Shown here: positions 1 through 64,000 of the stretch, piece after piece
Position numbering within the stretch: the first letter of the stretch is position 1
Layout of the letters: each line of letters opens with the position of its first letter
Assembly: GCA_021770755.1 (NCBI GenBank)
Contig: JAETQI010000031.1
Span: 1 to 64,000, forward strand
Reading direction: 5' to 3'
Source: Lachnospiraceae bacterium
Lineage (GTDB): Bacteria; Bacillota; Clostridia; Lachnospirales; Lachnospiraceae
Length of the DNA: 64,000 bases
Translations under genes and position numbers: made by a program
The notes under the pieces: model-generated
Seen by the model: only the letters and a program-made list of their open reading frames with translations
Databases searched by the model: none
Told to the model about the DNA's origin: nothing

Positions 1-251
1 GTGACCGACGAACACACAAACTCTCCGGTATATGCCCTGACCCCATTCTCAAGAGAAATCCTTGGTATGCATACACACGCAAACGAGACCGGCAGCCAGT
101 ATAATATCAGTGTCAGCTTCTGCCCTGCCAGGAACAATACCGGATCCCCAGCGCGCCGGATCCTTCCTGCCAGTCTTGTCAGCCCATACGAGATACTGCC
201 GGCTGCGGACAGAAATGCGATACAGGAGATACACAGTCTAATCCATACCAT
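1..251 (-). CDS. BlaR1/M56-family membrane protein, N-terminal part (runs off window)
   Basis: Only the first 83 codons are present; the gene continues beyond base 1. The protein begins MVWIRLCISCIAFLSAAG, a hydrophobic first helix, followed by a basic stretch (TRLAGRIRRAGD) and a second hydrophobic helix around residues 40-62 (LTLILYWLPVSFACVCI). This topology is that of the N-terminus of M56/BlaR1 antirepressor proteases, which sense cell-wall damage or beta-lactams and cleave a BlaI-type repressor. The HExxH motif that would prove this lies outside the window. The start is supported by AAAGGGGG seven bases upstream of the ATG and by a good promoter (305-333). No blaI gene precedes it, although blaI is the usual upstream partner. 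It could be another small membrane protein; the family call is an inference. Confidence 0.45.
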   Translation of the reverse strand, partial: MVWIRLCISCIAFLSAAGSISYGLTRLAGRIRRAGDPVLFLAGQKLTLILYWLPVSFACVCIPRISLENGVRAYTGEFVCSSV

Positions 252-304
252 CCAGCGTCCCCCTTTATGTGATCCTTCTCCTTTAATCAACTATACTTTT
301 AGTT

Positions 305-333
305 ATTATAGCATATCTTTCTGCAGACGACAA
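305..333 (-). promoter_or_regulatory. Promoter of the M56-like gene
   Basis: On the minus strand TTGTCG (328-333) is followed after 17 bases by a perfect TATAAT (305-310). It reads toward the gene starting at 251 and lies back to back with the promoter of the Uma2 gene. Confidence 0.55.
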
Positions 334-347
334 GACTTTTGGCGATA

Positions 348-376
348 TTGTCAACAGTTGCAAATTATGCTATGAT
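348..376 (+). promoter_or_regulatory. Promoter of the Uma2-family gene
   Basis: TTGTCA (348-353), a 17-base spacer and TATGAT (371-376) lie just upstream of the AAGGAGGAG ribosome site of the gene starting at 413. Confidence 0.5.
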
Positions 377-412
377 AAAAATATTCTAAAGGAAACATCA
401 AGGAGGAGAAAA

Positions 413-967
413 ATGGCATTCCCACAGGAACAGATTTATACAATTGATGACATTTATGCACTCCCGGACGGACAGCGGGCCGAGTTGATCGACGGACGCC
501 TTTATATGGTGGCTCCGCCAAAGACAATTCATCAGAGGCTGGCAGTCCGGTTTGGTCAGACGATCGCCAACTATATCGACAAACAAAAAGGAAGCTGCGA
601 AGTTTTCATGGCACCCTTTGCAGTGTTCCTGAATAAAAATAATAAGACTTATGTAGAACCTGACATCTCTGTGATCTGTGACAAAAACAAAGTAAACGAA
701 TACGGCTGCAACGGTGCTCCTGACTGGATCATAGAGATCACTTCTCCCTCGACCTCCCCTGTAGATTACGGTGTGAAACTCTTCAAATACCGAACTGCCG
801 GCGTCAGGGAGTACTGGATCGTGAATCCCCTCAAAAATATTGTGAACGTATATGATCTTGAACATGAGGAGATGTCAAACCTCTACAGCTTTGATGAACC
901 GATCCCTGTATGCATTTTTGAAGATTTTCATATACGGATCACCGACCTTATTCAAGCAGGGGAATAA
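413..967 (+). CDS. Uma2-family (DUF820) endonuclease-like protein
   Basis: The 184-residue protein has the full pattern of the Uma2/DUF820 family, a PD-(D/E)XK-fold group often found in many copies per genome. Visible parts are the early AELIDGRLYMVAPP segment (residues about 23-36), VEPDISVICD near residues 82-91, PDWIIEITSPST near 103-114 and KLFKYRTAGVREYWIV near 122-137. The acidic residues and the lysine correspond to the predicted nuclease centre. Length is normal for the family. The start has AAGGAGGAGAAAA directly upstream. Its last 16 bases overlap the end of the convergent histidine kinase gene. The cellular role of such stand-alone copies is not established; many are linked to mobile DNA. 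Confidence 0.85.
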   Translation: MAFPQEQIYTIDDIYALPDGQRAELIDGRLYMVAPPKTIHQRLAVRFGQTIANYIDKQKGSCEVFMAPFAVFLNKNNKTYVEPDISVICDKNKVNEYGCNGAPDWIIEITSPSTSPVDYGVKLFKYRTAGVREYWIVNPLKNIVNVYDLEHEEMSNLYSFDEPIPVCIFEDFHIRITDLIQAGE

Positions 968-2013
968 CCTTCTCCCCTGCCTGCGCGAAGCACGATACAA
1001 AAGCGCGTATACTCCCCGTAACAACTCTCGACAGAGAGCTCGTGCCCCAGTCTTTCTGCGATCCGCCCCGCCAGGTACAGCCCCATTCCGGTCGACTTGT
1101 ACCTGCCATTGTGATGGCCGCTGCCTGTGAAGCCCTTCTCGAAAACGCGTCTGATATCACTCTCCCTGATTCCTTCCCCATTGTCCTCGACAAAAAGCTT
1201 CACCGTGAAAGCCTCCTCAAAAAGCCCCGCAAATGCCTCTGTCCGGGAAAACGCTGCCTGTCCTGCTGTTTTTTCAGTCCGGAACCGGATATGGTGTTCT
1301 CCCTCCGGCTCTGCATATTTCACTGCATTGTTTAGGATCTGGTCCAAAATATAGGTAAGCCAGACTTCGTCCGTATAGACTGTGACCTCCTCCATCTGCA
1401 TATCGATCTGGAACTTCTTCCGGATCAGAAAAAACTGGTTGTTTCTGATGGACGCCCTGACACATCTTTCGAGCGGGACCTGCCTGATCTGCATGTCAAA
1501 CAGCGGACTCTGCAGCCTGCATCCCTGCATCATCATGTTCATCTGCCAGTTCATCCGCTCCAACTGCTCCCTCATGTCAGTTCTGACATCCGTGTCCCTG
1601 ATCTTTTCGGACAGGAGCATTGCCGCTGACAGCGGGATCTTGAACTCGTGGCACCATTTTGTCACATAATCCTGCAGGTCACAGTTCTCCGCGAATTTTT
1701 CATTAAGGCGCTTCTCCAGGATCAGGAGGTCATGCTCAAAAACCTCGCTGTCCTCCGGTCCATGAAGCGCCTCACCGATCAGCTCATCCTCCTGCAGAGA
1801 CACCTTTTTCCTGCGTTCCCTTTTCCAGAAATCAAAAAAAGCTGTACCTTCCACCACTGTCAGGAACACCAGTACCAACAAGTCAAGATACAGCAGATAC
1901 TCCACCCGTGTCGTCCGCATCAGGAATATGAAATACAGATTGTAACTCATTATCAACAGACACAGGACAACATACGCTCTCCATTTTCGCTGAAACCATT
2001 TCACGCCTATCAT
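952..2013 (-). CDS. BceS-like sensor histidine kinase
   Basis: Membrane sensor kinase of 353 residues. Two helices (about residues 13-32 and 39-59) with almost no extracellular loop are followed by a cytoplasmic linker, an H-box WCHEFKIPLSAAML near residue 122, and a HATPase domain with N (DQILNNAVKYAE), G1 (VEDNGEGI) and G2 (GMGLYLAGRIAERLG) boxes. The short loop marks the intramembrane-sensing group (BceS/VraG partners) that usually responds to cell-envelope antibiotics together with an ABC transporter. No such transporter adjoins it here. The response regulator lies 86 bases upstream on the same strand, so the two form one operon. The ATG has only a weak G-rich ribosome site and no upstream alternative start before an in-frame stop. 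Confidence 0.88.
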   Translation of the reverse strand: MIGVKWFQRKWRAYVVLCLLIMSYNLYFIFLMRTTRVEYLLYLDLLVLVFLTVVEGTAFFDFWKRERRKKVSLQEDELIGEALHGPEDSEVFEHDLLILEKRLNEKFAENCDLQDYVTKWCHEFKIPLSAAMLLSEKIRDTDVRTDMREQLERMNWQMNMMMQGCRLQSPLFDMQIRQVPLERCVRASIRNNQFFLIRKKFQIDMQMEEVTVYTDEVWLTYILDQILNNAVKYAEPEGEHHIRFRTEKTAGQAAFSRTEAFAGLFEEAFTVKLFVEDNGEGIRESDIRRVFEKGFTGSGHHNGRYKSTGMGLYLAGRIAERLGHELSVESCYGEYTRFCIVLRAGRGEGYSPA

Positions 2014-2084
2014 CTCACAAAGCCCCCGTTCTCCGCTTCGGCCGACGCCCGGATCTTCCTTTGCCGTTTCGCAGTCATGGCCAT
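2010..2084 (-). CDS. Possible 24-residue coupling ORF between regulator and kinase
   Basis: A small frame starts MAMTAKRQRKIR, and its TGA overlaps the ATG of the histidine kinase. The kinase has a weak ribosome site, so translation of this ORF could deliver ribosomes to it. The peptide is very basic at first and acidic later. No clear ribosome site precedes it. Support is positional only. Confidence 0.25.
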   Translation of the reverse strand: MAMTAKRQRKIRASAEAENGGFVR

Positions 2085-2099
2085 GCCGTCAGCAGATTT

Positions 2100-2813
2100 T
2101 TATTGAACATAATATCCCTGTCCTTTCCTGGTGCGTATCACATCCTCTCCGCACACGGATCTGAGTTTCGTGCGCAACCTGCTGATGATCGTGGTCAGCG
2201 CCGCATCCGTGACGTACTCGTCCGTATTCCACAGCACCATCATCAGCTCGTCGCGTGTGACGACGTCGGGCCTGTTCTCCGCCAGACGCGCAAGGATCCG
2301 CCGCTCTGATCTTGTGAGGTCGACTTCCGCCGGCTCCCCTCCGCATTCCTTGCGGCTGCATTGATCCAAATAAAAGAGGCTCTGCACGGCACAGTCGAAA
2401 CACAGTCCCCCCGCGAGATAAATGCGCTCCCGCACCTTGTACTCATACGTCCGCCGCAGCATCGCCTCGATCTTGGCCCGCAGAAGCTCCATGCCAAACG
2501 GCTTCTCCACATAATCGTCGCCGCCCTGCGCGACCGCCATGATCTTGTCCGTGTCATCGCCGCGGCTGCTGATGTAGATCACAGGCACTTTGGAGACCTG
2601 CCTGATCTGGCTGCACCAGTAAAATCCATCGCGGCAGGGCAGGTTGATATCCATCAGGACAAGCTGCGGCCTCATTGCCGCAAATTCCTGCAAAATATCG
2701 TCAAACCGCTCCGGCACAACCGCTTCATACTGCCGCTTCTCCAAAAACAGGCTGATCTCCCTCGCAAGAGATGCATCATCCTCGATCACCATGATCTTCA
2801 ACTTCGTATCCAT
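2100..2813 (-). CDS. OmpR-family response regulator
   Basis: The protein has a receiver domain (residues 1-120) with the acidic pair E11/D12/D13, phosphoacceptor D55 in VLMDINLP, the switch serines in VIYISSRGD and K in YVEKPFG. A winged-helix DNA-binding domain follows (about 150-235), with the recognition-helix region ALTTIISRLRTKLRS and the ending GQGYYVQ. About 237 residues is typical of OmpR/PhoB regulators. The start chosen, MDTKLKIMVIEDD, sits directly before the first receiver strand; an ATG three codons earlier (2822) is equally possible and is closer to AAGGAG. It is cotranscribed with the kinase downstream and likely controls genes outside this window. Confidence 0.9.
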   Translation of the reverse strand: MDTKLKIMVIEDDASLAREISLFLEKRQYEAVVPERFDDILQEFAAMRPQLVLMDINLPCRDGFYWCSQIRQVSKVPVIYISSRGDDTDKIMAVAQGGDDYVEKPFGMELLRAKIEAMLRRTYEYKVRERIYLAGGLCFDCAVQSLFYLDQCSRKECGGEPAEVDLTRSERRILARLAENRPDVVTRDELMMVLWNTDEYVTDAALTTIISRLRTKLRSVCGEDVIRTRKGQGYYVQ

Positions 2814-2938
2814 CCTGACCATCCGCTCCTTTTTCAGTCCATTATACACTTTTTGTCCTGCCATGAACATATCAAATGACAACATTACAAAAATGTAAGA
2901 ATGTCCGAAACGCTCGCGCGCCCCGGACATTCTGTCTC

Positions 2939-3250
2939 CTATCTGAACTTCACCGCAGTCCCGTATGCCATAACCTCTGCCGCACCCTGCATGACTGCCG
3001 CCGACGCGTAGCGGATATTGACAATGGCGTCCGCACCGAGCTTCTCTGCTTCCTCGACCATGCGCTTGGTGGCGAGCGCCCTCGCTTCGTTCATCATCTC
3101 CGTGTACGCTTTCAGCTCACCGCCCACCAGCGTCTTGAAGCTCTGCGTGATGTCCTTTCCGACATTTTTGGACTGGATCGTGCTGCCCTTCACGAGCCCG
3201 ATCATCTCCAGTTCCTTTCCGCTAATGTAATCAGTATTGACTAAGATCAT
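2939..3250 (-). CDS. YbjQ/UPF0145 family protein
   Basis: The 103-residue protein matches the whole YbjQ family, small proteins that assemble into rings and have been named heavy-metal-binding without firm function. Visible are the start MILVNTDYISGKE, the central KNVGKDITQSFKTLVGGELKAYTEM, EEAEKLGADAIVNIRYAS and the C-terminal VMAYGTAVKF. The gene overlaps the end of the preceding membrane-protein gene by about 20 bases and is the last gene of the SPFH operon. YbjQ proteins are often found with SPFH or small membrane proteins, which suggests a role at the membrane. Confidence 0.88.
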   Translation of the reverse strand: MILVNTDYISGKELEMIGLVKGSTIQSKNVGKDITQSFKTLVGGELKAYTEMMNEARALATKRMVEEAEKLGADAIVNIRYASAAVMQGAAEVMAYGTAVKFR

Positions 3251-3464
3251 CCTCTTCTCCTCCTTTAATCTCTTTGATCCTGCTTATCAGAACACCGATC
3301 ATCACCACAGCCAGTGCAAGTGGTATCACGACCATCAAGACTTTAATGACTGCGGGAATGACGGGTATCTTCACAAAAAATACTGCGGCTCCAACATAAT
3401 ACAATATCATGATCAGCGCAACCACGACCGGCGCGATCATTTTTTTCCAGTGACCCATACCCAC
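3231..3464 (-). CDS. Small two-helix membrane protein in the SPFH operon
   Basis: The 77-residue protein has two strongly hydrophobic segments (about residues 11-31 and 36-61) separated by a short VKIP turn, and an acidic tail GGEEDDLSQY. I do not recognise a named family. It overlaps the start of the YbjQ gene, so the two are translationally linked, and it follows the ribbon-helix-helix gene. Its position suggests a membrane partner of the SPFH or YbjQ protein; this is inference from context. Confidence 0.7.
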   Translation of the reverse strand: MGMGHWKKMIAPVVVALIMILYYVGAAVFFVKIPVIPAVIKVLMVVIPLALAVVMIGVLISRIKEIKGGEEDDLSQY

Positions 3465-3489
3465 ACCCCCTGTCTAAGGAATTGTCATC

Positions 3490-3690
3490 CTAAATATCAA
3501 TCTCCAGCGGTTTGTCTATTTCGTCCGAGACATACCTGCCATTTTTTTTCCGCTGGCGCACGCACTCCGTCAGGAGATACTCGATCTGTCCGTTGACAGA
3601 CCGGAAATCATCCTCCGCCCACGCTGCGATCGCATCGTACAGCTTCGCGGACAGTCTGAGCGGCACCTGCTTCTTGCCCGAATCACCCAT
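3490..3690 (-). CDS. Arc-type ribbon-helix-helix DNA-binding protein
   Basis: The 66-residue protein contains [37 protein letters not shown] in continuous order (residues 8-44), the pattern of an Arc/MetJ ribbon-helix-helix fold: a short beta strand that contacts DNA, then two helices. A charged tail follows. Many SPFH operons carry exactly such a small Arc-like protein. It is the natural candidate to bind the 19-bp palindrome at 4838-4856, in the promoter of its own operon, but this is inference. Confidence 0.8.
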
Positions 3691-3758
3691 AGCATCATTC
3701 CTCTTTTTGTCATTTTGGCGATAAGATCCTTTCTGTTTTGATCGCGTGAGATATTTTC

Positions 3759-4790
3759 TTAATACAGACTGCCTGAGTTCACGATCGGCTGCGCGTCACG
3801 GTTGCCGCAGAGCACGACCAGCAGATTGGACACCATCGCAGCCTTGCGCTCCTCATCGAGTTCCACGGTGTGATTTTCGCTGAGACGATCCAGCGCCATC
3901 TCGACCATGCCGACCGCGCCGTCCACGATCATCTTTCTCGCGTCAATGATGGCCGACGCCTGCTGGCGCTGCAGCATCACCGCGGCGATCTCCGGCGCAT
4001 ACGCGAGGTAAGTGATCCGCGCTTCCACGATCTCGATCCCGGCCTCCGCCACACGTCTCTGGATCTCATCGCGGATCTTCCCTGCCACGATCTCGCTGGA
4101 ACCGCGCAGGCTCCCCTCGTCCGCGATGCCGTCGCCTGTCGTGTCGACGTTGGGTGCAACGTCATACGGATAGATCCGCACGATATCCCGGAGTGCGCTG
4201 TCACACTGCAGCGACAGGAATTCCTTGTAATTGTCCACATTGAACACTGCCTTAGCCGTGTCCACAACCCGCCATGTCACTGCGATCCCGATCTCGACCG
4301 GATTTCCCAGACAGTCGTTGATCTTCTGCTTGTTGTTGTTCAATGTCATGATCTTCAGCGAGATCTTGTTGCTGCCCGCCTCCACGGCCGTGTTGCCATT
4401 TGCGGCCGCCAGCATGGACGCCGCCGCGCTCACATCGCCGCTCTGGCTCAATTTCGTCTTTGCCGCCGGGTTAAAGCTGGTACAGAACGGATTCACAAAA
4501 TAGAAACCATCCTCCTTCAATGTCCCCACATATCTGCCAAACAGGGTGAGCACCAGCGCCTCCTGCGGTTTCAGTACCTTCAGCCCGCAGAGAAGTATGA
4601 GGGACACGACCACCATCACAATGCCTGCGACGAGCATCACGATCCCTGCTGCCAGCATCGGGGAACTGCTGTGTCTTTCGATCGCGATCGCGCCGAAGAC
4701 AATGCCTGCGACCGACACTGCAAACAGCAGCAGAATGCCCATCAACGCCGCCATACCGTTCTTTTTCTTTGCCAGTACGTTCTCTTTCAT
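3759..4790 (-). CDS. SPFH/band 7 domain membrane protein
   Basis: The protein (343 residues) has an N-terminal hydrophobic pair (about 14-38 and 46-68), then a band 7 domain beginning [31 protein letters not shown] and running through [40 protein letters not shown] to a helical segment rich in E, A and Q ([36 protein letters not shown]). SPFH proteins form cage-like membrane microdomain scaffolds. The start at 4790 is chosen because AAAGGAG lies eight bases upstream; an in-frame ATG at 4811 overlaps that ribosome site. It heads an operon with the RHH protein, the small membrane protein and YbjQ. Confidence 0.9.
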
Positions 4791-4837
4791 ATGTATCACT
4801 CCTTTGATCATTGTGTTTATATCTTTTTCATTTCTTT

Positions 4838-4876
4838 TGATATCATTATGATATCATCAAGGAATCAATATGTCAA
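4838..4876 (-). promoter_or_regulatory. Promoter of the SPFH operon with a 19-bp palindromic operator
   Basis: On the minus strand TTGACA (4871-4876), a 17-base spacer and TATCAT (4848-4853) form a strong promoter. The -10 lies inside a perfect palindrome, TGATATCATTATGATATCA (4838-4856), two 9-base arms around one central base. A repressor bound there would block the promoter. The operon-encoded ribbon-helix-helix protein is the obvious candidate. Confidence 0.65.
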
Positions 4877-4901
4877 TAGCAATTTTAAAATCATTTTTTT
4901 A

Positions 4902-4930
4902 TTGTATTTAATATTTTTTCCATATATAAT
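4902..4930 (+). promoter_or_regulatory. Promoter of the BrnT-type toxin-antitoxin operon
   Basis: TTGTAT (4902-4907), 17 bases, then TATAAT (4925-4930), about 70 bases before the ATG at 4998. Confidence 0.5.
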
Positions 4931-4997
4931 GAGATCAAGAATCTATTAAAATAGTGCGCAGAATCTTACAGTTCCTAAACAATAGGCGAGGTACTCA

Positions 4998-5420
4998 ATG
5001 ATCGATAAAAACAAGTCAAGAACAATCACTTTCCAACTGGGCAACATGTTCTTTGAGTATGATGAGTGGAAAAATGAATATAATTTAGAACATCACGGCA
5101 TTTCTTTCAGGAATGCTGCACGTGTGTTTTTCGACTATGACAGAATAGAATTATATGATGAACAAAATAGCGCGGCGGAAGACCGATTCAATACGATCGG
5201 CAATCTGGAAGCTGGTATGACTGCACTATCTCCTTCCAATGACACGACAATCGGCAATATTAATGCTTTCCTTGGTGAGGTGACTGACATTCTTTTTGTT
5301 GTCTATACGGAAAGAATACAAACAAACCAACATGGTGAGAAAATTGACGTTACCAGATTAATATCCGCAAGACAGGCAACTAATTTTGAAAGGGGGTTAT
5401 ATTATGGTAAATACCAATGA
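4998..5420 (+). CDS. BrnT-family toxin with an internal insertion
   Basis: The 140-residue protein shows the BrnT ribonuclease-fold signature: FEYDEWKNEYNLEHHGISF (residues 18-36), ARVFFDYDRIELYDE (41-55), EDRFNTIGN (61-69), ILFVVYTER (98-106) and RLISARQATNFERGLYY (120-136). The R-x-ISAR-x-A-x-x-x-E region is the family hallmark. BrnT proteins are normally about 90 residues. Here an extra segment of roughly 28 residues (about 69-96, MTALSPSNDTTIGNINAFLG) lies between the two central strands, so activity may be altered. The antitoxin gene overlaps its 3' end, as in other brnTA operons. Confidence 0.8.
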   Translation: MIDKNKSRTITFQLGNMFFEYDEWKNEYNLEHHGISFRNAARVFFDYDRIELYDEQNSAAEDRFNTIGNLEAGMTALSPSNDTTIGNINAFLGEVTDILFVVYTERIQTNQHGEKIDVTRLISARQATNFERGLYYGKYQ

Positions 5421-5595
5421 CTTGACAAATGAAATGCTTCGTGACCTTGCTTTTTCTAAAGAAGAACTGGAAGAAATCGCAAAATCAAGAACAATGCCTA
5501 TCACATTTGATGAGGACTGCCCTGAAACCACACCAGAACGTGCACTCCGATTCCGCCGGGTAAATCCCCCTCGCGGCGATGACCGAGTAGGGTAA
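5404..5595 (+). CDS. Antitoxin partner of the BrnT-like toxin
   Basis: A 63-residue acidic protein, MVNTNDLTNEMLRDLAFSKE, with the tail ITFDEDCPETTPERALRFRRV. It follows the toxin with a 17-base overlap, and AAAGGGGG within the toxin end serves as its ribosome site. The FDEDCPE-TPE segment recurs in clostridial antitoxins found beside BrnT. It lacks the long ribbon-helix-helix C-terminus of classical BrnA, so DNA binding is not obvious. The start at 5404 is preferred over the in-frame 5386. Confidence 0.65.
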   Translation: MVNTNDLTNEMLRDLAFSKEELEEIAKSRTMPITFDEDCPETTPERALRFRRVNPPRGDDRVG

Positions 5596-5625
5596 TGACC
5601 TTTTCCACGACTCGCCGCGCGTGGG

Positions 5626-6069
5626 TTATCGTTCCTTACAAACCGCATACTCTGCAAGCACACGGAATATTTTCTCCATATCAAAGGGCTTGGTCAGGTG
5701 GTCATTCATCCCCGCCTCCCTTGTCAGCCTGATGTCCTCCTCACAGTCATTCGCAGTCAGCGCCAGGATCGGGATCGTCTTTGCATCAGGCCGCTCCATC
5801 GCGCGGATCTGTCTCGTAGCTGACACGCCGTCCAGAACCGGCATGTGGACGTCCATCAGGACCACATCAAATGTTCCCGGAGGGTTGGCACAGAACAGGT
5901 CGACCGCCGCCTGTCCGTCCGCCGCTTCCGTGACGATCAGTCCCCTCTCTTTCAGGACTTCCTGCACGATGTCCCGGTTCAGCTCGTTGTCCTCGACGAT
6001 CAGCACTTTCATCCCGGCGAGCACATCATCATTCATTTCGCTTTCCGTATGTTTTAATTCCTTATCCAT
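5626..6069 (-). CDS. Stand-alone CheY-like receiver protein
   Basis: The protein has 147 residues. After an acidic leader of about 19 residues comes one receiver domain: KVLIVEDNELNRDIVQEVL (21-39), phosphoacceptor in VVLMDVHMPVLDG, switch region PILALTANDCEEDI and lysine in HLTKPFDMEKI. There is no output domain. The sequence resembles the C-terminal receivers of hybrid kinases, such as those in the protein at 18458-21850, so it probably works in a phosphorelay or is a detached receiver module. It lies 17 bases upstream of the bile salt hydrolase stop codon on the same strand, and a shared transcript is possible. Confidence 0.85.
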   Translation of the reverse strand: MDKELKHTESEMNDDVLAGMKVLIVEDNELNRDIVQEVLKERGLIVTEAADGQAAVDLFCANPPGTFDVVLMDVHMPVLDGVSATRQIRAMERPDAKTIPILALTANDCEEDIRLTREAGMNDHLTKPFDMEKIFRVLAEYAVCKER

Positions 6070-6085
6070 ATCCTTTTACTCCATC

Positions 6086-7066
6086 CTATCCATTCTGCAG
6101 TCTGATCTGCTCCTCCCTGATCGTCGGATAATGCACCAGCTTTTCCCCGTCCAGGTTCTCCCTGTGCATGTCAACTGCAGTGATCTGATGGTTATCATAA
6201 GTGGTGTAATAATAGATCCCCCTGCTGGCATTGCAGCATGACGTATACAGCGTCATCTCGCACCTGCCGTCATCCAGCACACAGCAGCCCCGCTGCTGGT
6301 CCACCGAACCCAATATGTGAAAAAACTGGCTGATGCTCTCCTGCTCGCCCTCCCCCGATATGGAATTCATCCTCGTGAAAACAGCGCGCACAAACCGGGA
6401 CTGCGACGACAGATCCCCGGGCAGCCCGATCGCGCCCATTCCGCGGCTGTATGGCTCAAGCTCCAGCCCAGGCGCAAATGTGTTTACTGGCGGCTTCGCC
6501 GACAGTTGCATATAATTTTTCAGGGCAAACATCTGCTCGTCAAACGGCGGATTGTTTGTGAGCACCCCTACCGGATTGTCATAGATCCTCAGTCCCTCTT
6601 TCACGGATTCCACCGTGACCGTCTCCACATCGTCCGCGATCATCCAGTGCAGTTGTGCCGGGGGCAGCGCATCACTGAAGGGCTCATCTGTGATATTGAT
6701 CCGCTCCAGGAGTGCCCGCGCCTCCCGCACCGTCGCACACTGGCACAGGATCCACGGGATCATTTCAAACTGCGCGATGTTGTCCTTCTCTTCTATTATG
6801 ATGTCACTGTAGACTGCATTTCCCACAAAATTCAGTCCTGCCATTCCCAGTCCTTTTTCATTGACGGCATCATAGTACAGCGGATACCCCTCCGCCACAC
6901 ACGCCATGCCGATCATCGCATAATGTGTACTGACCTCTCCTTTTTTCCTAAAGTGAAACGGATAATTTCTGGGCGTGACTGTCACCTCGTCCCCATACGA
7001 AAACTCATAGTCCAGTGTCCGCCCAAAGTAAAAATCCGCAGTCCTGTAGGTTGTAGCTGTGCACAT
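6086..7066 (-). CDS. Choloylglycine (bile salt) hydrolase
   Basis: Ntn-hydrolase of 326 residues that would deconjugate glycine or taurine bile acids. Starting at the ATG chosen, Cys2 is exposed after methionine removal and is the nucleophile (MCTATTYRTADFYFGRTLDY gives C2, R16 and D19). Further conserved sites are AGLNFVGNAVY near 77-86, VLTNNPPF near 171 and PGDLSSQSRFVRAVF near 220. An Asn in the GNA position is more like bile salt hydrolases than penicillin V acylases, where Tyr is common. The start is fixed by GGGAGG nine bases upstream and by the need for Cys2; the longer upstream frame is not coding. No signal peptide, so it is cytoplasmic. It fits a gut habitat. Confidence 0.88.
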   Translation of the reverse strand: MCTATTYRTADFYFGRTLDYEFSYGDEVTVTPRNYPFHFRKKGEVSTHYAMIGMACVAEGYPLYYDAVNEKGLGMAGLNFVGNAVYSDIIIEEKDNIAQFEMIPWILCQCATVREARALLERINITDEPFSDALPPAQLHWMIADDVETVTVESVKEGLRIYDNPVGVLTNNPPFDEQMFALKNYMQLSAKPPVNTFAPGLELEPYSRGMGAIGLPGDLSSQSRFVRAVFTRMNSISGEGEQESISQFFHILGSVDQQRGCCVLDDGRCEMTLYTSCCNASRGIYYYTTYDNHQITAVDMHRENLDGEKLVHYPTIREEQIRLQNG

Positions 7067-7192
7067 ATTCAGATTCCTCCCGCCTGATACTACAACGATT
7101 CCGGCAAATCCTGCCCGAAACAGTCGTCTGTTATATATTATACTTGTTTTGCGCTGTAATATCAATGTAATATGAATGCGGAGCAAAAATTT

Positions 7193-7444
7193 TTATGCGC
7201 TGGCCTTCATCGCGCTGTCGGTCATGACAAGGATATCGTCCACCTTCACGCCGAGTATTGCTGCCAGCACCACCAGATTGTCGATCGTCGGCAGCGCCGT
7301 CCCGTGCTGCCACTTGTACAGCGCCTGCGGCGTTGAAAATCCAAAAATCTCCTGCAGCTCGCGCACAGACAAACCTGCCTGTACCCGCAGCTCCGTGATA
7401 CGCTGTCCCGTCTTCACCATGTCTATGGTAGGTATCGCGACCAT
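7193..7444 (-). CDS. XRE-family helix-turn-helix protein
   Basis: The protein has 83 residues from the ATG at 7444, which has AGGAGG eight bases upstream. The HTH covers GQRITELRVQAGLSVRELQEIFGFSTPQALYKWQHGTALPTIDNLVVLAAIL, a classic lambda-repressor/Cro-like five-helix domain, with STPQALYKW as recognition helix. There is no effector domain. It lies between the bile salt hydrolase and rtcB, all on the minus strand, but its targets cannot be read from the sequence. Confidence 0.85.
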   Translation of the reverse strand: MVAIPTIDMVKTGQRITELRVQAGLSVRELQEIFGFSTPQALYKWQHGTALPTIDNLVVLAAILGVKVDDILVMTDSAMKASA

Positions 7445-7497
7445 GTTCTGTTCCTCCTGTTCCGGCACCGGACCAGAACAGGAAGAACTCCTGTATT

Positions 7498-8727
7498 CTA
7501 GTCAGATGCCTTAAAATTATAGATCGGTTTCATGATATCAATGACGTCGACGGCTTCCCTGATGACGTCGATGATGTCCGCCAGGGACTTGTATGCCATC
7601 GGCGCCTCGTCGAGTGTCGCCGCATTGACGGAGGTCGTGTAGACGCCCGCCATCGTTTTCTGGTACTCGTCCAGCGACAGTGTTTCCTTTGCCCTGGTGC
7701 GCGACATCAGACGCCCGGCACCGTGCGGCGCCGAATCGTTCCACTCCGGATTGCCCTTGCCGACTGCCAGCACGCTCCCGTCCCTCATATTGATCGGGAT
7801 CAGCACCCGCTCGCCCTTGTGGGCCGCGATCGCGCCCTTGCGCAGGATCATCTCCTCCGTGTCAATATAATTGTGAATGGTATGAAATGCGTCCGAGCCT
7901 GTCATACCCGTTCTCTCCAGGATCACTTCCGCCATCTTCTCGCGGTTCCGTCTCGCAAACTGCTGGCAGATCTCCACATCATGCAGGTAGTCCTCGAGAT
8001 AAGTCCCGTACAGGTAACACAGATCCTCCGGTATCAGGCAGTCCCTGTGCTCCCACTTGAGCCCCTTTAAGGCATTCTGGATCTCACTTCTGCGCCCCGC
8101 CGCCTTGTATTCCGCGATCAGGGCGTCCCTCTTCTTAAAATACTCCTCCTTGCCGGCGTGCAGCTCGACCGCAAGCCGCTGGTAGATCTCTGCTACCTGC
8201 TTTCCGAGATTGCGGCTGCCGGAGTGGATCACGAGGTACTTCGTCCCGTCCTGCGCCACATCCACCTCGATAAAGTGATTGCCGCCGCCCAGTGTCCCGA
8301 TGCTCCGCTCGAGACGCTTTGCGTCTTTCAGGCTCCGGTAACAGCGCAGCGCCAGCAGATCGAACCGCTCCTGCCTGCCCTCCCACACATTCTTGCCCGA
8401 TGGGACAAAATGTGCCGCCGCGTCCAGTTTCTCAAAATCAATATCGCCTTTGCCCAGATTGACTGTATACATACCGCAGCCGATATCCACGCCGACCACG
8501 TTGGGCACCGCCTTATCCGTGATCGTCATCGTCGTCCCGATCGTGCAGCCCTTGCCCGCATGGACATCGGGCATGATGCGGATCCGGCTTCCCTGCGTGC
8601 ACTCGTAGTCGCACATCCTGCGGATCTGCTCGACCGCCTCGTCCTCCACGATCTTCGCGTAGCAGAGCGCCGTGTTCACCTTTCCCCTGATCTCTATTAC
8701 ATTCTCCATTACATTGTTCTCCCGCAT
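7498..8727 (-). CDS. rtcB: RtcB-family RNA ligase
   Basis: The 409-residue protein is the shorter bacterial form of RtcB, a Mn2+/GTP-dependent ligase joining 2',3'-cyclic phosphate or 3'-phosphate RNA ends to 5'-OH ends. Visible motifs are MPDVHAGKGCTIGTT (residues about 52-66), VVGVDIGCGMY with the metal-binding Cys (78-88), GGGNHFIE near 147, the HSGSRNLGK segment near 166, and the C-terminal GAGRLMSRTRAKETL with the region of the guanylylated His. AGGAAG lies about nine bases upstream of the ATG at 8727; a second ATG six codons in is also possible. No rtcA or archease gene is adjacent. Confidence 0.92.
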   Translation of the reverse strand: MRENNVMENVIEIRGKVNTALCYAKIVEDEAVEQIRRMCDYECTQGSRIRIMPDVHAGKGCTIGTTMTITDKAVPNVVGVDIGCGMYTVNLGKGDIDFEKLDAAAHFVPSGKNVWEGRQERFDLLALRCYRSLKDAKRLERSIGTLGGGNHFIEVDVAQDGTKYLVIHSGSRNLGKQVAEIYQRLAVELHAGKEEYFKKRDALIAEYKAAGRRSEIQNALKGLKWEHRDCLIPEDLCYLYGTYLEDYLHDVEICQQFARRNREKMAEVILERTGMTGSDAFHTIHNYIDTEEMILRKGAIAAHKGERVLIPINMRDGSVLAVGKGNPEWNDSAPHGAGRLMSRTRAKETLSLDEYQKTMAGVYTTSVNAATLDEAPMAYKSLADIIDVIREAVDVIDIMKPIYNFKASD

Positions 8728-8744
8728 TTTTCACACTTCCTTTT

Positions 8745-8925
8745 CACGTGTCTGTTCATCGAGCAGGGGGTGTCTTTCCCCTCTGCTCGCCGCGCGACAC
8801 GTGCGCCGCCTTAGCGGCTTTTTCCGCTGCACGTGTCTGTTCATCGAGCAGGGGTGTCCTTCTCCTCTGCCCGCCGCGCGACACGTGCGCCGCTCTAGCG
8901 GCTTTTTCCGCTGCACGTGTCTGCG
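8745..8925. repeat. Tandem 85-bp hairpin repeats (two copies plus a partial third)
   Basis: Units start with CACGTG at 8745, 8830 and 8914, giving periods of 85 and 84 bases. Each full unit has an outer pair CACGTGTC/GACACGTG enclosing a GAGCAG...CTGCTC-type hairpin. It is followed by a GC-rich stem (GCCGC and GCGGC) and TTTTT, which on the plus strand looks like an intrinsic terminator. A further CCGCT can pair with AGCGG as an alternative fold. The two copies differ at a few loop and stem positions. The repeat lies just upstream of rtcB. Open frames through it are by-products of the repeat. Confidence 0.85.
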
Positions 8926-9023
8926 CATAAAAGAAAAACGCCTACCCTGCCGAAATACTTTCCATACAAGATAAGCGGTGACAACCACAAATATGCCATT
9001 TTATGCTCTTATTGCCGTGCGGT

Positions 9024-9188
9024 TCAGCAAACGAACCCCACATCAGAACATTCCAGCCAGCGATCTCTTCTCTTATATGAAAACTTTTCCGAGCATATCA
9101 AACGTAGACTCTGTTTTGCATCCAGCGCCTGTTCGAATCCTTTCCTGTGTGAATAACTGATTAAATCGATCGCAAATGTTCTGTTCAT
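9024..9188 (-). CDS. Hypothetical 54-residue protein
   Basis: A frame starting MNRTFAIDLISYSHRKGFEQ is preceded by GGAGAGGAAATAGGG, a good ribosome site, and by a possible promoter on the minus strand in the repeat region (ATGACA, 17 bases, TATAGT). The C-terminal half is basic (KFSYKRRDRW) and contains three cysteines. I do not recognise a family. It may be the end of a larger gene or a small gene just outside the mobile element. Confidence 0.35.
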   Translation of the reverse strand: MNRTFAIDLISYSHRKGFEQALDAKQSLRLICSEKFSYKRRDRWLECSDVGFVC

Positions 9189-9263
9189 CCCTATTTCCTC
9201 TCCGGCGTGCCGTGGCATATAACCATACGCCTTTTTATCTATGATGCAACTATACCACAAATT

Positions 9264-9542
9264 CTATGATCTGTCATTAAACTTGTGGTATAAAGTTTTA
9301 GAATTTATCAGGTTTTGTCTTTGGTTGTGATTATCTCTTTTAAGGCTTGTTTTACTGGTTTTTATAATGTCACTATCCCTGTTCAGGACAAGGTATCCTG
9401 TTTCAGTCTTGATGAACAGTGTGAGGCTTCCAAGCGTTGCCCCGTCCTCCCACTGGGAGAGGAAAGAAGAGGCCTGTTCAAGTGTCAAGTCGTTAATTCC
9501 GCAGCCTGCTATTTTCAATGTCTCGTCAATTATTTCGTACAT
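9264..9542 (-). CDS. Hypothetical protein at the left edge of the mobile element
   Basis: The 92-residue protein from the ATG at 9542 has AAAGGAG nine bases upstream. It begins MYEIIDETLKIAGCGINDLT; the first 60 residues look like a small globular domain. The last 20 or so residues (NHNQRQNLINSKTLYHKFND) are encoded by the 52-bp repeat, so the natural C-terminus was probably replaced at the integration junction. It follows the broken ParB-like gene on the same strand. I do not recognise a family. Confidence 0.5.
   Translation of the reverse strand: MYEIIDETLKIAGCGINDLTLEQASSFLSQWEDGATLGSLTLFIKTETGYLVLNRDSDIIKTSKTSLKRDNHNQRQNLINSKTLYHKFNDRS
9270..9321 (+). repeat. 52-bp direct repeat, left copy (probable attachment site)
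   Basis: These 52 bases recur exactly at 14731-14782, with weaker similarity for about 14 bases more. The copies bound a 5.5-kb block of broken mobile-element genes. The left copy also contains one arm of an inverted repeat, TATACCACAA (9251-9260) and TTGTGGTATA (9283-9292), with a 22-base spacer. Confidence 0.8.
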
Positions 9543-9556
9543 GATATGATCTCCTT

Positions 9557-10126
9557 TCAACCCCTGTCTGCTTTCTTTACCCTGATAACCATTCTAAGCG
9601 GTTCCGGCTCATTCCCAGCGTATTCCTCCACCGCCGTCACTGTAACCGCCTTAACGCCCCTCTCCATGCGTACAACCGCCTTATCCCCGGCAAATACCCG
9701 ATCAACAAGAGTCTCCGGCAACTCCTATGAATACAGCTTGCCGCCGGGTTTGTGGCTTGCCCTCACAATCTGCCGTTTGCCATACCCGACAGGGACGGTC
9801 TGAATGCCGTGCTTTTTCGCCAGCAGATATGACGTGAATCCATCAATCAGATATCCATTTCCGTCAAGGATAATCTGCGACTGCAAAAGTCCTGTTTCCG
9901 TGAAATATTGTTCTTTCTGCCGCATCTTCTCCGGCTTCGGCTCGTGTGACCAGAAGCACGGATAAATCCTCACTTCGTCAGCAACAATGTCCACCACCTC
10001 ACCCGATGCCCTTACACCCTGCTGGTATGCATCATTAGAACACTTCACAAAAATCTCTAAAAACATTTTGTCGATCTCGCTTTCCATGTTTCTGTCATAG
10101 TCACGCTTTTGCCATGATTTAATCAT
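9557..10126 (-). pseudogene. ParB/Srx-like mobile-element protein interrupted by an in-frame TAG
   Basis: The frame runs from MIKSWQKRDYDRNMESEID through SQIILDGNGYLIDGFTSYLL and GIQTVPVGYGKRQIV, then GGKLYS, and is stopped by TAG at 9725-9727. The same frame continues with sense codons for 55 residues (ELPETLVDRVFAGDK ... MVIRVKKADRG) to TGA at 9557. The region ILDGNGYLIDGFTSYLLAKKHGI resembles the ParB-like nuclease/sulfiredoxin fold. A single change of a Trp codon to TAG would explain the break. The ATG overlaps the stop of the upstream 55-residue ORF, as in an operon. The product is truncated unless TAG is suppressed. Confidence 0.65.
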
Positions 10127-10286
10127 TGCCGCTGTCAGGCAAAAACTGCTGTACATCGCTTTCCTTCCGAATCTCATAAGTCACATTCAACACATTAATG
10201 AAAAGCTGTAGAAAGTTCCTGTCTATAATCTTTTTAAATTCCAGTTCTTCCTGAAACCGTTCTATCGTCAATGGATATTGCATCAT
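10119..10286 (-). CDS. Small hypothetical protein of the mobile-element operon
   Basis: A 55-residue frame begins MMQYPLTIERFQEELEFKKI and ends QQFLPDSGND. Its first ATG overlaps the TGA of the preceding gene, and its TAA overlaps the ATG of the following ParB-like frame; AAAGGTGG lies upstream. These tight overlaps on both sides are the evidence that it is translated. No family recognised; the composition is that of a small helical protein. Confidence 0.55.
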   Translation of the reverse strand: MMQYPLTIERFQEELEFKKIIDRNFLQLFINVLNVTYEIRKESDVQQFLPDSGND

Positions 10287-10546
10287 GCCGCACCACCTTT
10301 CTTTGTGTCTTCCAAAAGTTCCTTTACCACGTCATTGTATATCTCAATGCCCTTTAAAAATCCGCTCAAATATGCATGACATACAAGCCACACTATCTTT
10401 TCTACATGTGTACAGCCTACTTCTATAAGATCATTAATAAACTTAACAGTAGTTTTAGCGTCCATGTCAGCAGCCTCACACTGAATCAAATCCTGTATCT
10501 CCTTTTCTGTAAGCGGACGGATACCGCAATGATTTTCTGCCTGCAT
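10283..10546 (-). CDS. Hypothetical 87-residue mobile-element protein
   Basis: The protein begins MQAENHCGIRPLTEKEIQDL and is mostly helical, with a hydrophobic middle (IVWLVCHAYLSGFLKGIEIY, residues about 51-70) too polar at its ends to be a sure membrane helix. AAAGGA precedes the ATG. It overlaps the next ORF by four bases, so it leads a compact minus-strand operon with the 55-residue ORF and the broken ParB-like gene. Function unknown. Confidence 0.55.
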   Translation of the reverse strand: MQAENHCGIRPLTEKEIQDLIQCEAADMDAKTTVKFINDLIEVGCTHVEKIVWLVCHAYLSGFLKGIEIYNDVVKELLEDTKKGGAA

Positions 10547-10610
10547 TTCTTTTAAATCCTTTCTTTACAGAGGGCAACAGGTGTGCTATAATTCCCACAT
10601 ACTCTCTTTG

Positions 10611-10823
10611 CTAAGTTATGGGGTACTCGCTCCTATCGGTATTCGCTGTACTGATAGGGGCATTTTTCTTGTAACGGCTCTGTATATCGTCAGCCATTTT
10701 CATGATCTCATTGTGCCGCCTGATAAATTCCGGGCTGTTCACTCCAAGACGCCTTTCGTCTACGGCTGCCAGTGCCGCCATATCTTCCCGTGATAGTATG
10801 TCTTCATCCCCCTTATACCGCAA
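10611..10823 (-). CDS. Hypothetical 70-residue mobile-element protein
   Basis: A TTG-initiated frame, first residues MRYKGDEDILSREDMAALAA, helical and charged, with VNSPEFIRRHNEIMKMADDIQSRY in the middle. It overlaps the end of the HIRAN gene by 11 bases and lies on the same strand, which suggests translational coupling. No family recognised. Confidence 0.45.
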   Translation of the reverse strand: MRYKGDEDILSREDMAALAAVDERRLGVNSPEFIRRHNEIMKMADDIQSRYKKNAPISTANTDRSEYPIT

Positions 10824-11106
10824 TACTTACCAATGCTCCGTAAGTTTCCTTATAACCGTAACCGCCGATAACCTTTACATCTGCATGGAGCTCCATGCCA
10901 TTATCCAGAACAACCGCCACGCTCTGCGATATGCCTTTGGGCAGATATCCAATGTGTGCATATCCGATTCCCTTTATGCCTACCACAACAGCCACGGCGT
11001 ATTTATCGAATGTGTTCGCCCTGTCACGCCTAAGGTATGTAGTAAGTTCCTCTGGCTTTCTTCCTGCTATGAACTGCAAAAGGTTCTGTCTATTACCAAA
11101 AGTCAC
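10813..11106 (-). CDS. HIRAN-domain protein
   Basis: A 97-residue protein whose core ELTTYLRRDRANTFDKYAVAV (residues about 20-40), followed by GYAHIGYLPKGISQSVAVVLDNG and GGYGYKETYGALVSIAV, is the HIRAN pattern. HIRAN binds 3' ends of single-stranded DNA in HLTF-type proteins; stand-alone bacterial copies occur in phages and conjugative elements. The start is a GTG that overlaps the TAA of the upstream 46-residue ORF; related proteins may carry that ORF as an N-terminal extension, so a frameshift between the two is possible. Confidence 0.75.
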   Translation of the reverse strand: MTFGNRQNLLQFIAGRKPEELTTYLRRDRANTFDKYAVAVVVGIKGIGYAHIGYLPKGISQSVAVVLDNGMELHADVKVIGGYGYKETYGALVSIAV

Positions 11107-11233
11107 GCCTTGTGCCTTTACTGTTAATTCTCTCCCAAGCTGTTTTGAATGCCTTTGAAAACGTGTACCCTAGCTTGTGAAGCTGGTTCACCATTGTTGC
11201 CACCGCCTTTCTTGTCTTTGTGATTTGCTTCAT
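11093..11233 (-). CDS. Small ORF upstream of the HIRAN gene
   Basis: A 46-residue frame starts MKQITKTRKAVATMVNQLHK and ends in the first codons of the HIRAN frame. It is strongly basic, with a helix KAFKTAWERIN. GCAGGAT precedes the ATG. Such a basic helix commonly precedes HIRAN domains in clostridial element proteins, so this may be the detached N-terminus of that protein rather than a separate product. Confidence 0.5.
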   Translation of the reverse strand: MKQITKTRKAVATMVNQLHKLGYTFSKAFKTAWERINSKGTRRDFW

Positions 11234-11501
11234 ATCCTGCACCCCTTTCCTCTGTTGTTAAACTCATTATACACTTTCAAGTTTCTTTTTATTATTTTTA
11301 TTTGACTTTTTACACTATATAATGAAAAAGAACTTACGACAATAGCCACAGTTCTCGACTGCACATATCACGCCGGATTTACTTTGAATGATACAGGCGA
11401 GGAAATCTAATAATTCTCAGACAGAAATTTAATCGGTTAAAACAATGATACATTCAAATAGTCAAACCCGAATACAATAATCTCGAAAGGAAGTGCAGAC
11501 T
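11234..11501. other. AT-rich intergenic region without a recognisable gene
   Basis: Between the HIRAN operon and the antitoxin remnant I see only AT-rich DNA with weak TATAAT-like hexamers on both strands and no matching -35 at normal spacing. No ORF with a ribosome site is present. Confidence 0.5.
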
Positions 11502-11603
11502 ATGAGAATGGCAGAAGTCGAGGAAATGATCAGAACTGGCAGCGGACAACACTTCCAGGGAACTGCAGAAGAATTTACCACCATGCTTTTATCGGAGGCA
11601 TGA
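11502..11603 (+). CDS. Short antitoxin-like ORF before the YafQ pseudogene
   Basis: A 33-residue frame beginning MRMAEVEEMIRTGSG and ending in a TGA two bases before the toxin ATG. AAAGGAAG lies upstream. Position and spacing are those of an antitoxin gene, but it is far shorter than RelB/DinJ proteins and lacks a visible DNA-binding part, so it is probably a remnant. Confidence 0.4.
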   Translation: MRMAEVEEMIRTGSGQHFQGTAEEFTTMLLSEA

Positions 11604-11605
11604 TC

Positions 11606-11878
11606 ATGTTAACCTTAAACGCTTCTACAGCGTATAAAAAGGACTTGAAATTATGTTAAAAACGCGGATACAACCTTGATCTTCTAAACGCTGCCATAAA
11701 TACACTGCTTATCCCCAAACCGCTGCCAGCCAAAAACAGAGACCATTCCCTTTCCGGGAATCATGCAGGCGAAAGGGAGTGTCACATTGCCCCCGACTGG
11801 TTACTGATCTATCGTGTAAATAATGAGGTATTATACCTTGTCCGTACTGGAACACATGCCGATCTGCTCAATATGTGA
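11606..11878 (+). pseudogene. YafQ-like RelE-family toxin inactivated by an in-frame TAA
   Basis: The frame reads MLTLNASTAYKKDLKLC, TAA at 11657-11659, then KRGYNLDLLNAAINTL, RDHSLSGNHAGEREC, HIAPDWLLIYRVNNE and LVRTGTHADLLNM. The second part holds the YafQ catalytic region (HIAPDWLLIY and THADL histidines). A Lys codon AAA to TAA change would give the stop after residue 17. GGAGG lies seven bases before the ATG. The toxin is therefore dead unless the stop is read through, which fits the decay of the surrounding element. Confidence 0.82.
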
Positions 11879-12118
11879 CTTTACAGGATAAATTCTTTTT
11901 TTCACCGAAATACTACTTAATGTAAATGGTAATGAGCAGTATTGGTGAAAAGTGGTTATTGCTCAACTATCGACCATAACCACACAAAGGGATAATATTT
12001 CATGAAGCGGTTCTGTGTTTTGGTAATGGATATTTCGGGGGATCGCCTGATAAGAAAATGAGAGGGCAGCAGTCAGGCAGCGTTCACAATCACATTACAA
12101 TAAACGTGTGTTTAGCTC
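11879..12118. other. Intergenic region without a recognisable gene
   Basis: This stretch after the dead toxin gene contains no ORF with a ribosome site and no clear hairpin. It ends at the promoter of the antisense RNA. Confidence 0.4.
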
Positions 12119-12147
12119 TTGAATCCTGCTGCCAAATGTGCTATATT
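12119..12147 (+). promoter_or_regulatory. Promoter of the antisense RNA
   Basis: TTGAAT (12119-12124), a 17-base spacer and TATATT (12142-12147). No coding frame follows; the transcript would end at the strong terminator at 12222-12261. Confidence 0.6.
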
Positions 12148-12153
12148 AAGCAT

Positions 12154-12261
12154 AGAAAAAGGGAAAGCCATAGAAACGGCTCTACCCCACAGCATTAAGC
12201 AAATACCTCTGGTTAGAGGTCAGCCGTCACTATTGCGAGTAGTGGCGGCTATTTCTTTTTT
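12154..12261 (+). ncRNA. Putative antisense RNA to the holin-like toxin
   Basis: The predicted transcript of about 105 bases starts just after the promoter and ends in an intrinsic terminator: arms 12222-12232 and 12240-12250 (AGCCGTCACTA/TAGTGGCGGCT, one mismatch), then a T-rich run. A smaller hairpin ACCTCTGGTTAGAGGT precedes it. The RNA converges on, and overlaps, the 3' end of the toxin gene on the other strand. This is the arrangement of TxpA/RatA-type systems, where the antisense RNA pairs with the toxin mRNA tail. The 5' end is estimated from the promoter. Confidence 0.6.
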
Positions 12262-12344
12262 CCCTTGTAAACCTGATAAATCAAATTCGCAAGGGCGACA
12301 ACGAGTATACCGATCTGGATTAAATCCTGATATGTAACATACAT
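12249..12344 (-). CDS. Holin-like toxin peptide (type I toxin)
   Basis: A 31-residue peptide, MYVTYQDLIQIGILVVALAN then LIYQVYKGKKK: one transmembrane helix with a lysine-rich tail, the pattern of the putative holin-like toxin family of Firmicutes. GGAGG lies nine bases upstream of the ATG. A longer in-frame reading to 12455 has no ribosome site and is rejected. Its last codons form part of the terminator hairpin of the antisense RNA. Overproduction of such peptides is known to damage membranes. It is one of the few intact genes in the element. Confidence 0.8.
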   Translation of the reverse strand: MYVTYQDLIQIGILVVALANLIYQVYKGKKK

Positions 12345-12566
12345 TGTATCACCCTCCTTTCTTTCGTCTGGAGGGCTACTTGAACCCTCCGAAAAAACAA
12401 GAGGGGTAAAGCCGCCTTTGGCTCTATGGTTTCCCATGAATGGAGTATAGCACACATTTCTTTTTCAGACAATGCCTATATTCAGTTTTAAAGCCTATTC
12501 TCGCCTTTTATCCCCATTTTACCCTTGCACTATTTCAAGCCGAATTTGCCCCCTTTAAAGCTGTTC

Positions 12567-12690
12567 TAGAGCGTGTTTGAAAAATGCTTTCCGTCAGATG
12601 TGCGTCACAATTTGTGGGAGATTTGTGCCGAATGAAGGAGGCATAGCGGGCTATGTTGACTGAATTCGGTGCAAATATCACGCAAAGTGG
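12567..12690 (+). repeat. Dispersed repeat element, 124-bp copy
   Basis: The copy starts TAGAGCGTGTTTGAAAAATG and ends CGCAAAGTGG. A second copy lies inverted at 59899-60040 with near identity except for an 18-base longer hairpin arm there. It interrupts a phage-like ORF here, so it moved or was inserted after that gene existed. It contains no protein gene of its own. Confidence 0.8.
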
Positions 12691-12827
12691 GGCGTCTCTT
12701 CATTATACACATTTCCTTTATAAACATACTCTTCGTATTCCGTAATATTGGCAATGACCATAGGGGTTTTCAAACGCCGTTCTTTTCTCTGTTTCAGGTC
12801 ATTAATCCGTTTTTTGTATTGATTCAT
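12678..12827 (-). pseudogene. Phage-like ORF truncated by the dispersed repeat
   Basis: The frame begins MNQYKKRINDLKQRKERRLK and continues TPMVIANITEYEEYVYKG, then ends within the repeat after about 49 residues. The change from ordinary coding sequence to repeat sequence at about 12690 shows a truncation. Its start overlaps the end of the tape-measure-like pseudogene. Confidence 0.5.
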
Positions 12828-13669
12828 TTAACCGTCTTATCCTCCCCGAACATTGCACAAAGCAGCCCGTCCAGCTCATTAAGATTATTTCCCCCGACAA
12901 TCTGCTATTTTGGAAAACCTGTATAGCAAATATCACCTTCGGAATATGGGTTCTCCCTTTTACTCTTTTGTGACTCCAGCCCTTGACTTTCAAGCTCTTT
13001 CTGACGTGCTTTTAGCTCTGCAAGCTCCCGCGTCATGCTTGCAATAGCTTCGTTTGATTTAGCAGCAGAATCTTACGCGTTTTGTCCGACAGATGCCATA
13101 GCATCAGCAAGTGCGTGCGCTTCTCGACGCCCCTCTTGTAAACCTACTCCTTTCTTTGCCTTTCTTTCATGCGTGCAATAACACGTTCAATGTTTTCCTC
13201 TTGCTGTTTCCAGTATTCTGCGTCCGAATCCGCGCCTAGAGTAAATGCTTTTCCTTTTTCATTGAGTGCCGATATTTTTTCTTCTAACTCTCCAATTTTC
13301 AGACCTGTTTTGTCGATTTCACCTAAAAGAGATTGCGGGATATCCTTATCATGAAATCCTATTTCTTTATATTCCTGTTGCTTTTTAATAAAGCATCAAG
13401 TTGAGAGTATGATTGTTTTAATTCCGCTTGTAACTCTTTAACGTCTTGCGTTAAAGTTTGTTCCCTCATTGCGCTTTGAAATTCAGAAGCTTTTTTGCTG
13501 TATCAGAAAAAGAGTCTCCAAGAAGTTTAACTTCCTACTCTGTATTCTGCATGGGTTTTGACGCAGACATACCACGTTCGATAGCTTGTCTTATTTCTCC
13601 CATGCCCCGAACGATTCCATCTGTATTAATATTTGTATTTATCCTTATACTTCCGTCATACTGCGCCAT
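12824..13669 (-). pseudogene. Decayed phage tail tape-measure-like gene
   Basis: From ATG at 13669 the frame reads MAQYDGSIRINTNINTDGIV and MGEIRQAIERGMSASKPMQN, then hits TAG at 13535. Further pieces, in shifted frames and across more stops, read QDVKELQAELKQSYSQLDAL, IGELEEKISALNEKGKAF, YWKQQEENIERVIARMKE and MTRELAELKARQKELESQ, ending near ELDGLLCAMFGEDKTVK. The long coiled coils and the DGSIRI start resemble prophage tape-measure or minor tail proteins. Several stops and frameshifts make it non-functional. Confidence 0.65.
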
Positions 13670-13773
13670 AATAAAAAGACACCTCCACAAAACAGAGATG
13701 CCTTATGCAAGTCTGCCTGTAACTTTTTCAGGTTAGCGACTGAACCCAGTTATCAGCCGGTATTGCGCATATT

Positions 13774-14058
13774 CTATTTTATAACAGACAGGACATTCTT
13801 CCTGAGACGTTCTTCTTCGGCGGGCTCCATCAGCCCGCCGGTGAACAAAATCTCCAGAATAATCTTTGCAGATACATTTGCCGCGATCTCCATGGAATTG
13901 ACGATCATTCTGGAAAAAACTTCTTCTGTTGTATCCTCGTGGGTACAGCCTTTGAGCAGCTCCTCTTTGAAATTGTTCATGATGTCCTCCTGTTCGTTCC
14001 ATAATTCGAACTGTTTATGAATCATAGAACTTAACGCCGTAGCTGTCAGATTATCCAT
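13774..14058 (-). CDS. Hypothetical phage-like protein
   Basis: The 94-residue protein starts MDNLTATALSSMIHKQFELW and is helical throughout, with a hydrophobic stretch VSAKIILEILFTGGL. Its start overlaps the end of the upstream frameshifted gene by eight bases, as in a phage operon. No family is recognised, and the reading frame is intact. Confidence 0.55.
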   Translation of the reverse strand: MDNLTATALSSMIHKQFELWNEQEDIMNNFKEELLKGCTHEDTTEEVFSRMIVNSMEIAANVSAKIILEILFTGGLMEPAEEERLRKNVLSVIK

Positions 14059-14553
14059 TTTTTACCTCCTTGCTTTTCTCTGCCTTCATCTCCCTCAATG
14101 CAATGTCCAGATAATGGAAGAACAGCCGCCTCGCCCCGTAAAAGTCACTGCGCCCGATCGCGACTCTTTCAATTTCACCTGCCGCCTGTCTGGCTTCCAA
14201 GGTTTCATAGGACATGTTCCGCTTTACAGATAATACGATATGCCCTGCCGCCTGTTCGTCCGCCCTGCGAGCCGCAGACTGCACCAGATCATCATTCTGC
14301 CCCGACCTGACAATCTCCGTCAGTTCGTCCAGCCTTTCGGGCGTGATGCCATAGTCCGCATAAGATGCCCTGATGTTCCTTGCCTTTCCTGCCCTGCGCT
14401 CCCAATACTCCCGATTATACCGCTGTACCTTATCCCTGTTCTCTGCACGCAGTTCTTTCGCCGGCTGTTGATCTTGTCCCGGTTCCTGCGTCTGTACTCC
14501 CTCTGGTAAGCCTTTCTTGCTTCAACTGCTTCCGCTGACATTGCTTTTCCCAT
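14051..14553 (-). pseudogene. Frameshifted phage-like basic protein
   Basis: The N-terminal part MGKAMSAEAVEARKAYQREY with RRRNRDKINSR is in one frame. From about 14460 the continuation AKELRAENRDKVQRYNREYW, then YGITPERLDELTEIVRSGQN and the intact tail to EMKAEKSKEVKNG, is in another frame. A one-base shift around 14460 explains this. GGAGGGATAGGGA precedes the start at 14553. The repeated RREYxRRNRDK-like helices are typical of small phage and conjugative-element proteins of unknown function. Confidence 0.65.
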
Positions 14554-14730
14554 TCCCTATCCCTCCTGTTCTCTTTCTTTCCTTTATTATCCAACATTTT
14601 ATAAAGGTATTTGTACCAGATTATTCAGCAGAGCCATAAAGGGCTTTAAAATATAAAATTGGGGTATTTATTGGGGTAAAATGTCTTTCAGAGTAGCCGC
14701 AAACCGCATAAACAAAGGCTTTTTACACAA

Positions 14731-14782
14731 TCTGTCATTAAACTTGTGGTATAAAGTTTTAGAATTTATCAGGTTTTGTCTT
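14731..14782 (+). repeat. 52-bp direct repeat, right copy (probable attachment site)
   Basis: It is identical to 9270-9321. It lies in the gap between the phage-like genes and the TetR gene. CACAA (14726-14730) and TTGTG (14744-14748) form a shorter version of the inverted repeat seen at the left copy. No integrase gene is present between the copies. Confidence 0.8.
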
Positions 14783-14828
14783 GGGTTATAATAATCATAA
14801 TATCGATCGCGTATCCAAAAAATATTTC

Positions 14829-14874
14829 TTGACATTTACGAATATGGCATGTATTATCTATATGACCGATATAG
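14829..14874 (+). promoter_or_regulatory. Promoter and probable operator of the TetR operon
   Basis: TTGACA (14829-14834), 17 bases, TATTAT (14852-14857). Immediately downstream is a perfect dyad CTATATGACCGATATAG (14858-14874). A TetR dimer bound there would block its own transcription start. Confidence 0.65.
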
Positions 14875-14904
14875 TATTTTAAGTCATAGAAAGGAGAACC
14901 ACAT

Positions 14905-15525
14905 ATGGCCAGAAATTTTACAGAACGAGAAAAAGAAAACATCAAGAGAAGTTTGCTGGAAGCCTGTAAGCGGAGCTGGACACAGTATGGCTATAAGAAA
15001 ACAAGTGTCGATGAACTCTGCAGTCAGGCAGGCATTTCAAAAGGGGCATTTTATCTTTTCTTTGAATCGAAAGAGGCCCTCTTTTGTGAAGTGCTGTGTT
15101 CCGTGCAGGAGCAGATCTGCAACGCAGCGTCAGAGGTGATCGAAAAACACAAAGATAAGTATGGTGTTGCCAAAGCCTTAAAGCTCATTTACCGGGAATA
15201 TGATAAAAACAATTTTCTGTACGATTCGGACAGTACGGACTTTACGATTTTGATGAACAAGCTATCAGAAGAACAGGCCAATAAAATCGAAAGATCCAAT
15301 CGCATGGGCAGGCAGCTTTTTTTGAGCCATCCGTATTTGAAATTCAGGGTTGATGCGGATCTGGCGATGTCAGTTATTTATTCTTTGATCATAAATATCA
15401 AAAATAAAGATATTCTTCCACATGACCATATGGAAACCTTTGACTTTATGGTTGACCATTTGATTGACAGTTTGTATGAATCACAGGAGGTAAAAAATGA
15501 AGACAGAAGTTATAAAGAAAAATAA
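14905..15525 (+). CDS. TetR-family transcriptional regulator
   Basis: The protein has 206 residues. The N-terminal HTH covers residues about 10-57: ENIKRSLLEACKRSWTQYGY, then TSVDELCSQAGISKGAFYLFFESKEALFCEVL, with the usual K-x-x-x-Y-x-x-F helix. The C-terminal ligand-binding half is all helical and not assignable. AGAAAGGAG precedes the ATG. Its 3' end overlaps the DUF4180 gene start by 29 bases, so the two are cotranscribed, and the dyad in the promoter suggests autoregulation. Confidence 0.88.
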   Translation: MARNFTEREKENIKRSLLEACKRSWTQYGYKKTSVDELCSQAGISKGAFYLFFESKEALFCEVLCSVQEQICNAASEVIEKHKDKYGVAKALKLIYREYDKNNFLYDSDSTDFTILMNKLSEEQANKIERSNRMGRQLFLSHPYLKFRVDADLAMSVIYSLIINIKNKDILPHDHMETFDFMVDHLIDSLYESQEVKNEDRSYKEK

Positions 15526-15886
15526 TATAGAGGTTGCAGTTGTGAGCAGTAATGAACTGCTGATCACAGATGTCCAGTCGGCATTAGACTTGGTCATGAC
15601 AGTCCGATACGAAACGGGCTGCACAAATATTGCTGTAAACAAGGAAGCCATTGTAAATGATTTCTTTGTCCTGAGTACTTGTCTGGCTGGAGAGATACTG
15701 CAGAAATTCATCAACTATGGCGTGCGGTTTGCTATATACGGCGATTTTTCAAAATATACCAGTAAGCCTTTAAGGGATCTGATGTATGAGAGCAATAACG
15801 GAAAGGATATTTACTTTCAGCCTACCGCTTCTCTTGCCGTGGACAAACTCGTCATGGACAAACCCGTTATGGAGATTTCCTATTGA
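15497..15886 (+). CDS. DUF4180 domain protein
   Basis: The 129-residue protein matches DUF4180: VAVVSSNELLITDVQSALDLVMTVRYETGC in order (residues about 13-42), AIVNDFFVLSTCLAGEILQKFINYGVRFAIYGDFS, and the ending F-x-P-T-x-x-x-A. Function of the family is unknown. AGGAGGTAAAAA lies within the end of the TetR gene and serves as ribosome site. TetR-DUF4180 pairs are common in clostridia, so the protein may be the regulator's only target. Confidence 0.82.
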   Translation: MKTEVIKKNNIEVAVVSSNELLITDVQSALDLVMTVRYETGCTNIAVNKEAIVNDFFVLSTCLAGEILQKFINYGVRFAIYGDFSKYTSKPLRDLMYESNNGKDIYFQPTASLAVDKLVMDKPVMEISY

Positions 15887-15970
15887 CTTTAACACAGTAA
15901 ACTGATAACATGTTAATGTGATTTTAGAGAATCCACTATTTTGATCTTAGAAGCAATAAGGAGGAGTACT

Positions 15971-16915
15971 ATGAAAAAAATGTTTACAAAGGCTACGGCC
16001 CTGGCTGCAGCAATGATGCTGTCGGCAGCACTTGCAGGATGCGGCAGTTCCCCTGCATCGTCGTCTGATGATTCCACACCCGCCTCGCAGGAGGCAGAAA
16101 ATACACCTGCGGCATCCACGCAGGCGGACGGCGCATCGGATGAATCCACACAGGCCGCGGACAGCACAGAAGCACCAGCCGCGTCCACACAGACTGCGGA
16201 TAATGCAGACTCGGATATGGATTATGTGAAAAATAAAGGTACACTCGTTGTCGGGATCACCGATTTCGAGCCGATGGATTACCGGGACGAGAACAGCGAG
16301 TGGGTCGGATTTGACGCGGACATGGCAAAGGCATTCGCGGAAAGCCTTGGCGTCAGTGTCGAGTTCGTCGAGATCGACTGGGACAACAAGATCCTGGAGC
16401 TTGACGGCAAGACGATCGACTGTGTATGGAACGGTATGACGCTCACGGCGGAGGTCACAAGCGCCATGGAATGCTCCAACCCCTACTGCAACAACGCGCA
16501 GGTGATCGTTGTACCGTCGGACAAGGCAGCCGATTTTCAGGACAAGGACAACATCCCGGAAGTCAGCTTTGCGGTTGAGGCAGGAAGTGCAGGCGAGGCA
16601 CAGGCATCTGCACTCGAACTTGCACACACACCCGTCACCGCGCAGGCGGACGCTCTGATGGAGGTCGCCGCGGGAACCTCTGACGCCGCTATCATCGACT
16701 CGCTCATGGCAGCCGCCATGGTTGGTGAAGGTACGGGATACCCAGACCTTACATACACGGTAGGTCTGAATGATGAAAAATACGGTGTCGGTTTTCGGAA
16801 AGGTTCCGACCTCGCAGCGGCCCTGAATGACTTTTTCGCCGCGAGTTCCCAGGACGGAAGCATGCTTGAGACCGCCGAAAAGTACGGAGTTCAGGCTGCC
16901 CTGATAACACAATAA
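15971..16915 (+). CDS. Amino-acid ABC transporter substrate-binding lipoprotein
   Basis: The protein has 314 residues. A lipoprotein signal ends LAGC with Cys24, followed by a long low-complexity linker rich in S, T, A, E and D (about 25-85), then a family 3 binding domain from YVKNKGTLVVGITDFEPMDY. Conserved points include WVGFDADMAKAFAESLG and NGMTLTAEV. The carboxylate-binding Asp and Arg of classical amino-acid binders cannot be located with certainty. AAGGAGGAGTACT fixes the start at 15971. The permease and ATPase genes follow in the same operon. Confidence 0.9.
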   Translation: MKKMFTKATALAAAMMLSAALAGCGSSPASSSDDSTPASQEAENTPAASTQADGASDESTQAADSTEAPAASTQTADNADSDMDYVKNKGTLVVGITDFEPMDYRDENSEWVGFDADMAKAFAESLGVSVEFVEIDWDNKILELDGKTIDCVWNGMTLTAEVTSAMECSNPYCNNAQVIVVPSDKAADFQDKDNIPEVSFAVEAGSAGEAQASALELAHTPVTAQADALMEVAAGTSDAAIIDSLMAAAMVGEGTGYPDLTYTVGLNDEKYGVGFRKGSDLAAALNDFFAASSQDGSMLETAEKYGVQAALITQ

Positions 16916-16964
16916 GAAAAAATCCTTGGCAAAGGTGTCTCAATTTGTCAGTTAGGAGATCCAT

Positions 16965-17651
16965 ATGCAACTGATCATCGAACAATTTCCGATCGTTATC
17001 CGCTCTTTAAATATCGGTTTTCTACAGACCCTAAAGCTCTTTTTTGTCACGCTCATCGGCGCTTTCCCGCTGGGGCTTGTCATCGCATTTGGTTCCATGT
17101 CGCACTTTCGGCCGCTGCGGTATTTTTCCAGATTTCTCGTGTGGATCATTCGCGGCACACCGCTCATGATACAACTGCTGATCTTCTACTATTTCCCAGG
17201 TCTGGTGCTTCACACCCCGATCTGGGGCAGCGGGGAAAGCGGACGTTTTCTGGCGGCGAGCATTTCCTTTATCCTGAATTATGCATGCTACTTCTCGGAA
17301 ATCTACCGCGGCGGCATCCAGTCCATCCCGGTCGGCCAGACCGAGGCGGGACTGGTGCTTGGCATGACCAAAAGCCAGATCTTTTTCAGGGTCAAGCTGC
17401 TGCAGATGATCAAGCGGATCGTCCCGCCCATGTCCAACGAGATCATCACATTGGTGAAAGATACCTCGCTCTCCCGCATCATCGCACTGCAGGAGATCAT
17501 CTGGGCAGGCCAGTCTTTTCTCAAAGGCTCGCAGGGCATCTCCGGCGCTATCTGGCCGCTGTTTTTTACTGCAGTTTACTACCTGATCTGGAACGGCCTT
17601 CTCACAACCCTTTTGGGCTGTCTCGAGAAACGGCTCGATTACTTTAAATAA
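16965..17651 (+). CDS. Amino-acid ABC transporter permease
   Basis: A 228-residue HisM/GlnP-like inner-membrane protein. It has five or so helices, the first near residues 15-40 (TLKLFFVTLIGAFPLGLVIAF), and the family EAA-like loop EAGLVLGMTKSQIFFRVKLLQ near 126-146. It also carries RGTPLMIQLLIFYY near 63-76, a hallmark of the polar amino-acid group. TAGGAG lies upstream of the ATG. It works with the binding protein before it and the ATPase after it. Confidence 0.92.
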   Translation: MQLIIEQFPIVIRSLNIGFLQTLKLFFVTLIGAFPLGLVIAFGSMSHFRPLRYFSRFLVWIIRGTPLMIQLLIFYYFPGLVLHTPIWGSGESGRFLAASISFILNYACYFSEIYRGGIQSIPVGQTEAGLVLGMTKSQIFFRVKLLQMIKRIVPPMSNEIITLVKDTSLSRIIALQEIIWAGQSFLKGSQGISGAIWPLFFTAVYYLIWNGLLTTLLGCLEKRLDYFK

Positions 17652-17663
17652 GGAGATACGGCT

Positions 17664-18455
17664 ATGGCTATCCTGGAAGTACAGCACATTCAGAAAACAT
17701 TTGAAAAGACGCAGGTCTTAAAAGATATCAGCTTTTCCATGGAAAAGGGTCAGACTGTCTCCATCATCGGCTCCTCGGGAAGCGGCAAGACAACGCTCCT
17801 GCGCTGTCTGAACTTTCTGGAGCGGCCGGACAGCGGCATGATCCGTGTAAACGGGGAGACACTGTTTGATTCCAGTGTCCCCGCTGCCGGAAAGGAGCGC
17901 GAGATCCGGCGAAAGCGCCTTCATTTCGGTCTGGTATTCCAGTCGTTCAACCTGTTTCCGCAATACACCGCGCTGCAGAATGTCATGCTCGCCGGGCAGT
18001 TGCTCGCAAAGGAGATGCCTGATTACAAAATACACAAAAAAGAAAAACTGCTCGCGATCGAGCAGCAGGCAAAGGATCTGCTGGGGCAGATGGGGCTTTC
18101 CGACCGGATGGACAACTATCCGCACCAGCTCTCAGGCGGTCAGTGCCAGCGCGTCGCGATCGCGCGCGCCCTTGCACTCACGCCCGATATCCTGTGCTTT
18201 GACGAGCCGACCTCCGCGCTTGACCCCGAACTGACAGGAGAGGTTCTGCACGTGATTCGTGAACTTGCCAGCAAGGAGACCACCATGATCATCGTCACGC
18301 ACGAGATGGCATTTGCGCGCGACGTTGCTGACCACGTCATCTTCATGGATGACGGAACGATCCTGGAGCAAGGCTCCCCGAAGGATGTCATCGAACATCC
18401 AAAAGAGGAGCGCACGCGGCAGTTCCTGTCGCGCTTTCACCAGGAGACACACTGA
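17664..18455 (+). CDS. Amino-acid ABC transporter ATP-binding protein
   Basis: The protein has 263 residues. Walker A is GSSGSGKTT (residues about 36-44), the Q-loop VFQSFNLFPQYTA, the signature LSGGQCQRVAIARAL near 155-169, Walker B ILCFDEPTSALDPEL and the H-loop IVTHEMAFARDVADHVIFMDDG. The Q-loop FNLFP and the D-loop form are typical of GlnQ/HisP. It completes the importer with the two genes upstream; AAGGAGATACGGCT precedes the ATG. It ends three bases from the convergent sensor kinase. Confidence 0.93.
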   Translation: MAILEVQHIQKTFEKTQVLKDISFSMEKGQTVSIIGSSGSGKTTLLRCLNFLERPDSGMIRVNGETLFDSSVPAAGKEREIRRKRLHFGLVFQSFNLFPQYTALQNVMLAGQLLAKEMPDYKIHKKEKLLAIEQQAKDLLGQMGLSDRMDNYPHQLSGGQCQRVAIARALALTPDILCFDEPTSALDPELTGEVLHVIRELASKETTMIIVTHEMAFARDVADHVIFMDDGTILEQGSPKDVIEHPKEERTRQFLSRFHQETH

Positions 18456-18457
18456 GA

Positions 18458-21400
18458 TCACTTGACAAACTGCTTGAGAACGGATATGAAGATATCCATG
18501 TCCAGCGGCTTGGAGATATGGGCATTCATGCCGTTCTTCAATGCCGCTTCTTTATCCTCCTCCAGTGCATTGGCTGTCATGGCGATGATCGGCAGATCCT
18601 TGACATCCTTTCTCGGCATACTCCGGATCGTTCTGGTCGCCTCATAGCCGTTCATGATCGGCATCTGCACGTCCATCAGGACTACATCATAGTAGTATTC
18701 TTCTGCTTTCTCCACCATCGCAACAGCGTCTGTTCCATCCGGCGCGGACTCCACGACGAATCCCGCTTCCTCCAGGATCACCTCCGCGATCTCGCGGTTC
18801 AGTTCGATGTCCTCAACAAGCAGAACGCGCTTTCCTTCAAAATCCTCCAATGTCCATGCCGCAGCCATGTCTTCCTTGTCTGACAGGTTGTTTGCGGCAA
18901 GCAGAGCCGACTTTAAGTCGGACATGAAGAGCGGCTTCGCACAGAATGCGGTGACTCCCGCCGCCTTAGCCTCCTCCTCAATGTCAGTCCAGTCATATGC
19001 CGTCAGGATGATGATCGGCGCGTCGCTGCCGGCGACGCTGCGGATCCTCCTTGCCGTCTCCACGCCGCTTAACTCCGGCATCTGCCAGTCTATGATATAA
19101 GTGTGGTATGCGTCCCCTTCCTCATATGCCATCTGGGCACGGTACGCCGCTTCCCTTCCCGAAGTCGTCCACTCGGAGCGCAGTCCGATCTTTTTGAGCA
19201 TCTTGCTCACACTGTCGCATACATGGAAATCATCGTCCACGACAAGCGCCCGAAGCCCGTTCAGTTCCTTGATCTGCTCCGCGTTCTTCTCGATATCCTG
19301 CAGCTTTAAGCCCAGCTCCACGGTGAAGGTACTTCCCTTTCCGATCTCGCTGTCCACGGTGATCGTGCCGTTCATCATCTCGACAATGTTCCTTGTGATC
19401 GCCATGCCAAGCCCTGTTCCCTGGATGCCGGACTGTGTGACGGTCGACTCCCGCTCGAACGGCTCAAAGATATGTTCCACAAACTCTTTTGACATACCGA
19501 TGCCATTGTCCTTGATGATAAAGATATAATCGCCATACCCATGGCGGAACGTGGTCTTCTGCATGATGCGGAAGGTGATGGTGCCCCCTGCGGGTGTGTA
19601 CTTCACCGCATTGCTGAGCAGATTGATGAACACCTGGTTCATCTTTAATGAATCCGCGATGACGTCCTCGTTGACGATCTCAAATGTATCGATGAAGAGC
19701 TCGAGCTGTTTTGCCTTTACCTGCGGCTGGATAATGTTGACCAGGTTGTGCATCAGCTCCGAAATGTTGCATTCCTGTTCTTTGATCTGCACTTTGCCGC
19801 TCTCGATCCTGCTCATGTCCAGAATGTCATTGATCAGGCTGAGCAGATGGTTGCTCGACGAGAGCACTTTCTGCAGGCAGTCCTTCACCTGGTCCTTGTT
19901 GTCTATATGGCTGGCAGCGATCGTCGCAAAACCGATGATCGCGTTCATCGGTGTGCGGATGTCATGCGACATGTTGGACAGGAAGGTCGTCTTTGCCCTG
20001 TTTGCGTGCTGTGCCTGCATCAGCGCATCCTGCAGCGCCTGTGTCTGCTCTTTCTGCTTTCTGACACTCTCCGTGATCTCCTTCATCACGACCATTACCA
20101 GGATATCCTGCGTCTCGTCGTCCCTTGTCATGAGGAACGACTGGCGGATGCAGATCTCCTGCTCATGGCAGTCCCGGCACCAGTATTCCACACTGACTTC
20201 CGCTTCCCCCTGCTCGTAATGCCCGATCAGATAGGACGTACTCACAACCGCCCTGTAATCCTCCAGTGAATCCTTTAAGACTACCTGCTCCCAGCGCCCA
20301 AACCACTCCGACACCTTACAGGGCGCCTCCAGATCCACCCTCCGCAGCAGCGATATCTGCTCCCCGTCCAGCTCGCGCCGGATATCCCGCTCAATGCGGT
20401 CCTGTGTCAGATTGAATTCAAAGGTACAGATGGCATTGGAAGTGATCGCGATCTGGTACTGGCGTTCCTTGCGGTTGGCGACAGCCATCTTTGCCTGAAT
20501 GTGCAGTTCCTTCTCCTTTACCTCTGTGATATTCTGCCGGATCAGCAAAAGCTTCTCTGCCTTTCCCTCATTTCGCTCCAGGCAGATGATGTTGATGTGC
20601 TCCCACTCCGGCTGTCCGTTCTGTGTCACATGGCACTCAAAGCGTGCATCATTGTGATCCGCGAGCGACTGTATGAGTTTTTCCTGCTCCAGTTCCTCCG
20701 CCAGCTCCATGCGCTCACGATCATCGATCAGCGCCGCGCACAGATGATCCACAAGCTCCTGATAAGCCCCCTTGAGCGCAAAACCGCCGTCTTCTGGTTT
20801 CGTCCCCGCCAGGTACTGATAAGTGCCCGCCCCGAAATCAACCATGGCAAACCTTGAAAACAGGGTGGTGACGCCATTGATGATATAGCCCATCTCCCGG
20901 TTTTCGTCTTCCAGCATTTTCTTTTCTTTCCCCGCGCGGACCAGCAGGATCAGGATATAGATGACAAACAATCCGATCAGCATCATCTCTAGCTGGATCC
21001 CCACGATATTTTCATCCCTGATCATGCGCTGTGTGACATTCTTCGGAAATGTCTGCACAAGGACAAAGTCATTATCCGGGAGATTCATGACACAGATATT
21101 GTCGGTCTTGCTGCCGGAGCTGCAGACAAAAGTCCCCTCCCCGCCATGCGCAAAGATTCCCTTAGCCTCGTCTGCCGTCCCACTGTCGATCACCTTGTCC
21201 TTCACCAGTGTACTGATCAGATCCTCCTCATATATATTGCCGTTGGAGCTCGCGATCGCCCTCCCGCCCGGCATGCACAGATACACATCTGCCGCCTCGC
21301 CAAAATAGGTGGTCGACAGCATATTCTTAAGGTACTCCTCCGCCAGATAAGATCCCCTCAGCACGCCTATGACTTCTCCCTTATAGCGGAGCGGTGCGTA

Positions 21401-21850
21401 GAAGCTGACCATCGTCTCATTGAAAAAATAGGAATCCACGATCACCGCAATGCCGCTCTCGCCGCGCATGCCGTTCTTGTAATAGTCGCGGTCGGAGGCA
21501 TCCGAAGTCCGTCCGTCAGAAGTGTGGTTCATCCCTGCGGCATCCGTGAACAGCACCGCGTCAAACAGGGCATTGTGCTCGATCTCCTGCAGCAACTGTT
21601 CGCTGATAACTGGTTGAGTCAACCCCTCACTGACAAAGTGCGCATAGGTATTGATCAGCTCCAGGGCGTTGTTCATCTTCTCATTGATCCGCGTCGTTGT
21701 CTGGCGCGCCGAATCCGCCGCATAATTTTTGTTCCGCTCCTCCATCCGTATGCTGTTCTGTGTCGTATACCACTGAAACAAACCTATCATGGCAGCCAGA
21801 AGTACAACTACACAAATCACTTCCTGTATTGATTTTTTCCTCTTTTTCAT
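18458..21850 (-). CDS. Hybrid sensor histidine kinase with two receiver domains
   Basis: The protein has 1130 residues from the ATG at 21850, chosen for GGAGGGGAG upstream. Order: TM helix (about 10-28), extracellular Cache-like sensor domain (about 35-280, with DRDYYKNGMRGESGIAVIVDS), second TM (about 283-303), an intracellular region of about 300 residues that is partly PAS-like, HisKA with NMSHDIRTPMNAIIGF (His near 629), HATPase with GTGLGMAITRNIVEMMNG, then receivers with Asp in YIIDWQMPELSG (near 919) and VVLMDVQMPIMNG (near 1057). There is no output or HPt domain, so it probably signals through other proteins. Many gut Lachnospiraceae carry such Cache hybrids; the ligand is unknown. 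Confidence 0.9.
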   Translation of the reverse strand: MKKRKKSIQEVICVVVLLAAMIGLFQWYTTQNSIRMEERNKNYAADSARQTTTRINEKMNNALELINTYAHFVSEGLTQPVISEQLLQEIEHNALFDAVLFTDAAGMNHTSDGRTSDASDRDYYKNGMRGESGIAVIVDSYFFNETMVSFYAPLRYKGEVIGVLRGSYLAEEYLKNMLSTTYFGEAADVYLCMPGGRAIASSNGNIYEEDLISTLVKDKVIDSGTADEAKGIFAHGGEGTFVCSSGSKTDNICVMNLPDNDFVLVQTFPKNVTQRMIRDENIVGIQLEMMLIGLFVIYILILLVRAGKEKKMLEDENREMGYIINGVTTLFSRFAMVDFGAGTYQYLAGTKPEDGGFALKGAYQELVDHLCAALIDDRERMELAEELEQEKLIQSLADHNDARFECHVTQNGQPEWEHINIICLERNEGKAEKLLLIRQNITEVKEKELHIQAKMAVANRKERQYQIAITSNAICTFEFNLTQDRIERDIRRELDGEQISLLRRVDLEAPCKVSEWFGRWEQVVLKDSLEDYRAVVSTSYLIGHYEQGEAEVSVEYWCRDCHEQEICIRQSFLMTRDDETQDILVMVVMKEITESVRKQKEQTQALQDALMQAQHANRAKTTFLSNMSHDIRTPMNAIIGFATIAASHIDNKDQVKDCLQKVLSSSNHLLSLINDILDMSRIESGKVQIKEQECNISELMHNLVNIIQPQVKAKQLELFIDTFEIVNEDVIADSLKMNQVFINLLSNAVKYTPAGGTITFRIMQKTTFRHGYGDYIFIIKDNGIGMSKEFVEHIFEPFERESTVTQSGIQGTGLGMAITRNIVEMMNGTITVDSEIGKGSTFTVELGLKLQDIEKNAEQIKELNGLRALVVDDDFHVCDSVSKMLKKIGLRSEWTTSGREAAYRAQMAYEEGDAYHTYIIDWQMPELSGVETARRIRSVAGSDAPIIILTAYDWTDIEEEAKAAGVTAFCAKPLFMSDLKSALLAANNLSDKEDMAAAWTLEDFEGKRVLLVEDIELNREIAEVILEEAGFVVESAPDGTDAVAMVEKAEEYYYDVVLMDVQMPIMNGYEATRTIRSMPRKDVKDLPIIAMTANALEEDKEAALKNGMNAHISKPLDMDIFISVLKQFVK

Positions 21851-21951
21851 CAAGACTCTCCCCTCCGTACTGCGAATCTTCCCCGAACATATTATACTAC
21901 CAGTATTTTCATGCGTCAATCACACGATGATCTATGCCATTTGAAGAAAAA

Positions 21952-21986
21952 GACGTATGAAATGAAACGATCCCATTTCATACGTC
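21952..21986 (-). terminator. Intrinsic terminator after the phosphofructokinase gene
   Basis: Perfect 13-base arms GACGTATGAAATG and CATTTCATACGTC around a nine-base loop. On the minus strand they are followed by TTTTTCTTC. It lies 38 bases past the stop codon. Confidence 0.85.
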
Positions 21987-22024
21987 CTCCGATTCCCTTA
22001 TTCAGATCATTTGATTCAGGTTCC

Positions 22025-23266
22025 CTACTTCATCCGCAAAACCAGATGCTGCGGCAGGCCATTTACCATAAACGGCTGGTAATCGCCACGGATCAGCGGT
22101 TCGATGTAGTTGACAAACTCATCCGTCACATAGTTGCCCTCTTTGTTCACCCAGTTTCTCGGAACCAGCTTCTCGTTGTTCGCGATGCGGTGGACGTCGT
22201 AGATACCGGCAGCACTCATATACGGATCATCCGACACGCGGTCGATGACGACCATCTTGCCTGTATCGCCCTCGTCTGCAGCCTTGACCGCGGCACCGCC
22301 CACCATGAACGCCTCGTCCACGTCGACGCGCGACGCCATGTGGGACGCGCTTCTCTGCAGTGTGGAGAACTCGATGCTGCGCGTCTTGCAGCCAATCTCC
22401 GCGCCCAGAAAACCTGCCAGATATGCCGCTGTACCCTGGAGCTGCTTATGTCCGAACGCATCCACATAGTCAGCCCCGCCTGACAGTTCGCAGACATATC
22501 TGCCGTCAGAAAGCTTGATCCCCTCGGATACTGCTATGACGACGGATTCTTTCTTTTTCAACAGTTCCTGCACTTTTTTCAGGAACTTGTCAATGTCAAA
22601 CGGAATCTCCGGGAGATAGATCAGATCCGGTCCGTCGCACTCCTCTGTCCTTGCAAGCGCCGTTGCCCCTGTGAGCCAGCCCGCATTGCGCCCCATCACC
22701 TCGATGACGGTGATCATGTCCTTGTGATATGTAAGCCCCAGCGCGTCGCGGATCACTTCTTTTGTGGATGCCGCGATATACTTCGCCGCGCTTCCGAATC
22801 CGGGCGTGTGGTCTGTGAGCGCGAGATCGTTGTCGATCGTCTTTGGCACGCCCAGGAACTTCTGAGAGTGGCCTTTGATGATCGCATAGTCAGACAGCTT
22901 CTTGATCGTATCCATGGAGTCGTTGCCGCCTATGTAGATAAAAGTCTCAATGTCGAGCTTATCCAGTATCTGAAAGATCTTCTCATATATTTCCAGATTT
23001 TCATGGATCTCCGGCAGCTTATAACGGCAGGATCCCAAAAACGCAGACGGCGTGCGCTTTAAGAGTTCGATATCCATGTCGGAATGGATCTGTGTGGACA
23101 GATCCACATACTGCTCATCCAAAAATCCCTGGATGCCGTGCAGCATGCCGTACACTTTGTGGAATCCCCTCTCCTTCGCCGTCTTGTACACGCCAGCCAG
23201 GCTGGAATTGATCACGGATGTCGGCCCGCCTGACTGTCCTACGATAATGTTGCGTTTTTTCTCCAT
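22025..23266 (-). CDS. 6-phosphofructokinase (probably diphosphate-dependent)
   Basis: The protein has 413 residues. It has the PFK N-terminal loop GQSGGPTSVINSSLAG (10-25), GGNDSMDTIKKLSDYA near 112-127, the catalytic PKTIDNDLALTDHTPGFGSA near 140-159 and IEVMGRNAGWLTGATALA. Asp instead of Gly in the GGND motif and the Lys of PKTIDND are what diphosphate-dependent enzymes use in place of the ATP-binding glycine. So it likely makes fructose 1,6-bisphosphate from diphosphate in glycolysis, and is reversible. CAGGAGGTAGAAAGAA fixes the start. It is a single-gene unit with its own terminator. Confidence 0.88.
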   Translation of the reverse strand: MEKKRNIIVGQSGGPTSVINSSLAGVYKTAKERGFHKVYGMLHGIQGFLDEQYVDLSTQIHSDMDIELLKRTPSAFLGSCRYKLPEIHENLEIYEKIFQILDKLDIETFIYIGGNDSMDTIKKLSDYAIIKGHSQKFLGVPKTIDNDLALTDHTPGFGSAAKYIAASTKEVIRDALGLTYHKDMITVIEVMGRNAGWLTGATALARTEECDGPDLIYLPEIPFDIDKFLKKVQELLKKKESVVIAVSEGIKLSDGRYVCELSGGADYVDAFGHKQLQGTAAYLAGFLGAEIGCKTRSIEFSTLQRSASHMASRVDVDEAFMVGGAAVKAADEGDTGKMVVIDRVSDDPYMSAAGIYDVHRIANNEKLVPRNWVNKEGNYVTDEFVNYIEPLIRGDYQPFMVNGLPQHLVLRMK

Positions 23267-23350
23267 TTCTTTCTACCTCCTGTTTTACATGTGCTACTAT
23301 ATACGTACTATTTGTATTTTATATATTTATATGTCCGATTTTCTGCTCCG

Positions 23351-23377
23351 GTTAGAGCGTGTTCGAAAAATACTCTA
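23351..23377. repeat. Short TAGAG...CTCTA motif at the 3' end of a gene
   Basis: The sequence around TAGAGCGTGTTCGAAAAATA then CTCTA matches the first 20 bases of the dispersed repeat at 12567 and is closed by a 5-bp inverted repeat. The stop codon TAG of the fusion gene at 23375 lies inside it. A relative occurs at 32825-32850. Confidence 0.6.
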
Positions 23378-25945
23378 GCAGGTCGCCCCGCCAACCACGG
23401 TCTTCTTCAACACCTGTTCGCGGTCGATCTTACTGTTGAGGAGCTTATCCTGTACATAGTCAAAACCAAGCCTGTCGATCGTGTCGGCAAAACGTTCGCC
23501 GGAAAGTCCCTCGTCGCGGAAGAACAGGATCGCGCGCTCCGCCATATCGATGACCTCCTCCTCGGAGGTAAAGATCTTATCCAGCATATGCCCCTGCGCG
23601 ACCTTCTTGCCCCAGCGTCCGCCAATGTAGATCCGATAGCCCGACGCGGACTCGTTCACGGCGCCAAACGGACATTTCCCGATACATCTGCCGCAGTGGT
23701 TGCAGGCTTGCGGATCGATGCGGATCCTGCCGTCCTCCATCTGCGCCACATGGATCGGACAGCCTTTCTCTACCTGGCATACTTTGCAGCCGCGGCATTT
23801 TGACAGGTCGATCTCCGGCACGCGCTGCCCGACGATCCCCAGATCGTTCAGATCCGGCTTCACGCAGTTGTTCGGACAGCCGCCGACCGCGATCTTAAAC
23901 TTGTGCGGCAGCGCCACGTCATTGTAACCTTTGAAATACAGCTCGTGCATCTTCTGCGAAAGTCCGAACGTGTCGATCAGACCGTACTGGCATGTCGTTC
24001 CCTTGCAGGATACGACAGGGCGCACCTTGGAGCCTGTGCCGCCAGTCTCCAGTCCCGCCTCGGACAGAAACGCGCGCAAATCGTCGATCCTGTCATACGC
24101 AACGCCCTGGATCTCCAGCGTCAGGCGCGTTGTCATCGTCACCTCGCCTGTCCCGAAGCGCTCCGCCGCCTCCGCGATCTTTTTCTGCTCCTCCGCCGTG
24201 ATCTTGCCGTTTCTCGTGATCACACGCACATTGAAGATATCGTCATAGCGCTTATCCTGCAGACAGCCAAGCCCTTTCACGCGCTTGATCTCCTCCGGGG
24301 ACAGCTTCTTTCCATTGCGCGGCACACGCACTTCGTTGAAGGTGATACCGCCCTCGAGTACCCGCGTATTCGTATATCCCAGCGCCTTTAAGCGGTTCTG
24401 CAAAAAGTACCCTCTCTTGCCCTTTGCGCACACGAGCAGCAGTTTCGCATCTTTGTCCAGCCCTTCGATCGGCTCTGCCACCTTCGACAGCTCGATCCAG
24501 CGCGCATTCGCAATCGACGGGGCGGGCAGCGCGTCGAGCACGGTATAATCCTTTGCCGCGCCGGAAGCGTACTCCGACGGGCTCATGCTGTCGATCACAC
24601 CGTCCAGCTTGTTCTCCAGTATGTAGCACGCTGTGACAAACGGATGGATCGCCGTGGAGAACGGCGGTGCGTAAGCAAAATCCATCGTATCGAACTCATC
24701 CAGCTTCATCCCTTTGTAGATTCCTGTCACGGCGATATCGACCATCTTGTCGACAGCTCCCGCCCCAAGTACCTGAATGCCGAGGATCCTGCGGCTCTGC
24801 GTCTCCGCCGTCAGTTTGATGACAAACGACGATGCGCCCGGATAATAATGCGCCTTGTCGTCGAGGATGCAGACCACCGAAGTCGCGTCGATGCCTGCCG
24901 CCGCAGCCTGCGCCTGCGTGAGACCTGTCCTGCCGCCATTCAGCGCCGGGAGCAGACGCACGACCCCTGTCCCGAGGCATCCGCCATATCCGGATCCCTG
25001 ACCGTACATTTTCTTTGCCATCGCGCGGGCTGAGAGATTCGCCGTCGAACCCATCGCGGACCACTGCGGCTTATCTGTGACCGCGTTTCTCACCATCGCG
25101 CAGTCGCCGACCGCGTAGATGTCCGGAATGTTCGTCTGCATGTTCCCGTCCACGATCACGGTGCCCTTGAACATCTCGATACCCGAATCTTTCAGGAATG
25201 CCGTCGCCGGCCGCACGCCGATCGCAAGGATCACGATGTCTGCCGGCAGAACGCCGCTGTCCGTGTCGACGCTCTCCACATGATCTTTCCCGCCGATCCC
25301 TTTGAGACTCACCGATGTGAGCACGCGCATACCGCTCGCCTTAAGCTGGCGCTTTGCGTACCCCGCCATGTCCTCGTCAAAGGCATTTGGCATGATCTGC
25401 GGCGCGGCATCGATCACCGTGACGTCCATATTCATCGCCGCGAGGTTTTCCGCCACTTCAAGACCGATAAATCCTGCGCCGCAGACGACCGCTTTGCGGC
25501 ACTTGTTGATCTGCGCATACTCGCGGATCGCCACCGCGTCGTCCGGCGTGCGCACACAGAATGCCCCGGCAAGCCCTACGCCGTCCACGGGCGGGACAAA
25601 AGGCTCCGCGCCGGTTGCAATGATCAGCTTGTCGTAGGTTTCCACGAACACACTTCCGTCTGTGCGGCGGATGGACACCTCTTTTCTGTCGCCCGCAACG
25701 CCGATCGCCTCACAGCCGGTCTGCACCCTTGCCCCTGTAAGCCCTGCATACTTCTCCGGCGAATTCACGATCAGTTCCTCTCTCGATGCGATATCGCCGC
25801 CAATATAATACGGAAGCCCGCAGCCAGCGTAAGAGATATCCGCACCCTTTGTAAAAATCTGTACTTCCGCCTGTCTGTCAAGGCGTTTTAATTTTGCCGC
25901 CGCCTTTGTCCCGGCCGCGACTCCGCCTATTATCACATATTTCAT
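23375..25945 (-). CDS. CoA-disulfide reductase-rhodanese-siroheme/ferredoxin fusion
   Basis: The protein has 856 residues. Residues 1-440 form an FAD/NAD disulfide reductase of the CoA-disulfide/NADH:persulfide type (VIIGGVAAGTKAAAKLKRL, redox Cys42 in SYAGCGLPYYIGG, GDCAMV). Residues about 455-545 are a rhodanese domain with a Cys in LVCAKGKRG. Next comes a sulfite/nitrite reductase-like half with VSCKGTTCQYG near 648 and GGCPNNC near 685, which would hold a 4Fe-4S cluster and siroheme. Two ferredoxin motifs follow (CRGCKVCQVEKGCP near 720, CNHCGRCIGKCPFG near 750). The start at 25945 has AAAGGAGG upstream. The architecture suggests NADH-driven reduction of a sulfur species such as persulfide or sulfite. 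It is adjacent to the isc operon. Confidence 0.88.
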   Translation of the reverse strand: MKYVIIGGVAAGTKAAAKLKRLDRQAEVQIFTKGADISYAGCGLPYYIGGDIASREELIVNSPEKYAGLTGARVQTGCEAIGVAGDRKEVSIRRTDGSVFVETYDKLIIATGAEPFVPPVDGVGLAGAFCVRTPDDAVAIREYAQINKCRKAVVCGAGFIGLEVAENLAAMNMDVTVIDAAPQIMPNAFDEDMAGYAKRQLKASGMRVLTSVSLKGIGGKDHVESVDTDSGVLPADIVILAIGVRPATAFLKDSGIEMFKGTVIVDGNMQTNIPDIYAVGDCAMVRNAVTDKPQWSAMGSTANLSARAMAKKMYGQGSGYGGCLGTGVVRLLPALNGGRTGLTQAQAAAAGIDATSVVCILDDKAHYYPGASSFVIKLTAETQSRRILGIQVLGAGAVDKMVDIAVTGIYKGMKLDEFDTMDFAYAPPFSTAIHPFVTACYILENKLDGVIDSMSPSEYASGAAKDYTVLDALPAPSIANARWIELSKVAEPIEGLDKDAKLLLVCAKGKRGYFLQNRLKALGYTNTRVLEGGITFNEVRVPRNGKKLSPEEIKRVKGLGCLQDKRYDDIFNVRVITRNGKITAEEQKKIAEAAERFGTGEVTMTTRLTLEIQGVAYDRIDDLRAFLSEAGLETGGTGSKVRPVVSCKGTTCQYGLIDTFGLSQKMHELYFKGYNDVALPHKFKIAVGGCPNNCVKPDLNDLGIVGQRVPEIDLSKCRGCKVCQVEKGCPIHVAQMEDGRIRIDPQACNHCGRCIGKCPFGAVNESASGYRIYIGGRWGKKVAQGHMLDKIFTSEEEVIDMAERAILFFRDEGLSGERFADTIDRLGFDYVQDKLLNSKIDREQVLKKTVVGGATC

Positions 25946-25997
25946 CCCTGATCCTCCTTTGGATATTTTTGTGATCTCATTTCTGCACTTACATAAT

Positions 25998-26026
25998 AGT
26001 ATAGTGCAACCTGTTGTTATTATCAA
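25998..26026 (-). promoter_or_regulatory. Promoter of the disulfide reductase fusion gene
   Basis: TTGATA (26021-26026), 17 bases, TATACT (25998-26003) on the minus strand. An 11-base direct repeat ATTTTTGTGAT occurs on the plus strand at 25965-25975 and 26040-26050, one on each side, as possible regulator sites. Confidence 0.5.
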
Positions 26027-26070
26027 TAAATTTTATGAAATTTTTGTGATAATGGCAAAAAAAATGATCT

Positions 26071-26469
26071 TTACGGCTTCTCCAGACCGTCGATCGTGAT
26101 GTGATTTTTCTCTGCGTAGTCCCACAGCGCCGCATGGATCGCCTCCTCCGCCAGCAGGGAGCAGTGCACCTTTTCCGGCGGCAGACCGTCAAGCGCCTCC
26201 ATGACTGCCTTGTTGGTCACTTCCAGCGCCTGCCGGACTGTCCTGCCCTTCACAAGCTCTGTCGCCATACTGCTGGTCGCCACCGCGGCGCCGCAGCCAA
26301 AGGTCTTGAACTTCGCCTCCTGTATGACGCCGTTTTCATCTATGTCGAGATACATGCGCATGATATCGCCGCACTTCGCGTTCCCGACCGTGCCCACACC
26401 GCTGGGATTCTCGATCTCCCCCACATTGCGCGGATTGCTGAAATGATCCATTACCTTCTCACTGTACAT
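26071..26469 (-). CDS. iscU: Iron-sulfur cluster scaffold protein IscU/NifU-like
   Basis: The 132-residue scaffold has the three conserved cysteines, in GNAKCGD (near 33), KTFGCGAAVATSS (near 60) and KVHCSLLAEEAI (near 103). The start MYSEKVMDHFSNPRNVGEIE is typical of NifU-type scaffolds of clostridia. Clusters are assembled here from sulfur delivered by the cysteine desulfurase encoded just upstream. The gene ends the iscR-iscS-iscU operon. Confidence 0.94.
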   Translation of the reverse strand: MYSEKVMDHFSNPRNVGEIENPSGVGTVGNAKCGDIMRMYLDIDENGVIQEAKFKTFGCGAAVATSSMATELVKGRTVRQALEVTNKAVMEALDGLPPEKVHCSLLAEEAIHAALWDYAEKNHITIDGLEKP

Positions 26470-26475
26470 TGATCC

Positions 26476-27666
26476 CTATGCCTCCTCGTCCTTTTTCCTA
26501 TTCTGTCTTATAAAATCTTCATACAGCGGTGACATGGACCGGAGCCGCTCCACGATCTTTTTGACCACGTCCACCGTATGATCAATATCCTCCATGGTCG
26601 TCTCCTCCGAGAGCGTCAGACGCAAAGAGCCATGCGCGATCTCGTGAGGCAGCCCGATCGCCAGCAGTACATGCGACGGATCGAGCGATCCGGATGTGCA
26701 CGCCGAGCCCGAGGAAGCACAAATCCCCTGCTGGTCGAGCAGTATGAGCAGCGACTCGCCCTCGATAAAACGAAAACAGAAATTTGCATTGCCCGGAAGC
26801 CTGTCCGTCCCGTGACCGTTCAGCCTGCTGAACGGTATCTCCGCAAGCACCCGCCGGATCAGATGGTCTCTGAGCGCTGTCTCCCGCTCCTGCCGCTCCT
26901 GCATGCTGGCTGCCGCACGGCATGCCGCAGCCCCGATACCGACGATCCCCGGCACATTGAGCGTCCCTGCACGGCGTGAGCGCTCCTGTGCGCCGCCGTG
27001 CACAAACGAGCCGATGCGCACACCTTTGCGGACATAGAGAAACCCGATCCCTTTGGGTCCATGGAACTTGTGCCCGCTGGCGCTGAGCATGTCGATCCCG
27101 AGTTCATCCACGTCGAGCGGAATATGCCCGTATGCCTGCACGGCGTCCGTGTGAAAGAGGATCCCGCCCTTCTTTGCGAGCGCGCCGATCTCCTTTAACG
27201 GCTGTATCGTGCCGATCTCGTTGTTTGCAGCCATGACCGTGATCAGAATGGTGTCCGGCCTGATCGCGGCCTCCAGCTCGTCAAGCCTGATCACGCCATG
27301 CTCGTCCACATTCACATAAGTGACCTCGTATCCCTGCTTCTCCAGATACTGGCAGGTGTGAAGCACCGCATGGTGCTCGATCGTGGAAGTGATAATGTGT
27401 TTTCCCTTTGCCTTGCAGCACTCTGCCGCCGACTTGACTGCCCAGTTGTCGGACTCGCTTCCGCCAGCGGTAAAATATATTTCATTGGACTGCGCGCCGA
27501 TCAGATCCGCGATGCTTTTCCTCGACTCCTCCACAGCTTTCATCGCCTTTCCGGCAAAGCTGTAGATCGCGGAGGGATTTGCGTACTGTTCGCAGAAATA
27601 CGGCTTCATCGCCTCAAAGACTTCCTCTGAAACTTTTGTTGTCGCCGCATTGTCCAGATAGATCAT
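26476..27666 (-). CDS. iscS: Cysteine desulfurase IscS/NifS
   Basis: A 396-residue PLP enzyme that moves sulfur from cysteine to the scaffold. Visible are IYLDNAATTKVSEEV at the start, the cofactor region TIEHHAVLHTCQYLE, the Lys in SASGHKFHGPKGIGFLYVR near residue 203, and the active-site loop SSGSACTSGSLDPSHVL with the persulfide Cys near 326. Length and the NifS-like short loop fit group I desulfurases. It lies between iscR and iscU with short gaps. Confidence 0.95.
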   Translation of the reverse strand: MIYLDNAATTKVSEEVFEAMKPYFCEQYANPSAIYSFAGKAMKAVEESRKSIADLIGAQSNEIYFTAGGSESDNWAVKSAAECCKAKGKHIITSTIEHHAVLHTCQYLEKQGYEVTYVNVDEHGVIRLDELEAAIRPDTILITVMAANNEIGTIQPLKEIGALAKKGGILFHTDAVQAYGHIPLDVDELGIDMLSASGHKFHGPKGIGFLYVRKGVRIGSFVHGGAQERSRRAGTLNVPGIVGIGAAACRAAASMQERQERETALRDHLIRRVLAEIPFSRLNGHGTDRLPGNANFCFRFIEGESLLILLDQQGICASSGSACTSGSLDPSHVLLAIGLPHEIAHGSLRLTLSEETTMEDIDHTVDVVKKIVERLRSMSPLYEDFIRQNRKKDEEA

Positions 27667-27680
27667 TCTCTTTTCCTCCT

Positions 27681-28115
27681 CTATATCACATAGTTATCCA
27701 CGGACTTTTCCCGCTCGATATCGACCAGATCCTGAAGCGTCATCGCATCCACGACATCGTTCACCGCGGCATAGATGCGCCGGTAAACCTCGACTGTCGC
27801 ACATTTGTCCACGCGTTCGCAGGGAAGCGCATGCTCCGCCAGACACTCGACCGGTGTAAGCTCACCCTCTGTCAGCCTGAGGATCATGCCGACCGTGTAG
27901 TCCTTTGGCGCCTTCACGAGCTGGTATCCCCCCTGTGCCCCGCGGGTGCTCCGCACATATCCCGCCTTGTTCAGCACCGCGATGATCTGCTCCATATATT
28001 TCTCGGATATCTCCTGCCTGGAGGCGATATCCTTAAGCTTTGTCGTCTCTCCGATATGATCTGCCAGATCCAGCATGATCCTCAGAGCATAGCGTCCCTT
28101 TGTCGATATGATCAT
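27681..28115 (-). CDS. iscR: Rrf2-family regulator IscR-like
   Basis: The 144-residue protein starts MIISTKGRYALRIMLDLADH, the winged-helix start of Rrf2 regulators. The HTH contains ISEKYMEQIIAVLNKAGYVRSTRGAQGGYQL. Three cysteines for an Fe-S cluster lie in the loop VECLAEHALPCERVDKCATVEVY (near 94-110). It heads the iscRSU operon and probably represses it when clusters are plentiful. Confidence 0.92.
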   Translation of the reverse strand: MIISTKGRYALRIMLDLADHIGETTKLKDIASRQEISEKYMEQIIAVLNKAGYVRSTRGAQGGYQLVKAPKDYTVGMILRLTEGELTPVECLAEHALPCERVDKCATVEVYRRIYAAVNDVVDAMTLQDLVDIEREKSVDNYVI

Positions 28116-28164
28116 AAACAGCCTCCTGATAACTCCTTTACATTTAATCTGCCGACTATCTTTA

Positions 28165-28193
28165 TTTATATCATTTATTCCCTAGAAAGTCAA
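28165..28193 (-). promoter_or_regulatory. Promoter of the iscRSU operon
   Basis: TTGACT (28188-28193), 17 bases, TATAAA (28165-28170), about 50 bases before the iscR ATG with AGGAGG. The AT-rich stretch around the -10 is a likely IscR site, though I cannot define it precisely. Confidence 0.6.
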
Positions 28194-28198
28194 TAGGT

Positions 28199-30316
28199 TT
28201 ACTCGATATTGACGATCAGAACAGCGCACAGCAATCCCAGCATCAACGGCAAAAGCACTGTCAGCAACGATGCCGTCAGCCTGTTCCTCCTGTAAAAATT
28301 GTGTTTCCTGACATCGCTTACAACCTGCAGGATTCCCTGCAGCGCGCACAGGAACACCGCGATAACGGCAACCATGTGTGACGGATACAGCGTCCTTCCC
28401 TCCGCATCCATGCTGCTGCCATCTCCTGCGGCTATACTGTCTGTCCCCAGCCGCCGGACCTCAAAGCGGAATGTCGTCCCTTCCAGCAGCTCCCTGTCGA
28501 AGCAGTCCTTTGCGATGCCGCGCAGTCGCTCACTGTCTGCTTCCAGCTTCCCCAGCGTATCGTTTTGTGCGATATACTCCTCAAACCATCCAAGCGACAC
28601 CTTTCTGAAAATGCGCTCAAACAGGATCTCGTTCACGACAGGCACCGCCACGGCGTCCGCGTCCTGATAGACAAGGATCTTCGCATCCCCTGCCAGCGTT
28701 TCCGGAAGGATATAGCCGCACTCTGCCTCCCCTCTCTGCACTGCGCGCCGAACCGCCTCGTCACTCTCATACCGTTCAAACAGCACCAGCCCGTCATACG
28801 CCTCCAAAAGTTCTGCATAATCCCCGGACTCGTCACAGACAGCAGCCCGGATCTGCATCTCTGAGCGCCGCTCCACCTGCGTGATCACAGCGGACAGTAT
28901 GGCGATCATGCCAAGGCTGATCCACATGCTCTTCCTGTGCAGGAGGCGGCGCAGCATCACCATGGCAAGCGACGGCACACGGATCCCTGCTGCCTTCCCT
29001 GCCGTGACTGCGGCAGCCCTGTCCCGCTCCCCGGCATGCATGGACAGCACCGTTGCCAGAAACAGGCAGATCCCCCATGCGCAGAGTCCCACCGCCACAT
29101 AGGAAAACGACTGCGTCTCCCCCGTAAACAATATGGTAAAACCTTTTTTGACCATCGCTGCCGGAAGAAACGCTCCGATCGCCGCTGCCGCCTTTGGCAG
29201 CAGCACTGCCGGTATCAGACAGCCCGACAGATATGCCTGCAACACTGCAAGGATGCCGATGACTACCAGCGCCGATTCCCGCTTTTCAACGATCTGGTAG
29301 ATCATCATGAAATATATTGTCATAAACCCCGTGACCAGAAGCAGGCTGACCAGTCCCTGCCACGTCATCGTAAGCGTGATCCTCTCTGCCCGCAGTCCGT
29401 CCGGCCACGGTATCCGGTTCAGGACAGACACCGCCAGAAACGGCAGCAGCAGGGTCACAGCCGTCAGGGCGCAGCCCGCAAGGCATCTTGCCGCAAGCTG
29501 CTCCGCATAACGCACGCCGACACGCCGCATTGCCATCGTCTGCTGCATGGCGCTGCGCTTGCAGAACTTCCCGAAAAAAAGGCCGGCAGAAAGCGCATAC
29601 ACCGTAAACAGCGCACTTCCGAAATAAACGACATACGTGTCATTTTCTGTCAGGGAAAGCGTTCTTGTCTGAAACCGTTTTTCCCTGCCGGCAGCCGTCT
29701 GCAGATTAAATCGGTTGATGTCGTCATACATGGACTGCAGGAAGCGGTCCTCGCACATCTCCGGTCCGCCCGCCGCGGACAGTTCCCGCAGGATGGCATC
29801 GGACGCGTAGATCTCAGCCTGCGCCGTGCCAAGCATCCCCATCCCCGCCGAGGCAAGCTCCTCAAAGAGCACGCTGCCCACCGCGCCCAGACCGCCGCCT
29901 GACACGCTCTGCTTCTCTGGCAGATACAGCACGGCAGGCGTGTTGCTTCCCGACAGGATCTCATCCATGACATTTTCCGGCAGAACAGCCAGGGCTGCCA
30001 GTTCACCGCTTTCCAGAAGCCGCTTTCCCTCCTGCTCCGTGACAGCCTCGAGACTGCAGAGGCTCCTGACCGACTCCATATTCTGTACATAGGAGACCGC
30101 CAGATCCGTCAGCGGATCCTTTGCTGCCACATAGCCGATCCTGAGCCGGTATCCCTCATCCTGGTCTGACAGCGCACCAGCACAAAAAGCAACCATACCG
30201 GCAGCCGTCAGACACACAGCCGCCAATATCATTGCCCTTTTCAAAATTGAGGGCAGCATGACAGCCGCCCTCTTGTATTCTGTTTGTAACCAGATCCAAC
30301 TATGATTCCTATTCAT
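28199..30316 (-). CDS. ABC-2-type transporter permease with duplicated halves
   Basis: The protein has 705 residues. A helix at about 27-47 is followed by a large extracellular part (about 50-220), then a block of six helices (about 225-430). A second arrangement follows: a helix near 463, an extracellular segment (about 480-640), and helices near 650-675 and 685-705. This resembles ABC-2/DUF3533-type exporters with a repeated architecture. It is the third gene of an operon with an ATPase (32121-32798) and a 598-residue membrane protein, with 1- and 6-base gaps, so the three likely form one transport complex. Substrate unknown. Confidence 0.72.
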   Translation of the reverse strand: MNRNHSWIWLQTEYKRAAVMLPSILKRAMILAAVCLTAAGMVAFCAGALSDQDEGYRLRIGYVAAKDPLTDLAVSYVQNMESVRSLCSLEAVTEQEGKRLLESGELAALAVLPENVMDEILSGSNTPAVLYLPEKQSVSGGGLGAVGSVLFEELASAGMGMLGTAQAEIYASDAILRELSAAGGPEMCEDRFLQSMYDDINRFNLQTAAGREKRFQTRTLSLTENDTYVVYFGSALFTVYALSAGLFFGKFCKRSAMQQTMAMRRVGVRYAEQLAARCLAGCALTAVTLLLPFLAVSVLNRIPWPDGLRAERITLTMTWQGLVSLLLVTGFMTIYFMMIYQIVEKRESALVVIGILAVLQAYLSGCLIPAVLLPKAAAAIGAFLPAAMVKKGFTILFTGETQSFSYVAVGLCAWGICLFLATVLSMHAGERDRAAAVTAGKAAGIRVPSLAMVMLRRLLHRKSMWISLGMIAILSAVITQVERRSEMQIRAAVCDESGDYAELLEAYDGLVLFERYESDEAVRRAVQRGEAECGYILPETLAGDAKILVYQDADAVAVPVVNEILFERIFRKVSLGWFEEYIAQNDTLGKLEADSERLRGIAKDCFDRELLEGTTFRFEVRRLGTDSIAAGDGSSMDAEGRTLYPSHMVAVIAVFLCALQGILQVVSDVRKHNFYRRNRLTASLLTVLLPLMLGLLCAVLIVNIE

Positions 30317-30317
30317 A

Positions 30318-32114
30318 TTAAAATAATCCGCCGTAAAACAGACCTGCGATATCCGCCTCGCTCATCTCGAGGACATTGATCGCATCTTCAGGTACTTTGA
30401 TCGTGTTGTCCACAGTCTCTGTCTCAATAGTACCTACAAGCAGCAGCACATCCTCGCCGTCAATACTGACCGCACCGTGATTCAGGCGGAACGTGTATCC
30501 CTCGCCCTTTACAATATCCGTGTAAGCGCCGTCCGCACTGATCTCCATCAGCGTGCCCGGCACATCCATCGACATCCGCAGGTCAAAGGTCTGATCGTTA
30601 TATCCCCAGTCGTTTGCATACTGGAATGTAATGTCATCCTCCGTGTCCTCCCCCTGGATACGCAGCGTCAGATCCTCGCTGTAATGATCCTTTGTGACGA
30701 CAGCGTTCCTCGATATCCCCATATACAGGATCTCATCGGCAGACTGCACATAAATGCCGCCCTCAATGGTATCCAGCGCGCGCTCACTGCCCGAAAAATT
30801 CACATCGACCGCGACGGATTCTATGTCAATATCCTGACCGGACACTGCGATATCCTCCGGCGTCGAGATGTTGACGATCCGCCCCTTCCTGTCAAGATAG
30901 ACATCCAGGACAAAATCCTGCTCAAACCGGACTCCAAAGAGCTGCTCGATCACATAGTCCATATCGTCCTTGAACTCGTCAAAGTCGCCCATGTATGTCG
31001 CCTGATACCCCTCCATGAACGCCTTGTAGGAATCACTTGCAAGGATATCGTTCTTCACCGCCTCCATTGACTCGTTGTACGCATCCTTGTTCATCGTGAC
31101 CCGCACACCACCGTATTCCGCGGGGGTGCCGCCAAACGAGAACTCGCGCTTCTGCCTGATGGTCTCAAACTTCATGGAATCTAAAGTCACGCTGCTGTGC
31201 CTGTTTAAGATCTCTGTCAGCTCGCCCTCTTTGGACTCCTTCCTGTCTCCAAACAATGTCAGCGCATAATCTTCCGGAAGCTTCTCTTCGATCAGGGCTG
31301 ACCATGCGGAATTATTGAAATCCCTTCCCAGATTCGTCAGATCAAGGCTGTACACATCCTCCTGAAATAAGATCGGAACACTCAGATACACCGTATTGTC
31401 CGCCGCAATGATACTCCCGACCTGCATATCGATCCCGTATGTGCCAAGGCTGACATCGTACTGCGCCATCTTCTGCTTATAGTCTGTGACCGCATCCACC
31501 CCGAAATCAAAACTGCTGAAAGTGCCCGTCGCTTCGGGATCGGTAAAGGACAGATCGATATTGGTCCGCACAGGCTCCGTGTCCTTTAACCGGTTCAGCT
31601 CGACAAGCCCGATATCCCCGGCAACAGAGCTCTGATATTGCGCCATCTCCTTTGCCATATTCGCGATACCCTTTGTGAGCTGTGTTCTCGGGTCGCCGAC
31701 AAAAAGCGACTTTGCCGCCATTGCGCCGATCGCTATGACGATGACCACTGCCGCCGCGCAGAGTATGCCGACGACAAGACCGGATTTATTCTTCTTCGGC
31801 TTTGCAGCCGGAGCACCCTGAACCGGCGGTACGCTCTGCATCGGTCCGGACACCGGACTCTGACCCGGCTGCCCAAACTGGATCGGCTGCATCATCGGAG
31901 CGGCAGATTCCGGCTCTGTCACTGCCGATTTCGTCAACTGCACTGGCACTGTCTTTACCGGCTCCGTACCTGATGCCTCCGCCTGCGAACCTGTACCGTA
32001 CACGGCAGAATGTCCGCTCTCCTCCGTCCCGGGCGGCTGCGACTCTGCGCTGTACAGCATACTGCCGCTGTCCGGACTGCCTGTGTTTGTCTCTAATCTG
32101 TTATTCTCTTCCAC
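30318..32114 (-). CDS. Large single-helix membrane protein of the ABC operon (DUF6583-like)
   Basis: The protein has 598 residues. A low-complexity, Ser/Pro/Gln-rich cytoplasmic N-terminus (about 1-105) ends in PKKNK. One membrane helix follows (about 109-131, GLVVGILCAAAVVIVIAIGA), then a long extracellular domain starting FVGDPRTQLTKGIANMAKEM. The extracellular part is beta-rich and acidic. The family assignment is from general resemblance and is not certain. It is sandwiched between the ATPase and permease genes, suggesting an extracytoplasmic partner of the transporter. Confidence 0.6.
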   Translation of the reverse strand: MEENNRLETNTGSPDSGSMLYSAESQPPGTEESGHSAVYGTGSQAEASGTEPVKTVPVQLTKSAVTEPESAAPMMQPIQFGQPGQSPVSGPMQSVPPVQGAPAAKPKKNKSGLVVGILCAAAVVIVIAIGAMAAKSLFVGDPRTQLTKGIANMAKEMAQYQSSVAGDIGLVELNRLKDTEPVRTNIDLSFTDPEATGTFSSFDFGVDAVTDYKQKMAQYDVSLGTYGIDMQVGSIIAADNTVYLSVPILFQEDVYSLDLTNLGRDFNNSAWSALIEEKLPEDYALTLFGDRKESKEGELTEILNRHSSVTLDSMKFETIRQKREFSFGGTPAEYGGVRVTMNKDAYNESMEAVKNDILASDSYKAFMEGYQATYMGDFDEFKDDMDYVIEQLFGVRFEQDFVLDVYLDRKGRIVNISTPEDIAVSGQDIDIESVAVDVNFSGSERALDTIEGGIYVQSADEILYMGISRNAVVTKDHYSEDLTLRIQGEDTEDDITFQYANDWGYNDQTFDLRMSMDVPGTLMEISADGAYTDIVKGEGYTFRLNHGAVSIDGEDVLLLVGTIETETVDNTIKVPEDAINVLEMSEADIAGLFYGGLF

Positions 32115-32120
32115 TTCACT

Positions 32121-32798
32121 TTACTCCTTTATCTGATTCAGTAGATCTTCACCCCGCAATGTTCTGTCGATCTCTTTGCCCACTCCCCTGCTCAGGGCAA
32201 ATACCCTGTCACATAATTCCAGATCGATCTCATCATGTGTGGCAAGCAGGATCGTTCCGCCCATCTGCCTGTACATGCCAAGATACTTTCTGATATCCGC
32301 TTTTCCAGGCAGATCGAGCGCTGCATCCGGCTCATCCAGGATCAGGATCGGCGGGTTTCCCGCGAGCGCACAGCCGATGCTCACCCGCTTTTTCATACCG
32401 CCGGAGAGCTTTCCCGCCTTCATGCGGCACATCTGACCGACACCGAGCGCCCCGAGAAACCCCTGTTCAAGCGACTGTTGCAGCATCGCCTTATCCTGAT
32501 ACCACAGCCGCAGATTGTCCATCACGCTAAGCTCCGGTATCAGATTGCTCTCCTGCGGCACATACCCCACATAGCGGATAAACGGCTGCCTGCCCTGCGC
32601 GCGGTTTCCGTCAAAACAGATCTCTCCGCTCTGCGCCTTTCTCAGTCCGGCGAGAATGTTCAGCAGGGTCGACTTTCCGCATCCGTTTATGCCCACGATG
32701 CCGACGCACTGCCCCGCATCCGCCGCGATATCGACTCCGCAGAGCACTTTTTTCTTTCCATATGAGCTTGCAATGTTCACTGCCCGTAAGCGCTCCAC
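32121..32798 (-). CDS. ABC transporter ATP-binding protein
   Basis: The protein has 225 residues from a GTG at 32798, which has GGGGAGG seven bases upstream; the longer frame to 32882 has no ribosome site. Walker A is GINGCGKST (near 35-43), the Q-loop YVPQESNLIPELSV, the signature KLSGGMKKRVSIGCAL, Walker B ILILDEPDAALDLPG and the H-loop LLATHDEIDLELCDRV. CcmA-like exporters share this pattern. It should power the permease encoded two genes downstream. Confidence 0.9.
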   Translation of the reverse strand: MERLRAVNIASSYGKKKVLCGVDIAADAGQCVGIVGINGCGKSTLLNILAGLRKAQSGEICFDGNRAQGRQPFIRYVGYVPQESNLIPELSVMDNLRLWYQDKAMLQQSLEQGFLGALGVGQMCRMKAGKLSGGMKKRVSIGCALAGNPPILILDEPDAALDLPGKADIRKYLGMYRQMGGTILLATHDEIDLELCDRVFALSRGVGKEIDRTLRGEDLLNQIKE

Positions 32799-32824
32799 AT
32801 TACGCCTCCCCTTATTTACAGTTC

Positions 32825-32850
32825 CCAGAGCATGTTTAAAAAATACTCTA
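32825..32850. repeat. Short AGAG...CTCTA motif, second 3'-end copy
   Basis: AGAGCATGTTTAAAAAATA followed by CTCTA resembles the motif at 23351-23377. Again the TAG stop codon of a minus-strand gene lies inside it. Confidence 0.55.
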
Positions 32851-33936
32851 GTTCGACAGAATCTGTTTCTCCAGATCCGCAAAGTTCATCTGCTCGTAAG
32901 CCGTGTCCAGATCCTTGTTGTTCCATGCGGATCCTGTCTTTTTCCCGCTGAGCCTTGTCGGTTCGTTATATCCGTTTTTCAGGATCGTGAGCGCATATCC
33001 TACTTTGTTCTCGACCTGCTTCTTAAGTGTGTACGACAAGATCTCAACCAGTTGTTCATGCGTGCGGTCATTTGCGTTTGCAGTGCGCAGGATATCCTTT
33101 GCCTCCTTGAGACTGCACGCAAAGAGGTCGATCACCTCCTGCTCATCCGCCGTGATGATGACGGAATCGCCGTTCTGCTCGATCGTCTCATACTCGACGA
33201 TGGTGCGGTTGCGCTTCACCCGGGTGACCTTAAATCGCACGGCGCTGATCCCGGTCTGCCCGCTTGGCAGTTTCTCATGGATCAGCTCATACTCAAAGGC
33301 AATATCCGTATTTCCGTTGATCTCCTCGTAAGGCTTATCCAGGATCTCCCGCTTGACATTGCCATTTGCATAAGAGTCCGGTATCTTCATCATCTTGCGC
33401 AGCTCGTCAAAGGCGATCACAAAGACGCCGCCGTTGAAGGTCTCCTTGTCCTTTAGCAGATAATAGAGGCGCTTTGAATATTTCTTGGTAAGGTTGAGCG
33501 GATACTCGATCCTGTAATATGCCCCCTGTTTGGCGGACATGATCATCTCCTTAACCTCCGGGTGAAGGTCGAGCACGATCTTGCTCCTGCCCTCATCCCC
33601 GCGCTTTTTCTGGTATTTGATCTTGCTAAACCAGGGATAGTAGATGTCCGTCCCCTCGTCCTCCTTCAGACGGAAGCCGAGTCCCTCGAACTTTTTTACC
33701 GCCTTCTGCAGATAATTGTAGGCATTGGATTCGTCCTGAAGATTATAGAGATGCTTCACATCGTTGATATTGATCTCGTAGCGCGTGTTCTCCTCCGTGT
33801 CATCCCCCTCGCCGACAATCCCGAGCAGAATATCCAGAATATCATTCTGCCTTCTGTCAAGGTCGTACCTTGCCTCAATAATGGTCTGGGGCCGGAATGC
33901 CACCTCAGTCCCACCTCTTTTTTTCTTACGATTCAT
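32848..33936 (-). CDS. Rep_3-family replication initiator protein
   Basis: The 362-residue protein has the two winged-helix regions of RepB/Rep_3 plasmid initiators. Visible are QTIIEARYDLDRRQNDILDI (about 17-36), YNYLQKAVKKFEGLGFRLKE, YPLNLTKKYSKRLYYLLKDKET (about 148-169), FVIAFDELRKMMKIPDSYANG, and a C-terminal helical part (LFACSLKEAKDILRTANAND). AAAGAGGTTATGGA precedes the ATG. I see no iterons in the 96 bases upstream. Its surroundings are ordinary chromosomal operons, so it is either a relic of an integrated plasmid or a domesticated initiator; I cannot tell which. Confidence 0.82.
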   Translation of the reverse strand: MNRKKKRGGTEVAFRPQTIIEARYDLDRRQNDILDILLGIVGEGDDTEENTRYEININDVKHLYNLQDESNAYNYLQKAVKKFEGLGFRLKEDEGTDIYYPWFSKIKYQKKRGDEGRSKIVLDLHPEVKEMIMSAKQGAYYRIEYPLNLTKKYSKRLYYLLKDKETFNGGVFVIAFDELRKMMKIPDSYANGNVKREILDKPYEEINGNTDIAFEYELIHEKLPSGQTGISAVRFKVTRVKRNRTIVEYETIEQNGDSVIITADEQEVIDLFACSLKEAKDILRTANANDRTHEQLVEILSYTLKKQVENKVGYALTILKNGYNEPTRLSGKKTGSAWNNKDLDTAYEQMNFADLEKQILSN

Positions 33937-34032
33937 TCCATAACCTCTTTCGCTGATCCATCGATTGTTTTATCGTATAAATGCTATATTAATCTAATTT
34001 CCGGTTTTGTGCAAGCGATTCATCGGATATTC

Positions 34033-35286
34033 TTAAATTTTCATTTTCCCGTAACGCGCTTCTTCGTATTTCCCGTGAAGCTGCTGCATCTGTTCGTCAT
34101 TCCTCAAGCCGGCATTTTCCTCGATCTCCGCCGGAGATTCATACGGCGCCGGGCGCTCCTTGCGGTATTTTCGTATCGTCCTGCGGTACTTTCGCCGGAT
34201 GCGCTCCGCCTCACTCTCCGCGGCGCGGCGCCCTTTCCTGTTTAGAAAGACTTCCTTATGCTGCTGGATCTGATCGTCCCCGATCTGCTCGACGATATCT
34301 CCATTCTCATCGCGGCTGTCCCGAAAATCCCGGAGGATCTGCCGGATCAGCGCAATGACGCCGTACAAAAAAGCCAGCGCGCATGCGATCCCTATCGCCC
34401 AGAATACCGCGATCACAAGCTTCGACGGCTCCGACGGCGGTCTGCCGTCATCCAGAAGTGCCATCCAGTCCGCTCCCCCTGCCGACGGCGGACGAAAATC
34501 GTTATCGACCTCATATTCATACGGCATCGGCTCCACGCCGCGAAACCATTCCCGGATATCCGTATACTGACGCTGCCCTGCCAGCATCACCGCCGGCAGC
34601 ATTCCGGCAGACAGCAGCACTGCAAAAAGGAGAAGCATCGCAAAACTCACACCGTACAGGCGCCGCTTTGGGATCCCTTTCGTGCGCCTGTTCATCTCCA
34701 GGTAAGATCTCGTCGCGTCGAGATACTCATAAAACAGCGCAAGAAATGTATACACGATGGCACTGTAAAAAGCGACGTCGCACAGCAGCCTCGCACCCAG
34801 GAGAAATCCAAACAGATAAAGCACGACAAAATACCACACGAGCGACAGCGCCGGGCGCTCCAGGAAACTGACAAACCTGGCTGCGAGCGGTTCCTCGCGC
34901 TGGCGCTTCGCCGCCCTCACCCTGTCCGCAAAACGCTTCACGATCAGATAAAACGTCTCCGCGGACAATATGACGCAGTAACAGATCCCATAGCTTTCAA
35001 AAACGCCCCGCTCACCCGAGAGAAAGACGACCGATCCTGCCGCGCCGACGATTCCCGCCAGCAGTAAGATGCTGGTCAGCAGATAGAACACCACGCTCCT
35101 GACTTTCCTCGCTGCCTGCTCCGTGACGATGACAGGCACTGCGACCAGCAGACATTTGAGATAGAGCACTCCCGCTCCGCCAGGATCAGACCACAGCGGT
35201 ATAGCGTAGACCAGCGGTACAAACGTTGCCAGAAACAGCGTCGCATGCAGATACTCCATCACCTTGAATCCCCGCTCCTGTATCAT
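34033..35286 (-). CDS. Multi-helix membrane protein of the MoxR-DUF58 operon
   Basis: A 417-residue protein with helices near residues 12-30, 41-58, 66-85, 98-115, 150-190 and 212-235, an extracellular loop (about 238-290, MPYEYEVDNDFRPPSAGGAD), another helix near 293-318, and a long basic cytoplasmic tail. This placement after MoxR and DUF58 genes is where DUF4129-type transglutaminase-like or related membrane proteins sit, but I see no catalytic Cys-His-Asp. ATGA overlaps the DUF58 stop. GGAGGTGGGG lies upstream of the ATG. Function unknown. Confidence 0.68.
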   Translation of the reverse strand: MIQERGFKVMEYLHATLFLATFVPLVYAIPLWSDPGGAGVLYLKCLLVAVPVIVTEQAARKVRSVVFYLLTSILLLAGIVGAAGSVVFLSGERGVFESYGICYCVILSAETFYLIVKRFADRVRAAKRQREEPLAARFVSFLERPALSLVWYFVVLYLFGFLLGARLLCDVAFYSAIVYTFLALFYEYLDATRSYLEMNRRTKGIPKRRLYGVSFAMLLLFAVLLSAGMLPAVMLAGQRQYTDIREWFRGVEPMPYEYEVDNDFRPPSAGGADWMALLDDGRPPSEPSKLVIAVFWAIGIACALAFLYGVIALIRQILRDFRDSRDENGDIVEQIGDDQIQQHKEVFLNRKGRRAAESEAERIRRKYRRTIRKYRKERPAPYESPAEIEENAGLRNDEQMQQLHGKYEEARYGKMKI

Positions 35287-36434
35287 GTCCGCCCCACCTC
35301 CTTCACCAGCACCTGGATATTGTCCCTGCCTTTTTGCGCGGCAACGCCCGGTAAGTCATGCTCTCCCCTGTAGACAGGTACGATCACCAGCGTCTGACGC
35401 TCCCCTGCGCACGCCCGGATGCGCCGCGCCAACGGCTCATTCAGATTTTTGGTGACAAACACGAGCAGCGTGTCCTCCGTGAGCGGCTTTTTGGCAAATG
35501 TATCCGCAAAAAGCGTTTCCACAAGCTGTCCAAAGTCCTCTGTGCCGTCCTCCTTGTCGTACTCCGCAAGCAGCCGCTCCAGCACAACACGGTTTGCCCT
35601 GTTGTTTGCCGGAGAAAACACTTTGCTGTTTTTCCCGTTATAGGCAAAGCCGACTTCGATATTCTGCCGCATCAGCCTGCGCATCATCGTTGCCGCAAGG
35701 GCGATGCTCTCCTCCACGAGATCTTCGTATTTCAGGATCCCCGTATCCGACACATCCAGCAGGATCATCGCCTTCTGGGAGCGTGTCGAGTCAAACGTGT
35801 TGACCATGAGGGAGCCTGTCTTCGCACTCGCTTTCCAGTTGATCGTTTTCATGGGATCATCCGTGGTATAATCCCGGATCGCGCGGAATGCGAACGGATC
35901 CTCGTAAAGCCTTCTGGCACATTGGAGGGTTCCGAGCATGCGCTCACAGACTGTCACGATCTCCGACATATCCGTCATTCTGGGATACACGTAGATCTCC
36001 GCCTCCGTTCCGACCGCCCTGCTGTAATGCTTCCTATATAATAGGGTATGTGTCGTGATATCCGCATCGCTTGCCAGATACCTTCCCCGTTTCGTGCACT
36101 TAACAGGGATCTCCCTGGTGATCTTCTGCCTGCCAAGCACCGAGAAGACATCCCGCTTGTACAGATAATCGCTGACGTTCGTGTTCTCGACATCGGCAAA
36201 GTCAAGTTCCTTTCTCGTGTGAAACCCCACCTCGAGAACCGGAACCGGCATGCGTTTTCTGTTCTCGATCACCTCATAGAGCTTTGTATCCTGTCCGGCG
36301 TACACCGCGTCCGCCTCAAACCACAGATTTACCGTGACGTCCCGCGACCACTGACGTTTATAATATATTTCCCACAAGGCGCTGACAAACAGCATGCCCA
36401 ACAACAATATTATGATCATCTCTTTGCTTTCCAA
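35283..36434 (-). CDS. DUF58 (von Willebrand A-like) membrane protein
   Basis: The protein has 383 residues. The N-terminal membrane anchor (about 5-24) is followed by a beta domain, then DPFAFRAIRDYTTDDPMKTINWKASAKTGSL in order (about 189-219), the DUF58 hallmark, and a vWA-like end including MILLDVSDTG. DUF58 proteins accompany MoxR ATPases and are thought to be metal-binding partners in protein assembly or secretion. Both overlaps with neighbours (with MoxR 19 bases, with the membrane protein ATGA) support one operon. Confidence 0.88.
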   Translation of the reverse strand: MESKEMIIILLLGMLFVSALWEIYYKRQWSRDVTVNLWFEADAVYAGQDTKLYEVIENRKRMPVPVLEVGFHTRKELDFADVENTNVSDYLYKRDVFSVLGRQKITREIPVKCTKRGRYLASDADITTHTLLYRKHYSRAVGTEAEIYVYPRMTDMSEIVTVCERMLGTLQCARRLYEDPFAFRAIRDYTTDDPMKTINWKASAKTGSLMVNTFDSTRSQKAMILLDVSDTGILKYEDLVEESIALAATMMRRLMRQNIEVGFAYNGKNSKVFSPANNRANRVVLERLLAEYDKEDGTEDFGQLVETLFADTFAKKPLTEDTLLVFVTKNLNEPLARRIRACAGERQTLVIVPVYRGEHDLPGVAAQKGRDNIQVLVKEVGRT

Positions 36435-37345
36435 TCCTCTGTCGGCAGCTCGACACTGCCCAAAATCCCTGTGACGACCGACGCCTTCTGGACATCGTCA
36501 AACTCCCCGATCAGTCGGTGGCACAGCACGGCGTGCGCCACATCCTTAATATCCTCCGGCACGACATAGTCCCGCCCCTGCACGAGCGCATATCCCTGCG
36601 ATGCGCGCAGAAGGGCGAGGGTCCCCCTCGGACTCACGCCGGTCCTGTTCTTCCGGGTCGCCTGCACCAGCGCCACGATATAGTCGCGCAAATCCTCGTG
36701 CACATACACCTGGCGGCATGTCTCCTGCAGCGCCCTGATCTCCTCCGCACTGCACACGGCGTCGATCGATGCAAGCGGTTCGGCGCTGATAAACCGGTCG
36801 ATCATCTGCCGCTCCTGCGATTCGCTCAGACTTCCCATGTGGATCTTCATGATAAACCGGTCTAGCTGTGCCTCCGGCAATGGAAAACAGCCGATCGTCT
36901 CCACCGGATTCTGTGTCGCTATGACAAAAAACGGTGCCTCCAGAACCCGTGTCTCCCCATCCACTGTCACCTGTCTTTCCGCCATACACTCGAGCAGGCT
37001 CGACTGCGTCCTGGGCGTGGCGCGGTTGATCTCGTCCGCCAGCAGGATATTGGTAAAAACAGGTCCTTTCTTGAACGTAAAAGCTCCTTCTTCCTGGTTA
37101 AAAAATGACAGACCTGTCACATCGCTCGGGAGCAGATCCGGCGTAAACTGCACCCTTTCGAACGCACAGCCCATCGATCTTGCGAGCGCCCGCGCAAGCA
37201 CGGTCTTACCTGTTCCCGGCACATCCTCCAGCAGTACATGGCCGCCTGCCGCGAGAGACGCCAGCAGGCGCCTGGTCACGTCCTCCTTGCCGATCATGAC
37301 TTTTGCTACATTGTCTGCAATCTTTGATAAGATATCTCCACTCAT
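36416..37345 (-). CDS. MoxR-family AAA+ ATPase
   Basis: The protein has 309 residues. Walker A is EDVPGTGKTVLARALARS (about 38-55), Walker B ILLADEINRATPRTQSSLLECMAE (about 98-121), sensor 1 VIATQNPVE, and the arginine-finger region GCFPLPEAQLDRF. MoxR ATPases act as chaperones for vWA/DUF58 partners. The ATG follows directly on the TAA of the GH43 gene (TAAATG), and GGGGGAG in the GH43 tail is its ribosome site, so the two genes are translationally coupled. Confidence 0.94.
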   Translation of the reverse strand: MSGDILSKIADNVAKVMIGKEDVTRRLLASLAAGGHVLLEDVPGTGKTVLARALARSMGCAFERVQFTPDLLPSDVTGLSFFNQEEGAFTFKKGPVFTNILLADEINRATPRTQSSLLECMAERQVTVDGETRVLEAPFFVIATQNPVETIGCFPLPEAQLDRFIMKIHMGSLSESQERQMIDRFISAEPLASIDAVCSAEEIRALQETCRQVYVHEDLRDYIVALVQATRKNRTGVSPRGTLALLRASQGYALVQGRDYVVPEDIKDVAHAVLCHRLIGEFDDVQKASVVTGILGSVELPTEDWKAKR

Positions 37346-39037
37346 TTATCTACTCCCCCACACAGCCACATTGTCCCCGAGCGCGGTAAAGGTCATGACA
37401 ACCTTCCGCTCATTTGGATTAAAAAAGAGCTGTTCACTCGGCATTTTCAAAAAAACGCCCTTGTACGTCACACCGCCGACAGTGATCGTCATGTTGGGTG
37501 TGCCCTCCTCATACGTCCACGCTCCTGTCAGTTCACCCGACACCGTGCCGTCCTCATTCAGTGTGATCTTCGAGGGCTGCATGATCCCCAGGGTGTTGCT
37601 CCCCGCCTTCTGATAATACGTCGTGGGCGTATGTACGATAAATTCATAGTCCCCGCACATCTCGTCGACGGCGTATCCGTTCCCGCTGATCTTCTCGCCC
37701 GCATATTCATAGGGCGCAGCGACAAGCCAGCCGTCCTCGTTGACAAAGAGCTGCTGCACGCGCACTTCGTGCGCCTCGGGAATGCCGTTCTTGCCGTCCG
37801 CAAATCGGGAGTGATAGATCAGGAAGATCTCGCCGTCATCCGTCACATAGGCAGAATTATGCCCCTGCGCCACACGGATCTCACGGTTTCCGCTCCAGTC
37901 GTAGGAACCCATGATCCGCACGCCGACCTTCTCAAAGAGGTCATTGCACTCCTTCGTGTAGACCGCGCTGTTTCCCGCCTCATCCACGTAAGGTCCTGTG
38001 ATCTTGTCCGAGCGGAACACCCTCATCTGATATCCGCCGTCCGCCACAAGCCCGCCGTAGGACACGAACAGGTAATAATATCCGTCCCGCTCGATGATAT
38101 AAGGTCCTTCACCGGACACGCCGAAACCACCGTGCACTTTATATCCATAATAGGCGTCCTGCTCGTTTGGTATCGTCTCGTAGGTTGTCGTGTAGTCGCG
38201 CAGCCCCGTGTTCTCGTCAAGTTTCAGCATATACAGGCCGCCGAACCAGGATCCGAACACCATCCAGAGCGAGCCGTCCTTGTCAAAGACCACGCAGGGA
38301 TCGATCGCGTTGAGCTTCGTGTTCTTGATATTCTGGTATCTGGTCAGGTTCGCGTCCTCCCCGAGCACCTGGTACACATCGGTGAGCTTCACATCGTGCG
38401 AATCCGTATTAAATCCGGAGTACACCACCGGCCCCGCATACTCGTAAGGCCCCTCGATGCTGTCCGCCGTCAGCAGGACGATCACCGAATTCCAGTCATT
38501 GCCGTTCACACTCATGTAAAAGCAGTATTTTCCCATATTGGGATTGTAGATCACATCCGGTGCCCACAGATTTCCGTTCAGGTTGGGATTCGTCGCCGTT
38601 TTGCAGTATGATTCCCACTCCTTTCCGAACAGATCCGCGTACTCCGCGTTGATGTTCATCTGAAAAGTCTCCCAGTTCCTCAGATCCGTGCTCTTTGCCC
38701 ACGCCATATGAGAACCAAATATGTAGTATGTACCGTTGTCATATGCGACCGACGGATCATGTACGCTCACACGGCTGTATGACACTTCTGTCATTTCTGT
38801 TTCCTCCTCCTCTGCCGCAGACTGCTCTGACGGCGGATCCTGTGAGACGTTCTCCTTTGTCTGTCCGTCTGCATCAGTTCCTGTCCCGTTTGATTCCCCT
38901 GCATTTTCCGCCGCACTCTCCTGCGAGGCTGATGTATTGCTGTCCGCGGGCGCTGTTTTCTGTCCCCCGCATCCGCCAAGCAGTGCCGCCAGCAGCAGGG
39001 TCACTGCCAGCCGCCCCGCCACGATTCTTTTCCTCAT
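37346..39037 (-). CDS. GH43 arabinanase-like lipoprotein
   Basis: The protein has 563 residues from the ATG at 39037. A lipoprotein signal ends LLGGC (Cys23), then an acidic Ser/Gln linker (about 25-85). The catalytic five-bladed propeller starts VSVHDPSVAYDNGTYYIFGS with the general base Asp94, followed by the transition-state Asp in NAIDPCVVFDKDGSLWMVFGS and the general acid Glu in VSGEGPYIIERDGYYYLF. The last 110 residues (from PSKITLNEDGTVSGELTGAW) form an extra beta domain. This fits extracellular endo-1,5-alpha-L-arabinanases. It is the last sugar gene of the long operon and could cut arabinan before uptake. Confidence 0.9.
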   Translation of the reverse strand: MRKRIVAGRLAVTLLLAALLGGCGGQKTAPADSNTSASQESAAENAGESNGTGTDADGQTKENVSQDPPSEQSAAEEEETEMTEVSYSRVSVHDPSVAYDNGTYYIFGSHMAWAKSTDLRNWETFQMNINAEYADLFGKEWESYCKTATNPNLNGNLWAPDVIYNPNMGKYCFYMSVNGNDWNSVIVLLTADSIEGPYEYAGPVVYSGFNTDSHDVKLTDVYQVLGEDANLTRYQNIKNTKLNAIDPCVVFDKDGSLWMVFGSWFGGLYMLKLDENTGLRDYTTTYETIPNEQDAYYGYKVHGGFGVSGEGPYIIERDGYYYLFVSYGGLVADGGYQMRVFRSDKITGPYVDEAGNSAVYTKECNDLFEKVGVRIMGSYDWSGNREIRVAQGHNSAYVTDDGEIFLIYHSRFADGKNGIPEAHEVRVQQLFVNEDGWLVAAPYEYAGEKISGNGYAVDEMCGDYEFIVHTPTTYYQKAGSNTLGIMQPSKITLNEDGTVSGELTGAWTYEEGTPNMTITVGGVTYKGVFLKMPSEQLFFNPNERKVVMTFTALGDNVAVWGSR

Positions 39038-39096
39038 ACCGCTCTCCACTCCTTTCTATTGATGTGTTTCGTATGTCTGATATGATGATTTTAGAA

Positions 39097-39126
39097 AAGG
39101 AGGGCATCTGTTTCAACGCCCTCCTT
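39097..39126 (-). terminator. Terminator between the solute-binding protein and GH43 genes
   Basis: Arms AAGGAGGGC and GCCCTCCTT around a 12-base loop; on the minus strand followed by TTCT. It lies about 35 bases after the binding-protein stop, so GH43 may be transcribed by read-through or from its own promoter. Confidence 0.7.
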
Positions 39127-39160
39127 CTTGTCAACTGTATGTTACAATCCTGCACCCTTT

Positions 39161-40780
39161 CTAGTAATTCAGCTCGATGCCGATCATCTGATATGCTTCC
39201 TTCGCCGCTGCCAGCGCTGCCTGGTTTGCATCATAGCCCTTCTGCTCAAGCTCTGCCGCGAAGTCGTTTGCGTTCTTGCCTTCCAGACGAACCTGATCCT
39301 CAACGCCCAGCGTATCGCCTACTGCAAAGTAAGAGGTTGCCAGGAAATCAGCAAATCCCGGGATCTGGCAGTCACCAAACGGAACCGGATTCTTGCAGTT
39401 TGCAAAGAAGTCGTCAAAATACTTGCCGTACTTCGTATCCTCGTCCGCTGTGACAAGATCCTCGCCGTTTACAGGATCGTATACTGACTGATACGTTCTT
39501 GTAGCTGCTGTCGGATAGAAGGATTCCTGGAACTCTTTCCAGATCGCCTCATCGGTCGTGATCGGGCAGGGCATTGCCTGTCTGTAGAGCGGAAGATCCG
39601 CGTAAGTCTCGACATCCTGGTAAGCGTCAAGCTTTGTCTGCCAGCCTTCTGCGCCCCAGCCCATCCACTTTAAGAGCTCATATGCCTCTCTCGGATGCTC
39701 TGTCGATGAGGAGATCCCGCCAAAGTCAAGCACGCCAAATACGTATCCGCTCGCACTTGCCGGTGTCGTGTAAGGTACCCACTCCATACCGCGGTTTCTG
39801 TAATCCGGTGTGTCAAACAGGTTCAGATAAGTCCACCATGCGTCAATCTGGAAGCCAAGCTTTCCTGTGTAGGCAGCCCACATCGTCCTGTCGCCTGTCC
39901 ATGCTTCCATCTCGTCCGTATCGCCGTACGGTGCATGATACTTGCCGTTCACAAGCTCCGCCCACTGGTTCACGCCTGCTGCCCACTGATCCATGTGATA
40001 GTTCTTGCCGTCCCAGCCAAACTCGCCGATCAGGTTATTTCCGTTTGAGATCGGATAATAGGTAACGAGCGAGTGGAACTGGTTAAATCCATACGTGCCC
40101 GCATCGGTATTGGTCGCCGCCTTGAAAGCGTTGATCATCTCATCCCACGTCCAGTTGGTGGAAGGCGCATCGATGTTCAGCGTCTCAAACACGTTCAGGT
40201 CGCAGTAGATCGCATCCGGGAAGAACTTGATCGGTGTGGCAAGCTTCTTGTCTGTGCCATAATAGCCAAGCTTCGCACTGTTGATGGAAGGAAGGATATT
40301 CTGGTTCTCAGGATCCGCCTCCCAGTACGGTGTCATGTCGCCGAGCAGCGCGTTCGAGAGCGCAAAGTCGCAGTTTCCAAGGATCATAAAGCAGTCAGGT
40401 GTCTGTCCGGACTGGACCAGGTTCAGCAGCGTGTCATTATAACCGTCTGTGGAGAACGCCTGCGCCTCCACCTTGATGTTGGGATACTTTGCCATGAAAG
40501 CCTCCGCCACCCTGTTCACAAGCTGCTCGCTGTCAAAATGCATGTAAGTCAGCGTGATCTCATCGGTCGTCATCGCAGGAAGCCCTGCCGCGTCGCCTGT
40601 GCCGGCATCCGCGCCTGCCGCATCCCCTGTGCCGGCGTCCGCGCCTGTATTCGCATCCGCATTTGTATTGGTGTCTGTGTTTGTGCTGGCGCCCCCGTCT
40701 GCTGAGTTTCCTCCGCATCCGCCAAGCAGCCCTGCCACCAGAGTTGTCGCCATCATCAGGCTAACGATTTTCTTTTTCAT
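39161..40780 (-). CDS. CUT1 sugar ABC transporter substrate-binding lipoprotein
   Basis: The protein has 539 residues. The signal ends LLGGC with Cys22, then a linker of repeated NTDTN and GTGDAAGADA units (about 30-65). The family 1 solute-binding domain starts TLTYMHFDSEQLVNRVAEAF. The size and the C-terminal pattern fit oligosaccharide binders. CAAGGAGGAATAAG precedes the ATG. It is downstream of a permease pair, separated by a hairpin at 40854-40880. Confidence 0.9.
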   Translation of the reverse strand: MKKKIVSLMMATTLVAGLLGGCGGNSADGGASTNTDTNTNADANTGADAGTGDAAGADAGTGDAAGLPAMTTDEITLTYMHFDSEQLVNRVAEAFMAKYPNIKVEAQAFSTDGYNDTLLNLVQSGQTPDCFMILGNCDFALSNALLGDMTPYWEADPENQNILPSINSAKLGYYGTDKKLATPIKFFPDAIYCDLNVFETLNIDAPSTNWTWDEMINAFKAATNTDAGTYGFNQFHSLVTYYPISNGNNLIGEFGWDGKNYHMDQWAAGVNQWAELVNGKYHAPYGDTDEMEAWTGDRTMWAAYTGKLGFQIDAWWTYLNLFDTPDYRNRGMEWVPYTTPASASGYVFGVLDFGGISSSTEHPREAYELLKWMGWGAEGWQTKLDAYQDVETYADLPLYRQAMPCPITTDEAIWKEFQESFYPTAATRTYQSVYDPVNGEDLVTADEDTKYGKYFDDFFANCKNPVPFGDCQIPGFADFLATSYFAVGDTLGVEDQVRLEGKNANDFAAELEQKGYDANQAALAAAKEAYQMIGIELNY

Positions 40781-40853
40781 TCTTATTCCTCCTTGTTTTT
40801 TGTTATTTTAAATGAATAACTTTGCTATTACCATACAGCGTTACTTGCCGCGC

Positions 40854-40880
40854 AGAGAACGCCTGCCCCTGGCGTTCTCT
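40854..40880. promoter_or_regulatory. Intergenic hairpin between permease and binding-protein genes
   Basis: A perfect 10-bp inverted repeat AGAGAACGCC/GGCGTTCTCT with a seven-base loop touches the permease stop codon. It lacks a T-run, so it is more likely an mRNA stability element that lets the binding protein be made in excess than a terminator. Confidence 0.6.
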
Positions 40881-41904
40881 ACTCCCCAGTGATACCTGTG
40901 CGGTCAACGCTCTCGACAAACTGCTTCTGGAGCACGAGGTACATGATCAGCAGCGGTAGGATACTGAGCATCGTCCCCGCCATCTTGATGGACTCGTTGA
41001 TATCGACCATCCCGCTTCCCGCCACACTTCTTGCGGTGTTGTAGCTGTTCTCAAAATTCTTGAGCGATACGATCAGCGAACTCCAGTGATAAGCGTTCGC
41101 ATTGCTCGTAAATGCACCGACTACATAGAGCTGTGTCAGATAGGACTCATTCCAGTACCACACGATCGAGAACAGGAACACGACCAGGATCGCGGGTGCC
41201 GCTGACGGGAGCGCGATCTTTCGGAAGATCTTAAAGTGTCCTGCCCCGTCGATCTTTGCCGCCTCGATCAGCACCTTCGGGATCTGGCGGAAGAAGTTGA
41301 AGAAGATCAGTATGAAGATCTGGGACTTAAGTCCCTGCCCCAATATCGCCGGTATGATAAACGCCTTGATCGAATTGATCAGCCCGATCTCGGTGTAAAA
41401 CACGTAAGTCGGCATCATCGTCGCCTGCGGCGGCAGGATGAAGGAGAACAGAAGCAGTCCGATGCAGAGCTTCTTGCCCTTAAACTCATACCGCGCAAAC
41501 CCATATCCTACAATAGCACAGATCACAACATTTATCAATGTCGGAATTCCCGCGATCACAACGGAATCGCGGAATGTCTTCCAGTAATCCATGGACTGAA
41601 ATGCCTGCTTGTAATTTTCAAGATATAGCTGGCTCGGTATCCAGTTGATCGAGGTATCGAGCAGGTCATTGAGGTTCATGAAGCTCTTGCTGATCATGTA
41701 GAGCACCGGATAGAGATAGACGAACCCGATACTGATCAGCAGCAGATATACGGCTGCAAGCTTGCCCACGCCCTCGGTATCCTTGGAACCAAAGATGAAT
41801 TTTCTGACTTTATACCCGATCTGTTCACATCTATCCGGACTAAGCACTCTTTTTAGGCTGTTTCCGCTCGCGCTTTTCTTTTTGCTTTGCGTAGTTGCGC
41901 TCAT
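40879..41904 (-). CDS. CUT1 sugar ABC transporter permease (MalG-like)
   Basis: A 341-residue inner-membrane protein with a basic N-terminal tail of about 50 residues, six helices from near residue 49, and the EAA loop EAAKIDGAGHFKIFRKIALPSAAPAIL near 217-243. The start at 41904 follows GAGAGGTGAGCGGA; a GTG at 41913 in the same frame is possible. It overlaps the preceding permease gene by about 65 bases. It pairs with that permease to form the membrane channel. Confidence 0.9.
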   Translation of the reverse strand: MSATTQSKKKSASGNSLKRVLSPDRCEQIGYKVRKFIFGSKDTEGVGKLAAVYLLLISIGFVYLYPVLYMISKSFMNLNDLLDTSINWIPSQLYLENYKQAFQSMDYWKTFRDSVVIAGIPTLINVVICAIVGYGFARYEFKGKKLCIGLLLFSFILPPQATMMPTYVFYTEIGLINSIKAFIIPAILGQGLKSQIFILIFFNFFRQIPKVLIEAAKIDGAGHFKIFRKIALPSAAPAILVVFLFSIVWYWNESYLTQLYVVGAFTSNANAYHWSSLIVSLKNFENSYNTARSVAGSGMVDINESIKMAGTMLSILPLLIMYLVLQKQFVESVDRTGITGE

Positions 41905-42862
41905 TCCGCTCACCTCTCTTTCTGATCTTCTTTTCCAGACGTTTCTCTCTCTTTAATTCACGCTGGTACTTCTTTGCACGTCTCTCGTACACATCCTTGC
42001 GTCCCATGATCAGCACTGCAAAGAAGATGACGATCGCCGACTCAATAACGGAATACAGCCACGCCATCGCGGAGGCATATCCGTAACCGCCCGTAGCGGA
42101 GAGCATCGTGTCATAGATCAGTACGATCAGTGCATTCTGCTCGTTGTTTGACATAAAGATGACAGTGTATACAACATTCAGCAGGATCATCGGCTTCACG
42201 GTCGGAAGCGTGATCTTCCAGAAGCATTCCCACTTGGAGCCGCCGTCCATCTTCGCCGCCTCGTAGAGCGAGGTGTCGATCTTCTGCAGCGCCGCGAGGA
42301 AGATCAGGATCTGGACGCCGGAGTACCACAGCAGTGTGATCATGTTGCCGAACACGCTCGTGATGCTCACAGCGAGCACATGCGGCAGATATTCGTCCAA
42401 AAGCTGTTCGATCATCGTCACATTCATCATCGGAATGCTCGCCGCCTCCTGGTCTGCAAGCTGCTGCATGACAGGCCCGCTGGCGATGATGATCGGGAGG
42501 AAGAATATCATACGGAAGATTCCCCTGCAGGAGATCTTCTGATTCAGGAGCATCGCGATGATCAGTGAGAATGCCACGATGACAGGCACCGCGATCAGCG
42601 TCTCCAGAAGGTAAGACTCCAGTCCCATGATGAAGTCCGGATCTTTTAAGAAGATCTGGCTATAATTCTCAAATCCGACATAGAGCTTTGCCATCCCCTG
42701 CGGGAGCAGTTTGATCTTGTTGAGCGAATACCCAAAGGACTGCACCATGGGCCACAGCACCAGCACCAGGATCCCGATAAGCCATGGCAGTATGAACAGA
42801 TATCCGATCGCGTTCTCCCTGCGCTCCAACTGTCCGGGTTTTATTTTTCTCTTGTTCTTCAT
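41840..42862 (-). CDS. CUT1 sugar ABC transporter permease (MalF-like)
   Basis: A 340-residue inner-membrane protein with six helices and the EAA loop EAAKMDGGSKWECFWKITLPTVKP near 208-231. The unusual C-terminal tail is a 60-residue stretch rich in K, R and E (for example RAKKYQRELKREKRLEKKIR), which probably lies in the cytoplasm. The next gene starts inside the region coding for this tail, so it partly reflects overlapping coding. Confidence 0.9.
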   Translation of the reverse strand: MKNKRKIKPGQLERRENAIGYLFILPWLIGILVLVLWPMVQSFGYSLNKIKLLPQGMAKLYVGFENYSQIFLKDPDFIMGLESYLLETLIAVPVIVAFSLIIAMLLNQKISCRGIFRMIFFLPIIIASGPVMQQLADQEAASIPMMNVTMIEQLLDEYLPHVLAVSITSVFGNMITLLWYSGVQILIFLAALQKIDTSLYEAAKMDGGSKWECFWKITLPTVKPMILLNVVYTVIFMSNNEQNALIVLIYDTMLSATGGYGYASAMAWLYSVIESAIVIFFAVLIMGRKDVYERRAKKYQRELKREKRLEKKIRKRGERNERNYAKQKEKRERKQPKKSA

Positions 42863-42869
42863 CCTTCTC

Positions 42870-45158
42870 TCACCCCCCTATCACATACGAAAGCGCCGGA
42901 ACGGTCACACCGTCTGCCGTAAGCTCTGTCTCAGAATAATTGATGTACAGCTTCACACCATTGTCATAAGTCACGATCGTGACACCCGTGTCGGTGATCT
43001 CATGATCCGCGATCATGCTGTTTTTCGTGAGCTCGCTGATCTGTCTCAGCTCATCATAGTAGCTTAAGATCTGTCCGCGGTACACCGAGTACTGCGAGGT
43101 ATACACATCGCTGGAGTTCGTGTAGATCAGTTCAGAAGGATTCTCATACGTCAGGTAGAAGGAAGGATAGATCCCTGTCTCCACCAGTTTCAGGAAGTAC
43201 GCCCGCTCATTCGCCTCAAAGTTCACATAGTCGCCGTACATCGGCAGGATCCCTTTGAGTGCGATGGATAAGAACGGCACGCTCTGGTCTGTGTAGATGT
43301 AATCCGAATCCGCGATCGGCATGTCGACGATCGCCTTCGCATACTGCCAGTAACACTGAACCGGCGCCTCCAGCATGAGATCCATCGCCTCGCTTGTCTG
43401 CCGCAGCGCTTCCTCATACAGATATCTGGATACACGGCGCGTCTGCATCGTGTCCCCCATCGTGTAGGTGAACATCGTGTTGCCGATCTCGGACAGCGCG
43501 ATCCTGTCCACACCCTTTTTGTTAAAGTTCTTCTGCAGTGTCTGCAGGTTCTCAAGCGACTTCTGCGGCGTCCAGTACACGAACTCGCGGTACACATTCT
43601 GATACGTGTCCTGCGTGTACAGACGCTTATCCATCTTCTTGACCGTGTCAAACGTCGTGTTGCCGGTCTCGGTATTTGCCCGCACGCCGTCCGCGAACAG
43701 GTAGAAATCGATGTTCTTGCTCTCACACTCGTCCATGAGCTTTGACAGCTCTCCCGCTCCGCCGATGCTGCTGTCCACATCGTATGACGTCACCGGCAGG
43801 TCAAAGATGCCGCCGTCCTGCCAGCCCTTGTAGATCGACAGGATATCGGTCACGCCCTCCTTTTCCAGATCCGCGTAGATCTCCCTGATATTGTCGACCG
43901 TCGTCACCGGCGCGTCCTTTTTCCACAGCATCCAGTTCTCCACGTCCAGTCCCAGGAAGTCCAGCCTGACCTTAAAGTTATCCTCAACCTTAACCAGCTC
44001 ATCCTTCTCGAGCAGATAATCCCTGTAGCGCTTTGCCAGACCTGTATAGTTTGCGTTCTCCCCGTCGACGAACATGTATCTGACATTGATGTCATACTGA
44101 ATCCTGTCCGTGACCTTTGTCACGGAACCGCCGGAGTTTGAGGTCGGCTGTATGTATGTGGTACATTTCCGGAATGCCGCCGTGATCCAGTTGTAATCGG
44201 AGTACGCACCGTTTGGCGTCGCATAGATCGATGCCTCCTCGTCGCCGCTCTCGATGACCGCCAGATAGCCCATCCCGTCATCGGTGTGAACCATGCCGTA
44301 CACCGGCGCAAGGATCATCTCCGGGTCATTGTGCGTCTCATATTTTCCCCAGAGCAGGGAGAGCACGTAGGACTCACCGACACCGATATCCGAACCGTAT
44401 ACCTTCTGCACATAGCCGGAATCAAATCGTCCGTCCTTGTCGTCGAGGTAGATCAGCGCGCCGTTTCCGTCCGGCACGAACATGTACCCCTCCTTCTCGC
44501 CGAGCCGCGAGCTGCCAAGCAGCGGGAATACATAGATGTTTCCGATCTTTTTGTTCGCCGCATTCTCGTAGATGGAACTCTCCGGGATACATGCCGTGAT
44601 GCTGCCGTCGTCATAGAGCTTTACCTCCGCCTCAAAGCCAAGCTCCTGCGCCGGATAATCCAGCTTTGCGCGGAAGCCCCCCGGTATCATCTCAACGCTG
44701 ACCTGCGCGCCGCTCCCCTCGATCCCGAGCTTTCGCTGCATCGTGTTCGTCTCCTCCTGCAGCTCCACGACGATACCTGACTGCAGGAATCCCTTCCATG
44801 TCTCATTGACATTTCCGAGCCGTTCTTCATCGCGGACCGTGGATTCCATCACCGCACCTGTCTTGGTGTTTTTGACGATGATGGAGAGCGCAGGCTCATA
44901 CAGATAGAGTTCATAGCTGTCATTTGCCGCCACCAGATGGTGTCCGTCAAGTTCCTTGGAGGTGTCGACCGCCCCGTCGCTCAGCGCTGCGCCGGGCGCG
45001 CTGACCGTCGGCTGCAGATCGCTGACATTCAGGCTGTCCTTTCCTCCCGACCTGGAAGCCATCACTGCGACCGCGATGATCACAATGATGACCAGTACGG
45101 CAATGATCAGTCTGATGAGGCTTTTGCCCATTTTCTTCATATCTAATTTAGCTTCCAA
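42870..45158 (-). CDS. DUF5696 membrane-anchored protein (putative glycan-active enzyme)
   Basis: The protein has 762 residues. An N-terminal helix (about 13-35, LIRLIIAVLVIIVIIAVAVM) anchors a large extracytoplasmic part. It includes a beta domain (about 75-350, IYVFPLLGSSRLGEKEGYMFVPDGNGALIYLDD) and a TIM-barrel-like part from about 390 (FLGLDVENWMLWKKDAP, LSIYKGWQDGGIFDLPVTSY, IDFYLFADGVRANTETG, RIALSEIGNTMFTYTMGD). The second part resembles glycoside hydrolase barrels, but no family is established. The start is TTG with AGAGGTGG nine bases upstream, overlapping the end of the NHL-Yip1 gene. It is encoded between two ABC permease pairs. Confidence 0.75.
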   Translation of the reverse strand: MEAKLDMKKMGKSLIRLIIAVLVIIVIIAVAVMASRSGGKDSLNVSDLQPTVSAPGAALSDGAVDTSKELDGHHLVAANDSYELYLYEPALSIIVKNTKTGAVMESTVRDEERLGNVNETWKGFLQSGIVVELQEETNTMQRKLGIEGSGAQVSVEMIPGGFRAKLDYPAQELGFEAEVKLYDDGSITACIPESSIYENAANKKIGNIYVFPLLGSSRLGEKEGYMFVPDGNGALIYLDDKDGRFDSGYVQKVYGSDIGVGESYVLSLLWGKYETHNDPEMILAPVYGMVHTDDGMGYLAVIESGDEEASIYATPNGAYSDYNWITAAFRKCTTYIQPTSNSGGSVTKVTDRIQYDINVRYMFVDGENANYTGLAKRYRDYLLEKDELVKVEDNFKVRLDFLGLDVENWMLWKKDAPVTTVDNIREIYADLEKEGVTDILSIYKGWQDGGIFDLPVTSYDVDSSIGGAGELSKLMDECESKNIDFYLFADGVRANTETGNTTFDTVKKMDKRLYTQDTYQNVYREFVYWTPQKSLENLQTLQKNFNKKGVDRIALSEIGNTMFTYTMGDTMQTRRVSRYLYEEALRQTSEAMDLMLEAPVQCYWQYAKAIVDMPIADSDYIYTDQSVPFLSIALKGILPMYGDYVNFEANERAYFLKLVETGIYPSFYLTYENPSELIYTNSSDVYTSQYSVYRGQILSYYDELRQISELTKNSMIADHEITDTGVTIVTYDNGVKLYINYSETELTADGVTVPALSYVIGG

Positions 45159-47187
45159 TTCTATACACCACCTCTCGCAATACAGAGCTTATGAAGTCGA
45201 TCACCTGTGAGAACAGTACATAAATGATACAGATCAGCAGTGACAGGATCAATACGGTAAATGCCGTGAGCGCCAGCGCCTTGGCTGTCTCCTTCACCGT
45301 GAAGTTGTTCATCTCCTTCACAGAGATCAGCAGGAGCACCACCATCCATACCAGCACAATGATGTTCGCAAACGAGATCAGGAACACTTCATTGTAGGTG
45401 AGCACATTCGACAGAATGATCACAAACGGCTTGATGATAATAAACGGTGTCAGACAGTACGCATAAGCGCAGTACAGTTCCTTCAAAAACGCCTCGCCCT
45501 CGTTGATCGTCACGACCAGGTAGTTGCAGAGCGTCAGCCCGATAAAGATCACGAGCACCGTGCCGATATCCGAGATGATGTCATAACGCCCCTCCCGCAC
45601 GGTCTTTACGAGGAAACCGCTGAAATACTTCTCTATGATCGAGACAAGGATATATGCCGCAAGGAGAATGTTCGCGCAGGCAAGACTCGCCCTGCCCTCC
45701 CGCTTCACGCCGTAGCAGCCGTCAAACGGGTGCCGCATGAAATACAGGCTGTACTTTAGGCTTCCAAGGAGCGGTACTCTCTGCGAGAGCCGCGCCGGCG
45801 CGCCGTCTGCCCCGTATTTGATTAGCTGGCGTTTTTTGTACAGGCTTAGCGCCACCGCGAGAACCACGATCACCGCCACCGCTGTCACCAGATAATTTCT
45901 GATCCAGATATTGCGGACCTCCCAGAATGCGTCCGAGTAGCCGTCCGCGGACTTTGCAAGCTTAAAATAGCGGAGCGCTTCCGTGTAATTCTCCTCCTGC
46001 AGATACGCATGACCCATCGCCTGGTTGGCGTAGTCAAACATACTGTTCATCTGCAGGACTTTTTCGAGCGGCTCCTTGCTCTCCGTGTACCTGCCTTTTG
46101 AGAAGAGATAAAGCGCCTCGTGGAGCAGGTTCGTAAATTCTGTCGGCGTAAAGATATGTACCTGCTTCTTGTCCGAATCCAGCAGATAGATCCTGTCGGA
46201 GTCGTCCACCGCGATCGCCTCCACCTTGTTGCACAGACCGATACGCTGGCGGCCGTCGTCGCGTCCGCCGAACATGAACAGCAGCTCGCCCTCCTCGTTG
46301 TACTCATAGATATATCCGTCCGAATCCGCCACCAGCATATTGCGGTACTGTCCGGTCGTCACTGCCGCCGGGAGATCCGCCCAGTACGGGTCGGAATCGA
46401 GCATGTTCCTGCCCGCGATGTTGAGCTTCTTGAGCGCCATGTCCTTGTCGCCCTGCGTCACCGTGTAGATCAGCCCCTCCTCGTCAATATGGAGGTTTGT
46501 CGGTGTCGAGGGGATATTGCTTAACATCTGTGCACGCTGTGCGTCCGTCAGGATCAGCCGCTGCAGGATCTGGAACGGACTTAACGACGTGTAGTTCGTA
46601 CCGAAATATCCAAGGAAGGAACCGCCCTCCACCGGACTGATCTGGACGATACCGTTCATGTTTCCCTCACAGATCACATACATCGTACCCGTGCCGTTTG
46701 CCACGACCTTGATCGGGCGAAAATCCATGGAACTGCCATAGATCGGTGAATCGGGCTTTCCGTACTCGTTCAAAAGATTTCCTTCCAGATCATACACAAA
46801 GACCTTCTTCGCATCCTTGTCAGCGACGTACACCTTGTCGTCATCTGACACGAACACGCCCGTCGGCGCCTGTAAGGTGCCTTCCCCGATCATGCGGACT
46901 TCCTCGCCGCCGACCGTGCTGACCATGACCACATGCGCTCCGGCATCTGCTATATACAGGTTTCCGTCATTCCCGATCGCCATGTCCATCGGCGTCACAA
47001 AGGAGGTATCCCCGACCTTGGTGATGGCAGACGCCGGATTGTACGCGGACTGCGTCTCCAGCACATACCCGTAACCGTCTACCGTATACGTTCTATAGGG
47101 TGTCTCCGCGATCGCCGTGGAACTGAGGATCAGACTCAGGCACAGCGCCAGCAGGATCACTAATTTTGCTTTTTTTCTCATATTCAT
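45148..47187 (-). CDS. NHL-repeat, TPR and Yip1-domain membrane protein
   Basis: The protein has 679 residues. Signal peptide (about 1-27, ending STAIA), then NHL-like beta-propeller repeats (about 50-345; DMAIGNDGNLYIADAGAHVV, FVSDDDKVYVADKDAKKVFV, IAVDDSDRIYLLDSDKKQVH). A TPR-like helical pair (about 350-430) is followed by a helix at about 437-457 and a C-terminal Yip1-type bundle (about 490-665). The fusion of an outside propeller to a Yip1 bundle is unusual but recurs beside DUF5696 genes. ATG at 47181 has the better ribosome site spacing. Probably an accessory of the transporter; this is inference. Confidence 0.78.
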   Translation of the reverse strand: MNMRKKAKLVILLALCLSLILSSTAIAETPYRTYTVDGYGYVLETQSAYNPASAITKVGDTSFVTPMDMAIGNDGNLYIADAGAHVVMVSTVGGEEVRMIGEGTLQAPTGVFVSDDDKVYVADKDAKKVFVYDLEGNLLNEYGKPDSPIYGSSMDFRPIKVVANGTGTMYVICEGNMNGIVQISPVEGGSFLGYFGTNYTSLSPFQILQRLILTDAQRAQMLSNIPSTPTNLHIDEEGLIYTVTQGDKDMALKKLNIAGRNMLDSDPYWADLPAAVTTGQYRNMLVADSDGYIYEYNEEGELLFMFGGRDDGRQRIGLCNKVEAIAVDDSDRIYLLDSDKKQVHIFTPTEFTNLLHEALYLFSKGRYTESKEPLEKVLQMNSMFDYANQAMGHAYLQEENYTEALRYFKLAKSADGYSDAFWEVRNIWIRNYLVTAVAVIVVLAVALSLYKKRQLIKYGADGAPARLSQRVPLLGSLKYSLYFMRHPFDGCYGVKREGRASLACANILLAAYILVSIIEKYFSGFLVKTVREGRYDIISDIGTVLVIFIGLTLCNYLVVTINEGEAFLKELYCAYAYCLTPFIIIKPFVIILSNVLTYNEVFLISFANIIVLVWMVVLLLISVKEMNNFTVKETAKALALTAFTVLILSLLICIIYVLFSQVIDFISSVLREVVYRIGS

Positions 47188-47198
47188 CCCCCATTCCG

Positions 47199-48071
47199 CT
47201 ATTTAATGCCTGAATGAGCCATCGTGTTCATGAAGCTCTTTCGAAGGATCAGGAATATTGCGAGGTTTGGTATAAACTGCAGCAGGATGCCTGCCGCCTG
47301 GATTCCCTGCCCTGCCACGTTGCTGTTCTGGTTTGCCAGTGTGTTCAGATAAAATGCCAGGGTCTTCATACTCTCGTCATTCACATAAAAGTTCGAGCTC
47401 TCGACATTGACCCATACCTGCTGGAACGACAGGATCGCCGTCGTCGCGATCGCCGGCTTCACCAGCGGCAGAATGATGGAACGGTAGATCTTGAAGTCGT
47501 TCGCGCCGTCCATGTACGCCGCATCGAGCAGTGCATCCGGGATCTGGTCGATAAACTGCTTCACCAGAAACAGTCCGACCGGCAGCGCCAGAAGCGGCAG
47601 AATGTGCGCGAAATATGTATCCTTCATGCCAAGGAAGTCGATCACGAGATATCTCGGGATCATGACCGCCACAGACACGAACATGAGCGCCGTATTGTTG
47701 ATCTCGAGCAGCGCATACTTGCCCTTGAAGCGAAGCTTCGACAGCGCAAAACCTGCCATCGTGGAGAACAGGATCGACAACAGCACCACGGAGCCTGTCA
47801 CGATCAGACTGTTGAACACATAGCGGCTCATCGGAATGTTGCTGTTTGCCGACGCCTTGAACAGTTTCACGAAATTGTCGAGCGTCGGCTTGTGCACAAT
47901 GATCTGCGGAGGGAAGGCAAAGAGCTCATCCATCGGCTTGAACGCATGGCAGACGATGAACACAATGGGAATCCCCATAAACACCGCCAGCGGCAGCAGG
48001 ATCAGTATGATCTTCAACTGTCCCCACTCAAATTTCTTGGGATTGATATTACAACCTTTATATCCAGCCAT
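47199..48071 (-). CDS. CUT1 sugar ABC transporter permease (MalG-like), first pair
   Basis: A 290-residue inner-membrane protein with six helices and the EAA loop LLDAAYMDGANDFKIYRSIILPLVKPAI near 187-214. GAAAGGAGGGTGAAAG precedes the ATG. It pairs with the MalF-like permease just upstream and should work with the 990-residue binding protein. No ATPase is encoded nearby; CUT1 importers of Firmicutes often share one (MsmX type). Confidence 0.92.
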   Translation of the reverse strand: MAGYKGCNINPKKFEWGQLKIILILLPLAVFMGIPIVFIVCHAFKPMDELFAFPPQIIVHKPTLDNFVKLFKASANSNIPMSRYVFNSLIVTGSVVLLSILFSTMAGFALSKLRFKGKYALLEINNTALMFVSVAVMIPRYLVIDFLGMKDTYFAHILPLLALPVGLFLVKQFIDQIPDALLDAAYMDGANDFKIYRSIILPLVKPAIATTAILSFQQVWVNVESSNFYVNDESMKTLAFYLNTLANQNSNVAGQGIQAAGILLQFIPNLAIFLILRKSFMNTMAHSGIK

Positions 48072-48086
48072 CTTTCACCCTCCTTT

Positions 48087-49004
48087 CTAATCTTCCCGGA
48101 ACAGCCGTCCGAAGAATTTCGAGAATGCAAATACCATCAGGAGCAGCACAACGGAAACTGCCGCGGCATAACCCATCTCGTATCTTAAGAAACCGTAGTC
48201 TTCAATGTGGTTTACGATCAACTGCCCCGCGTAGTTTGGCGTCGGGTTTGTTCCCGCAAGCTGCACGCCGATCGCACCGTTCTGGAAAGCGCCCACGATC
48301 GCCATGACCGCGCCAAAGAGCATCTGCGGCTTCATCGTCGGGATCGTGATGTAGATCATCTCCTGGAAACGGTTCTTCACGCCGTCGATCGCCGCCGCCT
48401 CGTAGATCTCCTCGTCCGCGTTCAAGATACCCGCGAGCATCGCCAGGAAGCCAACGCCCATGCTCGACCACAGCGCGACGATGATGATGATCGGCAGCAG
48501 ATACCTTGCATCCACCAGCCAGATGATCGGCGCGTCGATGACGCCAAGCCGCATCAGGAAGCTGTTTAAGTACCCCATCTGGTCGCCGGAGAAGATGATC
48601 TTCCACAGCACCGTCATCGACACCGCGCCCGTCATACTCGGCGAGTAGAAGATGACCGTCAGTATGGTCCTTGGCACGGAGCTTAACTGTGCCAGACACC
48701 ACGCCACCAGAAACGACAGCACATATCCGCCCGGCCCCACGATCACCGCGTAGATGATCGTGTTGGGCAGCACCTTCTGCATAAAGATGTCGTCCGCTGT
48801 CAACAGATTGATATAATTCAGAAAGCCTTTGAACGTCGGCGTCTGTATCGTATCATAACTTGTGAAAGAGAGCGCGATCGCCACCAGCATCGGTATGATG
48901 ATGAAGATAGTGAACAGGATCACATACGGCGCCAGAAATGCGTATGCAGCTTTGTTCGCATGTTCCCTCTGCGCAGCCTTCGTCTTTTTTGTTCTCGCCG
49001 CCAT
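48087..49004 (-). CDS. CUT1 sugar ABC transporter permease (MalF-like), first pair
   Basis: A 305-residue inner-membrane protein: basic start, first helix at about 21-45 ([20 protein letters not shown]), six helices in all, EAA loop [28 protein letters not shown] near 202-229. Its ATG follows directly after the TAA of the large binding-protein gene, with GGAGGCGGAG as ribosome site, so the two are coupled. Confidence 0.93.
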
Positions 49005-51977
49005 TTACTCCGCCTCCTTTGATTTCGCTATGATCTCGCGCACCTTCTCGACTGTCGGCACCTCGTACTCTTTCACCATCTCGCCGTTCTCCATGTACCC
49101 GAACTCCTCGAGCTTTCGCTGTGTCTCGCGCTTCACGCTCTTCTGCGCATCGTCGAGTGATTCCCGCACCGACGCGCTCTTGGCACCGAGCACCACCAGA
49201 TTATACGCATCGGAGAGCTCGCGCTCCACCATGTAGCTTGCCAGGGCTCTTGGCGCCTCCAGTGTCCAGTCGAGCTGCTCTAAGATCACCGCTTTGTCGT
49301 CGCTGTCCCACGGAAGCTGTGCGAACGCCTCCGCATTTGCCGTGTTCCAGTAATATTCGTCGCCGTACGTGATCTGCAACCGCTGGCCAAACTCAGCCTG
49401 CACCTCGGCGCTCGACCACCATTTCACAAACTCCCATGCTTTCTGTTCCCGCTCAGGATCAGACTCAAACAGGAAGGTCGACTCCGCGCCCGCCGACGAG
49501 TAACGCATCACCTCGCCGTCCGCGTTCTTCACGCCCGGGATCAGCGCCACGCCCCACGAACCGTCGATCTCGGGCGCCGCGTTGGAGATCATATTGTAGT
49601 TTCCAAAATCAGAGATGCCGATCGGATAGTCCCCGTTTCTGAAATGCTGGTAAAAATTCGGCACATCTTTTGGAAGATTGTAGATCGTAAACAGGTTTGT
49701 CAGTGTGGTAAAGCCCTCCACATTCTCCTCGCTTGTCAGGATCGCCTTGTCGATCGCGCCGTCATACAATGTCCCGCCGCTCTGGAACAGGATCGGCGTC
49801 GTGTCGAGGAACGTCTTCATACCTACCGTTCTCGCCGTCGGATAATAGAAATTCAGTCCGCGCATCTGCAAGTCGGGAAGCATCGCCTGCACATCCTCCA
49901 TCGTGTCCGGCACCTCCAGCCCAAGCTTGTCAAGAATATCTTTTCTGTAAAACATCACCTGGAAATTCATCGTCTCCGGCAGCGCGTAGATCCTGTCCCC
50001 GATGACATACGGCATGATCAGACCCGCGTTGTAGCGCTCCGCTACCTCCGCAAAGTCAGGAAACTCCGTCAGATCCTTCAGCGCGCCCCTGATCCCCAGC
50101 TCAAACGGGATCGAGTAGTTTACACCCGTCGCCACATCCGGCGAATCCCCCGACGCATTTGCCAGCACGAGCTTTGTCTGGTCCGGCATCAGCGAGAGAT
50201 CCACCTCGATGCCCGTCTGCGGCGTGAACTGCTCGTTGATCAGTAGCTGCATGATCTCAAGATGCTGCCTCGAACGGTTCACCGACACCTGCAGATGCTC
50301 CGGGTTGGTATTCGTGGAGGAGTACGCCTGCTCCCCGAACGATGTGAAGAACCGCACGATGCCAAGCCACATCTTGGTAAAGATGTTCTTGTTCTTCGGA
50401 AGTTGCTTTGCCGCGTCCTCCTGATACAGATAGATGCTGTCCAGCGCGAAATCATTGCCGTTTAAGCTGTCGATCAGGTTTGCAAGATGCTGGTTGACCG
50501 AGGAGGTGCTTGTCGCAAGCTCGTCGATCCTGTAGATCAGCTCATCCGGCTTCTTTGCCAGACTCCTTAGCTGGTTCTCCGCGATCTTGACCGAGGCGTA
50601 GGCAGCGATCTTATTTTTATTGGGATTATACACCCGCGCGTCCTCCATGACCTGGTCAAGCTCATCCGCCCAGCCCGTCATCATCTCCCCGATGCCCGGT
50701 ATGTACGCTTCGAGGGAGAAATCCCTGTACTTATCCTTGTTCGTACCAGCAACCTTTGTGACCTCGAGCGACAGGTCATTGACCCTGCCCATGATCTTCT
50801 CGATCGTCTCCAGAGACTCCCTGATCGGCTCCATACTGATCTGCATGGAGATCGTGTGGGTTCCCGCCTCAAGCGGTATGCTGATCTTGCTGCCGTCACC
50901 GTCGACCATCGTGTACATCTCATATTTCTTCTCATACGCGAACGCATGATTCTCAAACGCCGTATTCGGAATCTTACCGTCGATCTTCACATTCATAAAG
51001 ACCGGGAAGTCCGCCTTATCGCCCTGGCTGTAGTGAAAAGCGATATAGTAGTTTCCCGCCTTCTCCGCGTTGAAGCTGTACGTTACCTCCTGTCCGCCCT
51101 CGCCAAACGAAGTCGCATCGACCGTGTTCATCACCCGGTTTCCCGCCTGATAGGGATACAGGTCTGGATCGTACTCGCACGTTGCGTGGATCGCCGAATC
51201 ATTTCTATATAAGAAATCTTCCGCCTGAATCTCGATGAAACCATCGCCCGGCGCCGCCTCGCTGCCCGTGTACTCCGGCACCTGCGGCTTTGCTGTCAGG
51301 CAGATATCGCCCAGCAGAAGTGTTCCCTCGTTCAATTCGATGGAGATCGTGTTCTTCCCCTGTGCAAGCTCGATGCCAAGCGGCTGTGTGTACCGGTATG
51401 TAGAATCCTGCACATACTTGTTCTGCCAGTCATACACTTTGTCCGGCATGCTGACAACCTCATTGCCATAGCTGTCGTACACCTTATCCGGCTTCGCTGT
51501 CCACTGGCTCTCCAGCTTCTGCTGGCGCATCTCGTAAAACGGATATTCACCGTTCACCATGATGCCTGCCTCCACCGGAAGAATGGACTCGCTGTTTGCC
51601 AGATAGTCAAAATTCATATAATAGACTGCTGACTGCGGCACATCGATCTCGAGTTCCACCCTGCCCTTCTCCGGAATGGATAGCGCTGTGTATCCGTCCT
51701 CTGTTGTCAGACTGGCATCTCCCGCCCTGTACACATCGCCCGCCTTGTAGCGGACTGCCTCACCCGTGTAGGCGGCGAGCGTATAACCCGCGCTCACCTT
51801 TGTGTAGCCATTGTCCAGTCTCTCATTTGAATACGTTTCTGTCACTGTCCCCTGAGCTGTCTGTCCTGGTTCCTGTGCCCTTAGCTGCATTGCCGGAAGC
51901 GCTGTCACTGCTGTAGTGACAGTCATACACACTGCGATGCTAAGCGCCATGACTTTCTTTGCATTTCCTCTTTTCAT
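49005..51977 (-). CDS. 990-residue solute-binding protein with N-terminal carbohydrate-binding-like domains
   Basis: Signal peptide (about 1-35, ending LRAQ) without a lipobox. Two beta-rich regions follow (about 80-230 and 245-400; GDGFIEIQAEDFLYRND and EKAGNYYIAFHYSQGD resemble CBM6/35-type folds), then a helical linker (about 410-560). The C-terminal family 1 binding domain starts near 590 (HLEIMQLLINEQFTPQTGIE, YALPETMNFQVMFYRKDILD, WEFVKWWSSAEVQAEFG). Ordinary binders are about 400-550 residues. The protein may both hold the polysaccharide and deliver products to the permeases encoded next. AAAGGTCGGGTCGTC precedes the ATG. Confidence 0.82.
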   Translation of the reverse strand: MKRGNAKKVMALSIAVCMTVTTAVTALPAMQLRAQEPGQTAQGTVTETYSNERLDNGYTKVSAGYTLAAYTGEAVRYKAGDVYRAGDASLTTEDGYTALSIPEKGRVELEIDVPQSAVYYMNFDYLANSESILPVEAGIMVNGEYPFYEMRQQKLESQWTAKPDKVYDSYGNEVVSMPDKVYDWQNKYVQDSTYRYTQPLGIELAQGKNTISIELNEGTLLLGDICLTAKPQVPEYTGSEAAPGDGFIEIQAEDFLYRNDSAIHATCEYDPDLYPYQAGNRVMNTVDATSFGEGGQEVTYSFNAEKAGNYYIAFHYSQGDKADFPVFMNVKIDGKIPNTAFENHAFAYEKKYEMYTMVDGDGSKISIPLEAGTHTISMQISMEPIRESLETIEKIMGRVNDLSLEVTKVAGTNKDKYRDFSLEAYIPGIGEMMTGWADELDQVMEDARVYNPNKNKIAAYASVKIAENQLRSLAKKPDELIYRIDELATSTSSVNQHLANLIDSLNGNDFALDSIYLYQEDAAKQLPKNKNIFTKMWLGIVRFFTSFGEQAYSSTNTNPEHLQVSVNRSRQHLEIMQLLINEQFTPQTGIEVDLSLMPDQTKLVLANASGDSPDVATGVNYSIPFELGIRGALKDLTEFPDFAEVAERYNAGLIMPYVIGDRIYALPETMNFQVMFYRKDILDKLGLEVPDTMEDVQAMLPDLQMRGLNFYYPTARTVGMKTFLDTTPILFQSGGTLYDGAIDKAILTSEENVEGFTTLTNLFTIYNLPKDVPNFYQHFRNGDYPIGISDFGNYNMISNAAPEIDGSWGVALIPGVKNADGEVMRYSSAGAESTFLFESDPEREQKAWEFVKWWSSAEVQAEFGQRLQITYGDEYYWNTANAEAFAQLPWDSDDKAVILEQLDWTLEAPRALASYMVERELSDAYNLVVLGAKSASVRESLDDAQKSVKRETQRKLEEFGYMENGEMVKEYEVPTVEKVREIIAKSKEAE

Positions 51978-52587
51978 GACGACCCGACCTTTCTGATCAC
52001 AAACAAGCCATTTTTTTGCCTCGGCTCATTTGTTTTATTCATGAGTTAAATGTTTTAGTATTTCTTTATGTAATAACATTACGATATTCTGGCAAAAAAG
52101 TCAATATAGATTCTGATTAACCTTGTCACTATGAACACCCAAATCCCTTGATTTTATAGGGATTTCATAAGTTCTGCGCCTTGTGACGAAATTTGGCTGT
52201 TCATTTTGTGCACTATCACCAATTTCTGTATTTTCGCAAATTTTCGTTTACAAGCAGTTTGCTTTTAGTAAGCATTAAATGTTTCACTAAATAATTTATT
52301 CTTTTAGTTTTTTGCTTTTATTATACGATATTTTTATTTTCGTTTGCGCCCTCTCATTTTTTGTCCAGCAAAATGATACTGTTCTATCCTTATTTCAGGG
52401 GAAATATTCAGACAATAACAAAAACAGAAAAATCCGTATGTCAAATTGACAATTCACTTTACTTTTACAGTGAATTGTTTTGTGCATTTTGACCTATATA
52501 TTTTAGTCTTGACTTTTGTTTTAGTTTTCACTATAATGAGCTCAATACCACTTAACAAAAAATTAAAGAAAAGGAGGCATATGACTG
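51978..52587. promoter_or_regulatory. 610-bp divergent control region of the glycan operon and its regulator
   Basis: This AT-rich gap has no gene. Minus-strand promoter toward the large binding protein: TTGACT (52099-52104), 17 bases, TAATGT (52076-52081). Plus-strand promoter toward the regulator: TTGACT (52509-52514), 17 bases, TATAAT (52532-52537). Related AT-rich strings recur: TTAAATGTTTTAGTA near 52046, TTAAATGTTTCACTA near 52275 and GTTTTCACTATAAT near 52524. These may be binding sites of the ArsR-like regulator. Confidence 0.65.
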
Positions 52588-53517
52588 ATGCTGTACTTTC
52601 GCTCTGTCGGCGAAGCCGAAAATGTCTTCAAGGCATTGAGTACACCCATGCGCGTGAAGATCATGGAAATGATATACGAAGACGACTCCCTCAGCATGAA
52701 CGATCTGGCAGAAGCGCTCGGTCTCACGAACGGCGCGATCTCCATGCATGTAGGAAAACTGGAGGAGGCAGGACTTGTGCGGATCAAGATCACCTCCGGC
52801 AAGCGCGGGACGATGAAGATCGTGCGCCCGCGGTATGACCGGCTGATGATCGACCTGGCGCCTGTCAAGGAAGCGAGGCGCTGCTACACGGACGATATCC
52901 GTGTCGGATATTACACGGCGTGCCACGCCACGCCGACCTGCGGGCTTGCCACGAGCAAGGAGATCATCGGCTCGCTCGACGATCCCAGGGTGTTCTCCTT
53001 CCCGGACCGTTTCCAGGCGGGGATCCTGTGGTTCACCAGCGGATATGTGGAATACAACCTGCCAAACCACCTGCAGGCAGGCCAGACCCTGTCAGAGCTG
53101 CAGATCTCCTTCGAGATCTCGTCGGAATGTCCGAACACCAATGAAGATTATCCCTCCGACATCTATTTCTCGATCAACGGGATCCCGCTCGGCATGTGGA
53201 TCAGCCCCGGCGATTACGGCGGGCGCAGCGGCTATGTGTCTCCGGCGTGGTGGCCGGAAAAACTGAATCAGTACGGTCTGCTCAAAACGCTGATCATCAA
53301 CAATGAGGGCTGCTTTATGGACGGGACAAACAAGCTCTCCGACGTGACGATCCAGGATCTTGGCCTGGACTACAACAGTTACATCACATTCAAGTTCGAG
53401 GTCCCAAGGGATACCGCAAACTGCGGCGGGTGTACCCTGTTTGGTGAGGATTTTGGCGACCACAACCAGGCGATCCGCATCAAGGCATACTATGATGAGG
53501 AAAACCCTGAGAATTAA
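52588..53517 (+). CDS. ArsR-like regulator with a large C-terminal sensor domain
   Basis: The protein has 309 residues. The winged HTH occupies residues about 8-75 (ENVFKALSTPMRVKIMEMIY, SMNDLAEALGLTNGAISMHV and KLEEAGLVRIKITSGKRG). The remaining 230 residues are beta-rich, with LQISFEISSECPNTNEDYPS, DIYFSINGIPLGMWISPGDY and TFKFEVPRDTANCGGC, and have nine or so cysteines. I do not recognise the domain; a jelly-roll sugar sensor would fit. Divergent to the glycan operon, it is its most likely regulator. AGGAGG lies ten bases upstream of the ATG. Confidence 0.8.
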   Translation: MLYFRSVGEAENVFKALSTPMRVKIMEMIYEDDSLSMNDLAEALGLTNGAISMHVGKLEEAGLVRIKITSGKRGTMKIVRPRYDRLMIDLAPVKEARRCYTDDIRVGYYTACHATPTCGLATSKEIIGSLDDPRVFSFPDRFQAGILWFTSGYVEYNLPNHLQAGQTLSELQISFEISSECPNTNEDYPSDIYFSINGIPLGMWISPGDYGGRSGYVSPAWWPEKLNQYGLLKTLIINNEGCFMDGTNKLSDVTIQDLGLDYNSYITFKFEVPRDTANCGGCTLFGEDFGDHNQAIRIKAYYDEENPEN

Positions 53518-53543
53518 AAAAACTGCCTGACGGCAGTTTTTTT
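53516..53543. terminator. Bidirectional terminator between regulator and uppP
   Basis: AAAAAAACTGCC, TGAC loop, GGCAGTTTTTTT: a stem with A-run and T-run that works in both directions. It serves the regulator gene and the convergent uppP. Confidence 0.85.
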
Positions 53544-53559
53544 AATTCTTTACAGATGC

Positions 53560-54408
53560 TTATACTGTGATCACACCGCAGAAACCAAGTATGATGACGA
53601 TCACACCCAGCACGATGCGGTACCAGCCAAAGATCTGGAAATCGTGCTTCTTGATATAATCCATCAAAAACCTGATCACAAAGAGGGAGACAAGGAACGA
53701 GACAAGCATTCCGACGATCAGCACGCCCGCTTCCAGCGTCGTGAACGAAAGCCCGAACTTAACCAGTTTCAGCAGGCTCGCGCCAAACATGACCGGTATG
53801 GCGAGGAAAAATGTGAATTCCGCCGCCACGCTTCTCGACACCCCGATCAGCAGCGCGCCCACGATCGTGGCGCCCGAGCGCGATGTGCCGGGGAATACCG
53901 CCGCGATCAACTGAAACACACCGATCAGAAACGCTGTCTGGAAAGTAATGTCGTCCAGCTTCCTGATCTTCGCCCTCTTTCCCTTATTCCTGCGCTCCAC
54001 GACGATAAACGCCACGCCAAAGACAATCAGTGCAAGCGCGACCGGTATCACATGGTAGAACAATGCCTCAAACACATCGTCAAACAGCAGTCCGACGATC
54101 GCCGCCGGAATGCACGCCACCACGATCTTGAGCCACAGCATGATCTTATCCGTCTCGATCACCGACTTTGACCTGTCTTTAAACTGAAACGGAAAGATCT
54201 TGTTCCAGAACAGGATCACGACCGCCATGATCGCGCCGAGCTGGATGACGACCAGAAACATCTCCAGAAATTCCGGCGTGCAGTCCAGCCTGATAAATTC
54301 GTCCAGAATGATCATATGCCCTGTGCTGCTGACAGGAAGCCATTCCGTGATCCCCTCGACGATCCCAAACAATATCGCCTTTAAAAGTTCGATCATAGAT
54401 TCGATCAT
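53560..54408 (-). CDS. uppP: Undecaprenyl-diphosphatase UppP
   Basis: A 282-residue inner-membrane enzyme that recycles the undecaprenyl carrier used for peptidoglycan and other wall polymers; extra activity gives bacitracin tolerance. Motif 1 is GIVEGITEWLPVSSTGHMI (about 15-33) and motif 2 is FPGTSRSGATIVGALLIG (about 164-181), with seven or eight helices. GGAGGGATTGATTT lies upstream of the ATG. It is the only gene between the bidirectional terminator and the patatin gene and is read on the same strand as the latter. Confidence 0.95.
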   Translation of the reverse strand: MIESMIELLKAILFGIVEGITEWLPVSSTGHMIILDEFIRLDCTPEFLEMFLVVIQLGAIMAVVILFWNKIFPFQFKDRSKSVIETDKIMLWLKIVVACIPAAIVGLLFDDVFEALFYHVIPVALALIVFGVAFIVVERRNKGKRAKIRKLDDITFQTAFLIGVFQLIAAVFPGTSRSGATIVGALLIGVSRSVAAEFTFFLAIPVMFGASLLKLVKFGLSFTTLEAGVLIVGMLVSFLVSLFVIRFLMDYIKKHDFQIFGWYRIVLGVIVIILGFCGVITV

Positions 54409-54427
54409 AAATCAATCCCTCCGCATT

Positions 54428-55291
54428 TTATTTTCCCGCAGATCCTAAAAACGCTTCCAACTGCCCGTAACACTTCTTCGCATCATGGTATCCGAGCTGG
54501 TACAGCGCTTCCAGCTTCCTCCTGTCCTTCTCGATCCGTCCGACTTCATTCACCACCTGCGGCCTGATGACAAAAGCCCTCCCTGCCTGCTCCTCCCCCT
54601 CCAGAAACCGAAGCGTCTCATTGTACCGCACATGGCGGTCAGAGACCAGCTCATACACTTTGGGAAACTTCGCGTATCTGAGCTTTATCATATTGCGCAT
54701 CGCCAGCGAAGCCTGCTTTCTGACATACCCTGTTTCCTTGGTGAGAATGACTACGTTCCTCACATTCCCGTCCGCGATCGACCTGCGGATGGGAATGGCA
54801 TCGGCGATCCCTCCGTCCAGATAGTCCTCACTGCCGATCCTCACATTCCTCGACACCAGCGGCAGGGACGCCGACGCACGCACTGCAATGATATCCCTGT
54901 GCATCTCGCGCAGCGGCATATACGCTGCCTCCCCGGTGCGGATATTCGTCACCACAGCGTAGGCATTCCCCTCATATCCCGCGGCAGTCTTATAATCATA
55001 GGGGATCAGTTTGTTGGGAATGGTATCATAGCACATATCCACATTGAACAGATCGCCCGTTGTCAGCAGGCTGCGCGCACTGCAGTAATCCCTGTCATTC
55101 AGATAGTCAAGTCCTACATGGTAGGAGCGCTTTTTCTGCTTTGAGATATAATTGCAGAGATGGCACGCCCCCGCCGACACTCCATAACAGTTTTTAAAAT
55201 ACAGATCCCTTTCCATAAAGTACTCGAGAACACCCGCGGTATATATTCCCTTCATGCCGCCGCCCTCAAGCACCAGACCACAATCTACCAT
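54428..55291 (-). CDS. Patatin-like phospholipase family protein
   Basis: The protein has 287 residues. The oxyanion loop is VLEGGGMKGIYTAGVLEYF (about 6-24), the nucleophile elbow YGVSAGACH (Ser near 37) and the catalytic Asp in DYLDGGIADAIPI near 155. The start at 55291 follows AGGAGGGGCT; the longer frame has no ribosome site. No signal peptide, so it is intracellular. It would hydrolyse acyl esters, but the substrate is unknown. Confidence 0.9.
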   Translation of the reverse strand: MVDCGLVLEGGGMKGIYTAGVLEYFMERDLYFKNCYGVSAGACHLCNYISKQKKRSYHVGLDYLNDRDYCSARSLLTTGDLFNVDMCYDTIPNKLIPYDYKTAAGYEGNAYAVVTNIRTGEAAYMPLREMHRDIIAVRASASLPLVSRNVRIGSEDYLDGGIADAIPIRRSIADGNVRNVVILTKETGYVRKQASLAMRNMIKLRYAKFPKVYELVSDRHVRYNETLRFLEGEEQAGRAFVIRPQVVNEVGRIEKDRRKLEALYQLGYHDAKKCYGQLEAFLGSAGK

Positions 55292-55307
55292 AGCCCCTCC
55301 TAAAACC

Positions 55308-55332
55308 GAAGAACGCTGCACTTGCGTTCTTC
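55308..55332 (-). terminator. Terminator between the aminotransferase and patatin genes
   Basis: Arms GAAGAACGC and GCGTTCTTC with a seven-base loop; on the minus strand followed by GGTTTT. The T-run is short, so some read-through is likely. Confidence 0.65.
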
Positions 55333-55354
55333 CCATGCAAAGCTTTAGAATTTC

Positions 55355-56557
55355 TTAGTCCGTGTTCTTTGCATTGTACTCCGTCTCAACAAATCTACGC
55401 AGCGCCGGCAGCGCGCGTCTCACCTTCTCCGTCTCCACGCAGTATGCCATCCGGAAGTACCCTGGGCATCCAAACGAGTCTCCAGGCACAAGCACCAAAT
55501 CGTAATCCATCGCCTTTTTACAGAACGCCACTGAGTCCTCCTCGAGCGCCTTCGGGAAGATATAGAATGTCCCGCCCGGCTTTACCACCTCAAACCCAAG
55601 GCTCACAAGCTCGTCATACAGGATCTTCATGTTGGTCTCATACACCGACAGATCTGATGTGATCCCCAAAACCTCCGCCACTGCTATCTGTATGATGGAG
55701 GGCGGGCAGTTATGACCGATTCCCCTCGAAATCTGCGCGCACATCGGCGAGATCAGCACACTGTCCGTACACCGGGGATTCGCCGCGATATACCCCAGAC
55801 GCTCCCCCGGGATCGACAGGGACTTTGCAAACGAGTAGCAGGAGAGGGAATTGTCATAATATTTCGACACATACGGCGCATCGACGCCCGCAAATAAGAT
55901 CTCCCTGTACGGCTCATCCGATATCAGGAAAATGTCATGACCGTACTCTTGCTGTTTCTCCTCAAGGACTGCGGCAAGCTTTCTGACCGTCTCCGTCGAA
56001 TAGACCGTCCCGGACGGATTGTTCGGCGTGTTGACCAGCACTGCCATCGTCCTAGGGTTCAGAACCTTGTCAAGCTCCTCAAAATTGATCTGAAACTGCG
56101 CCGTGTCGGCAGGCACAACCCGCAGCACAGCGCCAGTCTGTCCCACATAATGATCATACTCCGGGAAATACGGAGCGAAGGTGACCACCTCGTCGCCCGG
56201 CTGCGTGACCGCCCTGACCGCATGCGCGACCGCGCCCGCAGCCCCCGTCGTCATGAACAGATGCTCCGCCGTGTAGTCCATGCCAAACGTTTGATTCAGA
56301 AAGTCCGCAAATCTCGCGCGCACCGACGGAATCCCCTGTGACTGGCTGTAGCCGTGCAGCTCCATCGTATCGCGGCTCTGCAGCAGTTCCACCATCTTGT
56401 CCGTAAATGCCTGCGGCACCGCCACAGAAGGATTTCCAAGGCTGAAATCAAACACGTTCTCACCGCCGATCTCCTTCGCCCTTGCTGCTGCCCACTCCGA
56501 CATCTGCCGGATCACCGATTTTGCGCCGAGCATATCTTTATATTTCTGTGTGATCAT
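55355..56557 (-). CDS. Class I/II pyridoxal-phosphate aminotransferase
   Basis: A 400-residue aminotransferase related to AspC/PatA enzymes. It has DFSLGNPSVAVPQAF (near 37-51), NTPNNPSGTVYS near 175, ISDEPYREILFAG near 207 and the PLP Lys in SFAKSLSIPGERLGYI near 239. Substrate cannot be read from sequence; aspartate or aromatic amino acids are usual for this subgroup. GGAGGAGTAAG lies upstream of the ATG. Confidence 0.92.
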   Translation of the reverse strand: MITQKYKDMLGAKSVIRQMSEWAAARAKEIGGENVFDFSLGNPSVAVPQAFTDKMVELLQSRDTMELHGYSQSQGIPSVRARFADFLNQTFGMDYTAEHLFMTTGAAGAVAHAVRAVTQPGDEVVTFAPYFPEYDHYVGQTGAVLRVVPADTAQFQINFEELDKVLNPRTMAVLVNTPNNPSGTVYSTETVRKLAAVLEEKQQEYGHDIFLISDEPYREILFAGVDAPYVSKYYDNSLSCYSFAKSLSIPGERLGYIAANPRCTDSVLISPMCAQISRGIGHNCPPSIIQIAVAEVLGITSDLSVYETNMKILYDELVSLGFEVVKPGGTFYIFPKALEEDSVAFCKKAMDYDLVLVPGDSFGCPGYFRMAYCVETEKVRRALPALRRFVETEYNAKNTD

Positions 56558-56672
56558 CTTACTCCTCCATTCGATCGTGCATTCTCTTCATTCTGTTTCG
56601 TCTACTCATTGTATCACTATGACAGAAAAAATGCAATCATGTTCACACCCATCCGCTTTCGGCGTTTTTGTC

Positions 56673-59561
56673 TCAATCGCTCCTGGAATTGTCCGCCTCC
56701 GATGCCCTGCCGGTCAGGATATCATCCCTGTTCTCCAGTCCGAAATAGTAATCAAAAATATCCTTCCCCGCATGCGTCGCGTTCGACGAACCATATCCAT
56801 TTGCGATCCGCACCGCGATCGAGATCTCCGGATCCTGCGCAGGCGCACAGCCGATAAAAAGCGAGTGATCCGGCCTGTCCCCGGACTCCTGCGCAGTCCC
56901 CGTCTTGCCCGCGGCATCGATCTTCATGTCCCTCAGCACACTGTTGTTGCGGGCAAATAACAGCATCCCCTGCCAGACCGTATCCCATGTCGTTTCGTCC
57001 AGGTCGACCGTGCCCTGTATCACTGATTCACACTCTTCCACACTGCCATTCTGATCGCCGATCCCCTTCACCATAGACAGTCGGAAACTCGTTCCGCGCG
57101 TGGCGAGTGTATTCATGTAACGCGCTAACTGAACCGTCGTATAATTGTGTGTCCCCTGCCCGATCGCAGACGGGATCCCGTATTTTTGTGTGACATGCGG
57201 ACTGCTCTCCGCGATCTCCACACCGGATTTTTGATCCAGATCAAACATCACTGCGTATCGCTGCAGTACTTCCAATGCCTGCCCGTCGTCGTAAACCCCC
57301 GTCTCCTGCTGCCCTAACCGATAGGAAATGTCGCACAGATAATCATTGCATGAGTTCTGGATCGCGGCCGCGGCACTGTCGATCGTTCCGTGACCGCTGT
57401 GGCGCCAGCACCGGAGGGGCGGCGACACCTTGTCGAAGACACCGTCACAGACCACCGACGTGCCCGGATCGATCACGCCCTCCTGCAGTCCGGCGATCAC
57501 CGTCACCGGCTTTAGCGTGGAACCGGGCGCGGTCAACTGCTGTGTCGCACGGTTGTACAGCGGCAGTGACGGATCCCGAAGGAGCTGATCATAATATTCG
57601 CTGTCTATTTTATTGGTCAGACGGTTGTTGTCATAGCCAGGATAGGTCACACATGCAAGGATCTTTCCGGTATCCGCCTGAACGACCACCGCCGACGCGG
57701 AACAGGGATCGAGCGCAAGCTGCGCCGGCGTCAGCTCCACCTTGTCGATCTTCTTCCTGATCAGCGCAAACGGTCTCATCTCTCCCCGCAGGAACGCCTC
57801 ATAGTCGTCGTCGGCAGAAAGGATCTCCTGATCGTACAAGAGCCTGCAAAAGTCCCGTTCTGAGAGCTCTCCGTTGAAGACCATATACTTTAACAGGAGC
57901 TTCTCGACAGACGGACTCTGTTGAAAACAGTCCAAAATATAGTCTGCCGCCGCCAGATACGTCTCCTCGGCGGTGGAATACTTTGTCCCCTGCTCCAGTC
58001 TGTCCAGATCGACCCAGCCGTTTTTCAGCCATTCGTCAAAAACCGACCTGAAACTGGCTTCACGGTCCACAGCGTCTCCCGCCGCATCCCCGACCAGCCC
58101 GCTGTCCGACACCGCCGCAGACACGTAATCCCTCATCTCCTTCGAGAGCGTATCATACGAATGCGATGTATCCGTGAACACCGACCAAAGCTGTTCCCGC
58201 ACCTCTCTCTTTTTTTCCAGCATCCTCTGTATTATTTCCCGCTCCAGTTCAGAGGCGCTCTCCCGCTTCATTTCCGCGATGCTGACAATATCGTTCCGGA
58301 TCAGGGCGGCGTACACGTCATATACCGGTATCCTGATCTGTACGGAATCGCTGATCTTCGTCCTGTCAAAAGTTCTGGCGTCGACCAGATTGCCCGAGAG
58401 GATCCTGGCAAGCGTCTGCTCCAGGATCTGGTACACTGCCGTCTGCAGATCCCTGTCGATGCTGAGATAGACATCCTTTCCCACTGCCTGTTCCTGCAGG
58501 ATCTCACCCTCCCCCACGATCCGTCCGACATTGTTCACGATGACCGTCCGCTCCCCGCAGGTTCCCTGTAGCTGCGTCTCAAAATACTGCTCGATACCGG
58601 CTTTCCCGACAACCGAGTCCATCGAATATCCGGGATCTTCCGTTTGCAGCGTTTCCAGCTCCTCCGGCGAGATGTTTCCGATATAGCCCAAAATGTGGGC
58701 AAAAGACTCCCCTCCCGCATACACGCGCTCCCAGTCCTGCGCCACCTCGATCCCCGGAAAACAGCTCTTGTTTTCCATCACAAAAGCCACTGTCTCCTGA
58801 GAAATGTCTCTGGCTATGGTGACAGCCTGATACTTCTGATACGCATGCAGAGAGAGCATGTACCGGATCCCGACGATATCCAGCATCTCCTCTTTTGACA
58901 GGTTCTCCAAAAAATCTTCCGGCAGACCATACCGCACAAGCTCCTCCGGCGTGTACGCCTCCTCCTCTGTGCCATACAATGCAAATCGGTCGCCGTCCGC
59001 CAGATACTGCATCATCCCTGATGCACTGATCGTGGACTGTTCTGCTGACATTTCATCGGGATCCGCTTCCCCGAAGACATCCGCACGAAACCGCTGTAAC
59101 GCTGTTCCGCTCACTGTGTACTCGTATTCCCCGCCCGGGCCGACAGCGATCCTGAATGTATGCTGAAGCTGTTCCCCATTCTGGCGGAGCCGCTCCCGCA
59201 GCCGATAGATGACACTGTTCAGCGCGAGCTGCCGCTCGCGGTTTGTCTCATAGACGCTGTCATCCGCCATCGTGAGCGTGTATACCAGCCGGTTTGACGC
59301 GAGGATATTGCCGTTGCAGTCATATATGTTTCCCCGCGCACCCTTCTCCGTAATCGTCCTGGTGATCTTCAGCTCGAAATTTTCCGCGTACGACACACCG
59401 TCCACGATCTGAAGGATCCAGAGCCTGCGGAGTAATATCAGGCACAGGAACGTGAACACGGTATATAAGATCATGAGGCGGGGTTTCCTGTCCTCTTTCA
59501 CTGATTTCTTCTTATTCCAATTCCAAGTTTTCCAAATTTTCCAGACTATTGAACCGATCAT
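56673..59561 (-). CDS. Class B penicillin-binding protein (PBP2-like transpeptidase)
   Basis: The protein has 962 residues. A cytoplasmic start, a helix (about 28-48), the PBP dimer domain (KGARGNIYDCNGNILASNRLV near 73-93), then a transpeptidase domain with SxxK in TAPGSTLKPVTVIAG near 683-697, SxN in NSCNDYLCD near 737, and KTG in AAGKTGTAQE near 890. It is larger than enterobacterial PBP2 (about 630) owing to extra segments (about 400-600), as often seen in clostridia. It would cross-link peptidoglycan during elongation. GGGGAG lies upstream of the ATG, and the leader and promoter carry dyads (59582-59595, 59743-59762). Confidence 0.93.
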   Translation of the reverse strand: MIGSIVWKIWKTWNWNKKKSVKEDRKPRLMILYTVFTFLCLILLRRLWILQIVDGVSYAENFELKITRTITEKGARGNIYDCNGNILASNRLVYTLTMADDSVYETNRERQLALNSVIYRLRERLRQNGEQLQHTFRIAVGPGGEYEYTVSGTALQRFRADVFGEADPDEMSAEQSTISASGMMQYLADGDRFALYGTEEEAYTPEELVRYGLPEDFLENLSKEEMLDIVGIRYMLSLHAYQKYQAVTIARDISQETVAFVMENKSCFPGIEVAQDWERVYAGGESFAHILGYIGNISPEELETLQTEDPGYSMDSVVGKAGIEQYFETQLQGTCGERTVIVNNVGRIVGEGEILQEQAVGKDVYLSIDRDLQTAVYQILEQTLARILSGNLVDARTFDRTKISDSVQIRIPVYDVYAALIRNDIVSIAEMKRESASELEREIIQRMLEKKREVREQLWSVFTDTSHSYDTLSKEMRDYVSAAVSDSGLVGDAAGDAVDREASFRSVFDEWLKNGWVDLDRLEQGTKYSTAEETYLAAADYILDCFQQSPSVEKLLLKYMVFNGELSERDFCRLLYDQEILSADDDYEAFLRGEMRPFALIRKKIDKVELTPAQLALDPCSASAVVVQADTGKILACVTYPGYDNNRLTNKIDSEYYDQLLRDPSLPLYNRATQQLTAPGSTLKPVTVIAGLQEGVIDPGTSVVCDGVFDKVSPPLRCWRHSGHGTIDSAAAAIQNSCNDYLCDISYRLGQQETGVYDDGQALEVLQRYAVMFDLDQKSGVEIAESSPHVTQKYGIPSAIGQGTHNYTTVQLARYMNTLATRGTSFRLSMVKGIGDQNGSVEECESVIQGTVDLDETTWDTVWQGMLLFARNNSVLRDMKIDAAGKTGTAQESGDRPDHSLFIGCAPAQDPEISIAVRIANGYGSSNATHAGKDIFDYYFGLENRDDILTGRASEADNSRSD

Positions 59562-59581
59562 CGATACTCCCCTTTCTTTTT

Positions 59582-59595
59582 CTTACAATTGTAAG
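59582..59595. promoter_or_regulatory. Palindrome in the leader of the PBP gene (BlaI-like site)
   Basis: CTTACAATTGTAAG is a perfect 14-base palindrome 20 bases from the ATG. It contains the TACA..TGTA core of BlaI/MecI operators. Confidence 0.55.
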
Positions 59596-59742
59596 ATTTA
59601 AGAGCAATAAGAAACTGTCACAAAATAAACGAACCATCTGACTTGTCTAAATGCCCATTTGCGGAAAAAAAGAACAGCGTCATATGTCTGATTTATTTCT
59701 GAACAGTTCCTTGCCTTTCACAATACATATTTCTTTTTTAAT

Positions 59743-59772
59743 AATATTACACTCGTAATATTTATTTGTCAA
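59743..59772 (-). promoter_or_regulatory. PBP promoter overlapped by a 20-bp dyad
   Basis: TTGACA (59767-59772), 17 bases, TAATAT (59744-59749) on the minus strand. AATATTACACTCGTAATATT (59743-59762) is a dyad with 8-base arms and a 4-base centre that covers the -10 and spacer, as repressor sites do. Confidence 0.65.
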
Positions 59773-59792
59773 GCTTATCTGTATCTCGTCTA

Positions 59793-59936
59793 CTAACCAA
59801 TCAGACACCGCTTTCCCTCGAAGGCAAACCCATACTTTCCGATCTTCTCCGGCGCGAAGCCCTCCGCGGCCAGCTCCGCCGCGTATGCGTCGTATTCACC
59901 ACTTTGCGTGAGATTTGCACCGAATTCAGTCAACAT
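59793..59936 (-). pseudogene. Gene remnant fused to the dispersed repeat
   Basis: The frame begins in the repeat (MLTEFGANLTQSG) and continues EYDAYAAELAAEGFAPEKIG, KYGFAFEGKRCLIG to TAG. The second part has normal coding character and looks like the C-terminus of an unknown protein cut by the repeat. Confidence 0.4.
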
Positions 59937-60040
59937 AGCCCGCTATGCCTCCTTCATTCGGCCAATCATCTGTAAGATGATTTAATCTCCCACAAACTGT
60001 GACGCACATCTGACAGAAAGCATTTTTCAAACACGCTCTA
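59899..60040 (-). repeat. Dispersed repeat element, 142-bp inverted copy
   Basis: Read on the minus strand, it matches 12567-12690 almost base for base, apart from two or three substitutions and a longer internal hairpin, AATCATCTTACAGATGATT (a 7-base perfect stem), where the other copy has only three bases. Confidence 0.8.
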
Positions 60041-60156
60041 GGCTGAATTGTAACTACAATTTACATTTTTTGAAGATCCTTGTCTTGAAATAGTTGAGTT
60101 TTTGTAGTAAGATATGCAAAATAAGCGTTCTTAGCATCGATAAGGAGAGATAATAT

Positions 60157-60654
60157 ATGGATCGTACAGGCTGGGTTATGCCAACGCATATCATTGCGGG
60201 GGCAGGTGTTGTCATAAATGATAAAGATGAAGTACTTATGGTAAAAACATACAATGCAGGCTGGGTATTTCCCGGAGGACAGGTGGAAGTTGGAGAAAAT
60301 GTCATTGATGCGGTGAAGCGGGAGATCATGGAGGAGACTGGAATCGATGTGGAGGTGGGGGAGGTATTCTGCATTTCCTCCAATACCGGAAAATATCCCG
60401 GATACAACGGGGTGGAAGAAGTGCCGACGAAGATCATGCTGGACTTTATATGTAAGGCAGTGAGCGGGACGCCAAGACCGTCTGATGAGAATTCAGAATC
60501 CGCATATGTATCAAAAGAAAAGGCGCTGGAACTGATCCAGTCGCCGAACATCATCGAGCGGTATAAAGCATATATGGAGTATTCGGGCAGACCGGTCTAT
60601 ATGGAGTATGTCACAAGACCCTGCTTTGAGCTGAAATTAAAACGGCTGATCTAA
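60157..60654 (+). CDS. NUDIX hydrolase
   Basis: A 165-residue protein with the nudix box GGQVEVGENVIDAVKREIMEETGI (about 41-64), matching G-x5-E-x7-REUXEExGU, which binds the metal and cleaves nucleoside diphosphates linked to other groups. The preceding strand VINDKDEVLMVKTYNAGWVFP is typical. AAGGAGAGATAAT precedes the ATG. Substrate unknown. Confidence 0.9.
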   Translation: MDRTGWVMPTHIIAGAGVVINDKDEVLMVKTYNAGWVFPGGQVEVGENVIDAVKREIMEETGIDVEVGEVFCISSNTGKYPGYNGVEEVPTKIMLDFICKAVSGTPRPSDENSESAYVSKEKALELIQSPNIIERYKAYMEYSGRPVYMEYVTRPCFELKLKRLI

Positions 60655-60689
60655 AAACGGATTGATCCTGTAATACGATAGTTGCAGGA

Positions 60690-61226
60690 TCATGTATGTT
60701 CCCTGACATACTGCAGGAATTCCGGTGTTTTTGACCAGTACCTGACGCCCCAGTTCTCAAAATTCCATTCGTCCATGTACGCGTTGCACTCAAAGTCGAT
60801 ATAGTACATTTCACCGTTCTGCACGACAAAGTTGGTCGGGAAGTAGTCGATGTTGGTGCGGGCGGCGTACAGCAGACAGCACATATCGTGCATCTGGTCG
60901 ATGTAGGCAGATCTCATCTGATCCTGCAGGATCAGCTCGTAGATGGTAGCTCCGTCGATGAATTCTTTTAAGATGCGCTCATTCTGGTGGTCGACATCGA
61001 TCAGGGCGGGGATTCTGATCCCGATTTCCCGAAGGCGGTAGTAATCATTGATCTCTGCCTCGATCTTATTGCCGAACTGATAATAAGTGCAGGGTTCGTG
61101 ATGGATCTGTTTGAGGACGTATTTTTGTGTCCCATCGCTTGCCAGATAAGAGTATCCGCCTTTGCCTTTGCCGAGTAAGCAGTGTATTTCGTATTCTTTT
61201 TCATTTACAGTCATTTTCTTGTCCAT
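60690..61226 (-). CDS. Small protein kinase-fold protein
   Basis: The 178-residue protein has a kinase-like pattern: a Gly-rich loop LLGKGKGGYSYLASDG (about 17-32), the Lys in YVLKQIHH near 36-43, a helix with EAEINDYYRL, and a reduced catalytic loop NIDYFPTNFVVQNGEMYYIDFE with N and the metal-binding DFE. The usual HRD histidine is replaced, as in RIO/Bud32-like and small-molecule kinases. It is short for a full kinase. GAGGTACGATC precedes the ATG. Substrate unknown. Confidence 0.7.
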   Translation of the reverse strand: MDKKMTVNEKEYEIHCLLGKGKGGYSYLASDGTQKYVLKQIHHEPCTYYQFGNKIEAEINDYYRLREIGIRIPALIDVDHQNERILKEFIDGATIYELILQDQMRSAYIDQMHDMCCLLYAARTNIDYFPTNFVVQNGEMYYIDFECNAYMDEWNFENWGVRYWSKTPEFLQYVREHT

Positions 61227-61285
61227 GATCGTACCTCGTGATCGGTGTGTTGCATCTTTTTTATTTTATCACAGGCATTTCGCTT

Positions 61286-61597
61286 TTACAACGCTGTGCT
61301 CGCTGATTTTTGCGGGATCATTGCAAGCACGGGTCTTGATCCAGAATTTTCTCTGCAAGTGCTCTTTTTCCACGCAGAATCGCCTACTCCAGCAAATCTC
61401 AGATCCGAACCATATAATACATTTCCGCCTGCAGCCAGCGCATTTTTGTAATATTCATAAGTCTCCCGCTCCACCTGCGACAGATCCACAGCATCGGACA
61501 ACTGGTTCGCCGCGCGCAGGACGACCAGCCTTGTCCGCACCAGTTCGTCGATCTGCGCCAGCCCTGCCTTTTTATATTCATAAGTCTGCTTTTGCAT
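61286..61597 (-). pseudogene. Truncated GNAT acetyltransferase
   Basis: The first 55 residues (KAGLAQIDELVRTRLVVLRA, then VERETYEYYKNALAAG) are the N-terminal region of a GNAT acetyltransferase. After about residue 58 the sequence (FAGVGDSAWKKSTCRENSG) no longer follows the fold, and the acetyl-CoA loop R/Q-x-x-G-x-G/A is missing. A deletion has probably removed the central part. AGAGAGGTATATAGC precedes the ATG. It lies downstream of the MerR gene. Confidence 0.6.
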
Positions 61598-61614
61598 GCT
61601 ATATACCTCTCTTT

Positions 61615-61989
61615 TTATACTCCCCCGCGGCCGTGACTTTCCTCAATAGACTCCCGATAAAACGCAATCTTGTCATCTAAATTCTGCAGGTACTCCTGCC
61701 ACCTTCCTAATTGTTCTACCACGTACTCCCTGTGCCGCTGCAGGATCTCCATGCGCTCTGGCATCGTGCCCTTTCCCTGATAGCGAAGTCCGGAATACCG
61801 CCTGATATCCGCAAGCTGCATACCAGTCTCTTTGAGACGCTGAATGAATCGGATCCACTCAATGTCGCTCTCCTCATAATCGCGTCTGCCGCCCTGATCG
61901 CGCGCCACGCTGATCAATCCTTTTTTCTCGTAATAGCGCAGCGTGCTTTCCGGCAGACCCGTTTTTTCTGCAATCTTTCCAATCGTCAT
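61615..61989 (-). CDS. MerR-family transcriptional regulator
   Basis: A 124-residue regulator: MTIGKIAEKTGLPESTLRYYEKKGLI is the MerR HTH, followed by the wing GRRDYEESDIEWIRFIQRL and a coiled-coil dimerisation helix with EYVVEQLGRWQEYLQNLDDK. No effector-binding Cys is present, as in the SoxR-unrelated YyaN-type group. GGAAGAGGGAGGT precedes the ATG. The divergent promoter at 62023-62053 has the 19-base spacer used by MerR activators. Confidence 0.9.
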   Translation of the reverse strand: MTIGKIAEKTGLPESTLRYYEKKGLISVARDQGGRRDYEESDIEWIRFIQRLKETGMQLADIRRYSGLRYQGKGTMPERMEILQRHREYVVEQLGRWQEYLQNLDDKIAFYRESIEESHGRGGV

Positions 61990-62022
61990 TTTGTACCTCC
62001 CTCTTCCTCTCCAAAAAAGTTC

Positions 62023-62053
62023 TTGACTTAAACCATAGTTCAGGCAATAAACT
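62023..62053 (+). promoter_or_regulatory. MerR-type promoter with a 19-bp spacer
   Basis: TTGACT (62023-62028) and TAAACT (62048-62053) are 19 bases apart, the spacing corrected by MerR activators. AACCATAGTT between them is a short dyad. It reads toward the gene at 62260. Confidence 0.6.
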
Positions 62054-62177
62054 CACATTATGCGGAGTATCCATACATCGCCGCGCCATCATATTTTCAC
62101 ATACGTTCCCGAAATCTTCCATCCACCAGGAGACTCCGGGAACCAATGTGATGCGCACAGCCGCATAAGGAAATATG

Positions 62178-62235
62178 CCACTTCGTGGCTGCGGCTGGCG
62201 CGATACTCACGACAGATTTCATCTGTCGTGAGTAT
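62178..62235 (+). promoter_or_regulatory. Leader with two hairpins before the AhpD-like gene
   Basis: GCCACTTCGTGGC (62178-62190) is a small hairpin. Then a perfect 15-bp inverted repeat, ATACTCACGACAGAT/ATCTGTCGTGAGTAT, with a 3-base loop covers 62203-62235. The second ends about 12 bases before the CGGAGG ribosome site. Confidence 0.6.
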
Positions 62236-62259
62236 AACACAAATCGGAGGTATCATCAA

Positions 62260-62646
62260 ATGAAACAGACACGTTACGAATCAGGTTTACAAATGTTGCG
62301 CCAGATCGACGGGACCGGCGGGGAAAGCGTGATCCGGTCGCTGGAAGATATCGCGCCGGACATCGGCAGACAGATCATCGAGTTTGCATTCGGGGACATT
62401 TACACCAGAAAGATCCTGACCCTGCAGGAGCGCGAAATGATCACGATCACCAGCCTGCTCACCGCCGGCGGCTGTGAACCGCAGTTAGAGGTACATATCA
62501 ACGGTTCACTCAATGTCGGCATCTCCCCCGAAAAGATCATTGAAACATTCATTCAATGCATTCCCTACACCGGCTTTCCAAAAGTACTGAACGCAGTCTT
62601 TACCGCAAAGAAAGTTTTTGCCGAAAAACAGGGAAAAAATCCATAG
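62260..62646 (+). CDS. Carboxymuconolactone decarboxylase family (AhpD-like) protein
   Basis: A 128-residue protein with the fold pattern of carboxymuconolactone decarboxylase/AhpD proteins: FGDIYTRKILTLQEREMITI (about 43-62) then SLLTAGGCEPQLEVHINGSLN with a Cys and a His, and the helix IIETFIQCIPYTGFPKVLNAV. The classical CxxC/CxxH redox pair is incomplete (CEPQLEVH), so redox activity is uncertain. CGGAGGTATCATCAA precedes the ATG; a longer frame from 62185 is rejected because it reads through the hairpin. It is the likely target of the MerR regulator. Confidence 0.88.
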   Translation: MKQTRYESGLQMLRQIDGTGGESVIRSLEDIAPDIGRQIIEFAFGDIYTRKILTLQEREMITITSLLTAGGCEPQLEVHINGSLNVGISPEKIIETFIQCIPYTGFPKVLNAVFTAKKVFAEKQGKNP

Positions 62647-62665
62647 CGCAGACTGCCCCTGCGGC

Positions 62666-62694
62666 TTTACAGCTTCCTATTTTAAAGGTATAAT
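62666..62694 (+). promoter_or_regulatory. Promoter of the XRE gene
   Basis: TTTACA (62666-62671), 17 bases, TATAAT (62689-62694), 19 bases before the ATG at 62714 with GAGGTG between. Confidence 0.6.
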
Positions 62695-62713
62695 AGCGGT
62701 GAGGTGATGAACG

Positions 62714-63262
62714 ATGACAGCGTATGCAGTTTCCAATGAAATATACGGCAAAACGATCCGGTCCATGAGAAAACGGCTCGGATTGACACAGGCGGAGCTT
62801 GCCAGCCTGGCAAATGTATCCGTTGAGACAGTCGATCAATGGGAATCCGCCACAGAAGCGATCACCGGTCCGATCGTCACACTGGTCAGAGTGTTCAACG
62901 AATATCCACAGATCGTCGAGAACATGGTCATTCCCGAAAATCCCTATCCGCTGAGGCTCTGGTATATGCGCGATAACGAGGTCTGCACCATCATTGATGT
63001 GGACGAGCGGCTTCGGAAAGTCAGGATCCACAATTACACCACCGACTATATCTCCCGCGCTTTCGGAATCAATGACCGCCCGACCTTTGAGGAATACGAG
63101 GCATTTCTCGAATCGAGATGTTTCCCGAGAACGCGGGATAAAATGAAGCTGATCCTGGCAGACCTCGGTCTTCCATTTTATGATCCGTTCCTGATCATAG
63201 AAAAAACGGAGGGAAGAATGGCGGAGGACAACTACTGGATCCGCATTGAGAAAGGGTATTAG
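62714..63262 (+). CDS. XRE-family protein, partner-like to HipA-type kinases
   Basis: The protein has 182 residues. An N-terminal HTH (GKTIRSMRKRLGLTQAELAS, VSVETVDQWESATEAITGP; about 12-55) is followed by a beta domain beginning PLRLWYMRDNEVCTIIDVDE and a helical end (CFPRTRDKMKLILADLGLPF, IIEKTEGRMAEDNYWI). This two-part protein is often encoded just before HipA-like kinases in Firmicutes, but no kinase follows here except a short frame (63246-63479). DNA binding to its own promoter is likely. Confidence 0.7.
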   Translation: MTAYAVSNEIYGKTIRSMRKRLGLTQAELASLANVSVETVDQWESATEAITGPIVTLVRVFNEYPQIVENMVIPENPYPLRLWYMRDNEVCTIIDVDERLRKVRIHNYTTDYISRAFGINDRPTFEEYEAFLESRCFPRTRDKMKLILADLGLPFYDPFLIIEKTEGRMAEDNYWIRIEKGY

Positions 63263-63479
63263 AGAATTATTTGAGCACAATATCCATACAAACTCCCAGA
63301 GCTTTGATGAACAGCTTGATATTGCGGAGCAATTGTATGGGCAGCATATTCAGTTCTCTTATGACCATGCGGAAGAAGACGCCCTATTGTCAAAAGAATC
63401 ATACTATCCCGCTAATATCAAACAGCGCATGCGGGATCTTATTGTGATGCAGCGGCGCAAATACAAATATTTATTTTAA
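63246..63479 (+). CDS. Short HipA-region remnant or hypothetical protein
   Basis: A TTG-started frame of 77 residues, MRKGIRELFEHNIHTNSQSF ... RDLIVMQRRKYKYLF, overlaps the end of the XRE gene by 17 bases. It is charged and helical. I do not recognise a family. Its place is where a HipA-like kinase gene would be, so it may be the stub left by a deletion. Confidence 0.4.
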   Translation: MRKGIRELFEHNIHTNSQSFDEQLDIAEQLYGQHIQFSYDHAEEDALLSKESYYPANIKQRMRDLIVMQRRKYKYLF

Positions 63480-63622
63480 AATATGATACAGATCTGATGC
63501 AGTTTCGATACAACTTTGATGCATGCCGCCTATATGATATCGTATAAGGAATTCAATATATTCTAACTGAATCAATCCTTGCTGTTAAAATAGATGTTGT
63601 TAGGAAAGGACTGGCGAAACTG

Positions 63623-64000
63623 ATGATATTGACAAAAAACTGCAAAAAATTTGTGTGCATCCTGCTGGCCGCCGCCTGTTGCCTGCCCCTTTTATCCTGC
63701 AGCGGCAGCGATTTTCAAACCGTCTCATGCCCCTATTCGCTGAGACAGATTGCCATGCCTGACGAAAATACTGGGTGGGGATTGTCGATGGAAAACGAGC
63801 TTCTCTTTACAACGGACGGCGTCGAACATTTTGAGACAGTCAGGCGCTATGAGACCGCTTCTTTCGACCGCTTTGCCAGCGCCGCATTCATCGACAGCCA
63901 GACGGCATATACAGCTGTCTTTTCACCTGACGACAATCAACTGATCGTCGAACGCACTGATGACAGCGGCGCAAGCTGGCGGCAGACGCGGATCGGATTT
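63623..64000 (+). CDS. Lipoprotein with Asp-box repeats, N-terminal part (runs off window)
   Basis: The first 126 codons are present. The signal starts MILTKNCKKFVCILLAAACC and ends LLSC, a lipobox with the lipidated Cys at residue 26. It continues SLRQIAMPDENTGWGLSMEN and SFDRFASAAFIDSQTAY, and ends TDDSGASWRQTRIGF. TDDSGASW fits the Asp-box of sialidase-like propellers, so an extracellular beta-propeller is likely. AGGAAAGGA lies upstream with long spacing. Confidence 0.65.
   Translation, partial: MILTKNCKKFVCILLAAACCLPLLSCSGSDFQTVSCPYSLRQIAMPDENTGWGLSMENELLFTTDGVEHFETVRRYETASFDRFASAAFIDSQTAYTAVFSPDDNQLIVERTDDSGASWRQTRIGF

Follow-up and report, generated by a model that had tools for sequence, protein, structure and literature searches.

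A conserved gene block joining two CUT1 importers to a GH129-like DUF5696 protein and an NHL-Yip1 protein: a candidate glycan-uptake cassette in Lachnospiraceae and other bacteria

SusC/SusD loci of Bacteroidetes are repeated cassettes in which a constant capture and transport core is accompanied by exchangeable enzymes, and some genomes carry many copies. In the gpPULs of Roseburia and relatives, an ABC transporter, a regulator, and glycoside hydrolase (GH) genes are grouped. We know of no gpPUL with a DUF5696/NHL-Yip1 core, and of no NHL-Yip1 or DUF5696 partner of AraNPQ-MsmX. The latter, as described in the available part of PMC5730181, is the arabino-oligosaccharide importer of Bacillus subtilis, with arabinotriose as substrate, a shared MsmX ATPase, and a conserved MalG-type permease tail that matters for the MsmX-dependent AraQ. 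For Clostridium phytofermentans, the accessible portions of PMC4452783 and PMC4230839 describe ATPase-less CUT1 operons of two permeases and a binding protein, GH genes adjoining half of the CUT1 loci, the MsmX-like Cphy_3611 encoded elsewhere, and 22 ABC transporters upregulated on arabinan; neither Yip1 nor NHL turned up when the main text of each paper was searched for these words.

The locus analyzed here lies in a 64,000-nucleotide stretch of a Lachnospiraceae draft genome, referred to as the window. The open reading frame list and a Pfam search gave nine genes on the minus strand (37346-51977) plus an ArsR-like regulator transcribed divergently from them. All genes named in the original prediction were present where it had placed them, with the domains claimed, including the winged-helix match of the divergent gene at the head.

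52588..53517, plus strand: divergent regulator, 309 aa, ArsR-type winged helix (Pfam HTH_24/HTH_5) and unassigned C-terminal domain
52449..52478, no strand: inverted repeat with 13-nt arms in the regulator/SBP1 interval, possible operator; 0/100 shuffles
49005..51977, minus strand: SBP1, 990 aa, SBP_bac_1, solute-binding domain C-terminal, no lipobox
48087..49004, minus strand: permease A1, MalF/UgpA type, BPD_transp_1, own clade
47199..48071, minus strand: permease B1, MalG/UgpE type, BPD_transp_1, C-terminal tail SGIK
45148..47187, minus strand: NHL propeller, TPR-like helices, membrane helix, and Yip1 membrane domain, 679 aa
42870..45158, minus strand: DUF5696, N-terminal hydrophobic anchor and GH129/GH101-like fold (Pfam E 6e-165)
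41840..42862, minus strand: permease A2, BPD_transp_1, EAA loop EAAKMDG, C-terminal tail rich in lysine
40879..41913, minus strand: permease B2, BPD_transp_1, EAA loop EAAKIDG, tail GITGE; overlaps A2, start codon uncertain
39161..40780, minus strand: SBP2, 539-aa solute-binding lipoprotein, SBP_bac_1
39085..39145, minus strand: terminator- or attenuator-like hairpin upstream of GH43 (folding versus shuffles)
37346..39049, minus strand: GH43 + GH43_C lipoprotein, endo-alpha-1,5-L-arabinanase type (Pfam; 4kca E 1.2e-107)

The intergenic gaps from SBP1 to GH43 were 0, 15, 11, -11, 7, -74, 98, and 111 bases. GH43 was set apart from SBP2 by a strong hairpin (14-bp stem, -22.8 kcal/mol, z -5.7; equally stable in 0/200 shuffles), so that GH43 may form a separate or attenuated transcript. 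For the regulator, an HMM made from the window protein together with a single relative gave hits above 60 bits at 48/80 named loci, which had been retrieved with a query from one clade. Nineteen relatives that share the divergent layout were searched for the inverted-repeat motif and none had it, so its status as an operator is weak. An Rfam search of the window gave no match.

Like AraNPQ-MsmX and the C. phytofermentans operons, the block encodes CUT1 import, but it contains two importers, compared to one in AraNPQ-MsmX. It groups transporters, a regulator, and a GH gene as gpPULs do, and shares with SusC/SusD loci the constant capture and transport core, the exchangeable enzymes, and the high copy number in some genomes. 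It differs from the latter in lacking an outer membrane or TonB component and in using ABC importers and unrelated proteins; no TonB-dependent SusC or SusD Pfam match was found in the 17 window proteins searched.

The window arrangement was found again in 114 other loci. In these 115 loci (a count that omits the short or overlapping L001-L035, the outside relatives L070-L075, of which there are six, and two truncated pieces from G016), NHL/Yip1 was directly upstream of DUF5696 in 115/115, and permeases A-B were directly downstream in 114/115. SBP1-permA-permB preceded the pair in all 99 loci with room, SBP2 was missing from 4 of the 102 with room, and the single rearranged locus, L069, still held all parts. 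The gene arrangement is far beyond chance. With 20 further hand-picked loci (L217-L236), counted apart from the 115, the NHL/Yip1-DUF5696 pair adjoined CUT1 permeases in all 135 loci examined, and the possibility that both genes occur mostly apart from sugar transporters was not borne out. At the level of gene order and sequence, these comparisons establish that both importers flank NHL-TPR-Yip1 and DUF5696 and that the whole set is inherited together. The distances of the individual parts correlated at 0.91-0.98 (26 loci), which may merely reflect common descent of linked genes. That the two proteins handle a glycan between the two transporters, as originally proposed, is conjectural; in 7 of the 20 further loci, all in two other families, the pair had no visible SBP1 importer alongside, which rules out that both importers are invariably present. 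DUF5696 was also more numerous than SBP1 in 6/9 genomes counted, and for both reasons the two importers are not necessarily one unit.

Both importers comprised MalF- and MalG-type BPD_transp_1 permeases plus an SBP_bac_1 protein. The four permeases formed four clades with SH-aLRT of 97-100 in a quick tree built with no mixture model, for which the program flagged a risk of long branches being joined within the rows labeled "other"; two label changes were needed for each of the four groups because the window's own permeases had been filed under "other". The EAA loop that contacts the ATPase was present as EAAAIDG (A1), EAAKMDG (A2), and EAAKIDG (B2), with a variant DAAYMDG in B1; a regular expression for this loop proved overly stringent, matching 10 to 16 of 30, and its result was not used. 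B1 ended in an SG[ILM]K tail in 30/30 loci examined, comparable to the tail of AraQ (PMC5730181, in the part available). By a simple rule, a lipobox-like motif occurred in 2/98 SBP1 and 112/119 SBP2 homologues. The N-terminal half of SBP1 had no Pfam match; in a sequence search against PDB, matches fell on the C-terminal solute-binding domain, and the upstream part matched two designed coiled-coil chains only, among the best 60 of 111 matches. The original prediction had stressed the missing ATPase. This is true of the locus, but a single OB_MalK-type ATPase was found on another contig of the same draft genome by a search limited to OB_MalK-domain ATPases, as in clients of a shared ATPase. As CUT1 operons lacking an ATPase are the usual state in such bacteria according to the available part of PMC4452783, the absence cannot be regarded as remarkable.

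Our preferred reading, held with about even confidence from sequence comparison, is a cassette for glycan uptake that includes a pseudo-glycosidase and a propeller scaffold and whose substrate in this copy is arabinan. DUF5696, a membrane-anchored GH129-like protein now devoid of the canonical catalytic pair, would hold or guide glycan chains outside the membrane with no cutting, and NHL-TPR-Yip1 would be a membrane scaffold joining it to the permeases. SBP1 would catch chains, SBP2 would hand over oligosaccharides, and a single shared MsmX-type ATPase would drive both importers. The substrate would be set by exchangeable neighboring enzymes; in the window copy, the GH43 lipoprotein would make the first arabinan cut, with the ArsR-type regulator in control.

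Arabinan was supported by the endo-arabinanase-type GH43, and nothing in the analysis pointed to xylan, the other substrate first suggested. The protein has a GH43 domain, a C-terminal GH43_C, and residues D98, D250, and E314 aligned with identical residues of 4kca, which we take to be the catalytic positions; its best NCBIfam match, AbnB, reached 310 bits, missing the equivalog cut-off of 750. Neighboring enzymes varied between loci (GH130, GH5, GH3, GH36, GH31, GH2, PL11, GH51, and GH43). GH43 or GH51 was inside the fetched flanks of 59/80 named loci and not seen in 21/80, in some because the contig ends, and 8/17 loci of the split type described below matched none of ten enzyme queries. Growth of C. 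phytofermentans, a relative of which carries the cassette, counts against the arabinan reading, being poor on arabinan in the available part of PMC4230839; the cassette was observed in strain KNHs2131 (L097).

DUF5696 shares the overall fold of GH129/GH101 glycosidases (NagBb 5wzn, ZgGH129 5opq, and SpGH101), as seen by structure comparison (5opq, E 9e-32; 5wzn, E 3e-25), with weak GH129 similarity of the sequence profile to 5opq (1.5e-11). It differs in an N-terminal hydrophobic helix, found by a simple rule in 113/115 proteins (a lipobox-like motif in 15/115), and in the catalytic site. The Asp+Glu pair, presumably D435 and E478 in NagBb, was present in 0/115 module proteins and in 6/6 relatives outside the module, as counted on an alignment including L070-L075, and a plain canonical active GH129 is thereby ruled out. 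A rather unlikely alternative is that one operon combines two CUT1 importers that work independently on oligosaccharides of different size. DUF5696 would then be an active glycosidase, its catalytic residues altered, trimming oligosaccharides at the membrane, and NHL-Yip1 would have a separate role, e.g., in anchoring. One cassette half can indeed occur without the other, the GH129-like fold is complete, and the window copy is among 8/115 with Glu at both catalytic positions (E557 and E597), so that this copy may be active. However, the nucleophile position is E, K, V, or N among copies 74-92% identical, and such variation between near relatives is hard to reconcile with catalysis there, as is the absence of the pair from the whole module with this alternative.

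The AlphaFold model of NHL-TPR-Yip1 (mean pLDDT 85.4, pTM 0.70) contained a propeller, with a fold match to NHL propellers, and membrane helices. NHL and Yip1 were matched as named, TPR_1 only under its cut-off. The two were separate genes in 17/115 loci and fused in others, including the window. The membrane helices and the DUF5696 helix agree with the surface location proposed at the outset. The physical complex also proposed there is conjectural. That they are instead a sensing or quality-control pair, signaling glycan occupancy or assembling and stabilizing the permeases and not handling glycan during import, appears quite improbable: a big propeller is coupled to a membrane domain and the pair always adjoins permeases whichever enzymes accompany it, but neither protein has a signaling domain among its Pfam matches and the locus already encodes a regulator of its own.

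Module-type DUF5696 and full-length NHL-TPR occupied identical genome sets, 26/299 genomes of the phylum and 23/100 of the family (sampled genera), in line with the predicted co-occurrence with CUT1 permeases. In the phylum scan, partners adjoined at at least 36/46 DUF5696 and at least 36/42 NHL places, lower bounds because at most 4 DUF5696 and 3 NHL candidates were scored per genome; of the 16 unmatched places, 7 were then examined (L230-L236), and the partner adjoined in all 7. A chance or lineage-bound cluster with no functional linkage is highly improbable: descent alone can conserve operon order and the 80 named loci came from a single-clade query, but the shared genome sets come from two samples drawn without regard to the cassette, the 299 genomes include carriers from 11 families by code, and a far diverged second copy lies in the same genome (L036, DUF5696 21% identical).

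The preferred glycan-uptake cassette can tentatively be extended, though this is more doubtful, to an as yet undescribed counterpart of the SusCD capture complex for bacteria lacking SusCD: a stable membrane assembly in which the propeller-TPR-Yip1 scaffold and the dead GH129-like holder would tie two importers together. Long chains would be retained at the membrane, exchangeable enzymes would shorten them, and both importers would take them in. In some lineages the cassette would have multiplied to at least 8 copies in a small genome; five genomes of 2.2-3.0 Mb each contained 8 to 15 DUF5696 matches above 300 bits.

A literature search covering few subscription journals (DUF5696/PF18952, Yip1 with ABC transporters, NHL in Paenibacillus, and gpPUL with Yip1 or NHL repeat) yielded nothing on the cassette, no paper naming DUF5696, and no such gpPUL combination; the NHL-Yip1 and DUF5696 proteins of the cassette seem to have been studied by nobody before. 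The holding and import of plant polysaccharides by Gram-positive gut and soil bacteria is, as far as we know, understood less well than the SusCD route in Bacteroidetes. The eight-gene block, kept together in many related bacteria, looks like a general plant-polysaccharide uptake kit, apparently adapted here to arabinan. It is widespread in the family and the phylum, and its core is two proteins that had no assigned role. With its fold, the likely loss of canonical catalysis, and its constant partners now assigned, the function of DUF5696 becomes directly testable.

The original prediction placed nine minus-strand genes and a divergent regulator in the window, and an ORF and Pfam check bore out both coordinates and domains. 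The draft genome containing them is 4.7 Mb and 97.7% complete. The cassette comprises two CUT1 permease pairs, A1/B1 and A2/B2 (A MalF-type, B MalG-type), and their solute-binding proteins SBP1 and SBP2. The features are:

34033-37345, minus strand: MoxR-type AAA gene, DUF58 gene and an ORF of 417 aa that matched no Pfam family, starting flush with the GH43 stop codon
37346-51977, minus strand: cassette SBP1-A1-B1, NHL-TPR-Yip1, DUF5696, A2-B2-SBP2, then GH43
52449-52478: near-perfect inverted repeat in the regulator-SBP1 interval
52588-53517, plus strand: divergent ArsR-like regulator
53560-59561, minus strand, past the regulator: BacA, patatin with DUF6363, aminotransferase and a 962-aa penicillin-binding protein

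Intergenic gaps from SBP1 to GH43 were 0, 15, 11, -11, 7, -74, 98, and 111 bases. The SBP2-GH43 gap contained a hairpin whose stem spans 14 bp (-22.8 kcal/mol; 0/200 shuffles equally stable), because of which the GH43 gene may have a separate or attenuated transcript. In L077, L078, and L080, which are near relatives, GH43 was followed by ORFs of comparable size, as it is by the MoxR/DUF58/417-aa set in the window. None of 19 relatives sharing this layout showed the inverted repeat motif. The genes at 53560-59561 had no apparent connection with the cassette.

Gene order was scored in 115 loci. Besides the window, these were 34 regions with module-type copies, out of 40 retrieved for DUF5696 matches when 100 family genomes were sampled at one per genus, and 80 named genome-collection loci kept out of 212 confirmed, which are not an unbiased sample because the query came from the arabinan-type clade. 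NHL or Yip1 lay immediately upstream of DUF5696 in 115/115 loci and permeases A and B immediately downstream in 114, the one exception (L069) having them upstream. All 99 loci whose upstream sequence reached 6.5 kb or more had the order SBP1-permease A-permease B-NHL/Yip1. Of the 102 whose downstream sequence reached 4.5 kb or more, 98 had a second SBP, and of the 93 long enough on both sides, 90 held the complete cassette. NHL and Yip1 were split into two genes in 17/115 loci. They are fused in the window and apart in the second cassette of the same genome (L036, G000:C21:54000-73000). In this second copy, DUF5696 is 21% identical, the divergent regulator is of AraC type, and there is a GH5 enzyme close by. 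Inside another cassette, a protein of 877 aa containing five CBM65 stretches was located between permease B2 and SBP2 (L046:4377-7010, minus strand).

The expected co-occurrence of DUF5696 and NHL-Yip1 genes held in two samples, neither chosen by cassette. DUF5696 (E <= 1e-20) and full-length NHL-TPR were present in the identical 26 of 299 phylum genomes (11 families by code), and both in the identical 23 of 100 family genomes. In 30 further phylum genomes the NHL matches were partial, mostly a few propeller blades; the match in G342 (E 4e-53) may represent a truncated copy. The DUF5696 matches of 18 other family genomes were relatives of partial length, with regions fetched for five of these genomes (L070, L072-L075); L071 came from a genome also carrying the cassette. 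Five small genomes from two other families (G139, G161, G181, G234, and G264; 2.2-3.0 Mb) had 8 to 19 DUF5696 matches each, which recalls the expansion of SusCD pairs.

The closest named relatives of the window DUF5696 were from Lachnospiraceae genomes (91-92% identity). Its AlphaFold model (33 sequences, mean pLDDT 83.7) matched GH129 best in Foldseek (5opq, E 9e-32, TM 0.60 by query length; NagBb 5wzn, E 3e-25) and GH101 next, and a profile search matched GH129 from sequence as well (5opq, E 1.5e-11). L073, a relative outside the cassette, aligned end to end with NagBb (E 7e-271), and on that alignment the residues scored correspond to NagBb D435 and E478, the nucleophile and acid/base; the mutated residues named in structure titles are D486 (ZgGH129) and D764 and E796 (SpGH101). 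When the cassette proteins were aligned with six non-cassette relatives (L070-L075), the Asp and Glu pair was present in 6/6 relatives and in 0/115 cassette proteins. The latter carried Gly/Glu (68), Asp/Asn (9), Glu/Glu (8, including the window copy with E557 and E597) or 19 other combinations (30). The first position was Glu, Lys, Val or Asn even among copies 74-92% identical to the window. Asp was mostly retained in the split branch and Glu mostly in the fused branch; therefore, different members of the pair were lost in different branches. We conclude that canonical chemistry is probably not under selection in DUF5696, although the window copy retains two acids. An N-terminal hydrophobic helix was found in 113/115 cassette proteins. 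Two short DUF5696-like proteins outside the cassette (L070:8676-10358 and L071:9226-10980) retain the catalytic Asp and Glu, bridge DUF5696 to GH129/GH101, and may be active glycosidases.

The NHL-Yip1 model (pLDDT 85.4, pTM 0.70) comprised a signal-like helix, a beta-propeller matching NHL propellers in Foldseek, TPR-like helices, a long membrane helix and a helical membrane domain. A lipobox-like motif was rare in SBP1 homologues (2/98) and common in SBP2 homologues (112/119), because of which the two probably differ in how they are attached. No family matched the N-terminal half of SBP1; the similar motifs in two of its stretches (VNGEYPFYE and IDGKIPNTAFE) suggest a duplicated carbohydrate-binding-like module.

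The lack of an ATPase had been singled out by the original prediction; none was found in the locus, but this is ordinary, as an OB_MalK-type ATPase is encoded on another contig. It was the only one recovered from the genome by a search aimed at OB_MalK-domain ATPases, versus 31 matches to permease A1 and 33 to B1 (E <= 0.001). When it was used as query against the ORFs encoded by the window, by L036-L075, and by the 80 named loci, no protein exceeded 99 bits (12 weaker matches). Excerpts from a study of C. phytofermentans (PMC4452783) likewise describe most ABC-transporter operons as missing the ATPase and suggest that an MsmX-like ATPase serves them. In the window and in 30/30 further loci examined, the C terminus of permease B1 was SG[ILM]K, followed by one residue or none, a tail comparable to the conserved one of the MsmX-dependent AraQ, whose removal impaired function (PMC5730181).

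The GH43 lipoprotein matched endo-1,5-alpha-L-arabinanases with a C-terminal GH43_C domain (4kca, E 1.2e-107), and AbnB was its best NCBIfam match, under that model's strict cut-off. Among 30 neighboring proteins picked by us and searched with Pfam, 18 matched glycan-active or glycan-binding families (GH51-type, GH43, GH130, GH5, GH3, GH36, GH31, GH2, PL11, and CBM65), and the remainder comprised regulators, unrelated proteins and some with no clear match. Of the 80 named fused-type cassettes, 59 had GH43 or GH51 in the fetched flanks and 48 had the ArsR-like regulator. GH130 adjoined 6/17 split-type cassettes, and at 8/17 none of ten enzyme queries matched. These neighboring enzymes suggest arabinan as the substrate of the window cassette and beta-mannan as that of some split-branch cassettes. 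On arabinan, C. phytofermentans raised 22 ABC transporters and grew poorly, according to portions of PMC4230839.

A tree was built by a quick method, with a long-branch warning, from 141 permeases, of which 76 came from 19 cassettes and the other 65 largely from the window's genome. In it, A1, B1, A2, and B2 each formed one group with SH-aLRT 97-100, the window's own four copies included, and pairwise distances of SBP1, A1, B1, NHL, DUF5696, A2, and B2 correlated at 0.91-0.98 across 26 loci. The double importer thus appears to be an ancient unit. A further 20 loci, chosen by us from other families and unmatched places, had NHL/Yip1-DUF5696-permease A-permease B in 20/20; SBP1-A1-B1 lay upstream in 10, SBP1 was downstream in 3, and in the remaining 7, which came from two families, SBP1 was not seen in the fetched fragment. 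At a cut-off of >300 bits, DUF5696 outnumbered SBP1 in 6 of 9 genomes (e.g., 10 versus 4 and 8 versus 4), 8 of which had several copies; all 9 had at least one SBP1.

A literature search of limited coverage (DUF5696, and Yip1/NHL with transporters) found no paper on the cassette. The importers, the GH43 enzyme, and the shared ATPase are of known kinds; new to us is the constant association with NHL-Yip1 and with a GH129-like protein whose catalytic residues are altered. Because SBP1 was not seen in the fragments of some loci and was outnumbered by DUF5696 in 6 of 9 genomes, the predicted minimal unit is NHL-Yip1 with DUF5696 and one permease pair, to which the SBP1 importer is, on gene order and counts, a usual but not invariable companion.
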